From: an uncultured Cycloclasticus sp.
Lineage (GTDB): Bacteria > Pseudomonadota > Gammaproteobacteria > Methylococcales > Cycloclasticaceae
NCBI GenBank assembly: GCA_913057515.1
Contig: CAJXOJ010000001.1
Coordinates: forward strand, 62,001 to 126,000
DNA length: 64,000 nt
Direction: 5' to 3'
Shown here: positions 1 to 64,000 of the stretch, one piece after another
Layout of the letters: each line of letters opens with the position of its first letter
Position numbering within the stretch: the stretch's first letter is position 1
Made by a program: the position numbers and the translations under genes
The notes under the pieces: generated by a model
The model's input: the letters and a program-made list of their open reading frames with translations, nothing else
Database searches by the model: none
Told to the model about the DNA's origin: nothing

Positions 1-1
1 T

Positions 2-709
2 AGCCGTAGTCAATACTATACGGGGAAAGGCCCTATGCCAGATAGCCACCGCAAGAAAATGGCTAAAGATCTCGATTTGGGCATATGGAATTACTACGGC
101 GCTGTATACGGCCCAGGCCCGATGATGAAAAATAATATGGATGTTATCAGAGATACATTTGGTAGTATTCCAGGTGCAAAATTTCATTATGACGACACCA
201 GAAAAGGTGACCCTGGCTGGGATTATCGCGTTAAGCTAATGAAAGGCACCCCTAATATGACTGAATTCAGCTTACTTAACTGGATCGGTGGTGGTGGCCA
301 CATCAACTTCTCTCCTATCTCAGCTGCTGATGGCAAGTCGGCCATGAGGCAATACGAAATGATTAGGAAAAGGTCTCACGAGTATGGTTTTGATTACATT
401 GGCGAATTTTTAATTGGCTGGAGGGATCAACATCATATATTTATGCTCATGTTTGACCGTATGAGCGCTGAAGAAAAGAAACGGGCACATGACTTATTTG
501 CCATCTTAGTTGATGATGCCGCAGCCCTAGGTTATGGCGAATACCGGACACATTTATCCTTTATGGATCAAATAGCCGGCACCTTTTCTTGGAATGACAA
601 CGCGCTTTGGGATACTCATCACGCGCTAAAAGACGAATTGGATCCAAATGGTATTCTCTCCCCTGGGAAACAGGGTATTTGGCCAAAAAACTTAAGAGGT
701 AACTCATGA
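2..709 (+). CDS. 4-cresol dehydrogenase (hydroxylating)-type flavoprotein subunit, 5' end cut by window
   Basis: C-terminal part of a p-cresol methylhydroxylase (PchF)/eugenol hydroxylase-type FAD protein of the vanillyl-alcohol oxidase family. The frame is open to the left edge, so the first in-frame ATG (35) is internal. The catalytic-half landmarks are present: GGGGHINFSP, GEFLIGW, GEYRTHLSFMDQ and the terminal LDPNGILSPGKQGIWP. Enzymes of this family oxidise the para side chain of 4-alkylphenols in the periplasm and pass electrons to a cytochrome c partner. That partner starts at 706, overlapping this stop by 4 bases. The exact substrate (p-cresol, 4-ethylphenol, eugenol-like) cannot be told from sequence. 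The flavoprotein family is secure. Confidence 0.85.
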   Translation, partial: SRSQYYTGKGPMPDSHRKKMAKDLDLGIWNYYGAVYGPGPMMKNNMDVIRDTFGSIPGAKFHYDDTRKGDPGWDYRVKLMKGTPNMTEFSLLNWIGGGGHINFSPISAADGKSAMRQYEMIRKRSHEYGFDYIGEFLIGWRDQHHIFMLMFDRMSAEEKKRAHDLFAILVDDAAALGYGEYRTHLSFMDQIAGTFSWNDNALWDTHHALKDELDPNGILSPGKQGIWPKNLRGNS

Positions 710-1149
710 ACAAGCATCTTTTAATTTTCGCCAGCCTGTTATTCCTCACTGCTTGCGAGCAACAGGCTACAGAACCGGAAACTAGTCCAGAATCATCCGC
801 TGAAAAAGCGACTACCATGGTGCCCGAAGCATCAGCAGAGTCAACCTCAAGTTATGTACCGAGCAACCGCTCTGGGAAGGTTATTTTCGCTCTACACTGC
901 GCTGGTTGCCATGACCCTGGTAATGCACATGCGGCAACAAAACAACTTGCTCTGGTACGTGGCAAAGATTTAGCCGTAATCATGCAACGTAAAGACTTAG
1001 TGCCTGACTACATCAAATATATCGTTAGGGATGGTCTACTAGAGATGCCTCCTTTCCGTCCAACGGATATTAATAATGCCGAACTGGATAATTTAGCAAA
1101 CTACATTGTCGATAGCGCTAAAGCATACACACCTGAGGAAACTAAATAA
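706..1149 (+). CDS. Cytochrome c subunit of the cresol dehydrogenase (PchC-like)
   Basis: Small lipoprotein-type cytochrome of 147 aa. Residues 1-17 form a signal with lipobox-like FLTAC (Cys17), followed by a Glu/Ser/Thr-rich linker to about residue 50. The haem-binding CAGCH lies at 65-69, and Met114 in LLEMPPF is the likely sixth ligand. It would take electrons from the flavoprotein encoded immediately upstream (ATGA overlap) and hand them to the respiratory chain. The acylated N-terminus suggests membrane tethering, whereas classic PchC is soluble; this is inference from the lipobox. The downstream UbiD gene starts at 1149, again with overlap, so all three are translationally coupled. Confidence 0.85.
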   Translation: MNKHLLIFASLLFLTACEQQATEPETSPESSAEKATTMVPEASAESTSSYVPSNRSGKVIFALHCAGCHDPGNAHAATKQLALVRGKDLAVIMQRKDLVPDYIKYIVRDGLLEMPPFRPTDINNAELDNLANYIVDSAKAYTPEETK

Positions 1150-2630
1150 TGAGTACCGATAAAAAACCCTTATCCGCCACGGCCAGAGCTGTTGGTGAAC
1201 GTATTGGTAGCTTACGTGATTTTATAGAGTTTCTAGAAGAAAACGGCCAATGTATCACTTGGACCAATGAAATCATGCCTGAGCCAGACGTTCGCAATAT
1301 TGCTGTTGCAGCCGGTCGTGACTCAATGAATGGTCCTGCCGTTATTTTTAACAATATCGCCGGCTATCCTGGCAAAAAACTGGTACTAGGTGTCCATGGT
1401 AGCTTCACCAATTTAGCACTCTTATTGGGGCACCCTAAAGGCACCACCATTAAAGAATTGTTTTACGACATTATTTCGCGTTGGGGGGATGATAAACCAC
1501 TGCTTGATTTTATCGAACCAGAGGCAGCCCCAGTCAATGAAAATCGTCTCACCGATAACTTCAATCTATACGATTTATTACCGCTCTATCGCATCAATGA
1601 ATATGACGGTGGCTTTTACATAGGTAAGGCAAATGTTGTTAGCCGTGATCCACGCGACCCGGATAACTTCGGCAAACAAAATGTCGGTATTTATCGCATT
1701 CAAGTGCAAGCACCCGGTGAGTTTACCTTACTGTCTATTCCTGCCCATGATATGGGTCGCCATATTATGGCAGCTGAGCAAGAAGGCGTACCGTTAAAAA
1801 TCTCTGTGATGCTCGGCAATCACCCAGCTATGTGCATGTTTGCGGCAACACCTGTTGGTTATGAGGAGTCGGAGTTTGCTTATGCTTCACAAATGATGGG
1901 CAGCCCTCTTCGCCTCACAAAATCAGGCAATGGCATGGATATCCTAGCCGATTCTGAAATGATTATTGAAGCAGAACTGATGAATGGTGTACGCACATTT
2001 GAAGGGCCTTTTGGTGAATTCCCTGGCAGTTATAGCGGTGTTAGGAAAATTCCTAGGTTTAAAGTCACGGCTATTTCACATCGTAATGACCCCATCTTTG
2101 AAAATATTTATATTGGACGCGGTTGGACTGAGCACGACACATTAATTGGACTCAACACCTCTGCACCAATATATGCACAGCTTATAAAAGATTTCCCTGA
2201 GGTCGTCGCTGTTAATGCCTTATATCAACATGGCCTTACCGGTGTTATTTCAGTTAAGAACCGATTTGCTGGCTTTGCAAAATCAGTGGCTATGCGAGCA
2301 CTTGGCACGCCTCATGGCACCATGTACCTTAAAAACTTAATTATGGTCGATGATGACGTTGATCCTTTCGATCTTAATGAAGTTATGTGGGCATTATCAA
2401 CTCGTACCCGTGCTGATGACACAATTGTTATCCCTAATATGCCGCTGATTCCTATTGACCCTGGCGCAGAAGTTGCGGGTAAAGGGCATCGCTTAATTAT
2501 TGATGCAACAAGCTTTATGCCACCAGATAAATTGGGTTCCGACTCAAAAATTGTTACCCCACCCGCTGGCCCAGAAATTGATGAAATAGCCAAGGTTATT
2601 CAATTGTTACAAAATGGAGTTAACTCATGA
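1149..2630 (+). CDS. UbiD-family non-oxidative (hydroxy)aryl acid decarboxylase, large subunit (VdcC/ShdC-like)
   Basis: A 493-aa UbiD-family protein. Seen: the family motif EGPFGEFPGSYSG at about 285-297, containing the two conserved acidic residues, and an Arg near 183 in GIYRIQ that fits the family's catalytic Arg. UbiD enzymes use prenylated FMN to decarboxylate aromatic acids reversibly. The next gene encodes a VdcD-like small subunit, which marks the vanillate/4-hydroxybenzoate decarboxylase branch rather than ubiquinone biosynthesis. No UbiX/VdcB prenyltransferase is in the window, so prFMN must be supplied from elsewhere. Inferred role: conversion of the 4-hydroxybenzoate made by this operon to phenol, or the reverse. 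Confidence 0.85.
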   Translation: MSTDKKPLSATARAVGERIGSLRDFIEFLEENGQCITWTNEIMPEPDVRNIAVAAGRDSMNGPAVIFNNIAGYPGKKLVLGVHGSFTNLALLLGHPKGTTIKELFYDIISRWGDDKPLLDFIEPEAAPVNENRLTDNFNLYDLLPLYRINEYDGGFYIGKANVVSRDPRDPDNFGKQNVGIYRIQVQAPGEFTLLSIPAHDMGRHIMAAEQEGVPLKISVMLGNHPAMCMFAATPVGYEESEFAYASQMMGSPLRLTKSGNGMDILADSEMIIEAELMNGVRTFEGPFGEFPGSYSGVRKIPRFKVTAISHRNDPIFENIYIGRGWTEHDTLIGLNTSAPIYAQLIKDFPEVVAVNALYQHGLTGVISVKNRFAGFAKSVAMRALGTPHGTMYLKNLIMVDDDVDPFDLNEVMWALSTRTRADDTIVIPNMPLIPIDPGAEVAGKGHRLIIDATSFMPPDKLGSDSKIVTPPAGPEIDEIAKVIQLLQNGVNS

Positions 2631-2860
2631 GCACCTGCCCACGCTGTCAAGCAGCCGAAGAAAAGATACGAGTAGAACATAAAGGCCTCAACGCTCAAGG
2701 CGAACTCGTTTGGACGATCTTTCATTGCAATGCCTGTGAATTCACATGGCGTGATAGTGAACCTGCTATTTCCATAGATTACGACACACGCGAAGCATTT
2801 TTCAGAGTAGACCCTGAGAAACCGTATCCAGTCATTATGCCTCCGGCGCAATACAAATAG
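2627..2860 (+). CDS. VdcD/ShdD-like small subunit of hydroxyarylic acid decarboxylase
   Basis: 77-aa protein with a zinc-ribbon-like pair of CxxC motifs (CPRC near the N-terminus, CNAC around residue 35) followed by FTWRDSEP. This is the typical pattern of the small D subunit of vanillate/4-hydroxybenzoate decarboxylases. It overlaps the UbiD stop by 4 bases (ATGA), consistent with stoichiometric production. Subunit D is known to be required with C (and B) in Streptomyces and Bacillus systems, but its biochemical role is poorly defined. Naming rests on motif order and neighbour. Confidence 0.8.
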   Translation: MSTCPRCQAAEEKIRVEHKGLNAQGELVWTIFHCNACEFTWRDSEPAISIDYDTREAFFRVDPEKPYPVIMPPAQYK

Positions 2861-2871
2861 GTTTGTAGACC

Positions 2872-4308
2872 ATGAAAAAAATTATAGAAAACCTTGGTAC
2901 CTTGCTAGGTGCTAACAATGTCATTAGCCTTTCAGATCAACCTGTAGAATATCAATTTCTCACAGACCGTATTAACAACTCAGATCGTGACGTTATTGCA
3001 GTAGTAACACCTAGTAACCTTGATGAACTGCAAAAACTACTCGTCTCCTCAACTGATGAAAGCTATTCACTGTTTAACTTATTAAGCCCTGGAGAAATCA
3101 ACACAGCGCCTATTCCTGCAAAGGGTGCCATTGTTGTTATTGATCTTAAAAAGCTTAATAGCATTATTGAAGTAAACACCAAAGCAGCCTATGCGCTTAT
3201 TGAACCCGGTGTTAGCTATGCCCAGTTAAACGACTACTTAGAAACTAATAACATCCCATTTGTTGTTGATTTTGACAAGAACTCCACTCAATCTGTTTCA
3301 GGTGGTATTAGCAATAGAAGTTATGGTTACACACCCTATGGTGACCATTTAATGATGCAATGTGGCATGGAAGTAATGCTTGCCAATGGTCGCTTAATAC
3401 GTACTGGCATGGGTGCAATGCCAGATAGTGAGTCATGGCAGTTATTTAAATACGGTTTTGGTCCCTATATTGATGGTACCTTTACACAGTCTAGCTTAGG
3501 TATTATTACTAAAGTAGGCATTTGGCTTATGCCCAAAGCACCGGCTTATAAACCGTTTGCAATTCAACTACCTAATGAGGCAGCCATGAACCAAGCTGTT
3601 GAAATCATGCGTGGCATGAAAATCAATATGCTGGTTGCTAATACGGTTACTGTTGCTTCAGCACAATCTGATGCAATGCAATTTTCTAATGAAGCGCTAG
3701 ATAACATTGGCAGCAATGATGACGCAGCTAAAAAGCACCAACTAGGCACTTGGAATATGTATGGCGCTTTATATAACATGCCTGCTAATGTAGATTTCTT
3801 ATGGCAAGCCATTAATGGTGCCTTTAGCCAAATTGAAGGCGCTAAATTTATTACCCAAGATGCCACTGCGAGCAACCCTGTATGGGCTCAGCGTGAAATG
3901 AAAATGGATGGAAAATTCAATACAATTAACTCGAATTTATCCGCTTACTCATCCATCAATGTACACTTTGCTAGCCCAATTGACGGTGACGATGCAGTCA
4001 AGATGCAATCATTGTTACAAGACGTTAACAACCCAGCGGGGCTAAACGTCATTAGCCAGTTTGCTCTGACTTGGCGCACCATGATGACTCAACTTCAAGT
4101 CCTCTACCCTACTGGAGATGCTGATAAACTAGCACAGGCCCGTCAACTGACTAAACAGCTGATCGAAGATTTTTCAGCTCAGGGCTACCCTACCTGCCTA
4201 GTGGATGCGGATATGCAAGAAGCCGTTGATGCTGTCAGCCTAGATGGGCTCAAAACACTAAAAACCCGTGTTAAGAAAGCACTCGACCCTAAGTCTGTCT
4301 TTGGATAA
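2872..4308 (+). CDS. Second FAD-linked oxidase of the PchF/vanillyl-alcohol oxidase family, divergent
   Basis: 478-aa protein with an N-terminal PCMH-type FAD-binding domain (LIEPGVSYAQLNDYL, QSVSGGISNRSYGYTPYGDH) and a FAD-oxidase C domain. It is a paralogue of the flavoprotein at 2-709, but the catalytic half differs. The upstream copy has GHINFSP, EYRTHLSFMDQ and PGKQGIWP. This one has SINVHFASP, PTCLVDADMQEA and ends in LDPKSVFG without the final segment. The residues that bind substrate and shape the active site in PchF therefore appear replaced. It could be a paralogue with another substrate or a non-catalytic partner. It starts 11 bp after the VdcD-like gene and has no cytochrome gene of its own. 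Confidence 0.75.
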   Translation: MKKIIENLGTLLGANNVISLSDQPVEYQFLTDRINNSDRDVIAVVTPSNLDELQKLLVSSTDESYSLFNLLSPGEINTAPIPAKGAIVVIDLKKLNSIIEVNTKAAYALIEPGVSYAQLNDYLETNNIPFVVDFDKNSTQSVSGGISNRSYGYTPYGDHLMMQCGMEVMLANGRLIRTGMGAMPDSESWQLFKYGFGPYIDGTFTQSSLGIITKVGIWLMPKAPAYKPFAIQLPNEAAMNQAVEIMRGMKINMLVANTVTVASAQSDAMQFSNEALDNIGSNDDAAKKHQLGTWNMYGALYNMPANVDFLWQAINGAFSQIEGAKFITQDATASNPVWAQREMKMDGKFNTINSNLSAYSSINVHFASPIDGDDAVKMQSLLQDVNNPAGLNVISQFALTWRTMMTQLQVLYPTGDADKLAQARQLTKQLIEDFSAQGYPTCLVDADMQEAVDAVSLDGLKTLKTRVKKALDPKSVFG

Positions 4309-4435
4309 TACGTACATCAAAAGTCACTGCTGAATAATTAAGTGAAACGTTACTCTTAATTATTCAGTGTGCCTTACCCCATTAAGCTTTCTTATTTTAA
4401 AGCTCTTTTATAACTTCAAATATTAGGTATTTCTT

Positions 4436-5881
4436 ATGATTAAAACTCACGAACTTTGGATAAACGGCGCACACACAAAACCAGCTTCTGGAAAATATTT
4501 TGACGTGCTTAACCCGATAGATGACAGCCTTTTTTGCAAAGCTGCTGAATCTAATGAAACCGATATTAATAAGGCAGTTGATGCAGCACATGCTTGCTTT
4601 CAAAGCTATCGCAAGTGTTTAGCAAAAGACCGTGAAGCGATGCTTATGAAAGCAGCCGACTTGCTCGAAAGAGACCGTGATGAGTTTCTTGAAATCCTCA
4701 TTGATGAAGTCGGTTCACCGATGAACAAAGCACAATTTGAAGTCACACAAACAATTGGCCAGCTCCGCGCTGCTGCCGGAAGCGCGCGTCGTATTACCGG
4801 ACAAACCATGCCTTCAGACACACCAGGGCGTTTAAGCATGAGTGTACGTAAACCCTTAGGTGTTGTCGCCGCTATTACACCGTTTAACGTGCCCTTGTTA
4901 AAAGCGGCAAAGTTAGTTGCCTCGCCTTTAGCAACTGGCAATACCGTTGTCTTGCTAACATCAGAAGAGGCACCGGCTGTCTCCTTCCGTTTCGCAAAGC
5001 TTATCGAAGAAGCTGGCTTTCCTGCCGGTAGTTTAAATGTCGTGTCTGGCTTTGGTGTTGATGTCGGTGATTTCCTTACTGGCCACCCTTTAGTAAAAGC
5101 GGTTATGTTCACTGGCTCCAGTGTGGTTGGCAAACACATTAGTGAGATTTGTGGTCGAAATATGAAACCTTGCGTACTTGAGCTTGGTGGAAAAAGCCCT
5201 TATATCGTGTTAGCTGATGCTGACCTTGGATTGGCGGTACAAAATGCCATTATCGGTATGTTTTTCTATCAAGGGCAAGCCTGTATTGCCTCCAGCCGAA
5301 TTATTGTAGAAGCGCCTATTTACGATCAATTTATTGAAATGTATAGCGCCGCAGCAAAACAATTATCAATGGGAGACTTACATGAGATGTCGACCATCTT
5401 AGGACCCATTATTTCACCTCGCCAACGTAACCGAGTGCGCTCACACATTGAAGATGCTGTTGCAAAAGGTGCAACGCTTGTTACCGGTGGGGAGTGGGAA
5501 GGCAACCGTTGTCAGCCAACCATTCTTACCAACGTGACCGAGGATATGACCGTGTGCCGCCAAGAAACGTTTGGTCCCGTCACCTCAATTTACTCAGTAG
5601 ATAGCGCAGAGGAAGCGCTAGCGCTCGCAAATGACACGCATTATGGCCTAAGCGGCGCTATTCACACCAACGACCTTAACAAGGCCTTATCGCTGGCTCA
5701 TGAGGTAGAAACCGGCATGATCCACATCAATGCACCGAGTGTTTATGATGAACCTCATGTGCCTTTCGGCGGCATTGGTGACAGTGGTTTTGGACGTGAA
5801 GGAGTCGATATAGATATTGACGCGCTTACACAATGGAAATGGATTACGATTCAAATGCCTGGTTACGATCAAGCACACTAG
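4436..5881 (+). CDS. NAD(P)-dependent aromatic aldehyde dehydrogenase, copy 1
   Basis: 481-aa aldehyde dehydrogenase superfamily protein of standard length. Visible: oxyanion-hole Asn151 in TPFNVP, the NAD-site FTGSSVVGKHI (225-235), general base Glu249 in LELGGKSP and nucleophile Cys283 in GQACIAS. In a cresol-type operon the expected substrate is 4-hydroxybenzaldehyde (PchA role), with benzaldehyde or vanillin as alternatives. It is separated from the upstream flavoprotein gene by about 127 bp and followed closely by a near-identical paralogue. This copy starts at the ATG giving MIKTHELWING, aligned with MTTKHELWING of the second copy. Confidence 0.88.
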   Translation: MIKTHELWINGAHTKPASGKYFDVLNPIDDSLFCKAAESNETDINKAVDAAHACFQSYRKCLAKDREAMLMKAADLLERDRDEFLEILIDEVGSPMNKAQFEVTQTIGQLRAAAGSARRITGQTMPSDTPGRLSMSVRKPLGVVAAITPFNVPLLKAAKLVASPLATGNTVVLLTSEEAPAVSFRFAKLIEEAGFPAGSLNVVSGFGVDVGDFLTGHPLVKAVMFTGSSVVGKHISEICGRNMKPCVLELGGKSPYIVLADADLGLAVQNAIIGMFFYQGQACIASSRIIVEAPIYDQFIEMYSAAAKQLSMGDLHEMSTILGPIISPRQRNRVRSHIEDAVAKGATLVTGGEWEGNRCQPTILTNVTEDMTVCRQETFGPVTSIYSVDSAEEALALANDTHYGLSGAIHTNDLNKALSLAHEVETGMIHINAPSVYDEPHVPFGGIGDSGFGREGVDIDIDALTQWKWITIQMPGYDQAH

Positions 5882-5934
5882 CTTTGATCTTATCAATTTA
5901 AACATTAACCAAAAAAATTATTAAAGGACAAAAA

Positions 5935-7380
5935 ATGACAACCAAACATGAACTTTGGATAAACGGCGAACATACTCAACCAGACAGTGGAAAGTACTTT
6001 GATGTACTTAACCCACTTGACGACTCAGTTTACTGTCAAGCAGCTGAGTCAAATGATGCCGATATTAACAAGGCTGTTGAAGCCGCGCATAACTGCTTTA
6101 AAACCTACAGCAAAACATTAGCAAAAGATATTGAAACAATGCTGTGTAAAGCCGCTGATTTGATGGAAAGAGATCGCGCAGAGTTTGCTGATATATTAAT
6201 TGATGAAATCGGCTCCCCAATGAACAAAGCAAATTTTGAAATTGGCTATGCTATTACTCATTTACGTGCTGCTGCAGGCGTTGCTCGCCGTGTTACAGGG
6301 CAAACCATGCCATCTGACACACCAGGCCGACTAAGCATGAGCGTGCGTAAGCCTTTAGGCGTTGTTGCTGCCATCACACCGTTTAACGTACCGTTGATTA
6401 AAGCAGCAAAGTTAGTCGCATCGCCATTGGCAACGGGTAACACCGTTGTGCTACTTTCATCAGAGGAAGCACCAACACTGTCTTTCCGATTTGCTCAACT
6501 TTTACATGAAGCAGGCTTCCCTGCGGGCTCTGTCAATGTTGTATCTGGCTTTGGTGTTGATGTAGGTGATACCTTAAACAGCCATCCTTTAGTCAAAACT
6601 GTTATGTTCACTGGCTCTAGCCGTGTCGGTAAACATATTGGTGAAATTTGCGGCCGCTCAATGAAGCATGCTGTATTAGAACTCGGTGGCAAAAGTCCTT
6701 TAGTTATCTTAGAAGATGCCGATCTTGGGCTAGCGGTCAAAACAGCTATTTTCGGTATGTTCTTATACCAAGGTCAAGCCTGTATGGCCTCCAGTCGTAT
6801 CATTGTTGAAGAAGGCATTTATGATCAATTCATCGCTGCTTATAAACAAGCCGCAAGCCAACTTTCTATGGGAGACTTACGTGAAATGTCTACCATTCTT
6901 GGCCCTATCATTTCTCAACGCCAACGTGACCGTGTACGCCGTCATATTGAGAATGCAGTAGAAAATGGCGCTACCATCGAAACCGGCGGTAACTGGCACG
7001 GTAATAAATGTGAACCAACAATTCTTACCGGTATTACAGAAGAGATGGATGTTTGCTACGAAGAGACTTTTGGCCCTGTGACTTCCGTCTACTCCGTTAA
7101 AGATTATGATGCTGCGCTCGACATGGCAAATGATACGCCGTATGGACTTAGCTCAGCTATTATCACTAACGACCTAAATAAAGCCCTAGATTTTGCCGAA
7201 AACATTGATTCTGGCATGGTTCATATCAATGCGCCGACTTTATATGATGAACCACATGTTCCTTTTGGTGGTACAGGCGACAGTGGTTTTGGTAGAGAAG
7301 GTATCGAAGTAGATGTTGATGCGCTAACGGAATGGAAATGGATTACCATCCAACTTCCTCACGCAGACGCTGGACACTAA
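5935..7380 (+). CDS. NAD(P)-dependent aromatic aldehyde dehydrogenase, copy 2 (tandem paralogue)
   Basis: 481-aa paralogue of the gene at 4436-5881, identical in length and alignable without obvious gaps from HELWING to DALTEWKWITIQ. Active-site landmarks TPFNVP, LELGGKSP and GQACMAS (Cys) are intact. Differences are spread along the protein and many codons differ at the third position, so the duplication is old, not a recent assembly artefact. The two copies presumably share an aldehyde product of the flavoproteins or split substrates between them. It is the last gene of the operon; a strong hairpin plus T-run follows at 7407-7430. Confidence 0.88.
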   Translation: MTTKHELWINGEHTQPDSGKYFDVLNPLDDSVYCQAAESNDADINKAVEAAHNCFKTYSKTLAKDIETMLCKAADLMERDRAEFADILIDEIGSPMNKANFEIGYAITHLRAAAGVARRVTGQTMPSDTPGRLSMSVRKPLGVVAAITPFNVPLIKAAKLVASPLATGNTVVLLSSEEAPTLSFRFAQLLHEAGFPAGSVNVVSGFGVDVGDTLNSHPLVKTVMFTGSSRVGKHIGEICGRSMKHAVLELGGKSPLVILEDADLGLAVKTAIFGMFLYQGQACMASSRIIVEEGIYDQFIAAYKQAASQLSMGDLREMSTILGPIISQRQRDRVRRHIENAVENGATIETGGNWHGNKCEPTILTGITEEMDVCYEETFGPVTSVYSVKDYDAALDMANDTPYGLSSAIITNDLNKALDFAENIDSGMVHINAPTLYDEPHVPFGGTGDSGFGREGIEVDVDALTEWKWITIQLPHADAGH

Positions 7381-7402
7381 GACTCTACGTTTAAGTAACC
7401 CT

Positions 7403-7430
7403 AAAAAGCAGCCTACGGGCTGCTTTTTTT
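7403..7430 (+). terminator. Rho-independent terminator of the aromatic operon
   Basis: Stem AGCAGCC (7407-7413), loop TACG, stem GGCTGCT (7418-7424), then a T-run to 7430. It lies 27 bp after the second aldehyde dehydrogenase stop. The A-run before the stem would also allow termination in the opposite direction. Confidence 0.85.
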
Positions 7431-7480
7431 GTGCCATCGGTTTACTATTAAGGCTCTTACTTATTAAAAAGGGTGCCATC

Positions 7481-7831
7481 ATGATCAAATCCGCCAGTGA
7501 CTTTATTGCTGAAGCCCAACAAATATGCAATTGCATTGATGTTGTTGCGGCTAAAGAACTTGCCAACCTATCCGATAGCGTCATTATTTTAGATGTCCGT
7601 GAGCCACATGAGGCCGCCGAAGCAAAGCTAGAACACTCTATCAACATTCCTCGTGGCTTATTAGAAATGAAAGTACAAAACCATTGCACTAACCCTGAAA
7701 CTCTCATTCTCATCCATTGTGCAGCGGGTGGGCGGGCATCTTTAGCCGCCGCAAGATTACATGAAATGGGCTTTCGTAACGTCCATGCCGTTACAGCAAA
7801 GTTTGAGGAGATAAAAAAGACTTTTGGGTAG
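7481..7831 (+). CDS. Single-domain rhodanese-like sulfurtransferase
   Basis: 116-aa protein with one rhodanese fold: ILDVREPHEAAEAKLEHSINIPRG (CH2A-like motif) and active-site loop HCAAGGRA carrying the expected catalytic Cys. It has no signal peptide, so it should be cytoplasmic. It stands alone between the aromatic operon terminator and convergent antiporter genes. The sulfur acceptor is unknown. Confidence 0.8.
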   Translation: MIKSASDFIAEAQQICNCIDVVAAKELANLSDSVIILDVREPHEAAEAKLEHSINIPRGLLEMKVQNHCTNPETLILIHCAAGGRASLAAARLHEMGFRNVHAVTAKFEEIKKTFG

Positions 7832-7869
7832 GTAAACACGCTGGTTCCTCTTGACTAAACGTTAAGCGT

Positions 7870-9552
7870 TTACTTCATCACCTTTTTTATTTGCTCATAA
7901 TAATGATGAGCATAATTATCTAAAATATTTTTCCTTTCTTTTTCATCTATCTTTAAGGAAGTTAACCCCATTCTAGCTAACTCAATACTCGCTTCTATTG
8001 TGTCAGAAACCACTGCTGACGCACCTACTTCGAGTAATTGACTACACTCTGAGGAATTTCCGCCTCTTACGTAAATGGCCAAATCTGGGTTAGTTTTCCG
8101 CAAAGAAGAAACGATTAATTTTGAAGTCTCGAGGTTATTTACCGTTACGATCACTAAACGTGAGTCCCCAACGCCCACTGAATCGAGTAAATCTTTATTA
8201 CAAACATCCCCGTAGTACACCGGGAGTTTATCGGCTTGAGACTTTTTTACAATCTCTGCGTCTAAATCAATAGCGACAAATGGCTTCCCTGCTAACGTCA
8301 ATATATCCCCTATTCTGTGCCCAACACGACCAAAACCCGCCAATATTATAGGGGTGGATTGAGGCATAACCGTAGGTGAGGTGAGGGGGCCAACCTTATC
8401 CTTAATGACTACTTTCTTTGCCCATTCAGCTAATAAAGGCGTCATTAGCAGGCTCAGTAAGATAAGCAATAAAAGTTGTTGATGGATAGCAGGCTCTATA
8501 ATTCCTGACTCTAATGATAAGGAAAACAGCACCAGTGCAAACTCCCCACTTTGAGCTAAGAGCAATGACACGGCTAAACTCCTCCCTTTACCTAAACCAA
8601 ACAAATAGACTAGCGGGAATAAGGTCAATATTTTAATGCTGATAAGTAAAGCCACCATCCCCACTGAAAGCAACGGTTGCTCAATTAGCAAACTAAGGTT
8701 TAATGACATCCCCATGGTCATAAAAAACAAACCTAAAAGCAGGCCTCTAAAGGGTTTTATTTCAGAAACAACCTGATGCTTATAAGATGAATCAGACATC
8801 AGCATGCCTGCTATAAAAGCTCCCATCGCCATTGATAAGCCAATTTCCTCTGCAATCAACGACACCCCAATAACAATCAAGATAGCTGAGGCTGTAAAAA
8901 CTTCTGGAATTTTTGTTAATGCTATTCTATGAAGAATAGGGTGTAAGAAATAACGCCCAAATAAAATAACCAAGAGCAGAATGGCCATAGACTCTAAAAG
9001 AGCTAAACCTATATCATCACCAATACTTAATTCTGACACCCCTAAAAGGCTGACAAATGCTAATAAAGGCACAACAGCCAAGTCTTGCAAAAGAAGAATT
9101 GAGAATGATGTTCTACCGTAGGTCGACTTCAGCAAATGTTGCTCACTTAACAGCTGTAAAACAAAGGCTGTTGATGATAATGCTAAGGCTGGCCCAATAA
9201 TAGCCGCAGCTTTTAATGGTACATCAAAAACGTAATAACTAACGCCGACTAGGATTAGGCCCGTTATCAGCACCTGAAGGGTACCTAAACCAAAAACCAT
9301 TCGTTTCATTTGCCATAGCCGTGAAGGTTTAAGCTCTATCCCAATCACAAATAAAAGAAAGGCGATGCCTATTTCAGCAAAGTGGCTAATTTCAGTTAGG
9401 TTATTAACCAAACCCAAACCTGATGGGCCAACGGCCAAACCTGCAATTAGAAACCCCGGAACAGCGCCTAGTTTCAACGCTTGGCATACCGGCACCACGG
9501 CTACCGCAGCCACTAACAAAATTATTAAATCTCCTAGATAGGCTGATGACAT
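7870..9552 (-). CDS. Monovalent cation:proton antiporter-2 (CPA2, KefB/KefC-like) with TrkA-N domain
   Basis: 560 aa. The N-terminal ~380 residues are hydrophobic, with about a dozen membrane segments of the Na+/H+ exchanger fold (GVPGFLIAGLAVGPSGLG, GPALALSSTAFVLQLL). A cytosolic TrkA-N Rossmann domain follows, starting at PIILAGFGRVGHRIGDIL (GxGxxG). This is the layout of K+ efflux and K+/H+ antiporters; the transported ion cannot be assigned. It begins 10 bp after the nhaA stop, so it is the second gene of a two-gene ion-homeostasis operon. The C-terminus is shorter than full KefC. Confidence 0.85.
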   Translation of the reverse strand: MSSAYLGDLIILLVAAVAVVPVCQALKLGAVPGFLIAGLAVGPSGLGLVNNLTEISHFAEIGIAFLLFVIGIELKPSRLWQMKRMVFGLGTLQVLITGLILVGVSYYVFDVPLKAAAIIGPALALSSTAFVLQLLSEQHLLKSTYGRTSFSILLLQDLAVVPLLAFVSLLGVSELSIGDDIGLALLESMAILLLVILFGRYFLHPILHRIALTKIPEVFTASAILIVIGVSLIAEEIGLSMAMGAFIAGMLMSDSSYKHQVVSEIKPFRGLLLGLFFMTMGMSLNLSLLIEQPLLSVGMVALLISIKILTLFPLVYLFGLGKGRSLAVSLLLAQSGEFALVLFSLSLESGIIEPAIHQQLLLLILLSLLMTPLLAEWAKKVVIKDKVGPLTSPTVMPQSTPIILAGFGRVGHRIGDILTLAGKPFVAIDLDAEIVKKSQADKLPVYYGDVCNKDLLDSVGVGDSRLVIVTVNNLETSKLIVSSLRKTNPDLAIYVRGGNSSECSQLLEVGASAVVSDTIEASIELARMGLTSLKIDEKERKNILDNYAHHYYEQIKKVMK

Positions 9553-9562
9553 CTCTACACCC

Positions 9563-10732
9563 CTACAATGTAGAAGGTTTTCGGCATAACTTAAGGATCA
9601 AGTATCCAACAATTCCAGATGCAAACGAGCCCAATAAAATAGCCAGTTTATCGGTATATTGAAAGAGACTAGTATCTGTAAATGCAAGAGATACAATAAA
9701 TAAGCTCATCGTAAAACCGATACCGGTCAAAATAGAAACCCCATATAATTGCATCCAATTACTTCCATCAGGTAGAGCTGCTAATTTCAGCTTTATTGCT
9801 AACCAACTAAACCCAAACACACCCAACTGTTTACCTAAAAACAAACCCAGCATGATGCCAACCGGTACCGGACCTGCCATTTGATCTAACGATATATCCG
9901 TCACATTGACCCCAGCGTTAACGAACGCAAATAAAGGCAAAATAAGGAAAGCGACCCAGAAATGTAACCCATGTTCAATTTCTTTCAAGGGAGAAAACAC
10001 ACGGTTATTTTCACCCTTTCCAGTGATTGGAATAGTAAAAGCAAGTGCCACGCCCGCTAACGTGGCATGAACACCTGACTTTAGAACGCTGACCCACAAA
10101 ACGGCACCTACAAGAAAATAGGCTGATTTCTTACTCACACCTAAGAGGTTTAAACAAACAAGAACAAACAAAGATGCTCCAGCTACTGTTATTGATAAGG
10201 TAGATAAATCTGCGGTATAAAAAACAGCAATGATGATAATCGCACCTAAATCATCAATAATAGCTAGCGCCATCAAAAACACCTTAAGCGAGACAGGAAC
10301 ACGATTTCCTAATAAGGATAAGATACCTAACGCAAAAGCGATATCTGTTGCCGTTGGTATAGCCCAACCATCTATAGCTACAGGGTTATCTTTATTAAAA
10401 AAGTAATAAATAATGGCCGGAATAACCATTCCACCAACCGCAGCAAACCCGGGTAACGCGACTTGTTTTATGGATGACAAATGCCCTTCTATTATTTCAC
10501 GCTTGACCTCAAGCCCTATCAATAAAAAGAAAATAGCCATTAAACCATCACTCACCCAATGAGAAAGTGACTTATCAAGTTCTAACGGGCCAATGCGAAT
10601 TTCAACAGGTATATGTAAAAAATACTCATACACAGGTGACATAAAGCTATTACTAAATAAAAGAGCTAAAAAGGTTGCAAAAATTAACAGCACTCCACTA
10701 GCCGACTCCCTTTTTATAAACTCATCCAACAT
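9563..10732 (-). CDS. nhaA: Na+/H+ antiporter NhaA
   Basis: 389-aa protein with about twelve membrane segments and the NhaA signature ALAIIDDLGAIIIIAVFYT, carrying the paired aspartates used for Na+/H+ exchange. Length matches E. coli NhaA (388). A clear AGGAG lies shortly upstream of the ATG. It is first gene of an operon with the CPA2 antiporter at 7870-9552. Pairing of the two fits a marine or saline habitat, but this is inference. Confidence 0.92.
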   Translation of the reverse strand: MLDEFIKRESASGVLLIFATFLALLFSNSFMSPVYEYFLHIPVEIRIGPLELDKSLSHWVSDGLMAIFFLLIGLEVKREIIEGHLSSIKQVALPGFAAVGGMVIPAIIYYFFNKDNPVAIDGWAIPTATDIAFALGILSLLGNRVPVSLKVFLMALAIIDDLGAIIIIAVFYTADLSTLSITVAGASLFVLVCLNLLGVSKKSAYFLVGAVLWVSVLKSGVHATLAGVALAFTIPITGKGENNRVFSPLKEIEHGLHFWVAFLILPLFAFVNAGVNVTDISLDQMAGPVPVGIMLGLFLGKQLGVFGFSWLAIKLKLAALPDGSNWMQLYGVSILTGIGFTMSLFIVSLAFTDTSLFQYTDKLAILLGSFASGIVGYLILKLCRKPSTL

Positions 10733-11095
10733 GCTTTATTCTCCTAAATAATCTTCATTTGATAACATATTATTAACCGATTATTAATGATTGGGCTAAT
10801 AACTTCGTTACTAGTTCTTTGACGGTGATGGTATAAAAGATGCTCTTAAGCTTATTTACATCAATTATTGGTTTTACTTTGTACCGCCCTCACACTCTAA
10901 TGTTAGCCCAAGCCTGCTTTTAACACCGACTTATAAGCAATAAAAAGATAAAAACCTTAAGTTTTTTTTAAAATTTCATATACGAATTCACTTTTAAATA
11001 AGCATGATGATTATTAACCCTCCTTAAACCACATTTAGACAAAGATTTGGTTAAGAACGAGAAGCATTATGAAAGCATGTATGGCCTATTTTTTT
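10733..11095. other. Intergenic region between nhaA and the LonB-like gene
   Basis: 363 bp, AT-rich. It must hold the nhaA promoter and the 3' end of the LonB-like transcript. I see an AGGAG ribosome site before nhaA and poly-T/poly-A tracts around 10960, but no convincing hairpin terminator, RNA gene or conserved ORF. A reading frame of 11 codons from an ATG near 11069 is too short to support. Confidence 0.4.
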
Positions 11096-13483
11096 CTACG
11101 TTAATCGCGCTCTTGTCGTCAGTTCTGCAAAATTCCTAAGTTGATTAATAATTTTATGGTTGATGGAGCCTACAGGAAATTCCCCATCGGGGAGATTTGC
11201 TCCAATATCTTCCCCAGTTAACAACCTCATTGCCTCATCAACTGACTTGACCGTATAAACTGCAAATCGCCCATTACTAACAGCCTCGACAACCTCATTC
11301 GAAAGCATTAAATTAACCTGATTACTTGCAGGAATAATGACACCTTGAGAGCCTGTCAACCCTCGGGCTTTACAGATATCAAAAAAACCCTCAATCTTCT
11401 CGTTTACTCCACCCACTGACTGCACCTCGCCCAGCTGGCTAACAGAGCCTGTTACTGCAATATCTTGACGAAGCGAAACATTAACTAACGCAGATAATAG
11501 TGCACATAATTCAGCCAGCGACGCGCTATCACCATCGATAAAGCCATAAGATTGCTCAATGGCAATATGAGCTGTAATCGCAAGAGGAAATTCCTTAGCA
11601 TATCGCCCACACAGGTATCCCGATAATAACAAAACACCTTTTGAATGCACTGCCATCCCTAACTTTACTTCACGTTCAATATCCACAACTCCAGCCGTTC
11701 CTGGGTGAGCGGTGGCTGTTATACGCATTGGACTACCAAAGCGAGTCTCGCCCACTTGAATAATTGACAAGCCATTTACCTGCCCAACTGCATTACCACT
11801 GGTTGATATCTGCATGACTCCGGATACCACATCTTCTAACGTACGGTCCCGTAAGCGGGCATTTCTATACTGACGCGCCTCAAACGTTTGCTGGAGATGC
11901 TCAACTTCAATTTTCTCGTGATTACAAAGCCCTCTTTGATGGTTAGCCTCTACTATAACCTCCATTATCAGGTCAATCTGTGAAGAAATTTTATGTTGGT
12001 GCTCGGCAAGGCGGCAGCCATATTCAGCCATCAACGCTATGGCTTCAGGAGTAAGTTCAGCAAGATTCAAATTTGCCGCTTTTGAGTGAATAAAATAAGC
12101 AAACTGTTGGAGGTTTTCTTGGTTTACTTCAAAGTCTGTACTGAAATCAACAAACACCTGAAAAAGCTCACCAAACTCACGGTCAAGTTCTGCCAAAGCG
12201 TAATAGACATCATGTGGCCCAATTAATATTAGTTTTACATTAAGTGGAACAGGCTCTGGTTTTAGGCTAAAAAGATGACCTAGCGCTACTTCATTAGACG
12301 AAATTTCTGTGCTAATTTTACCTTCACGTAACGCACGTTTCAGCGCCCCCCATACTTGAGGCTCATTGATAACTTTTTCAATATCGAGTAGCAAGTAACC
12401 CCCGTTCGCACGGTGTAAGGCTCCTGCCACGATATTTTGAAAATCAATTATTGAAGCCTCTTTCTCTGGAGAGGCGTTAATTTGTCCAAATAAATTTGCA
12501 TAACTGGGGTTAGACTCACACACAATCGGCAGACCAGACTCAACACCTGAACGTACCAATAAATTAGGCCTATATAATTCCGCTAGCAGCTGTCTCTTCC
12601 CAGCAATTTGTTTATTAGATTCGTCTTCACTTGAACTTGCAAAGTTCTCACTAATAATTTTTGGCAAGTGCTTCATAATTTGTGCCAGATAAAGAAGCAC
12701 CCCAGCATCCCCTTGATACGTTTGATGCAGGTTATCAAATAATGGTTTTAATGACTGACTAATGGTTTGCTGAATCAGCAACCGTAGCTTTTCATTCAAG
12801 TCTCGTTGCCACTGTGGAAGCTCTAATAAAACATTATTAAGTTGATTTTCGAGTTGAATAACGTGCTGGTGGAACACATCCCTTTCTGTTCCAACCATTT
12901 GAGCAAAAGCCGTTTCATCCGCTATTTCCCCTTTAATAATGGGCGTAAAAGTAATAGAACTATTTTCACGAAAAAGGGCAATCTTTTTGGAAGCAGCCGA
13001 ACGCTCAATAATAGCGATTGCTTTTTCATAGGCCTCATCATAAAGCCGTTGGATTGCATTCTTCTTCTGTAAAAATGACGGGAGCTCAAAAACCGATGGA
13101 AACGTTACTAAAAGTGATTCAATTAATGAATCAATGTCTTCTTGTAATTTTTTCCCACGCTGCTCTGGGAGACTAATGCAGTGTGGCTCTACAGGGTTTT
13201 CAAAATTATTAACATACAACCAGTCATCAGGCGTGTTACCACAGGTTGCGATTGGCGTTAGGTAGTTGATAATATATTGAGTTCGCCCTGTGCCAGCATC
13301 ACCTGCTACATAGAGGTTGTAGCCCACCTCATTAATACTGATACCGAACTCAAGTGCGCGAGTTGCTCTTGGTTGCCCTAACAGTTGATTAAAATCGGGC
13401 GCTTCGGCAACGGGATCAAAGTTTAGTTGATCAGCGTGAATTTGCTTTGTTAACTGCTTTGCGATCAGTTTGTTTTGCTGCAT
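11096..13483 (-). CDS. LonB-like ATP-dependent protease (YcbZ/Lon-related, AAA_32 + S16)
   Basis: 795 aa. It has an N-terminal helical domain, an ATPase with a degenerate Walker A (GDAGTGRT, residues ~57-64) and Walker B-like GGYLLLDIEKV, then a C-terminal Lon (S16) protease domain. The catalytic Ser lies in GDSASLAELCALLSAL and the Lys is expected in the GGVNEKIEGFFDICK block. This is the Lon-like family typified by E. coli YcbZ, distinct from LonA. It is cytoplasmic, presumably acting in protein quality control. It stands alone, flanked by non-coding DNA on both sides. Confidence 0.85.
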   Translation of the reverse strand: MQQNKLIAKQLTKQIHADQLNFDPVAEAPDFNQLLGQPRATRALEFGISINEVGYNLYVAGDAGTGRTQYIINYLTPIATCGNTPDDWLYVNNFENPVEPHCISLPEQRGKKLQEDIDSLIESLLVTFPSVFELPSFLQKKNAIQRLYDEAYEKAIAIIERSAASKKIALFRENSSITFTPIIKGEIADETAFAQMVGTERDVFHQHVIQLENQLNNVLLELPQWQRDLNEKLRLLIQQTISQSLKPLFDNLHQTYQGDAGVLLYLAQIMKHLPKIISENFASSSEDESNKQIAGKRQLLAELYRPNLLVRSGVESGLPIVCESNPSYANLFGQINASPEKEASIIDFQNIVAGALHRANGGYLLLDIEKVINEPQVWGALKRALREGKISTEISSNEVALGHLFSLKPEPVPLNVKLILIGPHDVYYALAELDREFGELFQVFVDFSTDFEVNQENLQQFAYFIHSKAANLNLAELTPEAIALMAEYGCRLAEHQHKISSQIDLIMEVIVEANHQRGLCNHEKIEVEHLQQTFEARQYRNARLRDRTLEDVVSGVMQISTSGNAVGQVNGLSIIQVGETRFGSPMRITATAHPGTAGVVDIEREVKLGMAVHSKGVLLLSGYLCGRYAKEFPLAITAHIAIEQSYGFIDGDSASLAELCALLSALVNVSLRQDIAVTGSVSQLGEVQSVGGVNEKIEGFFDICKARGLTGSQGVIIPASNQVNLMLSNEVVEAVSNGRFAVYTVKSVDEAMRLLTGEDIGANLPDGEFPVGSINHKIINQLRNFAELTTRARLT

Positions 13484-13697
13484 ATCACCCTTCCATATAA
13501 AAACCTACACGTTAATTACAAATGCAGCGCCTGTCTATATTAAAGGCTTAAACGCTTACCCCTAAGGTCGTTGCTCTGGCATAGGGAGCATCGTCTTTGA
13601 TAAGGTAATGATGCGATAAATCATCAGGCATTTAAACAACTTGTCCCATAAAAACTGGGGCTCTCAGCCTATAGAATATTCCTGCTTTTCATTGTCG

Positions 13698-14867
13698 TTA
13701 CTCAAACTGCCGTTTGAAACGCCCAACACCAAACATAAACATCACGCTTCCTAGCAAGGTAAGCCCCAGTAATGAATCCCATAAAACAGCCAATCCCGCG
13801 CCTTTGAGCAATATGCCATAGGCCATTTCAATGTAGTAATACAGAGGAGAAAGGTACATGGCTTGGCGAATGCCATCCGGCATAGCTTCTGGTGGTGTCC
13901 AAGCACCGGACAACAGAATAATGGGCATCATAATCATAATGACTAACATAGCAGCCTGCGCTAAATTCCGGCTTATGGTTGAGATAAAAAGCCCTAACCC
14001 TGACATTGCAAAGGTATAGAGTGCCGTCACTAAAAAAAACAGTGGCAGACTGCCTTTTATTGGAATCTCAAAGAAGCCATAAAGAACGAATCCAACACTC
14101 ACTGCGGTGCCTATTAAAATAACCAATGTCATCGAGATCACTTTCGACAGCATTATTTGCATGGGTGTTAGCGGAGAAACCAATAGCTGTTCAATGGTTC
14201 CTCGCTCTTTTTCTCGTACCGCGGCGGCGGCAGGCAGCATCATTGCCAAGATAGTAATAACCGTTAGGAGTTCTGAAATGGACATAAACCAGGCATCTTT
14301 CTGGTTGGGGTTGTACCAAACACGGTGTCGGTCATCAAGCATCGGTACCCTTTCCAAACCCTCGCCTGTTAAGCCCATTCGTTGTAGTGCCACATCAAAC
14401 CCATATTGACCAATAATTTGCGCGCTGTAACTAGCCGCTAAGGTGCCCAGCACGGTATTACTAGCACCAACTTGTACTTGTACAGCCGTCGGTTTTCCTT
14501 GTAGTAGGTCTTGCTGAAACTTAGGGGGAATATCCAGTACGACCAGGGCTTCACCTTGATCTAATAACCGAATCCCCTCCTTCTCATTAAGAATTTCACC
14601 CGACAGCTTAAAATAGGGTGGTTGAAAGCGATAAATAAGCTCACGAGACGCCATGCTATGGTCTGAATCATGCACAAAAACCGCACCTTGGTTAAGGTCC
14701 ATCTTAACCCCACCGGCCATCATAATATCTAAGGTAAACAAATAAAGAACCGCACAAACCAAGACGGTATCACGCCCAAGTTGTAAGAGTTCTTTGCCGG
14801 TCATGGCCATCATTCTTATCCACCAATGGTAGCTTTTTCCTTCGGTTATTCGTGCTAGCAACCTCAT
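13698..14867 (-). CDS. ABC-2 type transporter permease (YhhJ/YbhR-like)
   Basis: 389-aa ABC-2 permease: an N-terminal membrane helix, a large periplasmic domain (~60-190), then about five C-terminal helices. The linker REKERGTIEQLLVSPLTPMQIMLSK is the usual signature of these exporter permeases. It is last gene of a four-gene operon (HlyD, double ATPase, permease, permease). Its start overlaps the preceding permease stop by 4 bases. It most likely forms a heterodimeric channel with the product of 14864-16018. The substrate is unknown; homologous systems export drugs or other small molecules. Confidence 0.85.
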   Translation of the reverse strand: MRLLARITEGKSYHWWIRMMAMTGKELLQLGRDTVLVCAVLYLFTLDIMMAGGVKMDLNQGAVFVHDSDHSMASRELIYRFQPPYFKLSGEILNEKEGIRLLDQGEALVVLDIPPKFQQDLLQGKPTAVQVQVGASNTVLGTLAASYSAQIIGQYGFDVALQRMGLTGEGLERVPMLDDRHRVWYNPNQKDAWFMSISELLTVITILAMMLPAAAAVREKERGTIEQLLVSPLTPMQIMLSKVISMTLVILIGTAVSVGFVLYGFFEIPIKGSLPLFFLVTALYTFAMSGLGLFISTISRNLAQAAMLVIMIMMPIILLSGAWTPPEAMPDGIRQAMYLSPLYYYIEMAYGILLKGAGLAVLWDSLLGLTLLGSVMFMFGVGRFKRQFE

Positions 14868-16018
14868 GCTTTCACCCGTTTATGAAAAAGGTTGTAAGAG
14901 ATCACCCACAGGATAATCGTATAAAGCAGCAAGGCAGCAACACGTGTCCATAGCTCCTCCACTCCAATACCTTTAAGGAAGCTCCCAAGCGCAATATCGG
15001 TGTAGTACATCGCGGGAAATAGGTGTGCTTCAAATTGCGAAGCGGCATCCATTGAGGCAATGGGAACCAATAGTCCAGAATAAAGCACCGCGGGCACAAT
15101 GGTCACAACCACGGTCAGCATCATTGCCGATACCTGCGTTTTTGAGAAGAGAGAAACCAGCAAGCCAATACCGGTTGTGCAGGTCACGTAAATAACAGAG
15201 GCGATAAAGAAAAAAACAGGATCACCTTTAAACGGCGCACCAAACGCAAAGATCGCTATCAGCCAGAGAATCACCACATTAATGCAGGAAATGACCACAT
15301 AAGGGAATAACTTACCCATTAAAAATTCACCACGGGTGACGGTTGATGAATAAATATTGTAAATTGATCCGTTCTCTTTTTCCCTGACAATCCCTAATGC
15401 GGTTAAGAATGGCGGTGTCATCAAGAGAATAAACATCATCATGGCTGGGGCGATGGACCAAATACTCCTGAGTTCCTGATTGTACAAATAGCGTAGTTGA
15501 ATTTTTATAGGGCTCATGAATGCGGCAGCTTGTTCAGCTGTTACACCCATTTTTTGGCTGATATACGCGGTGAGTAATTGGGTGTTGAAGGCATTATTGA
15601 TGGCGGCCACATACCCTTTACTGGTCGATGTACGAAATGGAAAGGTGCCATCAATGAGTGATTGAACCGCGATAGGCCGCCCAGACAATAAGGTTTCCTG
15701 AAACTTTGGTGGTACGATAATCGCAAAACGAATTTTACTGCCCGCGATTAAATTATCGATCTCGTCCTCATTTTCAACATCGCCTTGATAATCAAAATAG
15801 CGAGAATCGATAAATTGGTGGAGGTAATCACGGCTCATGGCCGAACGGTCTTGATCAAGAACGGCAAAAGGAATGTTTTCAACATCCATCTTAATACCGT
15901 AACCAAAAACCAACATCATTGAAATGGGTACAACAAACGCAAGCGAGAGAAACAGCCTGTCGCGCAGAATCTCCCGCCATTCTTTAACAGCCAATGTCTT
16001 AACCCGGTTAATCTTCAT
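14864..16018 (-). CDS. ABC-2 type transporter permease (YbhS-like)
   Basis: 384 aa with the same architecture as its downstream partner: helix near residues 22-44, extracytoplasmic domain, and REKENGSIYNIYSSTVTRGEFLMGK before the C-terminal helices. It overlaps both neighbours by 4 bases (ATGA-type), indicating tight translational coupling with the ATPase and the second permease. It is an inner-membrane half-channel of the exporter. Confidence 0.85.
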   Translation of the reverse strand: MKINRVKTLAVKEWREILRDRLFLSLAFVVPISMMLVFGYGIKMDVENIPFAVLDQDRSAMSRDYLHQFIDSRYFDYQGDVENEDEIDNLIAGSKIRFAIIVPPKFQETLLSGRPIAVQSLIDGTFPFRTSTSKGYVAAINNAFNTQLLTAYISQKMGVTAEQAAAFMSPIKIQLRYLYNQELRSIWSIAPAMMMFILLMTPPFLTALGIVREKENGSIYNIYSSTVTRGEFLMGKLFPYVVISCINVVILWLIAIFAFGAPFKGDPVFFFIASVIYVTCTTGIGLLVSLFSKTQVSAMMLTVVVTIVPAVLYSGLLVPIASMDAASQFEAHLFPAMYYTDIALGSFLKGIGVEELWTRVAALLLYTIILWVISYNLFHKRVKA

Positions 16019-18015
16019 GGTTGCTCCGCTTCACTTTCGTGCGTCATCACTTGGTGGACAAAGACATCTTCTAAGCTGGGTGGATGGGGCGCTATTGAGT
16101 GCAAAACAACCTGATTTGCCGTTAATAAGGGTTCAATCTGTTGGCGTACTAACTGAGGCGCTTTAGCAAGCAAGTGAATTTTTTTACCAAATAGAGCCGC
16201 TTGTTCATAGCCGGCCTGTTCAATTAACTTAAGGGCTAATAGGGGCTTATCTGTGCTAATTTCTAAAAGCTCCCCGGCGGCTTCAACTAAAGCCTTTTTC
16301 ATCTGCGCCGGTGTTGCATCGGCAATGATACGCCCTGCATACATCAGCGCTAAATGGTCACAGTGTTCTGCCTCACTCATATAATGTGTGGTAACGAGAA
16401 TAGCCACCTGTTCAACGCGCGCCATTTGTATCAAAATATCCCAAAAACGTCGCCGCCCTAGTGGATCAACACCTGAAGTTGGCTCATCCAAAAACAATAC
16501 TGTCGGCTTGTGTACCAAGGCACAGCCTAAGGCTAACCTTTGGCGAATCCCCATCGGCAATGCACCAGCCAAACGTGTCTCAACACCTTGTAATCCGGCT
16601 GTTGCAATCACCCAATCGACTCGCTGCTTTAACTGCTGACGAGGTACCGCATAAATACGCGCATAGAGGCGAATGTTTTCGAGTACAGTCATATCCTGAT
16701 AGAGCGAAAATGCCTGAGACATATAACCAATACGCTCTTTAATAGCCTGGGTCGCGCGCAGCATATCTTGACCAGCCACCTTACCTTCCCCACCGGTCGG
16801 TCGCAGGATGCCCGTTAACATTTTAAAAACCGTTGATTTACCCGCACCATTAGCACCGAGAAGGCCAAAAATCTCACCCTGTTTAACTTGAAAACTAACG
16901 TGATCGACTGCCCTGAAATTACCAAAATCACGGCATAGATTGTCTGCTTCAATGGCTAATTCGTCTTTCTTCGATGCGTCTACTTCACTTTCTTTATGGG
17001 TGTTAATTGCTGGCGCTGTATCACTCTCTGTCAAATGAGCCTGATTCAACAAGGCAATAAATGCATCCTCCATCTCAGGTTTTGAGGCATGTATCGAACT
17101 AAGCTCTTGATCTGATAACAAAGACGTTATCTGCTTGATCGCTGCGGCTTCTTCGCGCCCTTCAGCAAACACCCGCAGTAATGCACCCACGGCTTCAACC
17201 TGTTGGAATATAGGCTTGAGTTGTGACAAAGCAGCGGCTTGAGGGTGTGCCACTAGCTCCACCAGCGTGCCTGGAACGTTAGCAATAATTTGACTCGGCT
17301 CACCAGCGGCAATCACTTTGCCCGCGTACATTAAGGAAAGCTGTTGGAATCGGGTCGCTTCATCCATATAGGCGGTGGACACCAAAGCAGCAATATTCTG
17401 CTCCCGTAATAATGCCGTCAAAATAGCCCAGAAATCGCGTCGAGAAACGGGGTCAACGCCTGTTGTCGGCTCATCTAAAATAATAAGCTCAGGTTCATGA
17501 ATTAAGGTACAGACTAACCCCAGTTTTTGTTTCATTCCCCCAGATAATAATTTCATGGGGCGGTCAGTAAATTTATCTAGTCGGGTCATGGCCAATAACT
17601 TACGCTTTCGGCTAATCAGCTGTTCGGGGGATACCTCTCGAAGTTGAGCAAAAAAATCGATATTTTCTTCTACCGATAATTCTCCATAAAGGTTTTGCCC
17701 CAAACCCTGCGGCATAAACCCAATTCGCCCTTTCACTGATTCAGCACTCACTTCCGAAGAAATCAACGTACCAAAAACCTCAACGCTACCACTGTCGTAG
17801 GTCAGTATTCCGGAAATTGCTTTCATCAGTGAGCTTTTACCCGCCCCATCAGGGCCAATTAAACCGTAAATTTCACCCTTTTGAATGGCAAAACTAACCC
17901 CTTCCACTGCGATCTGTTTACGGTAGCGCTTATGGAAATTTTGAACATTAACAACCCAATCAGATTGGTCGGGTGTTACCAATGCGGCTTCTCCCACTCG
18001 ATACCTTCTTTCCAC
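16015..18015 (-). CDS. ABC exporter ATPase with two fused nucleotide-binding domains (YbhF/RbbA-type)
   Basis: 666 aa with two ABC domains in one chain. NBD1 has Walker A GPDGAGKSS, signature LSGGMKQKLGL and Walker B LIILDEPTTGVDP. NBD2 has GANGAGKST, a degenerate signature LPMGIRQRLAL and LFLDEPTSGVDP. A charged linker (~330-355) joins them. It powers the two permeases encoded downstream. The start overlaps the 3' end of the hlyD-type gene by 40 bp. That is unusual enough that a later start is possible, but no other Met precedes NBD1. Confidence 0.88.
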   Translation of the reverse strand: MERRYRVGEAALVTPDQSDWVVNVQNFHKRYRKQIAVEGVSFAIQKGEIYGLIGPDGAGKSSLMKAISGILTYDSGSVEVFGTLISSEVSAESVKGRIGFMPQGLGQNLYGELSVEENIDFFAQLREVSPEQLISRKRKLLAMTRLDKFTDRPMKLLSGGMKQKLGLVCTLIHEPELIILDEPTTGVDPVSRRDFWAILTALLREQNIAALVSTAYMDEATRFQQLSLMYAGKVIAAGEPSQIIANVPGTLVELVAHPQAAALSQLKPIFQQVEAVGALLRVFAEGREEAAAIKQITSLLSDQELSSIHASKPEMEDAFIALLNQAHLTESDTAPAINTHKESEVDASKKDELAIEADNLCRDFGNFRAVDHVSFQVKQGEIFGLLGANGAGKSTVFKMLTGILRPTGGEGKVAGQDMLRATQAIKERIGYMSQAFSLYQDMTVLENIRLYARIYAVPRQQLKQRVDWVIATAGLQGVETRLAGALPMGIRQRLALGCALVHKPTVLFLDEPTSGVDPLGRRRFWDILIQMARVEQVAILVTTHYMSEAEHCDHLALMYAGRIIADATPAQMKKALVEAAGELLEISTDKPLLALKLIEQAGYEQAALFGKKIHLLAKAPQLVRQQIEPLLTANQVVLHSIAPHPPSLEDVFVHQVMTHESEAEQP

Positions 18016-18896
18016 CGAATCACTGCATCTGCGGGTAGCCCGGGGGTTAATTTATGGCCCGGATTCTCTGTCAAATACAGCTTAACTGCATAGACCAACT
18101 TAACGCGCTCATCAGGTGTTTGTACCTCTTTGGGGGTAAATTCAGCGCGGGAGGCGATATAGCGCACGGTTGCGAAAAAAGGTTTGTCAGGAAAGGCATC
18201 GGTATAAATACGAGCTGGTAAGCCTAAACGTACCTTCCCAATCTGTTTTTCAGGCACGTAAACTTTCAGGTAAAGCCGGTCAAGATCAACAATATCAAAC
18301 AATGGGCTACCTGCCGCCACAATCTCACCTTCATCGACAATTCGGGTCGTAATTATTCCTTTTGCAGGGGCATGAATTGTTAGATCATCCTTTAAACTGA
18401 GCACCTCCTGGAGTGTTGCTGTGGAGACCCCGCATTGCGCCTTTGCTGCAGCCAGTTTTTCCTTAGCAACTTTCCATACTGACGTTGCCTGCTCGGCCTC
18501 TTGCTTACTCGCTGAATTTTTATGTTGCAGGCTTTGTAAGCGAGCTTGATCATGCCTGCTTTGTTTTTCAGATACCTCAGCCGCCCGGCATAAGGCTTCA
18601 GTCACATCAAGTCCTTTTTGGGCTTGTAATACTTTTGCATTGATTTGGGCATCATCTAGTTTAGCAAGAACTTGCCCTTTCTTAACCTCATCACCCTCAC
18701 GGGCTTTCAGCTCAGTAATTTTGCCCGCTACCTTGCCAGCTACCGTGTAATGATCACCTTCGATACGGCCATTCGCTTGAACAAGCCCCTCTGGCAAAGG
18801 CGTTACACGAAAAAATAACCACCAAACAGCAATACAAGCGGCCACAACTACCATCACAAGTGTTGAGGTCAGTATTTTCTTCATTAAATTACGCAT
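17976..18896 (-). CDS. HlyD-family membrane fusion protein of the ABC exporter (YbhG/YhiI-like)
   Basis: 306 aa. It has a single N-terminal membrane anchor (~8-28), then a lipoyl-like half (GRIEGDHYTVAGKVAGKITELKAREGDEVKKGQVLAKLD), a coiled coil (~85-150) and a beta-barrel segment ending KLTPGLPADAVIRWK. It would link the inner-membrane ABC complex to an outer-membrane channel, which is not encoded here. It is first gene of the exporter operon, with AAGGAAA just upstream of its ATG. Confidence 0.85.
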   Translation of the reverse strand: MRNLMKKILTSTLVMVVVAACIAVWWLFFRVTPLPEGLVQANGRIEGDHYTVAGKVAGKITELKAREGDEVKKGQVLAKLDDAQINAKVLQAQKGLDVTEALCRAAEVSEKQSRHDQARLQSLQHKNSASKQEAEQATSVWKVAKEKLAAAKAQCGVSTATLQEVLSLKDDLTIHAPAKGIITTRIVDEGEIVAAGSPLFDIVDLDRLYLKVYVPEKQIGKVRLGLPARIYTDAFPDKPFFATVRYIASRAEFTPKEVQTPDERVKLVYAVKLYLTENPGHKLTPGLPADAVIRWKEGIEWEKPHW

Positions 18897-19153
18897 TATT
18901 TTCCTTTATTTATAGTTCATCCATTGCCCACCTATGCCAAAACCGCATTACAATAGCAGTTAAATGATTATATTCACCTAGTGTCCTCAAGCTTTTTGCA
19001 TCCTACACTTCTGTGTTATTTAGACAGCCTATTCCCATAACCACACCTGTTTACCCTTAAAGCCCCCTCATCCTATTTAATACTATTATTACATCACAGC
19101 AACCTGTTTACTCTGTTTGCTCTCGATCTAACTAATATTGCCGAACCTATCAC

Positions 19154-19698
19154 TTAACCTAAGTTATTAACCCCTCGCTCTGTGCTTAACAGCCATTCCT
19201 GACGCGCAGCCTCAGCTTGTGCGGTTGCTTTATCTGCCTTAGCTTGAGCAAGCCCAACATCATCAACCGATGTCAGGACTTTGGGCAGTAGTCAGCTCAA
19301 TCACTTTTCTGTATCTCTTGCTGTTTTTGCCAAGCTTTTAGCCGCACTATAATTTGCGTTAGCCATATTAATTTCTTGTAGATGGCTACCCGCTTTGAGG
19401 CGAGCAACAACGTATTGCTGCCCCTCAAGCAAGACCTGAGCTTGGGCCAGTTGCGCATCTAACAATTCGGTATCCAAAGCAGCTAACAGTTGATCCTCTT
19501 TATCTCTATCACCTTCGTGCGCCAAAATCTTAGCAATATGCTCAGAGTCATTAACCGTTAATTGAACTTCACGCATGCCTCTTCTCCCATAAAGGGTAAG
19601 CTCTGTAGGTGCCTTGAAAACTTGCTGTGTATTAAAAATAAACTACGACAGTCATCAGTAATAGCAATAAAGAAACGCCAGTAATAACTTTTTTTCAT
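19154..19698 (-). pseudogene. Decayed HlyD-family membrane fusion gene
   Basis: Three pieces of one HlyD-like protein lie in different frames on the minus strand. First is an N-terminal membrane segment from MKKSYYWRFF (start 19698). Next is a middle piece (19301-19576) with KILAHEGDRDKEDQLLAALD and LAQAQVLLEGQQYVVARLKAG, resembling the lipoyl/coiled-coil part. Last is a tail with VDDVGLAQAKADKATAQAEA, stopping at 19154. At least two frame changes or deletions separate them, and the beta-barrel region is missing. It lies just upstream of the intact exporter operon, so it may be a decayed duplicate or an older exporter subunit. Confidence 0.7.
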
Positions 19699-19786
19699 AT
19701 TGGCTGCACCTGATTTTTTTAATAATATATCATGACGTAAGAGGTTCCCAGTCAAGTAGCGCCTTAATATTAACAGCCCTTTTTAA

Positions 19787-20821
19787 ATGGATACATTAAA
19801 TCTCTCAATCCTCCTTGTTATTTTCATGGTAGGTCTTTTTGACTTTACCAATGGCTTCCATGATGCCGCAGATATGGTGGCAACTGCTATTGCATCACAC
19901 TTAATGAGCCCTGCTATAGCAATATCCATTGTGTGTGTTTTCACCTTTATTGCACCCTTTGTTGTTGGTTTAACTGTTGCCGACACCGTGGGAACATTTA
20001 TTAATATTCAAGGCGCTTCTCAACATACTGCCCAAAGCGTTGTTCTTGGTGCTTTGTTAGCAGCTATCTGCTTTAACCTAGCCACTTGGTGGCTAGGTTA
20101 TCCATCTTCATCCTCTAATTCTCTGGCTGGTGGGCTTGTTGGCGCAGGGCTATATGCTGTCGGCACCGAAAAAATAAATTGGGGTATTAACGCACTGAGC
20201 AGTGGCCATTTAGACGGTTTAATGAAGATCGTCGTTGGTTTATTTGCTTCCCCATTTATGGGCTTTGTGATTGGTTTTTTTGTTATGAAAGCAGTCATGA
20301 GGCTCCTAAAGCGTTTAACCATTAAAGCAAACACCTGGCTAAAGTACTCACAGTATCTCAGCATTGCTTGGCTCGGCTTTACACATGGTGCAAATGACGC
20401 ACAGAAAGGTATGGCTATTATCGGCATGATGTTACTAGCCTCTGGAAACAATCAGGTGTTCAACATCCCCATATGGGCTATTTTTTGGTGTGCATCTGCC
20501 ATTACTTTAGGCACAATGTTTGGCGGCTGGAGAATAATCAAAACATTGGGTTACAGACTTTTCAGAGTCACCCCCGCACACTCGGTCGCCAACCAAATTG
20601 GCGCCGCAATTGTTAACACCCTAGCGACAAGCATTGGTGCGCCCACGTCTACAACTCAAATTGTAACAGCAACATTACTCGGTAACGGGGCAGCAAGAAA
20701 ACCGCTACACGTTAAGTGGCAAACTGCGTTGGGGATTTTTTCAGGCTGGTGGGTTAATATTCCCGCTACGATTATATTAGGGTGGTTATTTTGTTTTCTT
20801 TTCAATTTACTTTGGAGCTAA
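19787..20821 (+). CDS. Low-affinity inorganic phosphate transporter, Pit family
   Basis: 344-aa membrane protein of the PHO4/Pit family. The duplicated family signatures are present: DFTNGFHDAADMVATAI near the N-terminus and FTHGANDAQKGMAIIGM around residues 198-214. About ten membrane segments are expected. It carries phosphate-metal complexes driven by protons or sodium. It is directly followed by a DUF47 gene (TAA then ATG with no gap), the common pit-DUF47 pair. The first motif reads GFHDAAD rather than the usual GxHDxAN, which fits the family but is slightly unusual. Confidence 0.88.
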   Translation: MDTLNLSILLVIFMVGLFDFTNGFHDAADMVATAIASHLMSPAIAISIVCVFTFIAPFVVGLTVADTVGTFINIQGASQHTAQSVVLGALLAAICFNLATWWLGYPSSSSNSLAGGLVGAGLYAVGTEKINWGINALSSGHLDGLMKIVVGLFASPFMGFVIGFFVMKAVMRLLKRLTIKANTWLKYSQYLSIAWLGFTHGANDAQKGMAIIGMMLLASGNNQVFNIPIWAIFWCASAITLGTMFGGWRIIKTLGYRLFRVTPAHSVANQIGAAIVNTLATSIGAPTSTTQIVTATLLGNGAARKPLHVKWQTALGIFSGWWVNIPATIILGWLFCFLFNLLWS

Positions 20822-21445
20822 ATGATGAACTTTATACATAAATATATTCTTCCAAAAGAGGTTGATTTTAATGCCGTAATTTTGAAGCAAGCAAGTGTTA
20901 CCAGAAAAATCGTTTCATATATCCAAAAAGCTTGTTTTAAAAATGACATTTCAACTTTAGACCTTATTACCGAAGAGGTAGCATTCGCACGCGACCTAAA
21001 GACTCAAAACATGAAACAATTGCTTGATGTACTTATTACACCCTACGATAAGGAGTCCATTTTTAGAATCATCACCCAACTGGACTGGATAGCACTTAGT
21101 GTTAAGCACTTTCATCTAGAAATAGTTGAATACAAACTTCAATCACTTGAAGACTACCAAACTATTGCCGAAAAGTTATTAGACATGTCTAACCTACTGG
21201 AAAATGGCATCGGCCAACTGCCGGCACAAAATCTAACTTTAATTAACAGTAATATTGATCAAATAGTTGAGCTATATGACCAGGTAATCTCTGCGTGTGC
21301 AAAAGCAAGCGCCGAATTACTACAACACAATGATTTGGTTACAATCATTCGCGGTAAGGATGTTATTTTGCAACTTAAAGAAATTGCTAAGAGAATACAT
21401 GTCGCAGCCAATACATTAGAAGACATGGCTATTAAGGTTGTTTAG
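20822..21445 (+). CDS. DUF47/PhoU-like phosphate transport accessory protein
   Basis: 207-aa all-helical protein of the DUF47 (TIGR00153-like) family, distantly related to PhoU. It contains no signal peptide or membrane segment. It begins at the base after the Pit stop, so the two are co-translated; such pairs are thought to gate or regulate Pit transport. The transcript end is not obvious. A weak CCCC-AGGC-GGGG hairpin follows the stop at about 21450-21465, about 140 bp before the CRISPR array end. Confidence 0.82.
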   Translation: MMNFIHKYILPKEVDFNAVILKQASVTRKIVSYIQKACFKNDISTLDLITEEVAFARDLKTQNMKQLLDVLITPYDKESIFRIITQLDWIALSVKHFHLEIVEYKLQSLEDYQTIAEKLLDMSNLLENGIGQLPAQNLTLINSNIDQIVELYDQVISACAKASAELLQHNDLVTIIRGKDVILQLKEIAKRIHVAANTLEDMAIKVV

Positions 21446-21604
21446 TTAAACCCCAGGCGGGGCTTTCCGAAGGTACCAAAATGGTGACGATGCACTAGTC
21501 ATACTTAACCAAACAAACCGATCCACTATAGAAAAACAACGAAGTAGACATACTACACCCTTACTTCATTACAGATGAATGCATTATCTGTTCCTCTTAC
21601 TGGG

Positions 21605-21633
21605 CGGGTCATCCCTACGCATGTGGGGAACAC
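21605..21633 (-). repeat. Orphan type I-E-like CRISPR repeat fossil
   Basis: On the minus strand this 29-mer begins GTGTTCCCCAC and ends GGGATGACCCG, with a CCCCAC/GTAGGG stem (one mismatch) and a 4-nt ATGC loop. That is the form and length of widely seen type I-E repeats (GTGTTCCCC...GGGGATGAACCG). Its first three bases overlap the degenerate terminal type I-F repeat (21631-21658). No second copy is found one repeat-spacer unit (about 61 bp) further out. Recognition is from memory of I-E consensus sequences. Confidence 0.7.
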
Positions 21634-24600
21634 TTAAGCTGCCTGTGCGGCAGTGAACACATCAAAGCATCATGGCACCTAAGCGGCTTTTTTCTAAGCT
21701 GCCTGTGCGGCAGTGAACTAACTTGTAGGGCTGAATCTATACCAATAAAGTTTCTAAGCTGCCTGTGCGGCAGTGAACTGGGGCCGTGCAGATTTAGCCA
21801 GCATATTAATTTTCTAAGCTGCCTGTGCGGCAGTGAACCAAAACACCCAGCGTTAGCACCTATAACGATTTTTCTAAGCTGCCTGTGCGGCAGTGAACTT
21901 GCGTTGGCTTCTACGTTGTCGAACGGGTCTTTTCTAAGCTGCCTGTGCGGCAGTGAACTCTTTGTACGTTCCTTTTTTTGAGAAAATATATTTCTAAGCT
22001 GCCTGTGCGGCAGTGAACCTCTACGGCTTGCGATCGATTCATGGGTATTATTTCTAAGCTGCCTGTGCGGCAGTGAACAGAAGCAGGCGGTAGAAAAGAA
22101 TTCACAAACATTTCTAAGCTGCCTGTGCGGCAGTGAACAAGCTAATGAGGATTAGTCTTTGATTACCAAGTTTCTAAGCTGCCTGTGCGGCAGTGAACCC
22201 ATCGAGTGTGACATAGCTGTATTTTTTATCTTTCTAAGCTGCCTGTGCGGCAGTGAACAGATGGGAGTGAGTGTATTTCTGATTTGTCGCTTTCTAAGCT
22301 GCCTGTGCGGCAGTGAACATCGCCAAACGTAGCATCAGAATCCAACGCAGTTTCTAAGCTGCCTGTGCGGCAGTGAACCCAGAATAAGGCTAAGGCAAGC
22401 GCAGCCGCAATTTCTAAGCTGCCTGTGCGGCAGTGAACTTAGCATAGAGCCGCAGCCACGTAGCAAAAATTTTCTAAGCTGCCTGTGCGGCAGTGAACTT
22501 CATGGCTATGCTTTTGCGTTGTATGATTTTTTTCTAAGCTGCCTGTGCGGCAGTGAACAACAAAAGCCCAGCTTTTTGATCTACAAGCGTTTTCTAAGCT
22601 GCCTGTGCGGCAGTGAACGGTCTGAGGCTGTTTTTGGTGAATATAAAGATTTTCTAAGCTGCCTGTGCGGCAGTGAACAAAGGGTGGTCTTGATGATTTA
22701 CGTAAGGCTATTTCTAAGCTGCCTGTGCGGCAGTGAACTAACAACATTTGTTATTTTTAAATACTTCGGATTTCTAAGCTGCCTGTGCGGCAGTGAACGA
22801 AAACGTATTAGGCTCGCGCAAAAAACGAATTTTCTAAGCTGCCTGTGCGGCAGTGAACCAAACGATGTAGCTATTAATAAGATTGTTACATTTCTAAGCT
22901 GCCTGTGCGGCAGTGAACGGATTTCTTCATTGTCAGAAGGCCATACGCCATTTCTAAGCTGCCTGTGCGGCAGTGAACGTTTAGACACAATCGAAGCGGC
23001 TCTAAATCGTTTTCTAAGCTGCCTGTGCGGCAGTGAACAATGGGGTGATATGGGTGCTGTTGGTTATGAATTTCTAAGCTGCCTGTGCGGCAGTGAACCA
23101 ACAGATAGTGAACTAGTCAAAGATAGTGTTTTTCTAAGCTGCCTGTGCGGCAGTGAACGCTAAGCGGTATGAGAACTTCAAGCAGATTAATTTCTAAGCT
23201 GCCTGTGCGGCAGTGAACTGAACATGGCCGATTGCACTAGAAACCCTTGTTTTCTAAGCTGCCTGTGCGGCAGTGAACTGATTTATGGTTCGCATTCGGC
23301 ACATCGGCATTTTCTAAGCTGCCTGTGCGGCAGTGAACCTGGGTAGTAAGAACGCGGCGAATATGGTGATTTTCTAAGCTGCCTGTGCGGCAGTGAACGT
23401 GAAAATAACCCCGTGGACATACAACGCAAATTTCTAAGCTGCCTGTGCGGCAGTGAACGATAATTTACACCGATTACGCACCGCTTTTCATTTCTAAGCT
23501 GCCTGTGCGGCAGTGAACAATATGAGGCAACGCAGATAGTAGCGAAACGATTTCTAAGCTGCCTGTGCGGCAGTGAACGGGGCGATGCCGCTTAGGCGTG
23601 TTGCTCGTAGTTTCTAAGCTGCCTGTGCGGCAGTGAACTAAACACACTCGCCAAGTCCGTTGGAGTATGATTTCTAAGCTGCCTGTGCGGCAGTGAACAG
23701 CGAGTACCTAAAGACCTTGCCGCAATGGATTTTCTAAGCTGCCTGTGCGGCAGTGAACTTAAAATCACCTTGTGCAAAGGCGTGTTTAGCTTTCTAAGCT
23801 GCCTGTGCGGCAGTGAACATCTAGAAGACACAGAAGGTTGTATATTAGTCTTTCTAAGCTGCCTGTGCGGCAGTGAACGCATTTGATGTGTCGTTAGGTG
23901 CGGGTAAAGCTTTCTAAGCTGCCTGTGCGGCAGTGAACATTTCTGATGTGGAAGTAATGGCTAATACGTATTTCTAAGCTGCCTGTGCGGCAGTGAACGA
24001 GGATGATGAGTTGTTTCATTCGTTGATTAATTTCTAAGCTGCCTGTGCGGCAGTGAACACTCAAAAGCGTTTGGCTCATACTTCCGCAAATTTCTAAGCT
24101 GCCCGTGCGGCAGTGAACGAGCCGTTAGCGACTAGCGCCTGTGGTGTACATTTCTAAGCTGCCTGTGCGGCAGTGAACGAAAGCAACGCACGTTATATGC
24201 GCGAACTGGTTTTCTAAGCTGCCTGTGCGGCAGTGAACATTTAAGCGTGTCGAGTGTTTTAGATATTCAATTTCTAAGCTGCCTGTGCGGCAGTGAACAT
24301 ATGAAAAAAACAGACTTCCCGTTCATCAAATTTCTAAGCTGCCTGTGCGGCAGTGAACAAGCAGCCCTCAGAAGCGCGCCTATTTGATATTTTCTAAGCT
24401 GCCTGTGCGGCAGTGAACTTTTCTATATACAGTATCATCACACAAACTCCTTTCTAAGCTGCCTGTGCGGCAGTGAACACATTTATCCCTTATTCATTGG
24501 CTTAACGATCTTTCTAAGCTGCCTGTGCGGCAGTGAACTTAGACGGTGTAGTTTCAGAAGTAGAAGAAGTTTTCTAAGCTGCCTGTGCGGCAGTGAACTA

Positions 24601-26518
24601 TTTTGAAAGATATCCGGCCAAGCCAGTTAATTTCTAAGCTGCCTGTGCGGCAGTGAACTATGTCTATGAGTTTCAAACGCCATAATTGAATTTCTAAGCT
24701 GCCTGTGCGGCAGTGAACTTTATTCCGTGTCAAGTTCCCCAATGTTAAATTTTCTAAGCTGCCTGTGCGGCAGTGAACGGGGAGCCATTCACTTTCATTT
24801 AGCAGTCCATTTTCTAAGCTGCCTGTGCGGCAGTGAACAATTCTGAGTTATCCACAGGCCAAAGTAAAGATTTCTAAGCTGCCTGTGCGGCAGTGAACCG
24901 CAATTTATTGTAGAAGCGCATCATTCCATTTTTCTAAGCTGCCTGTGCGGCAGTGAACTAACCCTTAATGCATTTGTAATGAACTTTGTTTTTCTAAGCT
25001 GCCTGTGCGGCAGTGAACTGAAGCAACAAACGATGGCAGCCTAGATGTTTTTTCTAAGCTGCCTGTGCGGCAGTGAACCGTGGATTGTTGGGGCTGGATG
25101 ATGCCTGAGCTTTCTAAGCTGCCTGTGCGGCAGTGAACACAAAAAACGAAACAACGCCCGTTTAGTTGATTTTCTAAGCTGCCTGTGCGGCAGTGAACTA
25201 TGTCTATGAGTTTCCAGAGCCATAATTGAGTTTCTAAGCTGCCTGTGCGGCAGTGAACGTTAGTAGGCTGCTGTGTACCTGCCTCGTTTATTTCTAAGCT
25301 GCCTGTGCGGCAGTGAACAAAATGTGAGCGGCAAAACGCTTTGCGTTTAGTTTCTAAGCTGCCTGTGCGGCAGTGAACGTAAAATAATATTTACTAAGCT
25401 CGATATGGTATTTCTAAGCTGCCTGTGCGGCAGTGAACCTCGGCCTCAGCATCGCTACCACCATACGAGCTTTCTAAGCTGCCTGTGCGGCAGTGAACGC
25501 GTACTCCCACCAACGCCATCTCTAGTTACATTTCTAAGCTGCCTGTGCGGCAGTGAACGCGGCTTTTAGTTCGGCTATCTCAATCTTAAATTTCTAAGCT
25601 GCCTGTGCGGCAGTGAACAATATTACGGGGTTGCGGCCACGGTTTAGCAATTTCTAAGCTGCCTGTGCGGCAGTGAACAATACAAAGACCACTAACGCCA
25701 TAGCTAAATTTTTCTAAGCTGCCTGTGCGGCAGTGAACCCGAGGAGACCACTGAGACAGCCCCAGATCTTTTTCTAAGCTGCCTGTGCGGCAGTGAACTT
25801 GTGGATTTGCAAGCAAACGCGTATTCAGAATTTCTAAGCTGCCTGTGCGGCAGTGAACAGCAAGTGCTAACGCCCAAGCAAAGAGCGCAATTTCTAAGCT
25901 GCCTGTGCGGCAGTGAACAGGGGGCTGCGGTCACGGGATTACCATTCTGTTTTCTAAGCTGCCTGTGCGGCAGTGAACGTTTGGATCGGTGGCCGATAAA
26001 ATGAGCGCTTTTTCTAAGCTGCCTGTGCGGCAGTGAACTCTACGTAAGTAATTTCTGTGACTGATTGAACTTTCTAAGCTGCCTGTGCGGCAGTGAACGG
26101 GACGATGCCGCTGAGCCGCATTGCGAAAATTTTCTAAGCTGCCTGTGCGGCAGTGAACATAACCGACTTTTTAGTACAGCTAAACCTCGTTTTCTAAGCT
26201 GCCTGTGCGGCAGTGAACCTCTTTCTATGTGCTTTAGTAAAGAGCTTATATTTCTAAGCTGCCTGTGCGGCAGTGAACCTTGGGTGTTTTATTTGTTAGT
26301 GCGCTGCTTTTTTCTAAGCTGCCTGTGCGGCAGTGAACATGCCAGCCAGTGTTTCTCGGTTGAAAATATTTTTCTAAGCTGCCTGTGCGGCAGTGAACGG
26401 ACGAACGACTTGTTATGCCTGGCGATGTATTTTCTAAGCTGCCTGTGCGGCAGTGAACATATTGTAGGTGTTGTTGATATGTATGGTAGATTTCTAAGCT
26501 GCCTGTGCGGCAGTGAAC
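21631..26518 (-). CRISPR. Type I-F CRISPR array, 82 repeats and 81 spacers
   Basis: The 28-nt repeat recurs at an exact 60-nt period, so every spacer is 32 nt. Read on the minus strand the repeat starts GTTCACTGCC, forms hairpin CTGCC-GCACA-GGCAG and ends in CTTAGAAA, the 8-nt 5' handle left by Cas6f. The leader-side end is at 26518, next to the cas operon. The trailer end is at 21631, where the last repeat (21631-21658) differs at 4 of its 28 bases. Apart from that one, the only variant I saw is a T-to-C change at 24104 in the loop, which leaves the stem intact. Spacer pairs 24659-24690/25199-25230 and 23579-23610/26099-26130 are related to each other. Confidence 0.98.
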
Positions 26519-26640
26519 AGCAGTATAAAGCACAAAAAATAAGTTACAACAATCAGTTAGGCGCTATTTTCACAATAGCCCTATATTTTCCTACCTAGCT
26601 GTAACTCTATGATTTTATTAGATTGTTAAAGAACCTTAAA
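26519..26640 (-). promoter_or_regulatory. CRISPR leader
   Basis: AT-rich sequence immediately before the leader-proximal repeat, on the cas-gene side. On the minus strand a TTTATACT box lies within about 12 bases of the first repeat. A site matching 8 of 9 specified bases of the IHF consensus (AATCATAGAGTTA, 26602-26614) lies 84-96 bp upstream. IHF-assisted spacer integration is known for type I-F leaders, so the site is plausible but unproven. The outer boundary is approximate; 26641-26803 beyond it shows no gene. Confidence 0.6.
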
Positions 26641-26803
26641 AACTTTGGTCAATAGACCGTTTAATCACTCAACAAATTTCGTGCCCATTCTGGTAATGCT
26701 GGCACTTTAAACTTTAATTATTCCTTTCCCATTACTTACTTCTGCTATTTGTTTAAATATCTATATTGCTCTGGTAAATACGGATAAAGCTGCTTGGCTT
26801 TTC

Positions 26804-27219
26804 TCAACGGTTTCCCCTCTTTTTTTCTATAAACTCTCCGTTATTAAATACCCCAATTGTTATGGTGTTATCTGTATCAATCTTCTCCATATAACCAAGG
26901 TGTTCTGCTGATGCTTGATAACGAATTGCGCTATGGGTTACTTCGCCGCTTAACAGGTCCGCCTCTCGATCCTTTTTTAAGGATTGAAAAACACTGCCTG
27001 GCTCAACAAGGTTACTCAAAACGGGGATGTTTTGATGGTCGTTAGCCCAGCTGTTATAGCAAGTAAAATACCGGGGGCTAAAGTAGCTGATACCTTACGG
27101 CCAAGATCAGCCCCATATTCAACTTGCTCTGTGGTGCTACAGTGAAACCGCTTGGCCGTAGGTTCTGCCGACTGCATCAACTCTGCTTGCAGGCGAATGG
27201 GGGATGCTGCTTTTGCCAT
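26804..27219 (-). pseudogene. ParD-like antitoxin gene broken by one frameshift
   Basis: Two overlapping frames together read as one small protein. The first part, from ATG 27219, gives MAKAASPIRLQAELMQSAEP and EQVEYGADLGRKVSATL, typical of ParD-like antitoxins of type II systems. It runs into TGA at 27016-27018. The next frame continues from that point with VEPGSVFQSLKKDREADLLS, VTHSAIRYQASAEHLGY and FNNGEFIEKK, matching the usual C-terminal half of the longer members. A single -1 change at a TTTT tract joins them. No toxin gene is adjacent. Either the gene is dead or, less likely, the TTTT is a programmed slip site. It sits between the CRISPR leader and cas6f. Confidence 0.6.
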
Positions 27220-27244
27220 ATTTTCACATTGTTTTTTGCTACAC

Positions 27245-27283
27245 ACACTCAGCATTGCTGCCGATTGCTACAATGCTGAGTGT
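27245..27283. repeat. Perfect 13-bp inverted repeat downstream of cas6f
   Basis: ACACTCAGCATTG (27245-27257) and CAATGCTGAGTGT (27271-27283) are exact complements around a 13-nt loop. The hairpin begins 5 bases past the cas6f stop. It lacks an immediate T-run on the minus strand, so it may be a transcript-stabilising or pausing hairpin at the end of the cas operon, an operator for the antitoxin-like gene, or a remnant of a mobile unit. No other copy was noticed in the window. Confidence 0.7.
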
Positions 27284-27288
27284 TCACG

Positions 27289-27840
27289 TTAAAACCAAGG
27301 GACTGTGGCTGTTTTACTGAGGCCAAATTGATCAAACTCACCTTTTACTGATTGTGAGCTTAGCTCCCCAAACTGAAGGTAACGACGGTGCTTATGACCA
27401 TTTGACCCGCTTTCTAGCTCAAGATAGGGGTTATCCATCCCCTGTTGAAACATTTTTGCTTTATAGGCTTTGGTTTCTTCTTGAGTAATTGATCCTCGCT
27501 TAATCAGCCGCCGTAATTTAGCTTCGGTCATATTAGATTGTATACGTAAGATATTTCTATACATCACATCCGCAGGAATCGTTTGTATAGCGCTAATAAC
27601 GCAATAACCTTTTAAGCCGCCCAACCAATCTAATCTTTGTAGTTCGGTCAGCTTAGCCTCTGTTCCATGCAGCCTAATAACATCACCAAGCATAACTTTA
27701 TAACGCGGAAAACTTACCGCTATTTCTGTTGATTTCTGGTCATACAACGCTTTGTGAAACTTCGTGTAGACCTTGTTTAGTAGAAGGTTTTCACGCATTT
27801 CTGCATCGGGCTTGATCATAATATCCACATAATGACTCAT
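27289..27840 (-). CDS. cas6f: CRISPR endoribonuclease Cas6f (Csy4)
   Basis: 183 aa from the ATG at 27840, giving [12 protein letters not shown]. This start overlaps the cas5fv stop by 4 bases and makes His29 (KFHKAL) coincide with the catalytic His29 of Pseudomonas Csy4. A longer frame upstream to 27924 is not needed. Cas6f cleaves the pre-crRNA at the base of the repeat hairpin, leaving the CTTAGAAA handle, and stays bound to the 3' hairpin. An Arg-rich helix ([10 protein letters not shown]) fits hairpin recognition. It is last gene of the cas operon. Confidence 0.93.
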
Positions 27841-28874
27841 CTTCGAAACTCCCTTGTATCGATCTCTTGAGAGATGTAAGCCAAACCTTTTTTTCCAAGG
27901 TAGAAGCTTGATACACCTGCACAATCAATCATCTCTTTTATTTCCTTCGCTTTATCTCGACTGACATCTACATTGATCTCCAGCTGGCCGCTGGCCTTTG
28001 TCATCAAGGAGGTAACCTCCCCCACTCCTTTTATCCGTTCTTTGCGAATATATGGATTACCCCAGATTTTTTTCTTATCACCTGTTGTAAAGCGATTCAT
28101 AAAATCCTTTGCTGTGAAGCCTCGCTTTGATATTCCACTAATCCCCCCAGCTTTTGTTTTGGCTGAGGCCATATCAAAGCCTCTTTCAGTCAATCGCTCC
28201 AGCTGTATGTAGAGTGCTGAGCAATACAGGCTAATCGGCATAATCATGCCTTTTTTATTAAGATATTCAATCTCAGAAAAAGACTGGCTCAATGCCTCCA
28301 GAGCTCTGCTGGCAAGACCTTCGTTCGGCACAACTTTTTCCTTGTTTAGAGCATCTAGCCTAGAAATAATGGGAATTGGCTCCATATCAATAGTGGCCTG
28401 AACTCTACTTTCAGCATTTATAATAAACTGGCAAAGCGACTCAAAATCAAGTGCTAGAATCCCCCAGAATTCTTCCGAATAGTCCGACTGAAACATAGTG
28501 TCAGAACTTTTGATTGAGCCTGTAAATGAGTTCTGATCTGTACTACCGGTTATGTTCCTAATAAAGGTCATCTCCCTTGTTTCAATTGAGCGATCTTTAA
28601 ATAGAACTTTTTCAGTTTCTGGGTAGTCAATATCACTAAAAAAGTAATCTTCACTAGCCCTAGCTTGATAAAGCTTTCGTTGATCACCGATAAACCTATT
28701 GAGAAGCCCCATGACCGTATCAAGCGTAATACCTCGTTTTTTGAAGTTCTCAGGCTTTTTTAAATTGGTCATTGAGCCAACAAACTTTCGCCCTTTGGGG
28801 GGCAGAGGTTCATTATTATCACCCTCTAAAAACGAGTTTCGCCAAGAGGATTCGTAGTCTATGATAATTTTCAT
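27837..28874 (-). CDS. cas5fv: Cas5fv, type I-F2 (I-Fv) Cascade subunit
   Basis: 345 aa in the position occupied by Cas5fv in the minimal Shewanella putrefaciens I-Fv operon, between cas7fv and cas6f. It is longer than ordinary Cas5. In I-Fv complexes Cas5fv caps the crRNA 5' handle and its extra helical domain takes over PAM and DNA recognition from the absent Cas8f. I recognise it mainly by position, length and weak similarity (for example [21 protein letters not shown]), not by a strong motif. ATGA overlap with cas6f; 9 bp from cas7fv. Confidence 0.82.
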
Positions 28875-28883
28875 CTCAGACTC

Positions 28884-29861
28884 TTATTTAGAGTAGAAAT
28901 AAGAAGCATAACCACCATTTCGCTGCTCAGATATATCACCTTCACCGCGCTTAATACGCATCATTTTATGGCTGTTATTGTAATCAACCAGCACTTCGTC
29001 CACATACATATATGATTTAGCTTGGCGAATAGATAACTCACTAATCATTTGCAGGGCGTGCTCAACAAGCGCCTGGATTGCATCCTCATTGAGAAGGATT
29101 CCTTGTTCACCCTCCTCAAAGATTGTCCCACCACGAACATAATTTGGGTGGAATATCGCTTGTGGAGCTAAGTTTGGATTAAGTGTTTGTATAAAGTCTT
29201 GAACCGCTTGAGCCACTTCTTCACCTTGCCCATCTTTAATGACCATCGCACATCGGTCAAACTTTTTATCCAGCGAAATAAACTGTAACTGCTCAATGCT
29301 GATAGAGCCGTAAGAGGTGTATTTGGTATCACCAAAAGTTGTCTTTGAGAAAAATGAATTACTAGACTCTTCTCCTTTCTTGTTTTTTTCCTTTTCTTTG
29401 CTTCCCGAACGCCCCATTTGCTCAAAATTACCATTTCCCAACTCGTCAACAAAATCTTCCATTAACAATGGGCTGGTACGTTTACATTGGCTGGATGGTA
29501 CGACGAAACCACGAATAAGCCCTGTTACGGATGCCAGTACACCTTGCAAGCTTTTTTCTGCTGCATAATGAATATCAAATGCCTGATCTCTAAACAAATG
29601 ATGGCGTATACAGTTTTGGCTAATATAGAGAGGCGTTTTCTTGAAATCTATATCCGTTGCTTCTTTCTTATATTGGTAGCCAGTATCCTCTTTTACCTTT
29701 CCCGTTAAATTTGTGTATCCACGCAGTTTGGGCAGAGTATGGTTATCAACTGTCTTACCCCCATCACCCGTTAATGTTGTTGGACCATTCCAATTCACAA
29801 CGCCATGACCTAGTGCCGTTACTTTAAAATCAACACTTCTAATGCCTTCTACTTTTTCCAT
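28884..29861 (-). CDS. cas7fv: Cas7fv, type I-F2 (I-Fv) Cascade backbone subunit
   Basis: 325 aa; closely follows the Cas7fv pattern known from Shewanella: [19 protein letters not shown] near the N-terminus, [19 protein letters not shown] around 78-96, [11 protein letters not shown] around 123-133 and [13 protein letters not shown] near the C-terminus. Multiple copies coat the crRNA spacer to form the Cascade backbone. Residues 154-166 are a lysine/glutamate-rich run ([11 protein letters not shown]) just before SFFSKTTFG that looks like an insertion. It starts 2 bases after the cas2-3 stop. Confidence 0.93.
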
Positions 29862-29863
29862 AA

Positions 29864-32770
29864 TTACTCTCCTTGAGTTTCTAGTTGATGAGCTGAAATA
29901 GCTCCAATTGGTTGGTTCTTTCCCATCGCATAATAAATTGCGAATGAATTAGGGGCCGCTTCCACTCGCTTTAAGTCTTCAGGTGTGTAGCTTAAATAAA
30001 TAGGGGTTTCTGGGCTTCTAGCCTCACCTAACAACACACTGTCTTTATAAGCCTTTTTCGCACTCTCTTTTATGTTGTGGTGTTTTTTTGCCATAAAGGC
30101 AAGCAAGTCTCTTTCACTTGCACCATAACCACAAATAAGCTCCACAGACATCGTTAAATGGCCATCAGTATCACTTTCGCTATAAGCATACTCATTTGGA
30201 AACTCCTCTTTCCCGTTGCCAATATTTAATACGGCCATCTGTGCAAATCGGTTATCGCCCCTCAATGAATTCTTTTTGATCTTTGGTTGGTCTTCTTTTG
30301 GCTTTCTTTTGCTTGGAAAAGAGACCGGATCCATCACTTTTGCATTGATGACATCTACGCTCTTTTTTAACGCGGCAAGCATATCTTGCTCTACAGCCAC
30401 TCTGCTTTTTTGATCATTGTAAAAATCTTTATATATTTGGTACAGATCAGAAATTGTGAGGGTTTGTTTATCCGAAATTTTCTCCTGTAAAAACTCACCC
30501 CATGCCTTAGCGGCTTGCAGACAATGAGATTGATTTAGAAAACGGGCACATGCCCCACTTTGCTTACCACTTGCTAACGTCTCAGGTATTGCTATAACAA
30601 AAGTATTTATGCCCTCATTTTCACCAAATCGATCCAAGCGCCCCAAGCGCTGTAGTTGATTTTCTGCATGGGTAAACTCTGAAACCATTTTGGCAGAGGT
30701 AATATTAAGCGATGCTTGGACAATCGGCCCTGATCTTAAAACCGCATACTCCCTTGAACCGCCTTTTTTGAACGTGTTAAAAACTTTTTCAAACAACGCC
30801 TGTTTATCTGATTTTTTGTACTTTGAGTGAAACAAAAGTGCTTTTTCGGTATCTTGATTTTTAATAAAACTTTTTTGCGCTGTAATGGCTGTATTGCTGA
30901 TAACAATCGTATTATCTGGCTGAGACTGATACAGCGGATTGCTTCCCTTATCACTCTCATCAAAAGGGGGGAATTCGATTTTATATTGACCTCTATTAAA
31001 GCTATCAACCCCTATAATGTCGGCCTCATTTAAAGCCAATAACTCATCAATAAAATAGTAATTGGGTGTTGCCGACACCAATAGTGCATTTGCCTTATCA
31101 CCCTGCATTTTTTTACACTCTACTAATTCGGCAAACAGTAGATTAAATGCAGGCATATTGATGTACTCATGATACTCATCAAATACGATGTGGGCATTCA
31201 TGTACTGAACAAGCCCCGTTACTTTTTTATGCGTTGTAATTGTGTTTATGACTTGATCAATCGTTGTTAAAACGATGTCTCCAGAAAACTCCCCCCCCTC
31301 TGGCGTATCAATCGCGTTTCCATTTTCGTGGATTTCTTTAAATTCACCCGTACAAATTTCAATCCTCGTCTTGGGTAAGTATTCACTGCTTGTTAAATCA
31401 TTCATTAACCCCTGACAGACCTGCACCCTCGGGCAGACCCAAATTATCTTTCTTGCATTGGTGTTTGCGGCCCACTCTAAGGCGACTTTTGTTTTCCCAC
31501 AGCCTGCGGGGCCATTTAGGACACCAATCACAACCTCTTCATCTGACAGTTCTTGAGCTGCTATTTTCTGCTCTTTGTTTCTTGTGCTATCAGGGTATTC
31601 TTTCTCAAATCCCTGCAAGCAGCTCTTAATCTCTGTTTTTAGCCCTCTATCAACTAACAAAGCTTCTTCTAATAAATCATCCAAGGTTGATTCTTCTATA
31701 TGTTGATTTAGTCTTTCTGCACTTAATGCTGAAACCAGCCTGTCAGCCGTTGTAACGACTGTTCTAGCAATGCTGTTTCTAGCATTTTCTGAAATGTTTT
31801 TTTGGTAATCATTCACTCTCGTTTTTTCTGAATACCTTTTATATTTTGGCAGCCTTTCCTCTTCAATTTCATCTAGCCTTGTATCACTTGGCTCCCGCGC
31901 AGGAAGAGTCAGAGATAGGTCTCCATCATAAAAATAATTTTCTGAGATAATATTTATTCTTTCTATTACCCAGTGGGCCGCATGAAATACTTCAGTAAGC
32001 TTTGTCTCTCTCAACTTGCTGTACAGCATATCAAGGCTAAAACTTTTCGGTTTTCCGCTTTTTTCAGCACCCCGAAACCACCGGTCATGATGCCAATAAA
32101 TAGCATGTTCAGCCTGCCTCTTTACATTGGAGTTTAAAAAAGCCTGTTTACTTAATAAATAAAACAGTAACGCTGAAATCTCATTGTGCCGAGGATAGTT
32201 TTTAGATTTACTGTCGTCATGTTGCCCATCTTCTGGAATGGCCAGATCTAAAGCCCCTTTCTTTTTTAGTACTCTCCCTATCCATGCCTGAAAGCTATGG
32301 TCAATTTTCCCCATATCATGCCAACAACCTGCTACAAAAACAGCTTGTGCCAACTTCTCATCATCAACCAACTTCTTACACAGTTGCTGAGCCACATACC
32401 CCACAGCAAACAAGTGCTGCTCTAACGGCTGCTGCTTAGTATTCGCATACAGTTCTTCCATTACCATTTCTCCAAGAAATAATTCTTTATTTGTATAATT
32501 TACCGGCACAATCCCCTCCGCATTAAACTTATCTCTATTCCCGACGCACCAGATAAACTCACTTCTTGACCGACTCCGAATCCAAAAACAACTCACCGCC
32601 GTATTCTTGCTGGCGGTTTTCCTTAATAGTTTTTTTACAGCCTGCAAACCTTCTTCGGTGATGACGGTTTGCCAAGTGTTATCTCCAATGCGGTTGGCAA
32701 AGGCATCTAATACTCTTCGTGTTCTATTCAGGGCTTTTTTCTGGCATTGTGAAACAAAGGTGACCATCAT
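29864..32770 (-). CDS. cas3f: Cas2-Cas3 fusion nuclease-helicase (type I-F)
   Basis: 968 aa. It has an N-terminal Cas2 domain (~1-95), then an HD nuclease with [12 protein letters not shown] (HD at 151-152) and YWHHDRW, and a superfamily 2 helicase with Walker [10 protein letters not shown], box [10 protein letters not shown] (DEYH), motif III LLVSATP and [12 protein letters not shown]. The Cas2-3 fusion is diagnostic of type I-F and couples spacer acquisition with target degradation. The C-terminal domain extends past residue 800. It overlaps the cas1 stop by 4 bases. All motifs are intact, so interference and adaptation look functional. Confidence 0.95.
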
Positions 32771-33741
32771 TGATTGTCACCATCAGCTGATTCTTTGTTT
32801 TGGTGGTGCTCTAACGCTACGGTTTTGACTTGTTCGAACATGAAGTCTAGTGCTTTATGTTGGGTAAATGCTTGTAAACACTGCTGGCGAAATTCTTGCT
32901 CTGTCGCTCCCTCTTTGGCACAAATAAAAGCCCACGGAAGCACTAAGGTATCTTTAATTAAATCAGCCACATCAAAAACCAGTGCGCCACGACGAGTTTT
33001 ACCGTGCATGACTGCAAATCCATGCGGAATACCTAACACCCAAAGTGTAGTAGCGGCCAAGCCGTAAGCTAAATAATTACCGTGATTTAGGAAGGCGTTG
33101 GCATCGTCTATACTGTTATGTTGGCGCACGAAGTCTTTTTGTTTGGTTCTAGTGGCTGCAATTTTATATAACGATTTGGTCAGCTGTGCTTCGACTAAAA
33201 GCAGTTTAGACACGTCTTGGCAATGCTCTATTTTTGCAGAGAAGTTTGTTAGGGCTTTGTTAACATCGGTGTCGTCTAAATTAAAGCCTTCATCTTTTAA
33301 GTCTCTATCTTTTGCCCAAACTTTTTGCATGTAACCGACGCGTTGCTGCTGGAACTGTTTAGCGACTGTTAGGCGTTTTTCCTGCTCAAACCAAAATTGC
33401 ATCCAACCTTGTATATATTCGGTTGGGCGGTATTCGCTTTGTGGGGTCATCCATTCAATTTCAGTGCCCATTAGCAAGGGCGTGCCGCCACTGCCACTAA
33501 AGCCAATTAACACACCCGCCGAGGCCAGCATTCTAACAGCAGCCTGAGTAATTGACGTGCCTGTACCCAAAAGAATACAGGTGGTATTGGCAATGGGAAT
33601 ATTCCAGTACTGCTTTTCGTTTTTTTCCTCTGTTAAGTACAAAACCCTGCCGTCCTTTTGCATGACACGGCACATGTCTAAATAATAAATATTCGCCCGT
33701 TTGGAGTGCAGTATTGCTTTTAAATCGGTGAGCTGTTCCAT
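32767..33741 (-). CDS. cas1: CRISPR integrase Cas1 (type I-F)
   Basis: 324 aa from ATG 33741 (MEQLTDLKAIL); a TTG at 33762 could extend it by 7 residues. It contains the Cas1 metal-site residues: Glu in LLLVEAQLTKSLY, His in GFAVMHGKTR, and Asp/acidic residues in LVFDVADLIKD. It forms the integrase with the Cas2 part of Cas2-3. The ATG lies 1 base after the stop of a 58-codon ORF with its own strong ribosome site, so cas1 translation may be coupled to it. Confidence 0.95.
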   Translation of the reverse strand: MEQLTDLKAILHSKRANIYYLDMCRVMQKDGRVLYLTEEKNEKQYWNIPIANTTCILLGTGTSITQAAVRMLASAGVLIGFSGSGGTPLLMGTEIEWMTPQSEYRPTEYIQGWMQFWFEQEKRLTVAKQFQQQRVGYMQKVWAKDRDLKDEGFNLDDTDVNKALTNFSAKIEHCQDVSKLLLVEAQLTKSLYKIAATRTKQKDFVRQHNSIDDANAFLNHGNYLAYGLAATTLWVLGIPHGFAVMHGKTRRGALVFDVADLIKDTLVLPWAFICAKEGATEQEFRQQCLQAFTQHKALDFMFEQVKTVALEHHQNKESADGDNQ

Positions 33742-33742
33742 A

Positions 33743-33919
33743 TCAATTAAACTCGCACTCAAATTTGAACTTTAATCCGTCCCCAAGGGTTCGGAGATTC
33801 TTTAATGCCTGTAACACTCGCGGTGGTATGCGAGTTACTGAGGTTTTGCTGAATGTTACTGCTCCTAGCGACAGCCCCAACCATGCTAAAATTGCTCTAC
33901 GTTTTGCGATACTGACCAT
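33743..33919 (-). CDS. Putative 58-aa small protein at the head of the cas operon
   Basis: ATG at 33919 is preceded by AGGAGGT (33924-33930) at ideal spacing, stronger than the ribosome site visible for cas1. The product begins MVSIAKRRAILAWLGLSLGA, with two basic residues ahead of a short hydrophobic stretch, and ends LKFKFECEFN. Its TGA (33743-33745) is 1 base from the cas1 ATG. I do not recognise the protein. It could be a genuine small Cas-associated protein, a translational leader for cas1, or the relic of an older gene. Support is the ribosome site and the exact junction, not homology. Confidence 0.5.
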   Translation of the reverse strand: MVSIAKRRAILAWLGLSLGAVTFSKTSVTRIPPRVLQALKNLRTLGDGLKFKFECEFN

Positions 33920-34036
33920 GACTACCTCCTGTCGTTCGGTTATTAATCCAACATAAATTTTGAAACCTTTAAGACTCTACCACCTGATAGTGACAAAACA
34001 TGTCCGGTTGGTTTAATTACTTTTTTAATTTATTCG

Positions 34037-34999
34037 TTACGTTGAATAGGCCTTTATTGCTGTTTCTAATTTAGCCAGCACCGACTGATGTAATGTTGAT
34101 GGAGCCTCCACAAGAACATGAGGTGTATAGCGTAAAATGTCTTGTGTTAATTCTCGTTCATCGGCATAGGGGATAGTGAGCACATACTCCTCCCCTTGCC
34201 AGTAACCCGTTTGTTTTGGGTGCCACTGTTGTTGCGAAATTTCTTTCGCAATGGCAGGTAAAAACCGTAACGTTGCCATGTACTTTGCCTTACCTGAAAA
34301 GATACCGTAACTGTTCGAAAAGTGAGCTTGCCGCTTAACGTTGGATATTTTTTTTAATATTGCTTTATGTAACTTAACGGTGCTAATTCTTGCCACACTA
34401 AAGGTTCGCAAGTTCTTACGTAGGTGGCACCAAGCATCTAAGTACCAGTTTTCACGGTAATAAATAAGCCCTTGCGGGCTAATCCGCCTTTGTGTGTTTA
34501 TTTGGCTGTAACTGAGGTATTCAATATCCAGTTGCTGTTCATTCATTAGTGCTTCACTAATCAGTTGAAAAGCATGCGTAGGAAGTTGTCGGTGACCAAT
34601 CGGCAGTATTTTTATCACATCACGGAACACACTCGGTTGAATACCTCGCGCTGCTAATAATTTCTTAATTTCGCGCTCAACCGGCTTTAGCTCACCCGTT
34701 AAGTTATTTGGTGCTAAGTTCTCTAATAAATGTAGTAGAAGGCTTAACGATTGCAACTCTCCTGCTGTTAGCCAAAGACCCGGTAATTCAAACCGATCAG
34801 CTTTATCATCAACATAATGCCAGCCTTTTCCACGACGACTATATTCAACTGGTGCGCCATACCGTTGCATGGTCTCTATATTACGACGAATAGTACGCTC
34901 TGAGCATTCCAGTATTTCGGCTAGCTTAGCCAATGATACTGGACGCCTATGACTTCGTAATTCGCGATGAATCTGTTGAATACGATCAAATTTATCCAT
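34037..34999 (-). CDS. WYL-domain transcriptional regulator adjacent to the cas operon
   Basis: 320 aa. It has an N-terminal winged helix-turn-helix (~1-60: LAKLAEILECSERTIRRNIETM), and the WYL ligand-sensing domain (~135-215) with SPQGLIYYRENWYLDAWCH and RTFSVARI. A WCX-type C-terminal domain follows. WYL regulators of this kind are frequently linked to CRISPR-Cas and other defence loci and can bind nucleic-acid ligands. It lies upstream of the cas operon in the same direction, about 117 bp before the small ORF. A role in controlling cas expression is inference from position. Confidence 0.88.
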   Translation of the reverse strand: MDKFDRIQQIHRELRSHRRPVSLAKLAEILECSERTIRRNIETMQRYGAPVEYSRRGKGWHYVDDKADRFELPGLWLTAGELQSLSLLLHLLENLAPNNLTGELKPVEREIKKLLAARGIQPSVFRDVIKILPIGHRQLPTHAFQLISEALMNEQQLDIEYLSYSQINTQRRISPQGLIYYRENWYLDAWCHLRKNLRTFSVARISTVKLHKAILKKISNVKRQAHFSNSYGIFSGKAKYMATLRFLPAIAKEISQQQWHPKQTGYWQGEEYVLTIPYADERELTQDILRYTPHVLVEAPSTLHQSVLAKLETAIKAYST

Positions 35000-35113
35000 A
35001 AATTTAAAACCACCCTCCGTTGGTGTTGAACTGGCAGTTTAGCCCAGCTATTTTAAACTAGCCATATAAAAAAACTTTACTCATTAAAAACATTTTTAAG
35101 CCAGCGACAACCC

Positions 35114-35132
35114 ACGTCTAACTTTTAGACGT
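35114..35132. promoter_or_regulatory. Perfect 8-bp inverted repeat upstream of the WYL gene
   Basis: ACGTCTAA-CTT-TTAGACGT, a 19-bp palindrome with perfect arms, lies about 115 bp before the WYL regulator start and 47 bp past the hipA stop. The short spacing suits a dimeric regulator operator. Absence of a T-run on the minus strand argues against a hipA terminator. I saw no second copy in front of the cas operon. Confidence 0.45.
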
Positions 35133-35178
35133 AATATTGATAGGACGTCGAGTGTATTTTTCCCACGCCTTAATTCCA

Positions 35179-36432
35179 CTATTTACTTATATTAAAAATA
35201 GTGCCAATCTTGCTTTTACGCTGCTCAATTAACGCGACTATTTTTTTAACTTGATCATTCTCGCCATGTTGTTGCTGGCACTCAGCTGCCAGTTCAACTG
35301 ATATTGTCGATAGTGTATTTGCCATATCTAGACACCTTTTCCTAACGAGCTTAAATTTGATACCGGTGTCTTTTGAGAACTGTTCCCAACGCCTCTCAAT
35401 AATCCAATCGGGCCTGTCTTCCCCGCCTATTTTCATGGCCATTTTTTGAGCCAAATTAGGGTAGATGGCTGTGCTCATCAGGTCATAAAAGGGGGCTAGT
35501 AGAGGCCCTGCCGAGGTTAGCATGAGTGAAATATTTTTGCCGTGAGCATCGGCATTGCCAATTAATACATTGAAGATAACCCAATTGAGTAGTTCGTTTA
35601 AGTCTTTGGCTGGCTGAATACTATGGTTGCGTACTAAGTCAAAACATGACTTTAGGCTTGGGCCACCTTCTTTTTCATACTTGTTAGTAGGGGGAATGGC
35701 CATTGCCTGACAGAAATCTTCTTGAGGCAATCGTATTAACTCATCTTGTTCATTACGAATACGGTCATAACGTGTAATGAGGTATAACGGTACTGCTTTA
35801 TGGAGGATTTGTGTTTCGGGGACATTTAAGCCTATCCTTTTAGCCAACTGCATACAGAAATATTCATTTTCAACGGTATTAGGGTAATGCTTTATGGGCG
35901 GTTTTAAAATATGGCTACTCGCCGCTATTCCCGTTGGTATGCTGATCTCATGACCATTATAAAAAACGGGCAGTTTGTTTTGTGCGCCAGCTAGCGATAA
36001 TCTAATATCCTGTTCACCGGCCATCATCGGCTGTATTCGCAACTTTACGATTAATTGATTTAACGCATCATCATTAAGTTTTTTATAATCACCTTGTGTT
36101 GGGAGACCTATTCCTTCCGGGATCAAGCTCACAGCACCGGCACACTCTCCCGCAATGGCTTCTAATAGGGAAAAATCATTGTTTTCAGATAAGCCCAAAC
36201 TTTTTGCGACTAAATGCCTTATTTCTGCTTCAGGTAGTAAATTAGAGAAAAACGGTTGGGCACGTGCATGATGATAAGGTTCAGTTCGTACAGGTAAGCT
36301 TAGCGAAAGTGGCTGTGACTCATGATTTTCAACCCACTCAGGGTAGTATTCAAATACAAAGCGTCGTTCATCATCTAAGTAAAGTTTCCCTACGCGTTCT
36401 GCTGATAGGTACACGTCAAGCACTTGGCTCAT
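35179..36432 (-). CDS. hipA: HipA-type serine/threonine kinase toxin
   Basis: 417-aa HipA family protein. It has an N-terminal couple domain (YLSAERVGKLYLDDERRFVFEYYPEW), the HipA motif SLAGAQNKLPVF, catalytic-loop GNADAHGKNISLM and the metal-binding DLMSTA. E. coli HipA phosphorylates glutamyl-tRNA synthetase and triggers persistence; the target here is unknown. All kinase motifs are intact. Its start overlaps the hipB stop by 4 bases, the usual antitoxin-first order. Confidence 0.9.
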   Translation of the reverse strand: MSQVLDVYLSAERVGKLYLDDERRFVFEYYPEWVENHESQPLSLSLPVRTEPYHHARAQPFFSNLLPEAEIRHLVAKSLGLSENNDFSLLEAIAGECAGAVSLIPEGIGLPTQGDYKKLNDDALNQLIVKLRIQPMMAGEQDIRLSLAGAQNKLPVFYNGHEISIPTGIAASSHILKPPIKHYPNTVENEYFCMQLAKRIGLNVPETQILHKAVPLYLITRYDRIRNEQDELIRLPQEDFCQAMAIPPTNKYEKEGGPSLKSCFDLVRNHSIQPAKDLNELLNWVIFNVLIGNADAHGKNISLMLTSAGPLLAPFYDLMSTAIYPNLAQKMAMKIGGEDRPDWIIERRWEQFSKDTGIKFKLVRKRCLDMANTLSTISVELAAECQQQHGENDQVKKIVALIEQRKSKIGTIFNISK

Positions 36433-36704
36433 GATGGCTCACCTGACGCATCTAGGGTGAAGCTTGAGTGTGTCCAGCCTCTGGGCTGAATTGCCAACTC
36501 TAAGCCTAAGCTATTCAGCACTTGTAAGACCTTACCCATTTCAATTGTTTGTTTCCCATTTTCCAAATCAGATATAAATCGCACTCCCACACCACATAAC
36601 GACGCTAATTCAACTTGTGTTGCGCCCTGTCGCTTCCGTTGCTGTCGCACGATATCACCCAATGCTTGCGCGCTTAATATTTTCCCGCTCGGTAATGTTG
36701 TCAT
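36429..36704 (-). CDS. hipB: HipB-type antitoxin, XRE-family DNA-binding protein
   Basis: 91 aa with a central helix-turn-helix (IVRQQRKRQGATQVELASLCGVGVRFISDLENGK). It neutralises HipA and represses its own operon. Two TCCCGTT-MGGGA half-palindromes at 36733-36744 and 36783-36794 lie just upstream and are likely its operators. Confidence 0.88.
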   Translation of the reverse strand: MTTLPSGKILSAQALGDIVRQQRKRQGATQVELASLCGVGVRFISDLENGKQTIEMGKVLQVLNSLGLELAIQPRGWTHSSFTLDASGEPS

Positions 36705-36732
36705 TTTTTATAAACCTCTTTTCAATAAATAA

Positions 36733-36794
36733 TCCCGTTCGGGAAATATACATAACAAGCGGGCCGGATACAACACTAATACTCCCGTTAGGGA
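36733..36794. promoter_or_regulatory. Paired operator-like palindromes upstream of hipBA
   Basis: TCCCGTTCGGGA (36733-36744) and TCCCGTTAGGGA (36783-36794) start exactly 50 bp apart, about five helical turns, beginning 29 bp before the hipB start codon. HipB-type antitoxins commonly bind several such sites cooperatively. The assignment is by position and symmetry only. Confidence 0.65.
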
Positions 36795-37030
36795 ATATTA
36801 AATCTAATACTTTTATTGTTTTAAACGTGATGCTGAGCTATTCATTTTCTTAAATGATTATATATTCAACTCTTTTTGCCCCGGCAACCATTTATCAACT
36901 TGTATGGTTGCGCTATTGGCGGCCAGCGGCATTTTTTGGTTTCGTGAAAGAACCTCACACTACATCTAAAATTTAGGAGGTTCAGTAAAAGAGTGCTGGG
37001 GTTAAGCAGCATAGCCCAAACTACGGGCAC

Positions 37031-37062
37031 AAAAAAGCCGACGATTATGTCGGCTTTTTTTG
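37031..37062 (-). terminator. Rho-independent terminator after tRNA-Lys
   Basis: Stem AGCCGAC (37037-37043) and GTCGGCT (37050-37056) around a 6-nt loop, flanked by A-run and T-run, so it can act in both directions. It lies 9 bp past the tRNA 3' end and would end the queE-queC-tRNA side transcript. Between it and hipB (36795-37030) I see no convincing gene. Confidence 0.85.
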
Positions 37063-37070
37063 ATTGGAAT

Positions 37071-37145
37071 GGTGGGTCGTGCGCGATTCGAACGCGCGAC
37101 CATCGCATTAAAAGTGCGGTGCTCTACCGGCTGAGCTAACGACCC
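37071..37145 (-). tRNA. tRNA-Lys (UUU)
   Basis: On the minus strand GGGTCGT pairs with ACGACCC as the acceptor stem, followed by A and an encoded CCA. The D arm (GCTC...GAGC), anticodon arm with loop CTTTTAA (anticodon TTT) and T arm (TTCGAAT loop) are all recognisable. The first pair of the anticodon stem is a C-A mismatch. It follows queC, as in many gammaproteobacteria. Its 3' end faces the hipBA/CRISPR block. Confidence 0.97.
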
Positions 37146-37219
37146 TCCAAGAAGGCGAGAATGATACCCGATTGGTGAAAAAAGGCAAGTTGAATTTGCT
37201 TTTTAAACGTGTATTTTAT

Positions 37220-37912
37220 TTAAACTCTGTTGCTTTGCTCCATATAGCAGGTAGGGTCTTTAAGCTTGGCTTTTTCAAACCCTTGCTGGCGTAACCGACA
37301 TGACTCACACTCGCCACAGGCCTCACCTTTTAAATTAGCTTGATAGCAGGACACTGTTGCGCTGTAATCGACATTCAAGGCATCACCTTTTTGTATGATT
37401 TGCGCCTTAGTTAAATTGATTAGCGGGGTATGAATTTTAAAACCACCTTCTTCTACACCCGCTTTAGTGGCTAAGTTGGCTAGTTTTTCAAAAGCCTCTA
37501 TAAACTCTAGGCGGCAATCTGGGTAACCGGAATAATCCACTGCATTAACACCAATAAAAATATCCCAAGCGCCGATCACTTCCGCCCAGCCTAGTGCGAT
37601 AGAAAGAAACACTGTGTTTCTTGCAGGCACATAGGTGACGGGAATACCTGAACTTTGTTCGGTCGGTACATTTATCTCGTCATCGGTTAGCGCCGAACCA
37701 CCGAATTCACCCATGCCTAACTGGATAATTTTATGCTCAACGACTTCGTACGTTTTAGCTAAACGACTTGCCGCCTCTAATTCTGAGTTATGCCGCTGCC
37801 CATAATCAAAACTGAGTGCATAACAGTCGTAACCTTGTTTTTTTGCTATTGCCAATACGGTGGCTGAGTCCAAACCACCTGACACGAGTATTACTGCTTT
37901 TTTTGACATCAT
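37220..37912 (-). CDS. queC: 7-cyano-7-deazaguanine synthase QueC
   Basis: 230 aa with the N-terminal PP-loop [10 protein letters not shown] and the C-terminal zinc site [11 protein letters not shown]. It converts 7-carboxy-7-deazaguanine to preQ0 with ATP and ammonia for queuosine synthesis. It follows queE at an 18-bp gap, so two consecutive pathway enzymes are together. Confidence 0.96.
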
Positions 37913-37930
37913 CTATTCGTTAATTATTGT

Positions 37931-38584
37931 TTACTTACCCGGCTCATCGCCCCATAAGTACTTATGTAGCTGAATCTGAAACCTCACCGGTAATTTATTG
38001 CTTAGCACCCAATCAGCTAGTTCAGTTGCTTCGAGCTCACCCTGGACTGGGGAGAACAAAACTTCACATTTATCTGCTAAGTTATATTTGTTCATATGAT
38101 CTTTTGACCAATGGAAATCTTCTTTATTGCAAATAACGTATTTAACCTGGTCGTGCTCGGTTAAATATTGGTAATTCTCAGGCAGGTTTCTGCTTTCTTC
38201 ACCAGACGCGGGAGTCTTTACATCAAGCACTTTTATAACCCGTTCATCTACCGCTGAGACATCCAGTGCACCACTGGTTTCCAAGGATACATGGTAGCCT
38301 GCATCACATAATTGACTCATCAGGTCATGTACACGTTTTTGTGCTAACGGCTCGCCACCAGTCACATTTATATAGCGAGCACCCAACTGAGCTACTTGTT
38401 GCAAAATATCATTAATGCTTTGTGTTTCACCGCCGTAAAAGGCATATTCAGTATCACAATAGCCACAACGTAGTGGGCAGCCTGTTAGGCGAATAAATGT
38501 GGTTGGTAAGCCCACTGTTTTACCTTCGCCTTGAAGCGAGTAAAAAATTTCGTTAATCCGCAGGGTATCTTTCGGCATGACCAT
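37931..38584 (-). CDS. queE: 7-carboxy-7-deazaguanine synthase QueE
   Basis: 217-aa radical SAM enzyme with the CxxxCxxC cluster motif in TGCPLRCGYCDTEYAF (about residues 32-47) and the preceding EIFYSLQGEGKTVGLP substrate-binding block. It catalyses ring contraction of 6-carboxytetrahydropterin. The start may be the second Met (MPKDTLRI) two codons in. It lies 24 bp after cpoB, as in pseudomonads. Confidence 0.95.
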   Translation of the reverse strand: MVMPKDTLRINEIFYSLQGEGKTVGLPTTFIRLTGCPLRCGYCDTEYAFYGGETQSINDILQQVAQLGARYINVTGGEPLAQKRVHDLMSQLCDAGYHVSLETSGALDVSAVDERVIKVLDVKTPASGEESRNLPENYQYLTEHDQVKYVICNKEDFHWSKDHMNKYNLADKCEVLFSPVQGELEATELADWVLSNKLPVRFQIQLHKYLWGDEPGK

Positions 38585-38608
38585 TAAAACTAAATGTTAA
38601 GAAGGTAG

Positions 38609-39394
38609 TTAGTGCTTTTCTTGGCTGAGTCGCTCAAGCCTTTTCTGCGCAAGACTAGCTACTGTTGTGCCTGGGTATGTCGCAGTCACTTTTTCCAACG
38701 TTTCCCGTGCTTGTTTCCACTGCTTATTCTCATACTGAATAAACCCTAGTTTTAACATCGCGTCTTTTGCTTTCGAATGAGAGGGGTATTGCGATATCAC
38801 TTTATTAAACTCAGTTACCGCACGCTTAAAGTCACGGTTAACATAACTGGCCTCGCCTAACCAATATAAGGCATTAGGTACATAAGCACTATTTGGGAAG
38901 GCTGAAACAAATGCTGAGAAATCAGTCATTGATTGTTGAAATTGGCCAGATTTTAGACTTGAAAAAGCCTTATCATAGGCCAGTTTATCTTGCCCATTGC
39001 TCTCTGTAGCTTCACTCACTAACGGTTGAGACGTTGGCGTTGAAACACCCTGTATTAACGAAGGTGATGATTGCTCTACCATTGGCGATGAGGCCGTCCC
39101 AGACTCTAATTGCACAATACGCCGATCTGTATCGAGATATAAATCACGCTGCCGCTTTTTTAGTGTCTCAATTAAATAAGACTGCTCTTCCAATTGGCCT
39201 CGCATTTGTTGCACTTCCAACTGCAGTTGTTCAAGCCGGTTATACATTCCTACCATACTGGACCCAGCAACCGATCCGGCGCCAGCCACTTGCCCACGTA
39301 CATTGCCGTCTACTACAGGCGGTAGAGCTGCCGAAGCAGCTCCACTAACCATACTTAGGGCAACTAATTGCCCAATTATGTTTTTACTAATCAA
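38609..39394 (-). CDS. cpoB: Cell division coordinator CpoB (YbgF), Tol-Pal system
   Basis: 261-aa periplasmic protein. It has a signal peptide (1-22), a coiled-coil trimerisation segment (~50-95, MYNRLEQLQLEVQQMRGQLEEQ), a Ser/Thr/Pro linker and C-terminal TPRs (~138-255) of Tol-Pal type (YDKAFSSLKSGQFQQSMTDF). CpoB links PBP1B-mediated peptidoglycan synthesis to Tol-driven outer membrane constriction. It overlaps pal by 4 bases. Confidence 0.93.
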   Translation of the reverse strand: MISKNIIGQLVALSMVSGAASAALPPVVDGNVRGQVAGAGSVAGSSMVGMYNRLEQLQLEVQQMRGQLEEQSYLIETLKKRQRDLYLDTDRRIVQLESGTASSPMVEQSSPSLIQGVSTPTSQPLVSEATESNGQDKLAYDKAFSSLKSGQFQQSMTDFSAFVSAFPNSAYVPNALYWLGEASYVNRDFKRAVTEFNKVISQYPSHSKAKDAMLKLGFIQYENKQWKQARETLEKVTATYPGTTVASLAQKRLERLSQEKH

Positions 39395-39930
39395 TGTGCT
39401 GGGTAGATAAGCTCAACACGACGATTTAAATGCCAAGATGCCTCATCATGGCCTAGCGCTACAGGCTTCTCTTCACCTAATGCGACTGCTTCTGTTTGAT
39501 TGCTAGAGGCACCTTGAAGAGACAATAGATTTTGAACTGTTTTTGCACGCTTTTCACTTAAGGCCACGTTATATTCACGTGTTCCACGCTCATCAGCATG
39601 TCCTTCAACAAAAATTGAAACACCAGGGTTTGACGCCAAATAAGCACCGTGAGCCGCTAACACAGCCTCATATTGTGCTTCCACTGCACTACTATCAAAG
39701 GCAAAATAAATAACTTTTGTTGCTAAAGGACTGGCAGGATTATCTAGCGGATGGCCTGTAAAATCATTTCCATCACTCATACCTGTGGTACTTGCTCCAC
39801 CGCTTGTTTCGTTAGAACCGTTAGTACCATTTATTCCACTCGTCGCGCTTTCATCGTCGCCAAACATGCTACAACCTGCTAATGCAGACGATAATAATAA
39901 ACTCATCAATAATTTTTGATATCTCTTCAT
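39391..39930 (-). CDS. pal: Peptidoglycan-associated lipoprotein Pal
   Basis: 179 aa. It has a lipobox LAGC (Cys20), a Gly/Ser/Thr-rich linker (~28-60) and an OmpA-like peptidoglycan-binding domain with IYFAFDSSAV and VEGHADERGTREYNVALSEKRA. It anchors the outer membrane to the cell wall. About 70 bp separate it from tolB. Confidence 0.96.
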   Translation of the reverse strand: MKRYQKLLMSLLLSSALAGCSMFGDDESATSGINGTNGSNETSGGASTTGMSDGNDFTGHPLDNPASPLATKVIYFAFDSSAVEAQYEAVLAAHGAYLASNPGVSIFVEGHADERGTREYNVALSEKRAKTVQNLLSLQGASSNQTEAVALGEEKPVALGHDEASWHLNRRVELIYPAH

Positions 39931-40000
39931 TTTATTTCCTCGGTTAGGGTTAATGCTTAAATCTTTAATAAATTAAAACGTCTTAAACAGCAATAGGTTT

Positions 40001-41305
40001 TTAGTTGGATTTAAAAGGTGACCATGCCGGCTCTCTCACATCCCCACCTTGCAGGCGCAGTTTTTGTCTTACTTTGCCATCCGATGATACCGCAGCCAAT
40101 ATGGATTTCAAGCCATCATTAGTAGAATATAAGATCATGCTCCCATTTGGCGCATAACTGGGTGATTCATCTAGTTGCCCATTAGTCAATATAGTCGTAA
40201 ACCCTGTTTTTAATTCTAGGGTTGCTATTTGATACTGACCTTTTACGCGTTGCACCATTGTAATAAACTTACCATCTGGTGAATAGCTGGCACGTGCATT
40301 ATACGAACCTTCAAATGTTACTCGGGCCGCCTGCCCGCCGCTCACTGCAATTCGGTAAATCTGTGGTTTCCCGCCACGATCAGAGGTAAATATGATTTGA
40401 CGCCCATCTGGCGACCAATCTGGCTCAGTATCAATAGCATAACTTCTTGTTAAGCGGCGAAATGAGCGCGTAATCACATTATAAATATAAATATCAGCGC
40501 TGCCATCTTTCGATAATGTTAAGGCCAGCCGTGTCCCATCGGGCGACCACGATGGAGCGCCATTAATACCCTTAAAAGAGCGCAGCTTTTCACGCTGCCC
40601 CGTTCTCAGTGTTTGCGTATAAATTGAAGAACGGCGCCCCTCATACGACACATAAGAAATTTTATCGCCTTGTGGTGACCAAGCAGGCGACATCATTGGC
40701 TCTGTTGAGCTCACGATGGTCTTAGAGTCATAACCATCTGCGTCTGCTACTTGAATTTTATATTCTGTCTTACCGTTCGAGCCGGGCATGGAGGTAACGT
40801 ACGCTATTCTTGTACTAAACGCGCCTTTTTGCCCCGTTAATTTCTCATAGATTAAGTCACTAATACGATGCGCCACACCACGCAAACTTGAGCGATCAGC
40901 AGGAATACTAAACCCTGTTAATTGCTCACCTTTATAAACATCAAATAGTTGAAATTGCACTAGCAACTTACCGCTAGCATCCGCTATCACTTTACCAACA
41001 ACCAGGTTATCTTGCCCTAGCGCCTGCCAGTTACGAAAGTTAACATGCTCGGCCGTCGAAGGTTTATTCAACATATCAATACGCGGCAGTGGTTTAAATC
41101 GGCCACTACGGGCTAAATCATCACTCACCACTTGAGCAATATCAACGGGTAAGCCATCAGCCACTTGCGTAGTTGAAAAAGGGATAACCGTAATGGGTTG
41201 TGCGGATGAAATACCTTGTGTAATTTCAATTTTAAGGGCCTCAGCGATGGCTGAAAAACTTAACAGCGCACTAATTAGCAACCCAACTTTGATATATCTT
41301 TGCAT
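40001..41305 (-). CDS. tolB: Tol-Pal system protein TolB
   Basis: 434 aa. It has a signal peptide (1-21), an N-terminal TolB domain containing the [16 protein letters not shown] strand, and a six-bladed WD40-like beta-propeller with repeated SPDGR/SPDGK blade motifs ([36 protein letters not shown]). It binds Pal and TolA in the periplasm. It starts 6 bases after tolA. Confidence 0.96.
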
Positions 41306-41311
41306 GCTTCG

Positions 41312-42265
41312 TTAGCCTCCTGGCCTAAAGTAAAATTCTAATGTTCTAAAACGACCAAACAAATTCGGGTCGCTAGGTAATGGTAAAGGAGCTGCTTTTC
41401 TAGTTGCTAGCTCTACAGAACGGTCAAAAAACGTATTACCGCTCGACTGAATCACTTGCGCATCAACTACCTCGCCACCAGGTATAAGACGTACACGAAC
41501 AACACATGATAGCCCTGAAATATCACCCGGCGGTTGAATCCAGTTTCGTTCAACTTTTTGAATGATAAGACCAACAAACTTATTAGTAGTCGCGTTATCG
41601 CGGTTCTCTTGCTCTTCTTGGGCGGCTAATGCTTGTAATGCCTGCTCTCTTTTAGCTTGTTCTTTTGCAGCTTGTTCTTTTGCAGCTTGTTCTTTTGCAG
41701 CTTGTTCTTTTGCAGCTTTAGCTTTTGCAGCTTTAGCTTTTGCAGCTTTAGCTTTTGCAGCTTTAGCTTTTGAAGCTTTCTCTTTTGCCGCTGCTACTTT
41801 TTTAGCTTCTTCCTTTGCCAAGCGTTCTTTAAGCTTCTTCGCATCAGCTAATTTCTTTTTCTTTGCGTCCTCTGCTTTTTTCTTTGCTTCCAAGGCTTTT
41901 TGTTTTTTTATTTTCGCTTGCTTTGCAGCTTCAGCTGCTTTTTTCTGAGCTAACCTCTTCTCATCAGCTTGCTTCTTTTTAAGCTCCGCCAACTTTTTCT
42001 CTTCAGCTAGGCGCTTCTTTTTTAAATCATCTAGACGCTTTTGTTCCTTTAGCTTTTTTTGCCGCTCTAGCTCCTTGAGCTTGCTGGCTTCTGCTTTTAT
42101 CTTAGACTCATCAATGGCGGTCGCTTTGACAACATTCACCACTGGTTTTGTTTGTACCTTTTCCTCACTTAAATTCACACCCAATACAAAAAAACCAATC
42201 AGCGCTAAATGGAAAATGACAGATAGAATGACTGCAACTGGATGCTTTTTAAATAACCCCATCAT
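41312..42265 (-). CDS. tolA: Tol-Pal system protein TolA
   Basis: 317 aa. It has one N-terminal membrane segment (~10-30), a long Ala/Lys/Glu-rich helical domain II (~55-215) and a C-terminal TonB_C-like domain (FVGLIIQKVERNWIQPP to the end). It transmits proton-motive energy from TolQR to the outer membrane. Part of domain II is made of near-perfect 15-bp DNA repeats, so its length is likely to vary between strains. Confidence 0.95.
   Translation of the reverse strand: MMGLFKKHPVAVILSVIFHLALIGFFVLGVNLSEEKVQTKPVVNVVKATAIDESKIKAEASKLKELERQKKLKEQKRLDDLKKKRLAEEKKLAELKKKQADEKRLAQKKAAEAAKQAKIKKQKALEAKKKAEDAKKKKLADAKKLKERLAKEEAKKVAAAKEKASKAKAAKAKAAKAKAAKAKAAKEQAAKEQAAKEQAAKEQAKREQALQALAAQEEQENRDNATTNKFVGLIIQKVERNWIQPPGDISGLSCVVRVRLIPGGEVVDAQVIQSSGNTFFDRSVELATRKAAPLPLPSDPNLFGRFRTLEFYFRPGG
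41646..41773. repeat. 15-bp tandem repeats inside tolA domain II
   Basis: Two adjoining sets of direct repeats occur. One is a CTTGTTCTTTTGCAG unit encoding AAKEQ, about four copies. The other is CTTTAGCTTTTGCAG encoding AAKAK, about four copies; they differ at two positions. Being multiples of three, copy changes would lengthen or shorten the helix without breaking the frame. Confidence 0.75.
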
Positions 42266-42270
42266 CGTTA

Positions 42271-42702
42271 TTATTGACCAGGGTCAGTTAGTAAGCCAAC
42301 ACTAGGCACACCAGCCGCTTGCAGGGTGGTCATCGCACGTACCACTTCACCATACGCCACCCCTTTATCACCTCGAATCATTACGGGCGTCTTTGGTTTA
42401 TTTCGTAAAACAGCGGCCACTTTTATTTGTAACGTCTCGGTTGAAATCGGTTGATCAGTATCCTCTCCAACATCTAAATAATACTGGCCTTGTTGATCCA
42501 CAGTAACGACTAGTGGTTGATTGTTGCTGTCATCCACTTGCTGCGCATCTGCTTGAGGCAAATCTATTTCTACCCCTTGTTGAATCAACGGCGCGGTAAT
42601 CATAAAAATAATTAACAGCACCAGCATTACGTCAATATAGGGGACTACATTAATTTCACCAATCGGTCGACGCCTATTACTACGCGCCATTGTTTTTCTC
42701 AT
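42271..42702 (-). CDS. tolR: Tol-Pal system protein TolR
   Basis: 143 aa of the ExbD/TolR family. One N-terminal membrane segment carries the functional Asp in INVVPYIDVMLVLLIIFM, and a periplasmic dimerisation domain follows. The frame opens at 42702, overlapping tolQ by 23 bp. The ATG four codons later (42690, MARSNRRRP) is an equally good start. It forms the proton-driven motor with TolQ. Confidence 0.95.
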   Translation of the reverse strand: MRKTMARSNRRRPIGEINVVPYIDVMLVLLIIFMITAPLIQQGVEIDLPQADAQQVDDSNNQPLVVTVDQQGQYYLDVGEDTDQPISTETLQIKVAAVLRNKPKTPVMIRGDKGVAYGEVVRAMTTLQAAGVPSVGLLTDPGQ

Positions 42703-43381
42703 TCATACTGATATGCGCTTGACGCTGCAAGACGGTTGTAAAATCATCCATAAAGGTTTCATACCGAGTTGCCAATCGATCAGCATTCGTTGAATAGCGG
42801 TTATAAGCGACCACGGCTGGTATAGCCGCAAACAAACCCATCGCTGTGGCAACTAGGGCTTCTGAAATACCCGGCGCAACCAAGGCCAGTGTTGCTTGCT
42901 TCATATTACCTAGCGCTTGGAATGAGCTCATAATGCCCCACACGGTGCCAAATAAACCAACATAAGGGCTGGTTGAGCCAACCGTTGCTAAAAAGGGTAA
43001 ATGGTTATCCAGCAAGTCCATTTCTCTGGTGTATTGCGCCTGCATCGCACGCCTAGCTCCTTCTACCACATGCATCGGCTCCATGCCTGCTTGCTCATTT
43101 AAGCGCTTGTACTCTTGAAACCCCGCATGGAAAATACTTTCCACACCACTTTTATTATGATGGCCTGCACCTACCTGACGAGATAACTCATTCAAATCAA
43201 TCCCCGACCAAAAGCGCTTCTCGAATGTATCGGTGATCTTAAATGCCGATTGAAACTCTTTATATTTAGCAAAAATATACGCCCAAGACACCACTGATGC
43301 CATGACTAATATCAGCATCACCAGTTTTACGATAGGCCCCGCTTGGGTTATTAAATGCACAATGGATAAATCTGTGGTCAT
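42680..43381 (-). CDS. tolQ: Tol-Pal system motor protein TolQ
   Basis: 233-aa MotA/TolQ/ExbB proton channel with three membrane segments (~17-37, ~135-157, ~170-192). The motifs VGLFGTVWGIMSSFQALG and GISEALVATAMGLFAAIPAVVAYN are intact. It is second gene of the ybgC-tolQRAB-pal-cpoB operon, overlapping ybgC by 4 bases. Confidence 0.96.
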   Translation of the reverse strand: MTTDLSIVHLITQAGPIVKLVMLILVMASVVSWAYIFAKYKEFQSAFKITDTFEKRFWSGIDLNELSRQVGAGHHNKSGVESIFHAGFQEYKRLNEQAGMEPMHVVEGARRAMQAQYTREMDLLDNHLPFLATVGSTSPYVGLFGTVWGIMSSFQALGNMKQATLALVAPGISEALVATAMGLFAAIPAVVAYNRYSTNADRLATRYETFMDDFTTVLQRQAHISMNEKNNGA

Positions 43382-43791
43382 ATTAGTGTCTCTATCATCT
43401 TGGTTGGAATCGCTTTAACTTTCATACTCTTTGCATCTAAACAAGCAACCTTTATTATCGCTTTGTTTATTATTTCACGCTTCTGATCTTCTCGTATGAT
43501 CGTTTGATGAAAAATCAACGAGGCACGCTTTAATTCGGCCACCTTGGTCTGCACCAATAAATTATCATTAAACTTTGCTGGTTTCAGGTAATCCATTTGC
43601 ACCGCCCTTACTGCAAATGCCACAACTTGCTCATCAATTAACTGGTCTTGTTCAAATCCTTTGCTACGCAAAAATTCGGTACGCGCCCTTTCCAAGTATT
43701 TTAAATAATTGGCATAGTACACAATACCTTGCATATCGGTATCTTCGTAATAAATACGAATAGGCCATTGGTGCTCGCTGGGCGTCATCAA
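43378..43791 (-). CDS. ybgC: Acyl-CoA thioesterase YbgC of the tol-pal operon
   Basis: 137-aa hotdog-fold thioesterase with the active-site segment YYEDTDMQGIVYYANYLKYLERAR, containing the catalytic Asp. YbgC hydrolyses short-chain acyl-CoA and associates with phospholipid enzymes. It is conserved as the first gene of the tol-pal operon, and here begins 23 bp after ruvB. Confidence 0.93.
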   Translation of the reverse strand: MMTPSEHQWPIRIYYEDTDMQGIVYYANYLKYLERARTEFLRSKGFEQDQLIDEQVVAFAVRAVQMDYLKPAKFNDNLLVQTKVAELKRASLIFHQTIIREDQKREIINKAIIKVACLDAKSMKVKAIPTKMIETLI

Positions 43792-43814
43792 AACGTTATC
43801 ACCTGTTGGTTTTT

Positions 43815-44858
43815 TTAATCATCTGAAGGTTCATCCGCCGAATTTATTTCGCTTTTAGCCGGTGCTTTCAAGCCTAAGTGCTGATAGGCATGTCGGGTGG
43901 CCATTCTGCCCCGTGGCGTGCGCATAATATAGCCCTTCTGAATAAGGTACGGCTCCAACACATCTTCAACTGTTCCACGCTCTTCACTTAACGCTGCCGC
44001 TAAACTGTCCACCCCAACAGGGCCGCCATCAAAGGTATTAATTAACGTATTTAATAAACGTCGATCTAGCTTATCAAATCCACTTTTATCAACTTCTAAC
44101 ATCGACAACGCTTTATTTGCAATATCGGCTGTAATCACCCCATCGCCTTTTACATCGGCATAATCTCTCACCCGCCTTAACAGCCTGTTCGCAATTCGCG
44201 GTGTACCGCGGGACCTGACGGCAATTTCTCTGGCACCATCGGTTTCTGAACGTAGCGCTAAAATATCCATTGAACGTTGAACAATATGTGAGAGGTCAGC
44301 ATCATTGTAAAACTCCAAACGCTGGGTAATACCAAAGCGGTCACGTAATGGAGAGGTTAATAAGCCTGCACGCGTGGTGGCACCCACTAAGGTAAACGGC
44401 GGTAAATCTAATTTAATTGAACGTGCCGCAGGGCCTTCGCCAATCATTATATCTAACTGATAATCTTCCATCGCTGGGTACAGTATTTCCTCTACCACGG
44501 GACTCAGGCGATGTATTTCATCAATAAATAAAACATCACCTTCTTCAAGGTTAGTTAATAGCGCTGCTAAATCGCCCGCTTTTTCTAGCACCGGCCCCGA
44601 TGTTTGCCGCAGGTTTACCCCCATTTCATTAGCAATGATATGCGATAGTGTTGTTTTTCCTAAGCCTGGCGGACCAAAAATCAACACATGATCGAGCGCT
44701 TCAGAACGTGCCCGAGCCGCTGACATAAAAATCTCCATCTGCTCACGAATAGCAGGCTGACCAATATAGTCTGCGAGGTTTTTTGGCCTAATCGCTCGAT
44801 CTATTGCTTCATCGTCCAGCAAATTGTCAGAACTGATGAGTCGATCACTTTCTATCAT
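43815..44858 (-). CDS. ruvB: Holliday junction branch migration helicase RuvB
   Basis: 347-aa AAA+ ATPase with Walker [13 protein letters not shown], Walker [11 protein letters not shown], sensor [17 protein letters not shown] and a C-terminal winged helix ([27 protein letters not shown]). It drives branch migration with RuvA. It lies 9 bp after ruvA. Confidence 0.97.
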
Positions 44859-44867
44859 AATAAAGGT

Positions 44868-45467
44868 TTATTTTTTTACTGCTGATTGTAAGGCCGAACG
44901 AATAATTTGTTCACTACTGGCATCGGTATCGGCCACTGCTCGTGCACGTTTTTCTGCATCTTGTGGTTTATAGCCCAGTGCAATCAAGGCACTAATCGCT
45001 TCTTCCATCGATGAGGCCGGTTGGATAGTAACGCCCGAGGGGACATTCGCAACACCCGTCAACTGTTCTGGAAGACGGTCTCTCATATCAATAATAAGCC
45101 GCTCGGCTGTTTTCTTTCCAATGCCTGGTAAGCGTACAAGCGCCGCCACATTATTATCACTCACCCATAAACAAAAATCATCTACACTAACGCCAGATAA
45201 AATGCCTAGCGCTACTTTAGGGCCCACACCATTGACTTTAATTAAACTTCTAAATAGAGCCCGTTCTTGCTCCGTTAGAAAACCATACAGTATGTGCGCA
45301 TCTTCACGCACAACAAGGTGCGTGCGGATTAAAATATTGTCACCCACTGCGGGCAAATTAAAAAAGCTCGACATTGGCGTTTCAATATCATAACCCACAC
45401 CATTGACATCAATCACCACATGCGGCGCTTGCTTTTCGTGAATGGTACCGCGTAAAAAGCCAATCAT
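44868..45467 (-). CDS. ruvA: Holliday junction DNA-binding protein RuvA
   Basis: 199 aa. It has an N-terminal OB fold ([20 protein letters not shown]), two helix-hairpin-helix motifs ([32 protein letters not shown]) and a C-terminal RuvB-contacting domain ([20 protein letters not shown]). It overlaps ruvC by 4 bases. Confidence 0.97.
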
Positions 45468-45958
45468 GCCAATGCCCTATCTGTTGACTGCCTAGTTTGG
45501 TCTGTATGAAAATGACACAGAGCAACCGCCAACGCATCACTGGCATCCATTTGTGGATTACCTTGTAGTTTTAACAATATTTTAACCATATGTTGAACCT
45601 GTGTTTTATCTGCACTGCCTTTACCGACCAGCGCTTGTTTAATTTGCCTAGCCGCATATTCAAACACTTCAATATCGTGATCAAATACTGCACAAATAGC
45701 CGACGCTCTCGCTTGACCTAACTTAAGCGCAGAATCTGCGTTACGGCCCATAAACACTTGCTCTACCGCCATTTCTTGTGGTTTGTAGTGTTCAGTAATT
45801 TCACGAACACTTAAATAAATCTTCTTCAGCCGTTCAGGTAATGCCCCACCCCCTGTTCGGATGCAACCACTATCAATATATTTAACATCGCGCCCTAATA
45901 CTTCAATAACGCCATAGCCAGTTACTCTAGAACCTGGGTCAATACCTAGTATGCGCAC
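45464..45958 (-). CDS. ruvC: Holliday junction resolvase RuvC
   Basis: 164-aa RNase H-fold resolvase starting [19 protein letters not shown], with the first catalytic Asp at residue 7 and further acidic residues in [21 protein letters not shown] and [13 protein letters not shown]. It follows yebC by 7 bp, the usual yebC-ruvC-ruvA-ruvB order. Confidence 0.97.
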
Positions 45959-45965
45959 CTATTCG

Positions 45966-46712
45966 TTACTCCGTCATCTCTGTTGGCTGATCGGGAAAAT
46001 CTGCATTTGAATAAACATTTTGCACGTCATCTAAGTCCTCCAGCACATCCAGTAAACGCAAAATTTTCTCGGCATCTTTCTCGCTAACAGGGGATAAATT
46101 ATCTGCACGAAAGGTCACTTCAGCATGCTCATACGGACAACCCGCAGCGACCAAAGCATCACGTATCGGTATAAAATCATCAGGCTGGGTTAACACCTCG
46201 AATGAGCCATCATCATGTGTAATGACATCCTCAGCGCCTGCGTCTAAAGCGGCCTCCATCAAGGTATCTTCATCACTGTTATCTGAAAGGTTAATCACGC
46301 CCAGCTTTTGGAACATATAATCAACAGAGCCACTCGTACCCAAATTACCACCGGCTTTACTAAAGGCGTGGCGTACCTCAGCGACTGTCCTATTTTTGTT
46401 ATCCGTTAAGCAGTCAACAATCACCGCCGTGCCGGCTGGGCCATACCCTTCATAACGAATTTCATCAAAATTATCAGCATCGGTCGCACCACTGCCTTTT
46501 TTTATCGCCGTTTCAATGGTGTCGCGTTTCATGTTATTAGAGAGGCCTTTATCAACAGCCGCGCGTAAACGTGGGTTATTGTCCGTATCGGGCCCACCTG
46601 CTTTTGTTGCCACCGTGATTTCACGAATCAATTTAGTAAATAGCTTGCCACGTTTAGCGTCTTGCGCGCCCTTACGAAAACGAATATTTGCCCACTTACT
46701 ATGACCTGCCAT
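45966..46712 (-). CDS. yebC: YebC/PmpR-family protein
   Basis: 248 aa. It starts [27 protein letters not shown], the invariant N-terminus of the family, with the [21 protein letters not shown] block in the middle. Family members act as transcriptional regulators or, as recently described, as ribosome-associated factors easing translation of proline stretches. It heads the ruv operon here. Confidence 0.95.
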
Positions 46713-46792
46713 TGCCTAACCTCTTCACACATGCTTCAAAGATGAAGAGTGTATCACTAGCGCGATTGTTGATTAAGTAAAACCCTCTTAAT

Positions 46793-47128
46793 TTACGCCG
46801 TCATGCGGATACGCGTACCATGCTCTACAGAAAGTGTAATCTCATCGGCGCTTAAGCTAGTTGGAAAAAACACGCCGCTTATTTTTGCATTAAAAATACT
46901 GCAGCCATCTAAATTACAGTTCCGTAAATCAATACCTCTTAAATCGGCACTTTTGAAGTGGCAACCAGATAGGTCTATGCCGTTAAGGTTAGCCCCTTTT
47001 AAGTTCAAGCCCCTAAAAATGCTATTTTTTAATACTGCCGTATCTCCGTTCTGTCTTGCTTGGTTGAATGCTTCAATATTTTCATCTTGTAAATATTGGT
47101 ACATCTCATTCGTATTTTCTTTCAACAT
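46793..47128 (-). CDS. Small pentapeptide-repeat protein
   Basis: 111 aa. After an N-terminal helix (~1-32), residues ~33-83 contain A(D/N)LxG-type pentapeptides (NLKGANLNGIDLSGCHFKSA, LRGIDLRNCNLDGCSIFNA), predicting a right-handed quadrilateral helix. A short C-terminal strand region ends in TRIRMTA. Function is unknown; it is much shorter than gyrase-protecting Qnr/MfpA proteins. It stands alone between yebC and a long non-coding stretch. Confidence 0.75.
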   Translation of the reverse strand: MLKENTNEMYQYLQDENIEAFNQARQNGDTAVLKNSIFRGLNLKGANLNGIDLSGCHFKSADLRGIDLRNCNLDGCSIFNAKISGVFFPTSLSADEITLSVEHGTRIRMTA

Positions 47129-47552
47129 AAATCCTCACTGTTTTTCAAAAGTTATATGAAAGTGTAGCTCGTATTTAAACGACTGCCATTAAAGACATAC
47201 ACCGCTACCGTGTACTAGCTCGCTACTTGATCGTACTGCTACTCAACTTTTAATGGTTTCCTATCAGGTTTAATTTAAGTTAATAACTTTTCAAGCCAAA
47301 CCGCCTTACCATACTGAATTAATTTGAAATAAAGTTAAAACGTACAAACTATTACTGTTACTTTTTACTTGCTTTACACTCTAGGGGAAATCAATTAGTT
47401 TATTGCTATCACTGTTAGCCTTACAAACTATTTCTAGGAGTCCCGCAAGCATTTAATACGCGCTCTACACAGCTTGAAACTACCTCCTTCCTTAAACCAA
47501 AAGTAGCTGGTGCGATAACATCTTATGCTACCACCCCACAGGATGAAGCAAT
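47129..47552. other. Non-coding stretch between groEL terminator and the pentapeptide gene
   Basis: About 420 bp, AT-rich. It should include the promoter of the pentapeptide gene. I see no ORF with a good ribosome site, no tRNA or recognisable structured RNA, and no repeat. Confidence 0.4.
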
Positions 47553-47590
47553 AAAAAAGCCCGTAAGTGCAATACTTACGAGCTTTCTTA
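47553..47590 (-). terminator. Rho-independent terminator of groESL
   Basis: On the minus strand GCTCGTAAGT pairs with ACTTACGGGC around a 5-nt loop (one G-T pair), followed by six T. It lies 27 bp after the groEL stop codon. Confidence 0.85.
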
Positions 47591-47617
47591 AGACTTACCT
47601 AGGTAAAAATGCGGAGC

Positions 47618-49294
<1,677 letters not shown>

Positions 49295-49306
49295 TTAAAT
49301 TTTAAA

Positions 49307-49594
49307 TTACTCAACAACCGCAATGATGTCGCCTTCGCTCATCACCAATAATTCTTTGCCGTCTACTTCAACTTCTGTGCCTGCATACTTGCCGAACAAA
49401 ACATTGTCACCAACTTTTACAGACATTGGGCGTGTTTCACCTTTGTCATTGATAGAGCCATTACCAACAGCAAGAACTTCACCGCGGCTTGGTTTTTCTT
49501 TTGCTGAATCAGGTAGTACGATACCACCCGCGCTTAATGCTTCTTCTTCAACACGTTTAATAATGACGCGATCACCTAATGGACGTAAATTCAT
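49307..49594 (-). CDS. groS: Co-chaperonin GroES (Hsp10)
   Basis: 95 aa, [28 protein letters not shown] at the N-terminus with the mobile loop and the C-terminal [15 protein letters not shown]. An AGGAG ribosome site precedes the ATG, and a sigma-32-like promoter lies about 50 bp upstream. Confidence 0.98.
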
Positions 49595-49643
49595 GTATCA
49601 ATCTCCTAATTGTTTAATACGTTTTCAATAAATAGCTATACCG

Positions 49644-49671
49644 ATATGGGGCGGCGATTATATAAATCAAC
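49644..49671 (-). promoter_or_regulatory. Sigma-32-type heat-shock promoter of groESL
   Basis: On the minus strand the -10 box CCCCATAT (49644-49651) exactly fits CCCCATnT. A GTTGATT (49665-49671) sits 13 bp upstream, in the place and partial sequence of the CTTGAAA -35 box. No CIRCE element was found, so control appears to be sigma-32 rather than HrcA. Confidence 0.75.
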
Positions 49672-49822
49672 CCCATCCATACATTAAAATTCATTCTATT
49701 TTACTGATGAGTGAAACCTATGCATAAGTGGGAGCCAATCTTAGCCTTAGATGGCTTACTGTCAAGCAATCGATACAAAACTCAGTTAACATAATTAGCA
49801 CACTAATAATCTTAAAATACCT

Positions 49823-50575
49823 ATGAACGACGACCAGCTATTACGATACAGCCGACAGATTATGCTCCCATCAATTGATATAGAAGGTCAGCAGGCACTC
49901 CTCGACTCAAGGGTGCTTGTTATTGGCATGGGTGGTTTGGGCAGCCCTGTCGGGCTTTACCTAGCAGCAGCGGGTGTTGGCCACCTAGTGATTAGTGATT
50001 TCGATGATGTCGACCTATCCAATCTGCAGCGTCAAGTAGCCCATACAAGCGACAACATTGGCTTAGCAAAAGTTGAGTCGGCAAAACAATCTTTTCACGC
50101 CATCAACCCACTTATTAAAATAACTGCCCTTAACAAAAAGCTAGAAGATGCTGAATTATTAGAGCAGGTTAAACAAGCCGATATCGTTATCGATTGCTGC
50201 GACAATTTTGAAACCCGCTTTGCCATTAATGATGCGTGTGTCGCCGCTAAAACACCATTAGTTTCCGGTGCTGCCATTCGGTTTGAAGGGCAAATATCTG
50301 TATTTGACTCACGTGATAAAACCTGCCCTTGCTATAACTGCTTATACCCACGCGACGGAGCTGTAGCCCAAAGCTGTTCAGACAATGGCGTAATAGCACC
50401 TATCACCGGCATCATTGGCAGCATGCAAGCACTTGAAGCAATTAAAGTACTCACCGGTGCGGGCAAATCACTACAAGGTCGCGTGTTATTACTCGATGGT
50501 CTTTCAATGGATTGGCAAAGCATGACGCTGCCACGAAACCCTAATTGCCCAACTTGCTCAAACGCAGCTGCTTAA
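49823..50575 (+). CDS. MoeB/ThiF-family sulfur-carrier adenylyltransferase (HesA/MoeB type)
   Basis: 250 aa. It has the nucleotide-binding GMGGLGSPVGLYLAAAGVG (~33-51), Arg/Gln in LSNLQRQVAH, and zinc cysteines in CPCYNCLYP and NCPTC. The catalytic Cys region AQSCSDNGVIAPITGIIGS is also present. It lacks the C-terminal rhodanese domain, so it matches MoeB or ThiF length. It adenylates the C-terminus of MoaD- or ThiS-type carriers; which one cannot be decided here. The ThiO-like gene 12 kb away is too distant to argue for ThiF. Confidence 0.85.
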   Translation: MNDDQLLRYSRQIMLPSIDIEGQQALLDSRVLVIGMGGLGSPVGLYLAAAGVGHLVISDFDDVDLSNLQRQVAHTSDNIGLAKVESAKQSFHAINPLIKITALNKKLEDAELLEQVKQADIVIDCCDNFETRFAINDACVAAKTPLVSGAAIRFEGQISVFDSRDKTCPCYNCLYPRDGAVAQSCSDNGVIAPITGIIGSMQALEAIKVLTGAGKSLQGRVLLLDGLSMDWQSMTLPRNPNCPTCSNAAA

Positions 50576-50674
50576 TAAAGCCCTTGCTTTCGTTATTGAA
50601 AAACATATACTCTAACCAAAGTTAGAATTATTGCTGCACGAAAAACAAACAAGCGACTATCGAGGAGAAGTGAA

Positions 50675-50749
50675 ATGAAGTGGGAAACACCGACATATAA
50701 GGATTTACGTTTTGGTTTTGAAGTAACAATGTATATCTACAACCGATAA
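50675..50749 (+). CDS. pqqA: Coenzyme PQQ precursor peptide PqqA
   Basis: A 24-residue peptide with the conserved core RFGFEVTMY. Glu16 and Tyr20 are spaced exactly as in known PqqA, where their side chains are cross-linked by PqqE to make the PQQ skeleton. AGGAGAAG lies a few bases before the ATG (50661-50674). It is followed by a terminator, so it is transcribed as a short separate unit. The rest of the pathway (pqqBCDE) begins 6.7 kb away on the same strand. Confidence 0.95.
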   Translation: MKWETPTYKDLRFGFEVTMYIYNR

Positions 50750-50757
50750 TTCAATAT

Positions 50758-50787
50758 AAAAAAAGGTTCCAATAGGAACCTTTTTTT
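50758..50787. terminator. Bidirectional terminator between pqqA and the LpoB-like gene
   Basis: GGTTCC (50765-50770), loop AATA, GGAACC (50775-50780), flanked by a run of A and a run of T that extend the stem. It lies 15 bp downstream of pqqA and 30 bp downstream of the convergent lipoprotein operon, so it can serve both. Confidence 0.9.
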
Positions 50788-50810
50788 ATATTAAACCCAG
50801 CTGTTCTCAG

Positions 50811-51344
50811 TTATAGAAAACTCCTTTTACCCTTTGCCAACGTCAGCAAGCCAGACCACTGCCCCTTCATTTCACCATCTAAGGTCATCATTTTTAATTC
50901 TAATTTATAACCTACAAGCTGTTGTCCATTAGAACCAAATTGGCGATTAGACGATAATTCAGAACGCACAACATAGTCGAAACTTGTCGCCGATGTATCG
51001 ACCAACCTTAATAACCCAGAGTTTAGTAATGTTTCGGTAATGCGATCATAAATATCTTGCATCCTTATACTTTCATTATCTGTATTATTTCTTAATTTAG
51101 CCAAAATCAGTCGAGGCCTTTTATTGCCCCATGTTTGTACTAAGCCAGAAGATAACATTTTATTAGTGACCGTTTCTGCCAGCTCAGTATAATCAGCCAT
51201 AGTTAGTTCAGCAGATAGATGTCCTCTTTCACCTGACCCTACTATAGAAACATTCGACTGGCCACCAGTAATAAGGGGATTAGTCTGACAAGCAGACAGA
51301 ACAGCCGCTACCGCTAATAAGGTTGAAATTTTTAAAGTTTTCAT
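50811..51344 (-). CDS. LpoB-like lipoprotein (penicillin-binding protein activator family)
   Basis: 177 aa with lipobox LSAC (Cys19), followed by an LpoB/YcfM-like domain: DYTELAETVTNKMLSSGL, RPRLILAKLRNNTDNESIRM and ITETLLNSGLLRLVD. E. coli LpoB is an outer-membrane lipoprotein that activates PBP1B. The neighbouring ycfL-like gene matches the E. coli ycfL-lpoB pairing. Because it also sits with CsgG-type proteins, which share this fold, it might instead belong to that assembly. It is last gene of the five-gene cassette. Confidence 0.75.
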   Translation of the reverse strand: MKTLKISTLLAVAAVLSACQTNPLITGGQSNVSIVGSGERGHLSAELTMADYTELAETVTNKMLSSGLVQTWGNKRPRLILAKLRNNTDNESIRMQDIYDRITETLLNSGLLRLVDTSATSFDYVVRSELSSNRQFGSNGQQLVGYKLELKMMTLDGEMKGQWSGLLTLAKGKRSFL

Positions 51345-51394
51345 AAATATCCTATTTATTTAGTGTGAAGTTTTGGTCAAAATTAAGCATCACT

Positions 51395-51853
51395 TTATCG
51401 GTCAGGGTTGCTTTTTTCTTGGTGAATAAAGAAATCATCAGGCAATCTAACAGTCATCGTTAAGTTGTATGCCTGAGGTGTCACTCCAAGTGTTTGAAAG
51501 CTCTTTATTTCCCTAGGGCCTAAGCTAAAACGCTTCCAAACTGTATTTTGATTTATTTTGAACCCTTGTTGATCCTCCCAAGAATACATGTATTCCAATG
51601 AGTAACGTTTATTAGATAAATTTTGCACCGACACTTCTGCGCGCTGAAGCTGGCCCACTGAACCAAAACGAACATCAACTAGATCTATCTTTCCAACCAA
51701 ATCTTTTGAGCCAGCAATTAATCGAGCACGTGCATGCGCTGTACTCACCGTATTTTGCTGGTGATTCCTAACCGTCGGTTGCTGCCCTATGCTATTCACC
51801 GTATTACATGCCGTTAAGGAAACACAGGCCATTAATATATATAAAGTTTTCAT
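51395..51853 (-). CDS. YcfL-like lipoprotein (DUF1425)
   Basis: 152 aa from ATG 51853 (MKTLYILMACVSLTAC, lipobox LTAC); an upstream in-frame ATG at 51868 would add five residues. The domain from ~60 to the end has QRAEVSVQNLSNKRYSLEYMYSWEDQQGF, an Ig-like fold as in YcfL. It overlaps the stop of the COG3014-like gene by 4 bases. Function is unknown; the family is usually next to lpoB. Confidence 0.75.
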   Translation of the reverse strand: MKTLYILMACVSLTACNTVNSIGQQPTVRNHQQNTVSTAHARARLIAGSKDLVGKIDLVDVRFGSVGQLQRAEVSVQNLSNKRYSLEYMYSWEDQQGFKINQNTVWKRFSLGPREIKSFQTLGVTPQAYNLTMTVRLPDDFFIHQEKSNPDR

Positions 51854-53433
51854 CTCATTTTCACCCACATTTTGTCACTACTAGCCGTATATAACGTTTT
51901 GTTTAGCGATCTTGCATAAACGATATTATGACTCCCCTTATCAATTTTCACGAGCTTGCTATTCAGCCTTTTACCCTGTCGGTTATAAGTGCTGATTTTA
52001 ATTTGCGAAACAGACTTTGGAACGTAAAAGCGTGCTGCCATTAATTTTGATGGTAACGTTGTCCACGAACGTGTATCAGGGTGAACCATTTTATCTCGCT
52101 CAGATTTAACCGAATTAACCAACGAACCAAAAACCCCAGCACTTTGCGCAGCTTGATTCCAGGCATGCCCTTCGATGACATTACGTATAACCGTCGTCAT
52201 CATACGTAGTTGCTCTAAAGGCCCCGCTTCTTTTTGATGACGCAATGCTAAAGCCGTAATATCGGCCACTTCAGAAAGCCTTGCCCAGCGTTTACCTGTC
52301 GATGTTTGTGCTTCAATACGGTAAACCTGTGAGTCTACTGCCTCATAAATAGGTAACTCAATAAGTGTTGGCGGCCCAAACCCTAAACTTAGGTCAAATT
52401 TCAGAAGTTTTTTCTCGGGAGCAAAACCATCGCCTGCGATAACATGAACCAAACGACGCCCCGTAGGCGCGGGCTTTTTAATGTCTTTAATAGCTTGTTT
52501 GATAACATCACTTTTAGGGTTAAGCTCAAGCGCCTTTTTATAGGATATACGAGCATTATCTCTAAGTGATCTATCTTCATAGCTATCGAGCTCTTGTACT
52601 ACACCTGCAATATAAAAACCGAATGGGTTAACAAATGCGCTGGCTACTTTAGATGCTTCCTTATTAGAGCCTTTATACTGGTTTTTTATTATTGAACCAA
52701 AACCAACATTTGCCAGCTCGGCTCCTTTTTCTTTTTGCTCTTTTTCTTCTTTGGCTATTTCTTTTTTCGCTTCACGAATTCTCTCATCAAATGCTTCTTT
52801 CTCCATGTTTTGTAAATCAATCGCTCGCCTTGTCACGTTATAGGCATTACGGTCACCTTCTAGCAGATAGGCTATCGATTTATAATTCAGCATCAAAACA
52901 CGCTCAAACCCAACACCTGGATACTCACCCAGCTCTTCATTACCACTAATTGTTGAGACACCCGCAGATCCTAAACCTGATAAGAAGCTTGAAACGGTAC
53001 CTCTCTCTTTTTTAGCCACTTGAGATCTTTCTGCACTGGAAAAACTGGCTTGGGCCAATGTCACATCTTCCGCATCCAGCGCCATCAGCCCTAATTCTAA
53101 ATTAGCCAATAAATCAAGTTTATTTGGGTCCGTAATACCTTTTTGGCGTAACTTAATCGCTTGCCCCACCTCTCCAGATGAAATCATTTTTTTAATGGCT
53201 AACATATCTTTTGTATAGCCTTCGTAAACAACCTTTCTATTGGAGCTTACCCCTGCCTTCAATGAAGCGGGTTTTGTCGCAACAGTTTTTTCTGCTGTAT
53301 TTTTAACCGCAGCGCCACCTACTGCACTCACCGCTTTTGAAAATGACGATAACGCATCAAAAGCGAACAAGCTTGTAGATAAGCAAGCCAAGCAGATAAT
53401 AGAAATACAAATTATTAATTTATTAGAATTCAT
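51850..53433 (-). CDS. COG3014-like secreted repeat protein
   Basis: 527 aa with a signal peptide (1-24), a TPR-like helical region (~60-210; MLAIKKMISSGEVGQAIKLRQKG), an acidic/basic coiled coil (~225-250, EAKKEIAKEEKEQKEKG) and a beta-rich C-terminal half. No lipobox is seen. It resembles the COG3014 proteins found with CsgG-like and LpoB-like genes in marine gammaproteobacteria; the biochemical role is not known. It lies 23 bp after the triple-CsgG gene. Confidence 0.65.
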   Translation of the reverse strand: MNSNKLIICISIICLACLSTSLFAFDALSSFSKAVSAVGGAAVKNTAEKTVATKPASLKAGVSSNRKVVYEGYTKDMLAIKKMISSGEVGQAIKLRQKGITDPNKLDLLANLELGLMALDAEDVTLAQASFSSAERSQVAKKERGTVSSFLSGLGSAGVSTISGNEELGEYPGVGFERVLMLNYKSIAYLLEGDRNAYNVTRRAIDLQNMEKEAFDERIREAKKEIAKEEKEQKEKGAELANVGFGSIIKNQYKGSNKEASKVASAFVNPFGFYIAGVVQELDSYEDRSLRDNARISYKKALELNPKSDVIKQAIKDIKKPAPTGRRLVHVIAGDGFAPEKKLLKFDLSLGFGPPTLIELPIYEAVDSQVYRIEAQTSTGKRWARLSEVADITALALRHQKEAGPLEQLRMMTTVIRNVIEGHAWNQAAQSAGVFGSLVNSVKSERDKMVHPDTRSWTTLPSKLMAARFYVPKSVSQIKISTYNRQGKRLNSKLVKIDKGSHNIVYARSLNKTLYTASSDKMWVKMR

Positions 53434-53456
53434 AACGATTTGCTTGCTCTCTAAAA

Positions 53457-55952
53457 TTAAAAGTTTGGCCGTCTAACGGCGGGAGCAGGCTTACTTTCAG
53501 CTTGCTTAGCTCGACGCCCTATGGGGACTAGCTCACCTTTTTGACGGGCCGATAAATCATCGCTGATTTGAGTCGCTATTTCAGTTGTTAATAGATCCAA
53601 CAAATCATTAACTGCAAGCGCCTGACTCTCTACTTGCTTTATTCTTTCATTAACCCTCACCTTGATAGCGCTGGTTAAACGGCCAGAATGGACATCAATT
53701 AATCGAACGCCAGCCTCGACCGTACCAAAATAACGTATTTGAATCTCATTGGTGTAAGGCACTTTTTTTCTCTCTGCACGAACGCTAAAATCATCTATAG
53801 CAGCATGAATAAGGTAGTCAGCTCCCTTCAACTCACTTAGCGTAGTGTCAGGTGCTGAACCCGCTGCAATCGAAGTAAACGCTTTTTCATCCAATATCTG
53901 GTCAATCTCCTTACGCTCCATAATGTCGAACTCTGGAAATTGTGATAATTTAATCATCAAATCATTGGTGATACGCGCATCATTAATCCCCACTAATTGC
54001 TGGTTATTTCCACGTGGATTTATTTTAATTTTTCCTACCGCTAGCGTCAGCACCTTTCCGTCATTTTTTGTCGCATCACCACCTGTACGTTTTGGAGTTA
54101 TTGACGCCAACCCTTGCTGACTAAGCCGCCCTTTAGAATGATCCAGTCGCTTTAAAATATCACCCGTTAACAACGCGACTCCATTTGTCGCTGCTTTTGA
54201 ACGAGCATCCTCCACCTCATTTAATTCAACAGTGCCCAGCTCCGCTTCTGCCACACCCAATTGAACACCTGTATCTGGATCAATGATCGCTTCGCCTGGA
54301 CGAACGGCACGGAGCTTTTCACCAACAGATAAACCACCATCGGAACCTCTATTGATGTAAGCAACACCTGACACAATAGCAGCCACCTTGATAGGGTAAA
54401 TGGCATTCATTAAGTTAACGGTAACCTGATCAGCAAATGCATCTGCAAGTTCAGAAATAATCCTAGTCTCAGAACCCGTTTTTTCTACCGATTGACTCAC
54501 AGAAATCTTACGTGACTCCATAATATCGCTGGTGCGTGCATTAACAATACGCATATTGCCTTCAATATGCCCTGCCTGCGAGACAAAGGTACGAGAAGAA
54601 CCCGGTAAACGCACTGTTCGCTCTTCTATCGTAAAACTAGCAACACTGCCAATAGCAACATAATCTGCACCTTTTAACTGGCCCATCGCCGACACCATAT
54701 CTCGGTTCTCTGCCATCGCCTGCGCCAACTGCTCATCAATCAGTTGATCGGTTTCCTGACGATCAATTAATTGAAAACGTTTGGTTTGTGCTAAACGAGA
54801 AATTAAGGTGTCGGTAAAAGCTGGAATATGCAAATTAGCATCAATACCCGTCGTCGCTGTTGAATGAGCTTTCACAAGCCCAACTGCTAAACGAGGTCGT
54901 TGAGCGGGTTGGCCGCCTATATCTGAGCTTTTATGTAACGAAGGCGCTGTTTTTCCAACTGATAAACCACTTTCTTTTTTCTGAGCGATGGCAAGATCAT
55001 TGACCTTTAAATTACCTTCAATAACGGAAAGAACTGAGAACGTTTTCTGAACTTGGTTTACTTTAGCTAGGCCAATATCTTTACGTAACTTGCCAATTGA
55101 AATGCCTGAGGCATCTTTAATATCTTTTCCCTCACGAGAAATCTCATAGAGATCACCAACAGAGACTTGCTCATTGCTACCTCGGTTCACAACCCAAGGA
55201 TCAGCGCTGATTATTTGTGCAGGGAAAATCATATCCAAAACACTGATCGCTGCTTGCAAGCCCAAGTGATCAAACATTGAATACTCATCCTGCGTAGCCT
55301 CTTTACCCGTAAACGCAGTGTCAGAAATTTTAGTACGAAGACTATCTGCGCCAATAATACGGCCTGTAACAGCATCAATTACCCGTAACCGCAAACGCGC
55401 ATCCACTTGGTTTTTAACCATCACGCGCTGACTATCACTAAAAGGGACCGCTGTCTTTTTTTGTGACCCTCTTTGTTTTTCTAGTACAGCATAAACAATA
55501 TAGTCTGCACCAATAGCCGTCCCCAAATTCTTAAATTCTTTTAGACGATCATTATGATCTGCAGCAGAACTTGCAGCCGCCACTGTCCAGCCATTCACAT
55601 CAGCTAAATCGTCAACAGTTTCCTCAATGACCTTATCTAAGTCCGTTTCTTTTATATCTGCACCAAATTGTTGCTCACGAATAACGTGGCGCAACGCACT
55701 ACGTTCCACCACATCAAAACGTTTAGTTGCTGATAACTGCTCAATTAAACGCGCTGCTAAACCATCGGGCAAAGTACGAATATTGCCTTGAACTGTACGA
55801 TCAGGGTGAAAGTCTCCTTGCCCCATAACAGCAATTTTCACCTTGTTTTTCTGTTGCTTTAAGGTAGCAGGTGCTGCCAATGACAGCTGACTAACTAACA
55901 ATATGGCCAACATTGATATTGAAAAAAATATGCTTTTATTGAATCCATTCAT
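53457..55952 (-). CDS. Periplasmic protein with three tandem CsgG-type modules
   Basis: 831 aa with a signal peptide (1-26). Three related modules begin at KIAVMGQGDFHP (~37), RPRLAVGLVKAH (~350) and VLTLAVGKIKIN (~640). Each has an ERxxxxxxIxEQ-like helix (VVERSALRHVIREQQ, LIDRQETDQLIDEQ, IMERKEIDQILDEK) and a GADYxxxAxxxxF strand (IGADYIVYAVL, GADYVAIGSV, GADYLIHAAI). The first two are followed by a small beta domain with NRGS(D/N)xxxSVGxxx. Single CsgG proteins form an outer-membrane pore; three in one chain without a lipobox is unusual. Function is unknown. Confidence 0.7.
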   Translation of the reverse strand: MNGFNKSIFFSISMLAILLVSQLSLAAPATLKQQKNKVKIAVMGQGDFHPDRTVQGNIRTLPDGLAARLIEQLSATKRFDVVERSALRHVIREQQFGADIKETDLDKVIEETVDDLADVNGWTVAAASSAADHNDRLKEFKNLGTAIGADYIVYAVLEKQRGSQKKTAVPFSDSQRVMVKNQVDARLRLRVIDAVTGRIIGADSLRTKISDTAFTGKEATQDEYSMFDHLGLQAAISVLDMIFPAQIISADPWVVNRGSNEQVSVGDLYEISREGKDIKDASGISIGKLRKDIGLAKVNQVQKTFSVLSVIEGNLKVNDLAIAQKKESGLSVGKTAPSLHKSSDIGGQPAQRPRLAVGLVKAHSTATTGIDANLHIPAFTDTLISRLAQTKRFQLIDRQETDQLIDEQLAQAMAENRDMVSAMGQLKGADYVAIGSVASFTIEERTVRLPGSSRTFVSQAGHIEGNMRIVNARTSDIMESRKISVSQSVEKTGSETRIISELADAFADQVTVNLMNAIYPIKVAAIVSGVAYINRGSDGGLSVGEKLRAVRPGEAIIDPDTGVQLGVAEAELGTVELNEVEDARSKAATNGVALLTGDILKRLDHSKGRLSQQGLASITPKRTGGDATKNDGKVLTLAVGKIKINPRGNNQQLVGINDARITNDLMIKLSQFPEFDIMERKEIDQILDEKAFTSIAAGSAPDTTLSELKGADYLIHAAIDDFSVRAERKKVPYTNEIQIRYFGTVEAGVRLIDVHSGRLTSAIKVRVNERIKQVESQALAVNDLLDLLTTEIATQISDDLSARQKGELVPIGRRAKQAESKPAPAVRRPNF

Positions 55953-55970
55953 AACTATTCCCTTATTAAG

Positions 55971-56903
55971 CTATTGCGGTTTACGAACAATGTCGCCGAC
56001 CCCGATAGGGCCATATTCAGGGTCTTCCTCAGAAAGAATCTTGCCATAGCTTGCTTTAGGGTTAATTCGAACAATTTCTATTGTTCCAACTAACTCCTCG
56101 CCAGAACCAAGAGACTCGCCTGTATCAGGATCAAATAATTCTTCACCCGCAAAAAACACCTTATATTTTTGACCCTTTTTCAGGCCACCATCTTTACCGC
56201 GATTAATAATGATTTGATTTTTACGTGTTCGCTTGACGACTTTCATGGGGTAAACAGCATCAACAAATTGATCGGCTAGATTCGCCGAAACCTCTTTTGC
56301 CATTTTTGTAAAGTACGTATTATTAGGCACCCCACCCTTGCCATTCACAATCGCGGATTTTGTCGCAAAAGAACTTTTAAGGTCGAAAGTTGATACCACC
56401 TGTCCCGATGCCGTATCGACCATCTGAGCTGTCAGGTGAATTAAACCAGAGTCTTGTCGTTTGTACTTATCATCAAAATTTGGCAGTGCTTTATGAGAAC
56501 GATAAAACTTGAAGTTTTGCACCTTCGGCAAAATAAGATAGTGTGCATTAGACATTACTCCTGTTGCTGCTGCATCGCCTTTGGCTAAGTCAGATTCGGC
56601 AAACTGCTGCTCTTCTCTAATATCAGCGATAACTTCTTTATTGCGACTCACAACTCGAAATTTACGGGTATTACGAAACGAGCTTTCCAACTCTGCCCAG
56701 AGCAATTCTAGGTTCAGGTGTTTTCGAGAATATTTACTGACTTTCTCACCCACTTTAGGCTCTTTAATCGCCACAGCAGGTTGTTCCGCTGCCCAAAGGT
56801 TTTGTGTAAAAAGAACCGCCACTAAGGCTAGACAAACAACAGATGACGAACAGGCTTTTTTAATCAACGAACTATCCCCACAACTTAGAGTTATAAATAA
56901 CAA
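55971..56903 (-). CDS. Single-module CsgG/FlgT-like secreted protein
   Basis: 310 aa with a hydrophobic signal segment near residues 17-38. It contains one CsgG-type module (LLWAELESSFRNTRKFRVVSR, NAHYLILPKVQNF, LTAQMVDTASGQVVSTFDL) and the same C-terminal beta domain (IIINRGKDGGLKKGQKYKVF, FDPDTGESLG) seen in the 831-aa protein. It is first gene of the five-gene cassette. The true start may be an internal Met, because the first 15 residues are not typical of a signal peptide. Confidence 0.7.
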   Translation of the reverse strand: MLFITLSCGDSSLIKKACSSSVVCLALVAVLFTQNLWAAEQPAVAIKEPKVGEKVSKYSRKHLNLELLWAELESSFRNTRKFRVVSRNKEVIADIREEQQFAESDLAKGDAAATGVMSNAHYLILPKVQNFKFYRSHKALPNFDDKYKRQDSGLIHLTAQMVDTASGQVVSTFDLKSSFATKSAIVNGKGGVPNNTYFTKMAKEVSANLADQFVDAVYPMKVVKRTRKNQIIINRGKDGGLKKGQKYKVFFAGEELFDPDTGESLGSGEELVGTIEIVRINPKASYGKILSEEDPEYGPIGVGDIVRKPQ

Positions 56904-57447
56904 AATAATGGACGAACAGCCAAGAGATTAATTGCGTCTTACCTTAGTAAAAATGGGGCTTAACGCTGCATTTAAAGCGCTCTGACACCAAATTCCAAGA
57001 GCTATAATTTTCATCCATGAGGTGTAAAAGATACCACAAAAAAAAGCACTGTCAACTCTCTACAATGACAGAACGAAATTTACAACAAATAGAGGATTTA
57101 TAGTGACCTAGAGCCATTTTTTTAAAATGAAGCTAAATAAAATAAATTTATTTTTTTGAAGAATAAAAACCCCGTTTATACAAGATATTCATTGCCATCG
57201 TCATGCCAATGTTGTCAACAAAAGCTTAGTTTACATTTGCGCTTAAGTAATACCGTCACCAATAAAACATTTAAAGTCTCACTTATTACTTTAAACCTTG
57301 CTTTCTTTATATTCTGACTGATAGCCCTATCTCCATAAGCTTTTTTAACTCATTGGTTTCTTGACTTTAATATTAAAATATAATCACTTAGCTATCAGTA
57401 TCTGCATTAAAATGGCACGAAATTTATCAAATAATCAGGTCGCTTTT
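56904..57447. other. Divergent promoter region between the envelope cassette and pqqBCDE
   Basis: 544 bp, strongly AT-rich, between two divergent operons. It must contain both promoters. I see several AT-tracts (around 57115-57165), but no hairpin terminator, RNA gene or clear operator. The pqqB frame stays open upstream to 57361, but start choice at 57448 makes 57361-57447 non-coding. Confidence 0.4.
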
Positions 57448-58356
57448 ATGCAAATTCGTGTTTTAGGCTCAGGTGCTGGTGGTGGCTTCCCTCAGTGGAA
57501 TTGTAGCTGCCCAAATTGCAAAGCTGTACGAGCAGGAACCATTAAAGCCTCCACCCGCAACCAATCATCCATTGCTGTGTCGTCCGACGGTGAACATTGG
57601 GCATTATTTAACGCATCGCCTGACGTACGTGCGCAACTAGAAAACTTTCCCGAGATTCACCCTAAAAACAAAGTACGCGGCACGGGCATTGAAGCCATTG
57701 TGATATTTGATTCCCAAATTGATCACGCGACGGGTTTGCTGATTTTGCGTGAAGGCGATCCACTCACCATCTATTGCACGGACATGGTGAAACAAGATTT
57801 AACCACAGGCTTCCCTATTTTTAATATTTTGGAGCATTTCTGTGGCGTTGAAGACCATCCAATCCCATTGAACGGCGATGCGTTTACAATTCCTAACATT
57901 GATGATTTGGAGTTCACTGCTTTACCGTTAAAAAGCAAAGCGCCACCGTATTCACCCCACCGCAACGATCCGCACGAAGGTGATAACATTGGCATGATTA
58001 TTCACCAAATATCCACCGGCAAAACAACTTTCTACGCACCGGGCCTAGGCGTGATTGAGCCACACGTTGAACAAGCAATGACAGAGGCTGATTGCGTGTT
58101 AGTAGATGGCACCTTTTGGACGGATGACGAACTCGCTTCTGTAGGGCGACCGTTACTTGCAAGAAAAATTGGGCATTTACCGCAATTCGGAGAAGGCGGA
58201 ATGATTGAGTTTTTAGACACGCTCGATAAACCGCGCAAAATTTTGATTCATATCAACAATACCAACCCAATTCTAGATGAGGAATCTGAAGAACGCGATA
58301 TACTGACCCAACACGGCATTGAGGTGTCGTACGACAATATGAATATCGAGCTCTAA
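57448..58356 (+). CDS. pqqB: PQQ biosynthesis protein PqqB
   Basis: 302 aa from ATG 57448, giving [24 protein letters not shown], the typical PqqB N-terminus with its zinc cysteines; an in-frame extension to 57361 has no family counterpart. Metallo-beta-lactamase fold with [16 protein letters not shown]. It hydroxylates the tyrosine moiety of the Glu-Tyr intermediate. Length equals the family norm (~303). First gene of pqqBCDE. Confidence 0.96.
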
Positions 58357-58357
58357 G

Positions 58358-59083
58358 ATGACAGAAAAAACGCCTTGGTCACTGCAAGAATTTGAAACAC
58401 GCATCCGCGATATGGAGCGTTTTTATCATATTAACCACCCGTATCACGTGATGATGCACGAAGGCACACTTAACAAAGAGCAAATACGCGGCTGGGTGGC
58501 TAACCGCTTTTATTACCAGATTAATATTCCGTTAAAAGATGCTGCCATTATGGCGAATTGCCCCAATAGGGACACCCGTGCTCAGTGGATCCAACGTATT
58601 ATTGACCACGATGGCGCACCGGGTGAAACGGGTGGCATTGAAGCTTGGTTACAGCTGGGCGAAGCGGTGGGTTTAACGCGTGAAGAAGTGCTATCTGAAG
58701 AACATGTGCTTCCCGGCGTTCGCTTTGCCGTAGATGCCTACGTTAACTTTGCTCGCCGGGCCGATTGGCACGAAGCGGCTAGCTCATCGTTAACCGAACT
58801 TTTTGCACCCAAAATTCACCAACAACGCCTTGATAATTGGCCCGAGCATTACCCTTGGATTCATTTAAAAGGTCTCGGCTACTTTCAAAAACGCTTAAGC
58901 GAGGCTCGCCGAGATGTTGAACACGGCTTACGCATTACGCTCGATTGGTATAAAACTCGTGAGCAACAAGAAAAAATGCTGAGCATTTTGAAGTTCAAAC
59001 TCGATATTCTTTGGACCATGGCCGATGCCATGCACATGGCTTACATTCACAACATGCCGCCATACCACACGGTAGAAACATGA
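58358..59083 (+). CDS. pqqC: Pyrroloquinoline-quinone synthase PqqC
   Basis: 241-aa all-helical oxidase with [41 protein letters not shown] and [21 protein letters not shown], which carry the active-site His/Arg/Tyr residues. It catalyses the final ring closure and eight-electron oxidation to PQQ. It starts 1 base after the pqqB stop. Confidence 0.97.
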
Positions 59084-59355
59084 GCTTATTAACCGACCAA
59101 GCTTTACAAATTGCCCCCGGCTACCGCTTACAATGGGAAAGCGCACAAAACATGTTTGTATTGCTTTACCCAGAAGGCTTAATAGAACTAAACCAAAGCT
59201 CAGCAGAAATTTTGCAAATGTGTAATGGCAGCAATACACAGGCCGATATTATTCAGGCGCTAGAAATAAAATTTGAAACGACCGGCTTAGAAAACGACAT
59301 CGTAAACTTCTTAAACATTGCTTTAGATAATGGCTGGCTCACACAACAAACTTAG
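59080..59355 (+). CDS. pqqD: PqqA-binding chaperone PqqD
   Basis: 91 aa from ATG 59080 (ATGA overlap with pqqC). The longer open frame from 59011 lies inside pqqC. A small RiPP recognition element fold with [31 protein letters not shown]. It presents PqqA to PqqE. Confidence 0.95.
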
Positions 59356-60454
59356 CCCACCACGCTGGCTTTTAGCAGAGCTAACCTACTCTTGCCCCTT
59401 ACAGTGTCCGTACTGTTCTAACCCGCTAGATTACGCCCAATTATCCTCCGAGTTATCAACGGATGATTGGAAACGTGTGCTCAAGCAGTCACGTGAAATG
59501 GGTGCAGTACAACTGGGTTTTTCTGGCGGTGAGCCATTGGTTAGAAAAGACTTAGTTGAACTGGTGGATTATTCACACGAACTGGGTTACTACACCAACC
59601 TCATTACATCCGGTTACAACATGGATGAAGCGAAAATCATTGCGTTAAAAGAGGCTGGGCTAGACCACATTCAAATCAGTTTACAAGCCAGTTCAAAAGA
59701 ACTGAATGACTTTATTGCTGGCACCGAGAGTTTTGAGCACAAAAAGGAAACCGCCAAGCTCATTAAGAAACACGGCTACCCCATGGTTCTTTGTGTAGTG
59801 CTACACCGCCAGAACATTCACCAAATGAAAGATATTTTGGACATGGCCATTGAGTTGGGCGCCGACTTTGTAGAACTAGCCAACACACAGTATTACGGCT
59901 GGGCACATCATAATCGTGACCAACTGATGCCAAGCCAAGAACAACTCCAAAATGCTGAAGTGATTGCTAAAGAGTACCAAGCCTCGCAGCAAGGCCGAAT
60001 GAAAATTTATTACGTCGTTCCCGATTATTACGAAGGCCGCCCTAAAGCCTGCATGAATGGCTGGGGAACAACTTTTCTAACCATCGCACCGGACGGTTTG
60101 GCTCTGCCCTGCCATTCAGCTCGTCAATTACCTAACTTTGATTGCCCAAGTGTACGCGACCATTCCATTAGCGATATTTGGAACACCTCCACGGCCTTTA
60201 ATTATTTTCGTGGTAATGATTGGATGAAAGAACCGTGCAAAAGTTGCCCTGAAAAAGAGAAAGACTTCGGCGGCTGTCATTGCCAAGCTTTTTTATTAAC
60301 CGGCGATGCAAAAAATGCAGACCCTGTTTGTGACTTATCACCACAGCACCATACCGTTACCGATGCCATTGAGCAGGCCAGTAAAACCAGTCAAACAGGT
60401 GAAAAAGCGCTCTTGTTTAGAAACACTAAAAACTCTAAACTCTTTAACCACTAA
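59330..60454 (+). CDS. pqqE: PqqA peptide cyclase PqqE (radical SAM)
   Basis: 374 aa. The CxxxCxxC motif in [14 protein letters not shown] (~19-32) binds the radical SAM cluster, and C-terminal SPASM cysteines occur in [21 protein letters not shown]. It forms the carbon-carbon bond between Glu16 and Tyr20 of PqqA. Its ATG lies 26 bp inside pqqD, a tight overlap consistent with their complex. Confidence 0.97.
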
Positions 60455-60458
60455 TTAA

Positions 60459-61589
<1,131 letters not shown>

Positions 61590-61599
61590 CCTCACTTGT

Positions 61600-62541
61600 T
61601 CATACAAAACGGTCCGTTGCTGACACTAGTGCATCAATCATTTCGTCGCCTTGCGCTAAATGGGTCGCATTAGGCAGTTCAATAAAGTTAGCGCTTGGAA
61701 TAGCTTGCGCTAAGGTAAACGATGACTCAATAGGGCACATATAATCTTTTTTACCATGAATAATCGTACATGGGATGTCCAATAAACGAATCACATTATC
61801 GATAATCTGGTTTTCTTTAATAAAGTAACGATTCACTCCATAATGCGTTTCAATACGAGCTTGCGCAATAGCAGTATCAGACACTTCGCCATCTAACATA
61901 CTCGTATTGAAAGCATCGCCTAATACCACTGCGCCACCCCAGGCATCCCATTCACGGGTTGCCTCTTGTTGAACCTCTTTATCATCAATATTTAAACGCT
62001 GATAATAGGCCCGTAATACGTCTTTACGTTCATTAGTTGAAATATGCTGACTAAAGCGCTTCCATGCTTTGGGAAATAGTCGATTAGCCCCATCTTTAAA
62101 GAACCAGTCTGCATCTATAGAGCGCGCTAAAAATGCTCCTCGGAGAATTAAGCCCAACACCTTTGAAGTATGCGCCTGAGCATACAAAAGCGCTAATGTA
62201 GCCCCCCAAGAACCACCAAACAACAACCATTTTTCAATCGACAATTGTTTACGAATCATCTCCATATCTGCTATCAAATGCTGCGTTGTATTGCGCACTA
62301 ATCTACCCAATGGGCGTGAGCGACCCGCTCCACGCTGGTCCATTAAAATTATATGGTATTTTTGTGGGTTAAAAAAACACCGGTGATGCTCTTTGCAACT
62401 AGAACCTGGCCCACCATGCAAAAAAATGACCGGAATTCCATCAGGGTTACCCGATTGCTCGAAATACACCTCATGGCCATCACCTGTCTCAAGCCAATCG
62501 CTCGCAAATGGTTTAATTTCTGGGTACAAGGTACTTAACAT
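61600..62541 (-). CDS. pip: Proline iminopeptidase
   Basis: 313-aa alpha/beta hydrolase from ATG 62541 (MLSTLYPEIKPF), preceded by AAGGGA; an upstream in-frame Met adds nine residues without support. Motifs: oxyanion HGGPGSSCKEHHRCFF, DQRGAGRSRP, nucleophile Ser in GGSWGATLALLYA and C-terminal His in NATHLAQGDEM. It releases N-terminal proline from peptides. Confidence 0.92.
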   Translation of the reverse strand: MLSTLYPEIKPFASDWLETGDGHEVYFEQSGNPDGIPVIFLHGGPGSSCKEHHRCFFNPQKYHIILMDQRGAGRSRPLGRLVRNTTQHLIADMEMIRKQLSIEKWLLFGGSWGATLALLYAQAHTSKVLGLILRGAFLARSIDADWFFKDGANRLFPKAWKRFSQHISTNERKDVLRAYYQRLNIDDKEVQQEATREWDAWGGAVVLGDAFNTSMLDGEVSDTAIAQARIETHYGVNRYFIKENQIIDNVIRLLDIPCTIIHGKKDYMCPIESSFTLAQAIPSANFIELPNATHLAQGDEMIDALVSATDRFV

Positions 62542-62637
62542 TAACAATCCCTTAAATTTATAATTCAAAGCTGATTCGCATCAGCAATCCTCAACCTAGA
62601 TTACGCTATACTGAACGTTTTTAACACCTTACTTCAC

Positions 62638-63720
62638 ATGTTCGATTTTCTCATTATTGGCGGCGGCATTATTGGTTTATTAACCGCTAAAGAACTTCAA
62701 AAAACGGGCGCAACGGTTGCCATTATTGAAAAAAACAGTCCTGGCCAACAAGCCACTTGGGCAGCCGGTGGAATATTATCACCTATGCGGCCTTGGCTAT
62801 ACTCCAGCCCTGTCAATGCCATCAGCTCACTCAGCCAACGTGTTTATCAACAACTGTCTTCAGAACTCTATGAGGAAACTGGCACTGACCCAGAATGGCT
62901 GCTCTCTGGCATGTTAGTGCTGTACGATAATGAAATGACTCAAGCACTTAGATGGTGTGAACAAAACGATTCACCCGTTGAAGTACTGCCCGTAGGTACC
63001 TTAAATAGCCAATTTCGCCATTTAAAACCACTGGCACAACCTGCTCTTTATCGCAGCGATGTGGCAACCATTAAGCCACATAAATTATCGGCCGCTTTAA
63101 CACAATATTTAATCGCTAAAGGAGTTAGCTTTTATAACGCGCAGGAAGCTAAGCAACTGGTTTCAACAGGTCAGTCAATTACCGGCGTACAACTCGAACA
63201 CTCAATCGTTAGCGCGAGTGAGTATATTATATGTGGCGGCGCCTGGAGCCCACTGTTAATACCCGATGCTTGCCCCAAGCCCATCATTACCCCCGTTAAA
63301 GGACAAATGATTTGCTTTCCTCCGACAGACATTGCCAACCAATGCATGGTGATGGACGGCAACCGTTATATTATTCCTAGAAAAGATGGCCGAATGGTGG
63401 TTGGTAGTACCCGCGAAAATACTCACTTTGATGCCAGCACTACTCAAGAAGCCTTTAATGACCTTAAAGGTTTTGCTCAGCAGCTTTATCCTGCGCTCAA
63501 TACTATTGAGCCTGATGCACACTGGGCGGGGTTAAGACCCAGCTCACCGCAGAGCATCCCCTATATTTGCCGAGTTGAGCCCTTCAACAATTTAAGCCTT
63601 AATGCTGGGCATTATCGTAACGGAATTGTTACCGCGCCAGCCAGCGCCGAGCTGATGGCGGATATACTATTAAATAGAACCAGCAAAATAGATCCCGCCC
63701 CCTACAAAATCACACGCTAA
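62638..63720 (+). CDS. thiO: Glycine oxidase ThiO-like FAD-dependent oxidoreductase
   Basis: 360 aa. It has an N-terminal dinucleotide fold IIGGGIIGLLTAKEL followed by GQQATWAAGGILSPMRPW, typical of ThiO, and the C-terminal WAGLRPSSPQSIPYICRV and NAGHYRNGIVTAPASAELMADIL. ThiO makes dehydroglycine for the thiazole ring of thiamine. No other thiamine gene is in view, so a broader D-amino acid oxidase role is possible. Confidence 0.85.
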   Translation: MFDFLIIGGGIIGLLTAKELQKTGATVAIIEKNSPGQQATWAAGGILSPMRPWLYSSPVNAISSLSQRVYQQLSSELYEETGTDPEWLLSGMLVLYDNEMTQALRWCEQNDSPVEVLPVGTLNSQFRHLKPLAQPALYRSDVATIKPHKLSAALTQYLIAKGVSFYNAQEAKQLVSTGQSITGVQLEHSIVSASEYIICGGAWSPLLIPDACPKPIITPVKGQMICFPPTDIANQCMVMDGNRYIIPRKDGRMVVGSTRENTHFDASTTQEAFNDLKGFAQQLYPALNTIEPDAHWAGLRPSSPQSIPYICRVEPFNNLSLNAGHYRNGIVTAPASAELMADILLNRTSKIDPAPYKITR

Positions 63721-63774
63721 TATCAGTACTAAACACCCTATGCTATACTGCAAAAAGGCGCAACGGTATAGATT

Positions 63775-64000
63775 ATGGTCAAAAAAACAAACGTACAATC
63801 TGTTAAATATTTACTGAGGGCACACGGCATTACGCCCACGCAACAACGCCTACAAATAGCAAACTTCCTGTTTGGTAAACAACAACATGTCAGCGCCGAT
63901 CAAATCTTATCCCATGTTCAACAAAGCAATCAGCCCGTTTCAAAGGCAACCGTTTATAACACCCTTGGGCTATTTGCTAATAAAGGCTTATTAAGAGAAG
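63775..64000 (+). CDS. Fur-family regulator, 3' end cut by window
   Basis: 75 codons visible from ATG 63775. The N-terminal winged helix fits the family: LLRAHGITPTQQRLQIANFLF, HVSADQILSHV and VSKATVYNTLGLFANKGLLRE. Metal ligands lie beyond the window edge, so Fur, PerR and Zur cannot be told apart. A TGCTATACT -10-like box lies about 35 bp upstream (63740-63748). Confidence 0.9.
   Translation, partial: MVKKTNVQSVKYLLRAHGITPTQQRLQIANFLFGKQQHVSADQILSHVQQSNQPVSKATVYNTLGLFANKGLLRE

Follow-up and report, generated by a model that had tools for sequence, protein, structure and literature searches.

A lone type I-E repeat joined to the far end of a type I-F2 CRISPR array in Cycloclasticus as the probable scar of an exchange of CRISPR types

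The I-F2 locus and the end of its array

The window analysed here, a 64,000-nucleotide stretch of DNA from an uncultured Cycloclasticus sp. (contig CAJXOJ010000001.1, positions 62,001 to 126,000), contains a complete CRISPR-Cas locus on its minus strand, flanked on one side by a WYL-domain regulator, a hipA-hipB pair and tRNA-Lys with queC, and on the other by a conserved gene that we use as the left-hand anchor (Table 1). Cas7fv, Cas5fv, Cas6f, Cas1f and a Cas2-3 fusion occur together with type I-F repeats, which identifies the system as subtype I-F2 (I-Fv). All 81 spacers of the array are 32 nt long, and of the repeats before the last just one, at 24091-24118, is imperfect, with a single mismatch. 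When the spacers were compared with the other loci in our set, the matches listed were only self-overlaps and repeat-to-repeat matches of the segment holding this imperfect repeat. The cas operon (27289-33762) can also be set beside an I-F locus of another genome of the genus (L068, G014:C1:790001-810000), to which Cas1f is 96%, the Cas2 part 88% and Cas6f 63% identical; the rest of Cas3 and the Cas5 and Cas7 genes have no match there at E 1e-8, a pattern that would be a sign of module shuffling.

Table 1. Features of the window at and around the CRISPR locus, in window coordinates
Feature	Position	Strand	Basis or remark
Left-hand anchor gene	9563..10732	-	94% identical to the homologue beside the I-E array of G017
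Flank beyond the fossil repeat	21454..21604	.	No homologue among the compared loci; no second I-E repeat on the fossil's strand
Fossil type I-E repeat, single copy	21605..21633	-	Interpreted as the terminal (leader-distal) repeat of an I-E array since lost
Last I-F repeat	21631..21658	-	24 of 28 bases, then fused to the I-E repeat's 5' edge
Type I-F CRISPR array	21631..26518	-	82 repeats, 81 spacers; leader at the high coordinate
I-F leader, conserved stretch	26594..26652	-	76-84% DNA identity to array-side stretches of other I-F loci
cas6f (csy4)	27289..27924	-	TIGR02563, E 9e-53
cas5fv	27837..28874	-	Pfam PF20158 Cas5fv_helical, E 1.2e-67
cas7fv, marker of subtype I-F2 (I-Fv)	28884..29861	-	NF040577, 490 bits against a cut-off of 200
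cas2-cas3 fusion	29864..32770	-	TIGR02562 on residues 1-105; Cas3 HD and helicase models behind
cas1f	32767..33762	-	TIGR03637, E 8e-146
WYL-domain regulator, upstream of cas1f	34037..34999	-	Pfam WYL, HTH_11; neighbours and tree
hipA-hipB pair, right flank common to the G017 I-E locus	35179..36704	-	Pfam HipA_C; protein identity 84% and 75% to G017
tRNA-Lys and queC, right-hand anchor	37070..37912	-	

Read on the minus strand outward from the oldest spacer, the array passes through GTTCACTGCCGCACAGGCAGCTTA, a perfect I-F repeat over 24 of its 28 bases, and then into AGTGTTCCCCACATGCGTAGGGATGACCCG, which holds a complete repeat of type I-E form. The last I-F repeat accordingly reads GTTCACTGCCGCACAGGCAGCTTA followed by AGTG, its final four bases (GAAA in the other repeats) having been replaced, and it runs directly into the fossil I-E repeat GTGTTCCCCACATGCGTAGGGATGACCCG, with three bases common to the 28-mer I-F frame and the 29-mer I-E frame. 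The original prediction had described a 29-bp repeat of I-E form abutting the end of the I-F array and overlapping it by 3 bp, and both statements are borne out, the overlap by the sequence at 21631-21633 and the repeat form by the match statistics that follow; its description of the last I-F repeat as degenerate holds in that the repeat is altered, but the alteration is a truncation of an otherwise perfect copy rather than a general decay. The Cas6f hairpin of this cut repeat is intact and, because the hairpin is retained, the oldest I-F spacer should still be processed and usable.

The fossil differs at two positions from the I-E form GTGTTCCCCACATGCGTGGGGATGAACCG and is the sole match to it in the window when up to three mismatches are allowed; none of 100 dinucleotide shuffles contained any match at that threshold, and the second-best site anywhere in the window has 11 mismatches. 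It has the make-up by which we recognise an I-E repeat (about 29 nt, GTGTTCCCC, a stem, GGGGATGAACCG) and is the only I-E match in the genome to which the window belongs (G000, 89.87% complete), with reversed-pattern controls at zero. A search for an I-E array, that is at least two repeats at a spacing of about 61 nt, returned this single copy, the next I-E match on the minus strand of 20800-21640 having 15 mismatches. The fossil is a relic rather than an array, and its two substitutions both fall in its 3' half, which fits a terminal repeat copy.

The I-E form that the fossil matches is a real repeat, because its exact consensus occurs in a two-repeat I-E relic of the genome G298 and forms close to it make up arrays in congeners (59 copies in G017, 30 in G010 and 5 in G002). 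The G017 and G010 repeats each depart from the fossil at 4 of 29 positions, so neither is its direct parent. Within the order, 8 of 311 genomes (G000 counted) match the fossil at up to three mismatches, and 91 of the 311 match a generic I-E pattern, for which the reversed-pattern controls shown were zero. Two fragmentary loci seen in the same comparisons may be recorded here. The G298 relic (L190, G298:C113:1-900) comprises two I-E repeats and a leader, its cas2/cas1 region apparently broken off, and the stretch beside it was read by eye as cas2 and a broken cas1; G298 also has an I-F2 Cas7fv match that contains one stop. An orphan I-F mini-array of two repeats, the second of them cut, lies at 1441-1522 of L009 (G010:C4), in a genome with an I-E system.

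The same chromosomal site in congeners

Three of 18 genomes of the genus match a Cas8e profile, and the same profile has no match in the 89.87% of the genome that G000 represents. I-E cas genes other than cas8e were sought within the window, where the I-E proteins of G017, G010 and G002 yielded, at E<0.01, cross-matches of Cas1 and Cas3 to the I-F genes and nothing else. Of the genomes compared at the locus G017 is the closest, and in it an intact I-E operon and array (array at C2:36154-39722, cas8e at C2:44080-45447) sit between the homologue of the left-hand anchor gene and hipBA/queC; flanking genes and orientation are those of the window. The left-hand genes tested, from 1149 to 10732, have their best matches on this I-E contig at 85-98% protein identity; on the right, hipBA, queC and the genes beyond match the same contig at 75-93% identity, with the I-E system between the two flanks and gene order and orientation conserved. 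A blastn comparison of G017 C2:34921-60000 with the window (E<=1e-3) gave matches only at 35180-36899, at 37064-46091 and between the I-E repeats and 21600-21642, and left of hipA the match of I-E repeats to the fossil is the only one for this 25-kb stretch.

The mark of an in-place subtype exchange that we looked for, the other subtype standing intact at the site in a close relative, is present in G017. It was also there that we found what the original prediction had proposed to look for in relatives, an I-E array with cas8e at this locus; and the outcomes that it had named as counting against it did not occur, in that the fossil does match I-E repeats and did not turn up in relatives with no CRISPR history. 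The window resembles the I-E CRISPR-Cas systems of G017 and G010 in repeat form and orientation, and that of G017 in chromosomal site as well, but it has one repeat, with the four differences given above, and no I-E cas genes were found in it.

At this site G014 has a different gene and no CRISPR. In 11 queC neighbourhoods of further congeners the best I-E match has 10-12 mismatches and no I-F repeat has fewer than 10; two of these (L063 and L067) are uninformative, their contigs ending less than 200 bases from queC on the CRISPR side, and in L061 the contig ends 2.1 kb from queC on the relevant side. G002 was given no weight as a witness, being a bin with two queC matches whose I-E contig may come from another species. 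Its I-E locus (L052, G002:C52) and that of G017 (L050-L051, G017:C2) share 98.6% DNA identity, whereas the hipBA stretch shares only 81%, and near-identity of this kind would reflect either a recent transfer or a mixed bin.

Between the left-hand anchor and the fossil lies a 10-kb block (11096-21445) with ABC exporter, pit and phoU-like genes, which is absent at the site from G017, G014 and G003, the three genomes in which both anchors were seen; in G017 and G002, pit and phoU-like genes occur on contigs other than that of queC. A search for an island attachment repeat of the tRNA-Lys found no direct repeat in 37000-37250, and an approximate probe, a weak one that was guessed rather than taken from the tRNA's own 3' end, was unmatched.

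A second pair of loci and the WYL regulator family

A second locus at which I-E and I-F sequences are combined comes from two sister genomes, G235 and G145, which have nearly the same WYL gene and different CRISPR types. In G235 (L253-L254, G235:C1:5103001-5143000) the WYL gene precedes a 75-codon start of an I-E cas3 (the 75 residues match NF007248, E 2.5e-18), after which come cas1f, cas3f and csy1-4 and an array of 171 I-F repeats with two longer gaps, of 1.8 and 2.1 kb, among them; this array is followed by 1.2 kb of unrelated sequence, then by a single I-E repeat and, 34 nt further on, by a lone I-F repeat. In G145 (L255, L318), contig C124 has the WYL gene and then an I-E operon with all eight cas genes, and contig C43 has an I-E array whose last unit is the terminal repeat of G235 (two differences in 29), followed by the 34 nt of G235 (one difference) and the same lone I-F repeat; the two contigs are separate in the assembly and their order is taken from G235.

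The sisters are 91.3% identical in DNA over 3,120 bp on the cas side, up to the cas3 start; on the array side their identity is 95.9% across 1,618 bp that begin with the terminal I-E repeat. Because the flanks of G235 match G145 up to and from these two points, about 24.5 kb was exchanged in G235, an I-F1 cassette standing in place of I-E with I-E sequence left on both sides. The G235 cas3 continues for about 100 bases and then gives way to a diverged cas3-like stretch, as if recombination had fallen inside the conserved cas3 start. The pair is a second, independent case of I-E exchanged for I-F. It resembles the window in that an I-F cassette replaces I-E and a terminal I-E repeat lies past the far end of the I-F array, and differs from it in that the G235 cassette is I-F1 where that of the window is I-F2, a gap of 1.2 kb separates array and fossil, the cas3 start is kept, and an I-F repeat lies beyond the fossil.

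That outermost repeat may belong to a still older event. In both G235 and G145 it starts 63 nt after the start of the terminal I-E repeat, the period of the I-E array being 61 nt, and in this end region the I-E and the I-F repeats both have GTTCCC near their start; I-E may earlier have displaced an older I-F array in these genomes. G241 has a comparable arrangement (L189, C123, about 7837-7927, minus strand), with one I-E repeat, 34 nt that differ from those of G235 and G145, and one I-F repeat, and no cas genes were seen by eye among the reading frames listed for its 8.4-kb contig. I-E repeats, taken as sites with up to three mismatches to two generic forms, lie less than 3 kb from I-F repeats only in G000, G235, G145 and G241, a count that covers the compared loci, many of them short slices that stop before the array end, and is no census.

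Relatives of the WYL regulator stand upstream, mostly directly, either of the I-E cas3 or, in other genomes, of cas1f (L070-L099, L193-L252). On a WYL tree of 73 rows, labelled I-E (23), I-F (9) or none (41), the I-F label needs at least six changes; the tree takes in 73 of 75 loci, two I-E-labelled ones whose translations hold a stop having been dropped, and it keeps the I-E rows G062, G205 and G177b, which are based on weak Cas3 matches of 60-61 bits. The clade of the window's own WYL comprises four I-F rows, one I-E row and one unknown, and with labels so mixed the tree is silent on which type came first. Because WYL genes precede cas1f in other I-F loci too, that of the window may have arrived with the I-F cassette.

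Explanations of the junction and their weight

We consider it very probable that the fossil is the terminal repeat of a former I-E array at this site and that an I-F2 cassette took its place in the same orientation, the cassette (cas1f to cas6f, and the array) being placed between the hipBA/WYL side and the old array end. The original prediction had offered just such a replacement as one of its readings, and the intact I-E locus of G017 supports it. On the cas side, the join could have formed by recombination in flanking DNA common to I-E and I-F loci, such as the WYL gene and the cas3 start, and on the array side it would have formed at the leader edge of the I-E repeats; the I-E array, now unused, would then have shrunk by recombination between repeats to its last, slightly decayed copy. 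A join at the leader edge combined with loss between identical repeats would leave exactly one terminal repeat. In both the window and G235 the retained I-E part starts at the 5' (leader-side) edge of a repeat. In G017 and G298, but not in G010 and G145, ATAAGA forms the last bases of the I-E leader ahead of the repeat; TTAAG precedes TGTTCCCC in the window, and its likeness to that leader end may be taken as a weak hint.

Several observations weigh against replacement. The fossil is four positions away from both the G017 and the G010 repeat, the 10-kb block that separates it here from the left-hand anchor is missing in G017, G014 and G003, the WYL gene may belong to the I-F cassette, and G000 is a draft bin. 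The 151 bp beyond the fossil match none of the compared loci, and the stretch of 274 bp that separates WYL from cas1f gave no match to any I-E protein or locus. No remnant of an I-E gene was found on the cas side of the window, where the only similarity is the generic one of Cas1 and Cas3 at E<0.01. When remnants were looked for on both sides of each cassette, the window had a scar on the array side only, its cas-side WYL gene being ambiguous, and G235 had them on both.

In the main competing reading the I-E repeat arrived together with the I-F cassette, the replacement having already taken place in the donor, and the match with G017 is a coincidence at a defence hotspot. The site bounded by queC and the left-hand anchor gene is variable in the genus, with another gene in G014, and may be such a hotspot; moreover, the passage in G235 from a cas3e remnant into diverged cas3-like sequence before cas1f suggests that cassettes can carry I-E pieces. 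Against it, none of 38 other I-F loci has an I-E-like repeat at up to seven mismatches (the far array end being visible in 17 of the 38). An exact-pattern scan for close junctions (I-F repeat core, 0-30 nt, I-E start), a pattern that would miss wider layouts like that of G235, returned three matches in the contigs of 84,980 species, all of them chance occurrences of an I-E-like 9-mer within a spacer. The pattern and its reverse each gave zero matches in viral contigs, and the reversed pattern gave zero in 369 genomes of the class. We regard such a donor as unlikely. The other option of the original prediction, an origin of the I-F array by ectopic spacer integration beside a lone I-E repeat, draws on the position of the join, which coincides with the I-E repeat's 5' edge, where Cas1-Cas2 would be expected to work. 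Integration by Cas1-Cas2, however, duplicates the repeat that is struck, and an I-E repeat therefore could not become 82 I-F repeats; the I-F cassette is, besides, complete, with a leader and five cas genes. This option is not supported, and we hold it to be highly improbable.

It is more improbable still that the 29 bp represent a spacer, or some palindromic repeat element, with a mere resemblance to an I-E repeat. An I-F spacer would indeed start at about this point, and palindromic elements of the form CGTTCCCACGCTC...GCGTGGGAACG occur near the CRISPR loci of relatives, but no I-F repeat follows the fossil, the 5' GTG of the I-E repeat falls within the I-F repeat frame, the elements lack the GGGATGAACCG end, no second copy of the fossil was found in the G000 genome, and chance resemblance is opposed by the shuffles described above. 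We give as little credence to an assembly artefact, for which it can be said that G000 is a draft metagenome bin, that CRISPR repeats are involved and that the junction is known from the assembly alone. The I-E and I-F repeats have no long word in common on which an assembler could jump, and DNA typical of the genus lies on both sides of the cassette on one contig of 188,621 bp, so that an artefact would need two false joins; the same kind of architecture recurs in G235, a genome of three contigs.

Replacement in place, as we read the window, has precedents in outline. In E. coli, a module-exchange study of 2014 reportedly described one I-E cas variant replacing another I-E variant in place, a cassette swap like that of the window but, on that account, not one between subtypes. 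In Serratia, one context (mdtN-phnP) is occupied by I-E cas sets in some strains and by I-F1 sets in others, and arrays whose repeat mismatches the cas genes of their genome have been called alien (PMC9981886). Such shared contexts are like the window in placing I-E and I-F cas sets at one genomic context; unlike the window and G235, the passages of that survey considered here show neither a fusion of I-E and I-F repeats nor two-sided scars (PMC9981886). The open-licence literature searched yielded no description of an I-E repeat joined to an I-F array, a result by which novelty is not proven. In-place exchange of CRISPR cassettes is known in outline, and the terminal-repeat scars look like a new form of it.

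Whether far array ends in general keep a layered record of CRISPR types, built up by swaps of whole I-E and I-F cassettes beneath a CRISPR-linked WYL family in which the break on the array side fell at the leader edge of the former terminal repeat, seems to us evenly balanced; on such a reading there would be three layers in G235 (I-F, I-E, I-F) and two in the window (I-E, I-F2). How one CRISPR type comes to displace another is mostly deduced from gene phylogenies or from a scattered distribution. Where the new array is joined to a terminal repeat of the type that it displaced, the locus bears a physical scar, from which the order of events, the breakpoint and the orientation can be read. Any genome can be searched for such a scar, and in G235 and G145 it can be checked against an intact sister locus, so that the frequency and direction of type exchange become countable.

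Follow-up and report, generated by a model that had tools for sequence, protein, structure and literature searches.

A 58-codon reading frame at the head of a type I-F2 CRISPR-Cas operon as a probable relic of a HIRAN-domain gene

HIRAN domains bind DNA ends. In termination-reinitiation, restart of the ribosome is common where the stop codon of one frame and the start codon of the next are spaced as in TGA-t-ATG. WYL-domain proteins are known accessories of CRISPR-Cas systems (PADLOC model description; PMC12669027, PMC8616872). A literature search covering titles and abstracts, with few subscription journals, returned no link of HIRAN with WYL and no description of HIRAN as a CRISPR-Cas neighbour, and the passages of PMC5512222 that were checked contain neither; this is a weak indication that the pairing of WYL and HIRAN genes described below is new.

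The window analysed here, a stretch of 64,000 nucleotides from an uncultured Cycloclasticus sp., carries a type I-F2 (I-Fv) locus with genes for Cas1f, a Cas2-3 fusion, Cas7fv (NF040577, E 2.5e-147), Cas5fv and Cas6f, together with a CRISPR array of 60-bp repeat period. The cas1 gene (type I-F; TIGR03637 match) occupies 32767..33741 on the minus strand, with its ATG at 33741, and is preceded on that strand by an ORF of 58 codons (33743..33919; ATG at 33919, TGA at 33745-33743), which stands before the I-F2 genes and is not one of them. The Shine-Dalgarno (SD) sequence AGGAGGT (33924..33930, minus strand) lies 4 nt 5′ of the ORF ATG, a single base separates the ORF TGA from the cas1 ATG (TGA-t-ATG), and the SD of cas1 itself is a 3-nt GAG match only. 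The product has a basic N-terminus and 16 hydrophobic residues with a mean hydropathy of 1.76. The preliminary description was accurate in these respects: the I-F2 assignment is borne out by the Cas7fv and Cas5fv matches, the ribosome-binding site and the start and stop codons are as read from the minus-strand sequence, and the basic residues and short hydrophobic stretch are present. Rfam gives only tRNA-Lys, and the 3′ end of this tRNA, considered as an island attachment site, has no second copy within the window. The junction region folds no better than shuffled sequences (z -0.55), so a short inverted repeat there is no evidence of RNA structure, and a promoter scan of the strand that carries the ORF returned no sigma-70 match in its vicinity. 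Two ORFs elsewhere in the window, of 102 and 214 codons (22439-22747 and 22519-23163), are translated CRISPR repeats and spacers rather than genes.

Directly 5′ of the ORF, on the same strand, is a WYL-domain regulator (34037..34999, minus strand; HTH, WYL and WCX; PADLOC WYL, E 5.4e-43), followed further 5′ by a HipA-like gene and then an HTH gene, which may be a toxin-antitoxin pair beside the CRISPR-Cas genes. The HipA-like and WYL genes (34037-36704) form a block shared with a second genome of the genus (G016:C262, locus L014), in which the WYL part is 91% identical in DNA. A related WYL gene in G011 (L015, 1413-2390; 68% DNA identity) is located directly before the cas3-like gene of another system, with no HIRAN gene between, so WYL genes head different cas operons within the genus.

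Searches with the 58-aa product agreed with the earlier impression that it resembles nothing known: Pfam, NCBIfam, PHROGs, PADLOC and viral contigs gave no match, plasmids and phages none better than E 3, and the PDB only compositional matches (leucine-rich-repeat composition). There was no convincing match in the genus outside the window's own genome and only chance-like matches in 369 genomes of the class. Conservation in close relatives, whose absence the preliminary description had named as refuting its reading, was not found. The frame is missing at both same-genus cas1 loci compared (G001 and G004), and no relative of the protein occurs in the kilobase 5′ of cas1 in 80 further I-F loci. 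In G001, where Cas1 is 97% identical, DNA homology stops 8 nt short of the cas1 start codon, and the DNA further upstream is unrelated; the DNA upstream of cas1 in G004 likewise differs from that of the window. The part shared with G001 (window 32493-33749; L010 15925-17181) is 91.5% identical and contains cas1 and the start of cas2-3. The G001 locus is a different I-F locus (no Cas7fv or Cas5fv match) at another chromosomal site, with flanks that are unrelated upstream and diverged downstream, and the alignment pattern looks like an exchange of the adaptation module. A 37-codon ORF in G001 also ends one base before cas1; it is unsupported, lacks an SD and is unrelated to the ORF of the window. 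A 31-codon ORF (MWKEIK...NMVY) with an AAGGAG SD is common to the WYL-cas1 gaps of two Candidatus Nitrotoga loci (L084, -248..-152; L085, -246..-150, relative to cas1), again with no relation to the ORF of the window.

The origin of the ORF became apparent when, for each locus that has a WYL gene, all frames between WYL and cas1 were listed. Several loci contain in this gap a gene encoding a protein of about 130 aa with the N-terminus M-x-RR-x-F/L; copies of the Nitrosomonas type have the C-terminus S.NPWERI.VEVRW, and the aligned proteins from other loci are HIRAN-domain proteins (PF08797; 5/5). In the gap of the window, the listing gives ASVTGIKESPNPWGRIKVQI*VRV* in a frame other than that of the ORF. 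This HIRAN C-terminus, IQQNLSNSHTTASVTGIKESPNPWGRIKVQI*VRV*, extends over 33747..33851 (minus strand) and ends at a TAA (33749-33747) located 5 nt upstream of cas1. The final 28 codons before the TAA, SHTTASVTGIKESPNPWGRIKVQI*VRV*, align with HIRAN C-termini without a gap and with the stop codons in register, including 12/28 identities to L076 and the common pattern AS..G.K.S.NPW.RI.V. The anchored BLOSUM score of this tail against HIRAN C-termini is 65, compared with a maximum of 30 in 20,000 shuffles, 9 for the best HIRAN-free locus and 46 for a known decayed copy (L046). A six-row HIRAN profile scores 17.1 bits in the old frame against a shuffle maximum of 13.0, and a broader 17-row model 14.7 against 13.7; none of 20,000 shuffles reached the real score with either model. 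When the profile was run over six frames of the whole window, the tail was the top match and ended at profile position 129 of 131. The C-terminal strand of HIRAN (PF08797), with NPWxRI and the stop position, is present in the window, and its occurrence in the gap is not due to chance.

The gene is no longer intact. A nonsense codon, TGA, interrupts the old HIRAN frame (33759..33761, minus strand) in an alignment column occupied by Arg in several relatives. None of the three minus-strand frames of the gap contains the HIRAN core (AGFQY, YD..AV, LGY.P), and the curated Pfam HIRAN model alone has no match in this genome. The full domain comprises about 90 residues; the absent core and the blank Pfam result make this sequence a relic and not a member of the HIRAN family. 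Over the last 87 nt, the tail is only about 50% identical in DNA to intact HIRAN copies. No relative with an intact copy of high DNA identity was found; in G016, the one genome of the genus with a 91%-identical WYL gene, the contig breaks off within that gene.

The 5′ part of the relic (33857..33919, minus strand) corresponds to the first ~21 codons of the ORF, MVSIAKRRAILAWLGLSLGAV, in which RR is followed by a hydrophobic, signal-like stretch. By the same feature rule, such an N-terminus is found in 9/10 HIRAN proteins and in 4/721 ATG-started frames of the window. The sequence match of this segment to the HIRAN profile is not significant, so the 5′ half is assigned by its signal character and by its position: it is on the right strand, 117 nt past WYL and before the HIRAN C-terminus. 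We infer that it belongs to the same gene as the HIRAN tail, and likewise infer the exact limits of the deletion. The ancestral gene would have encoded a protein of about 130 aa, bearing a signal of twin-arginine type at its N-terminus as well as a HIRAN domain, in one operon with WYL and cas1. An out-of-frame deletion would have removed about 75 internal codons, the entire HIRAN core, so that the old SD, start codon and signal now precede the last ~35 codons in a different frame, and the nonsense codon would also have arisen in the old HIRAN frame. A ribosome starting at the old ATG would then read the chimera to a chance TGA one base short of cas1, and the AGGAGGT would presumably come from the ancestral HIRAN gene. 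The number of bases from the ATG to the old stop frame cannot be divided by three, which makes the 58-codon frame a chimera of the signal and an out-of-frame tail. The 58-aa product was also considered as an in-frame internal deletion of HIRAN and rejected, as its profile score is no better than that of shuffles and the C-terminus is found in the other frame; the poor score is expected if the C-terminal half is read out of frame. Intact HIRAN genes end 5 nt (L043, exactly as the TAA of the window) and 8 nt (L121) before cas1, which accounts for the relic abutting cas1. The 58-codon ORF is very probably the relic of a HIRAN gene that once lay between the WYL regulator and cas1. It is explained by descent from a larger gene, not by selection for a 58-codon product.

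Other origins of the ORF have to be weighed against this descent. That the ORF arose by chance, without any history, is extremely improbable. Among random versions of the 295-nt WYL-cas1 gap, generated by a first-order Markov (dinucleotide-based) model, 2.7% contain a complete ORF that starts with ATG and has 58 codons or more, so that an ORF of this length is uncommon. The SD and the stop position are far rarer: an ORF of that length ends within -4..+5 nt of cas1 in 0.22% of random gaps, and none of 100,000 combined this length and end with AGGAGG. Such rarity calls for an explanation, and an origin without history is contradicted by the HIRAN C-terminus within this gap, whose anchored score is far above the shuffles. 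A small protein with a function of its own, such as a membrane peptide tied to I-F2 adaptation, would be in keeping with the basic N-terminus, the hydrophobic stretch and the strong SD, but it is very unlikely in view of the missing family match, the absence of the frame from the two same-genus cas1 loci and the 80 other I-F loci, and a C-terminal half that is a HIRAN C-terminus read out of frame. The proposal of a small Cas-associated protein is therefore not supported for the 58-aa product, whose frame is unconserved and largely an out-of-frame HIRAN read, and is right only in a weaker sense, in that the ancestral gene is a neighbour in the cas operon in other genomes.

The relic may nevertheless have kept a part in translation. 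Judged from the junction sequence, it might still be translated, with ribosomes that end at its TGA restarting at the cas1 ATG; we regard this as slightly short of an even chance, and a partial dependence of cas1 translation on it as about equally likely and unlikely. A further possibility is that the relic has been kept or re-used as a translational leader, in which the cas1 level would follow leader translation and the peptide sequence would be irrelevant. The well-spaced AGGAGGT, the abutting stop and a cas1 preceded by GAG alone agree with this, and in 4/83 I-F loci an ORF of 50 codons or more ends 0-5 nt before cas1, against 0.63 expected; 1/300 simulations reached 4. Part of this excess comes from real upstream genes, HIRAN among them, relatives show no conserved leader, and the position of the stop goes back in part to an operon in which HIRAN ended 5-8 nt before cas1, which explains it without selection. 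Retention as a leader is accordingly doubtful. It is compatible with the origin of the ORF from a HIRAN gene, to which it adds only selection.

The order WYL-HIRAN-cas1 recurs in relatives. Among 80 I-F genome loci, a WYL gene lies upstream of cas1 in 28, and a HIRAN gene or piece is found within 1.5 kb in 10. Eight of these 10 have WYL upstream; L056 is cut by a contig end, and no WYL gene was found in L076. The HIRAN copies in L046, L065, L070 and L089 are broken, indicating that HIRAN decay is recurrent. HIRAN matches were also obtained in 23 of 369 genomes of the class that were sampled separately; this second sample overlaps the 80 loci by one genome (L163 and L046, of equal length, are apparently the same contig). 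From the 23 genomes, 18 wider regions were inspected: WYL is nearby in 15, mostly directly upstream, and CRISPR-Cas genes adjoin HIRAN in 10. WYL-HIRAN pairs stand ahead of cas operons of type I-F at L149 862-1248 and L156 8890-9150, of I-E at L151 2323-2709 and L153 9122-9511 (typed by its Cas3), of I-C at L157 9090-9542, and of I-G at L150 8554-8940 and L152 9044-9433; HIRAN genes by I-F CRISPR-Cas genes are also found in L162, L163 and L166. From these arrangements, it can tentatively be proposed, with somewhat less confidence than doubt, that WYL and a small HIRAN protein, often with a Tat-like signal, head I-C, I-E, I-F and I-G operons, act in adaptation or its control and are repeatedly lost.

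The ORF itself is a decayed gene and ordinary in kind; the WYL-HIRAN pair is the useful lead. One candidate for a new small Cas protein is struck off, and the case illustrates a trap for small-protein surveys: as a gene in an operon decays, it can leave behind a short ORF that looks convincing and has a perfect ribosome-binding site. A further outcome is the WYL-HIRAN pair that recurs at the start of several type I CRISPR-Cas operons, where a DNA-end-binding domain beside the spacer-acquisition gene, together with its repeated loss, offers a lead that can be tested on how adaptation is controlled by accessory genes.

Compared with described systems, the intact WYL gene of the window is like the PADLOC WYL protein and the WYL accessory protein of Cas13d systems, and its regulation of this operon is putative. 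The known termination-reinitiation leader ORFs combine a strong SD on the first ORF, an abutting stop and a weak SD on the second gene, all of which are found here; unlike them, the ORF of the window has no conserved peptide, and its coupling to cas1 is probably passive. With the small proteobacterial HIRAN proteins that carry a Tat-like signal, the relic has in common the C-terminal signature, the position between WYL and cas1, and the N-terminus with RR and a hydrophobic stretch. It differs from HIRAN proteins (PF08797) in its deleted core, in its two halves lying in separate frames and in its nonsense codon, and is not a functional member of that family.
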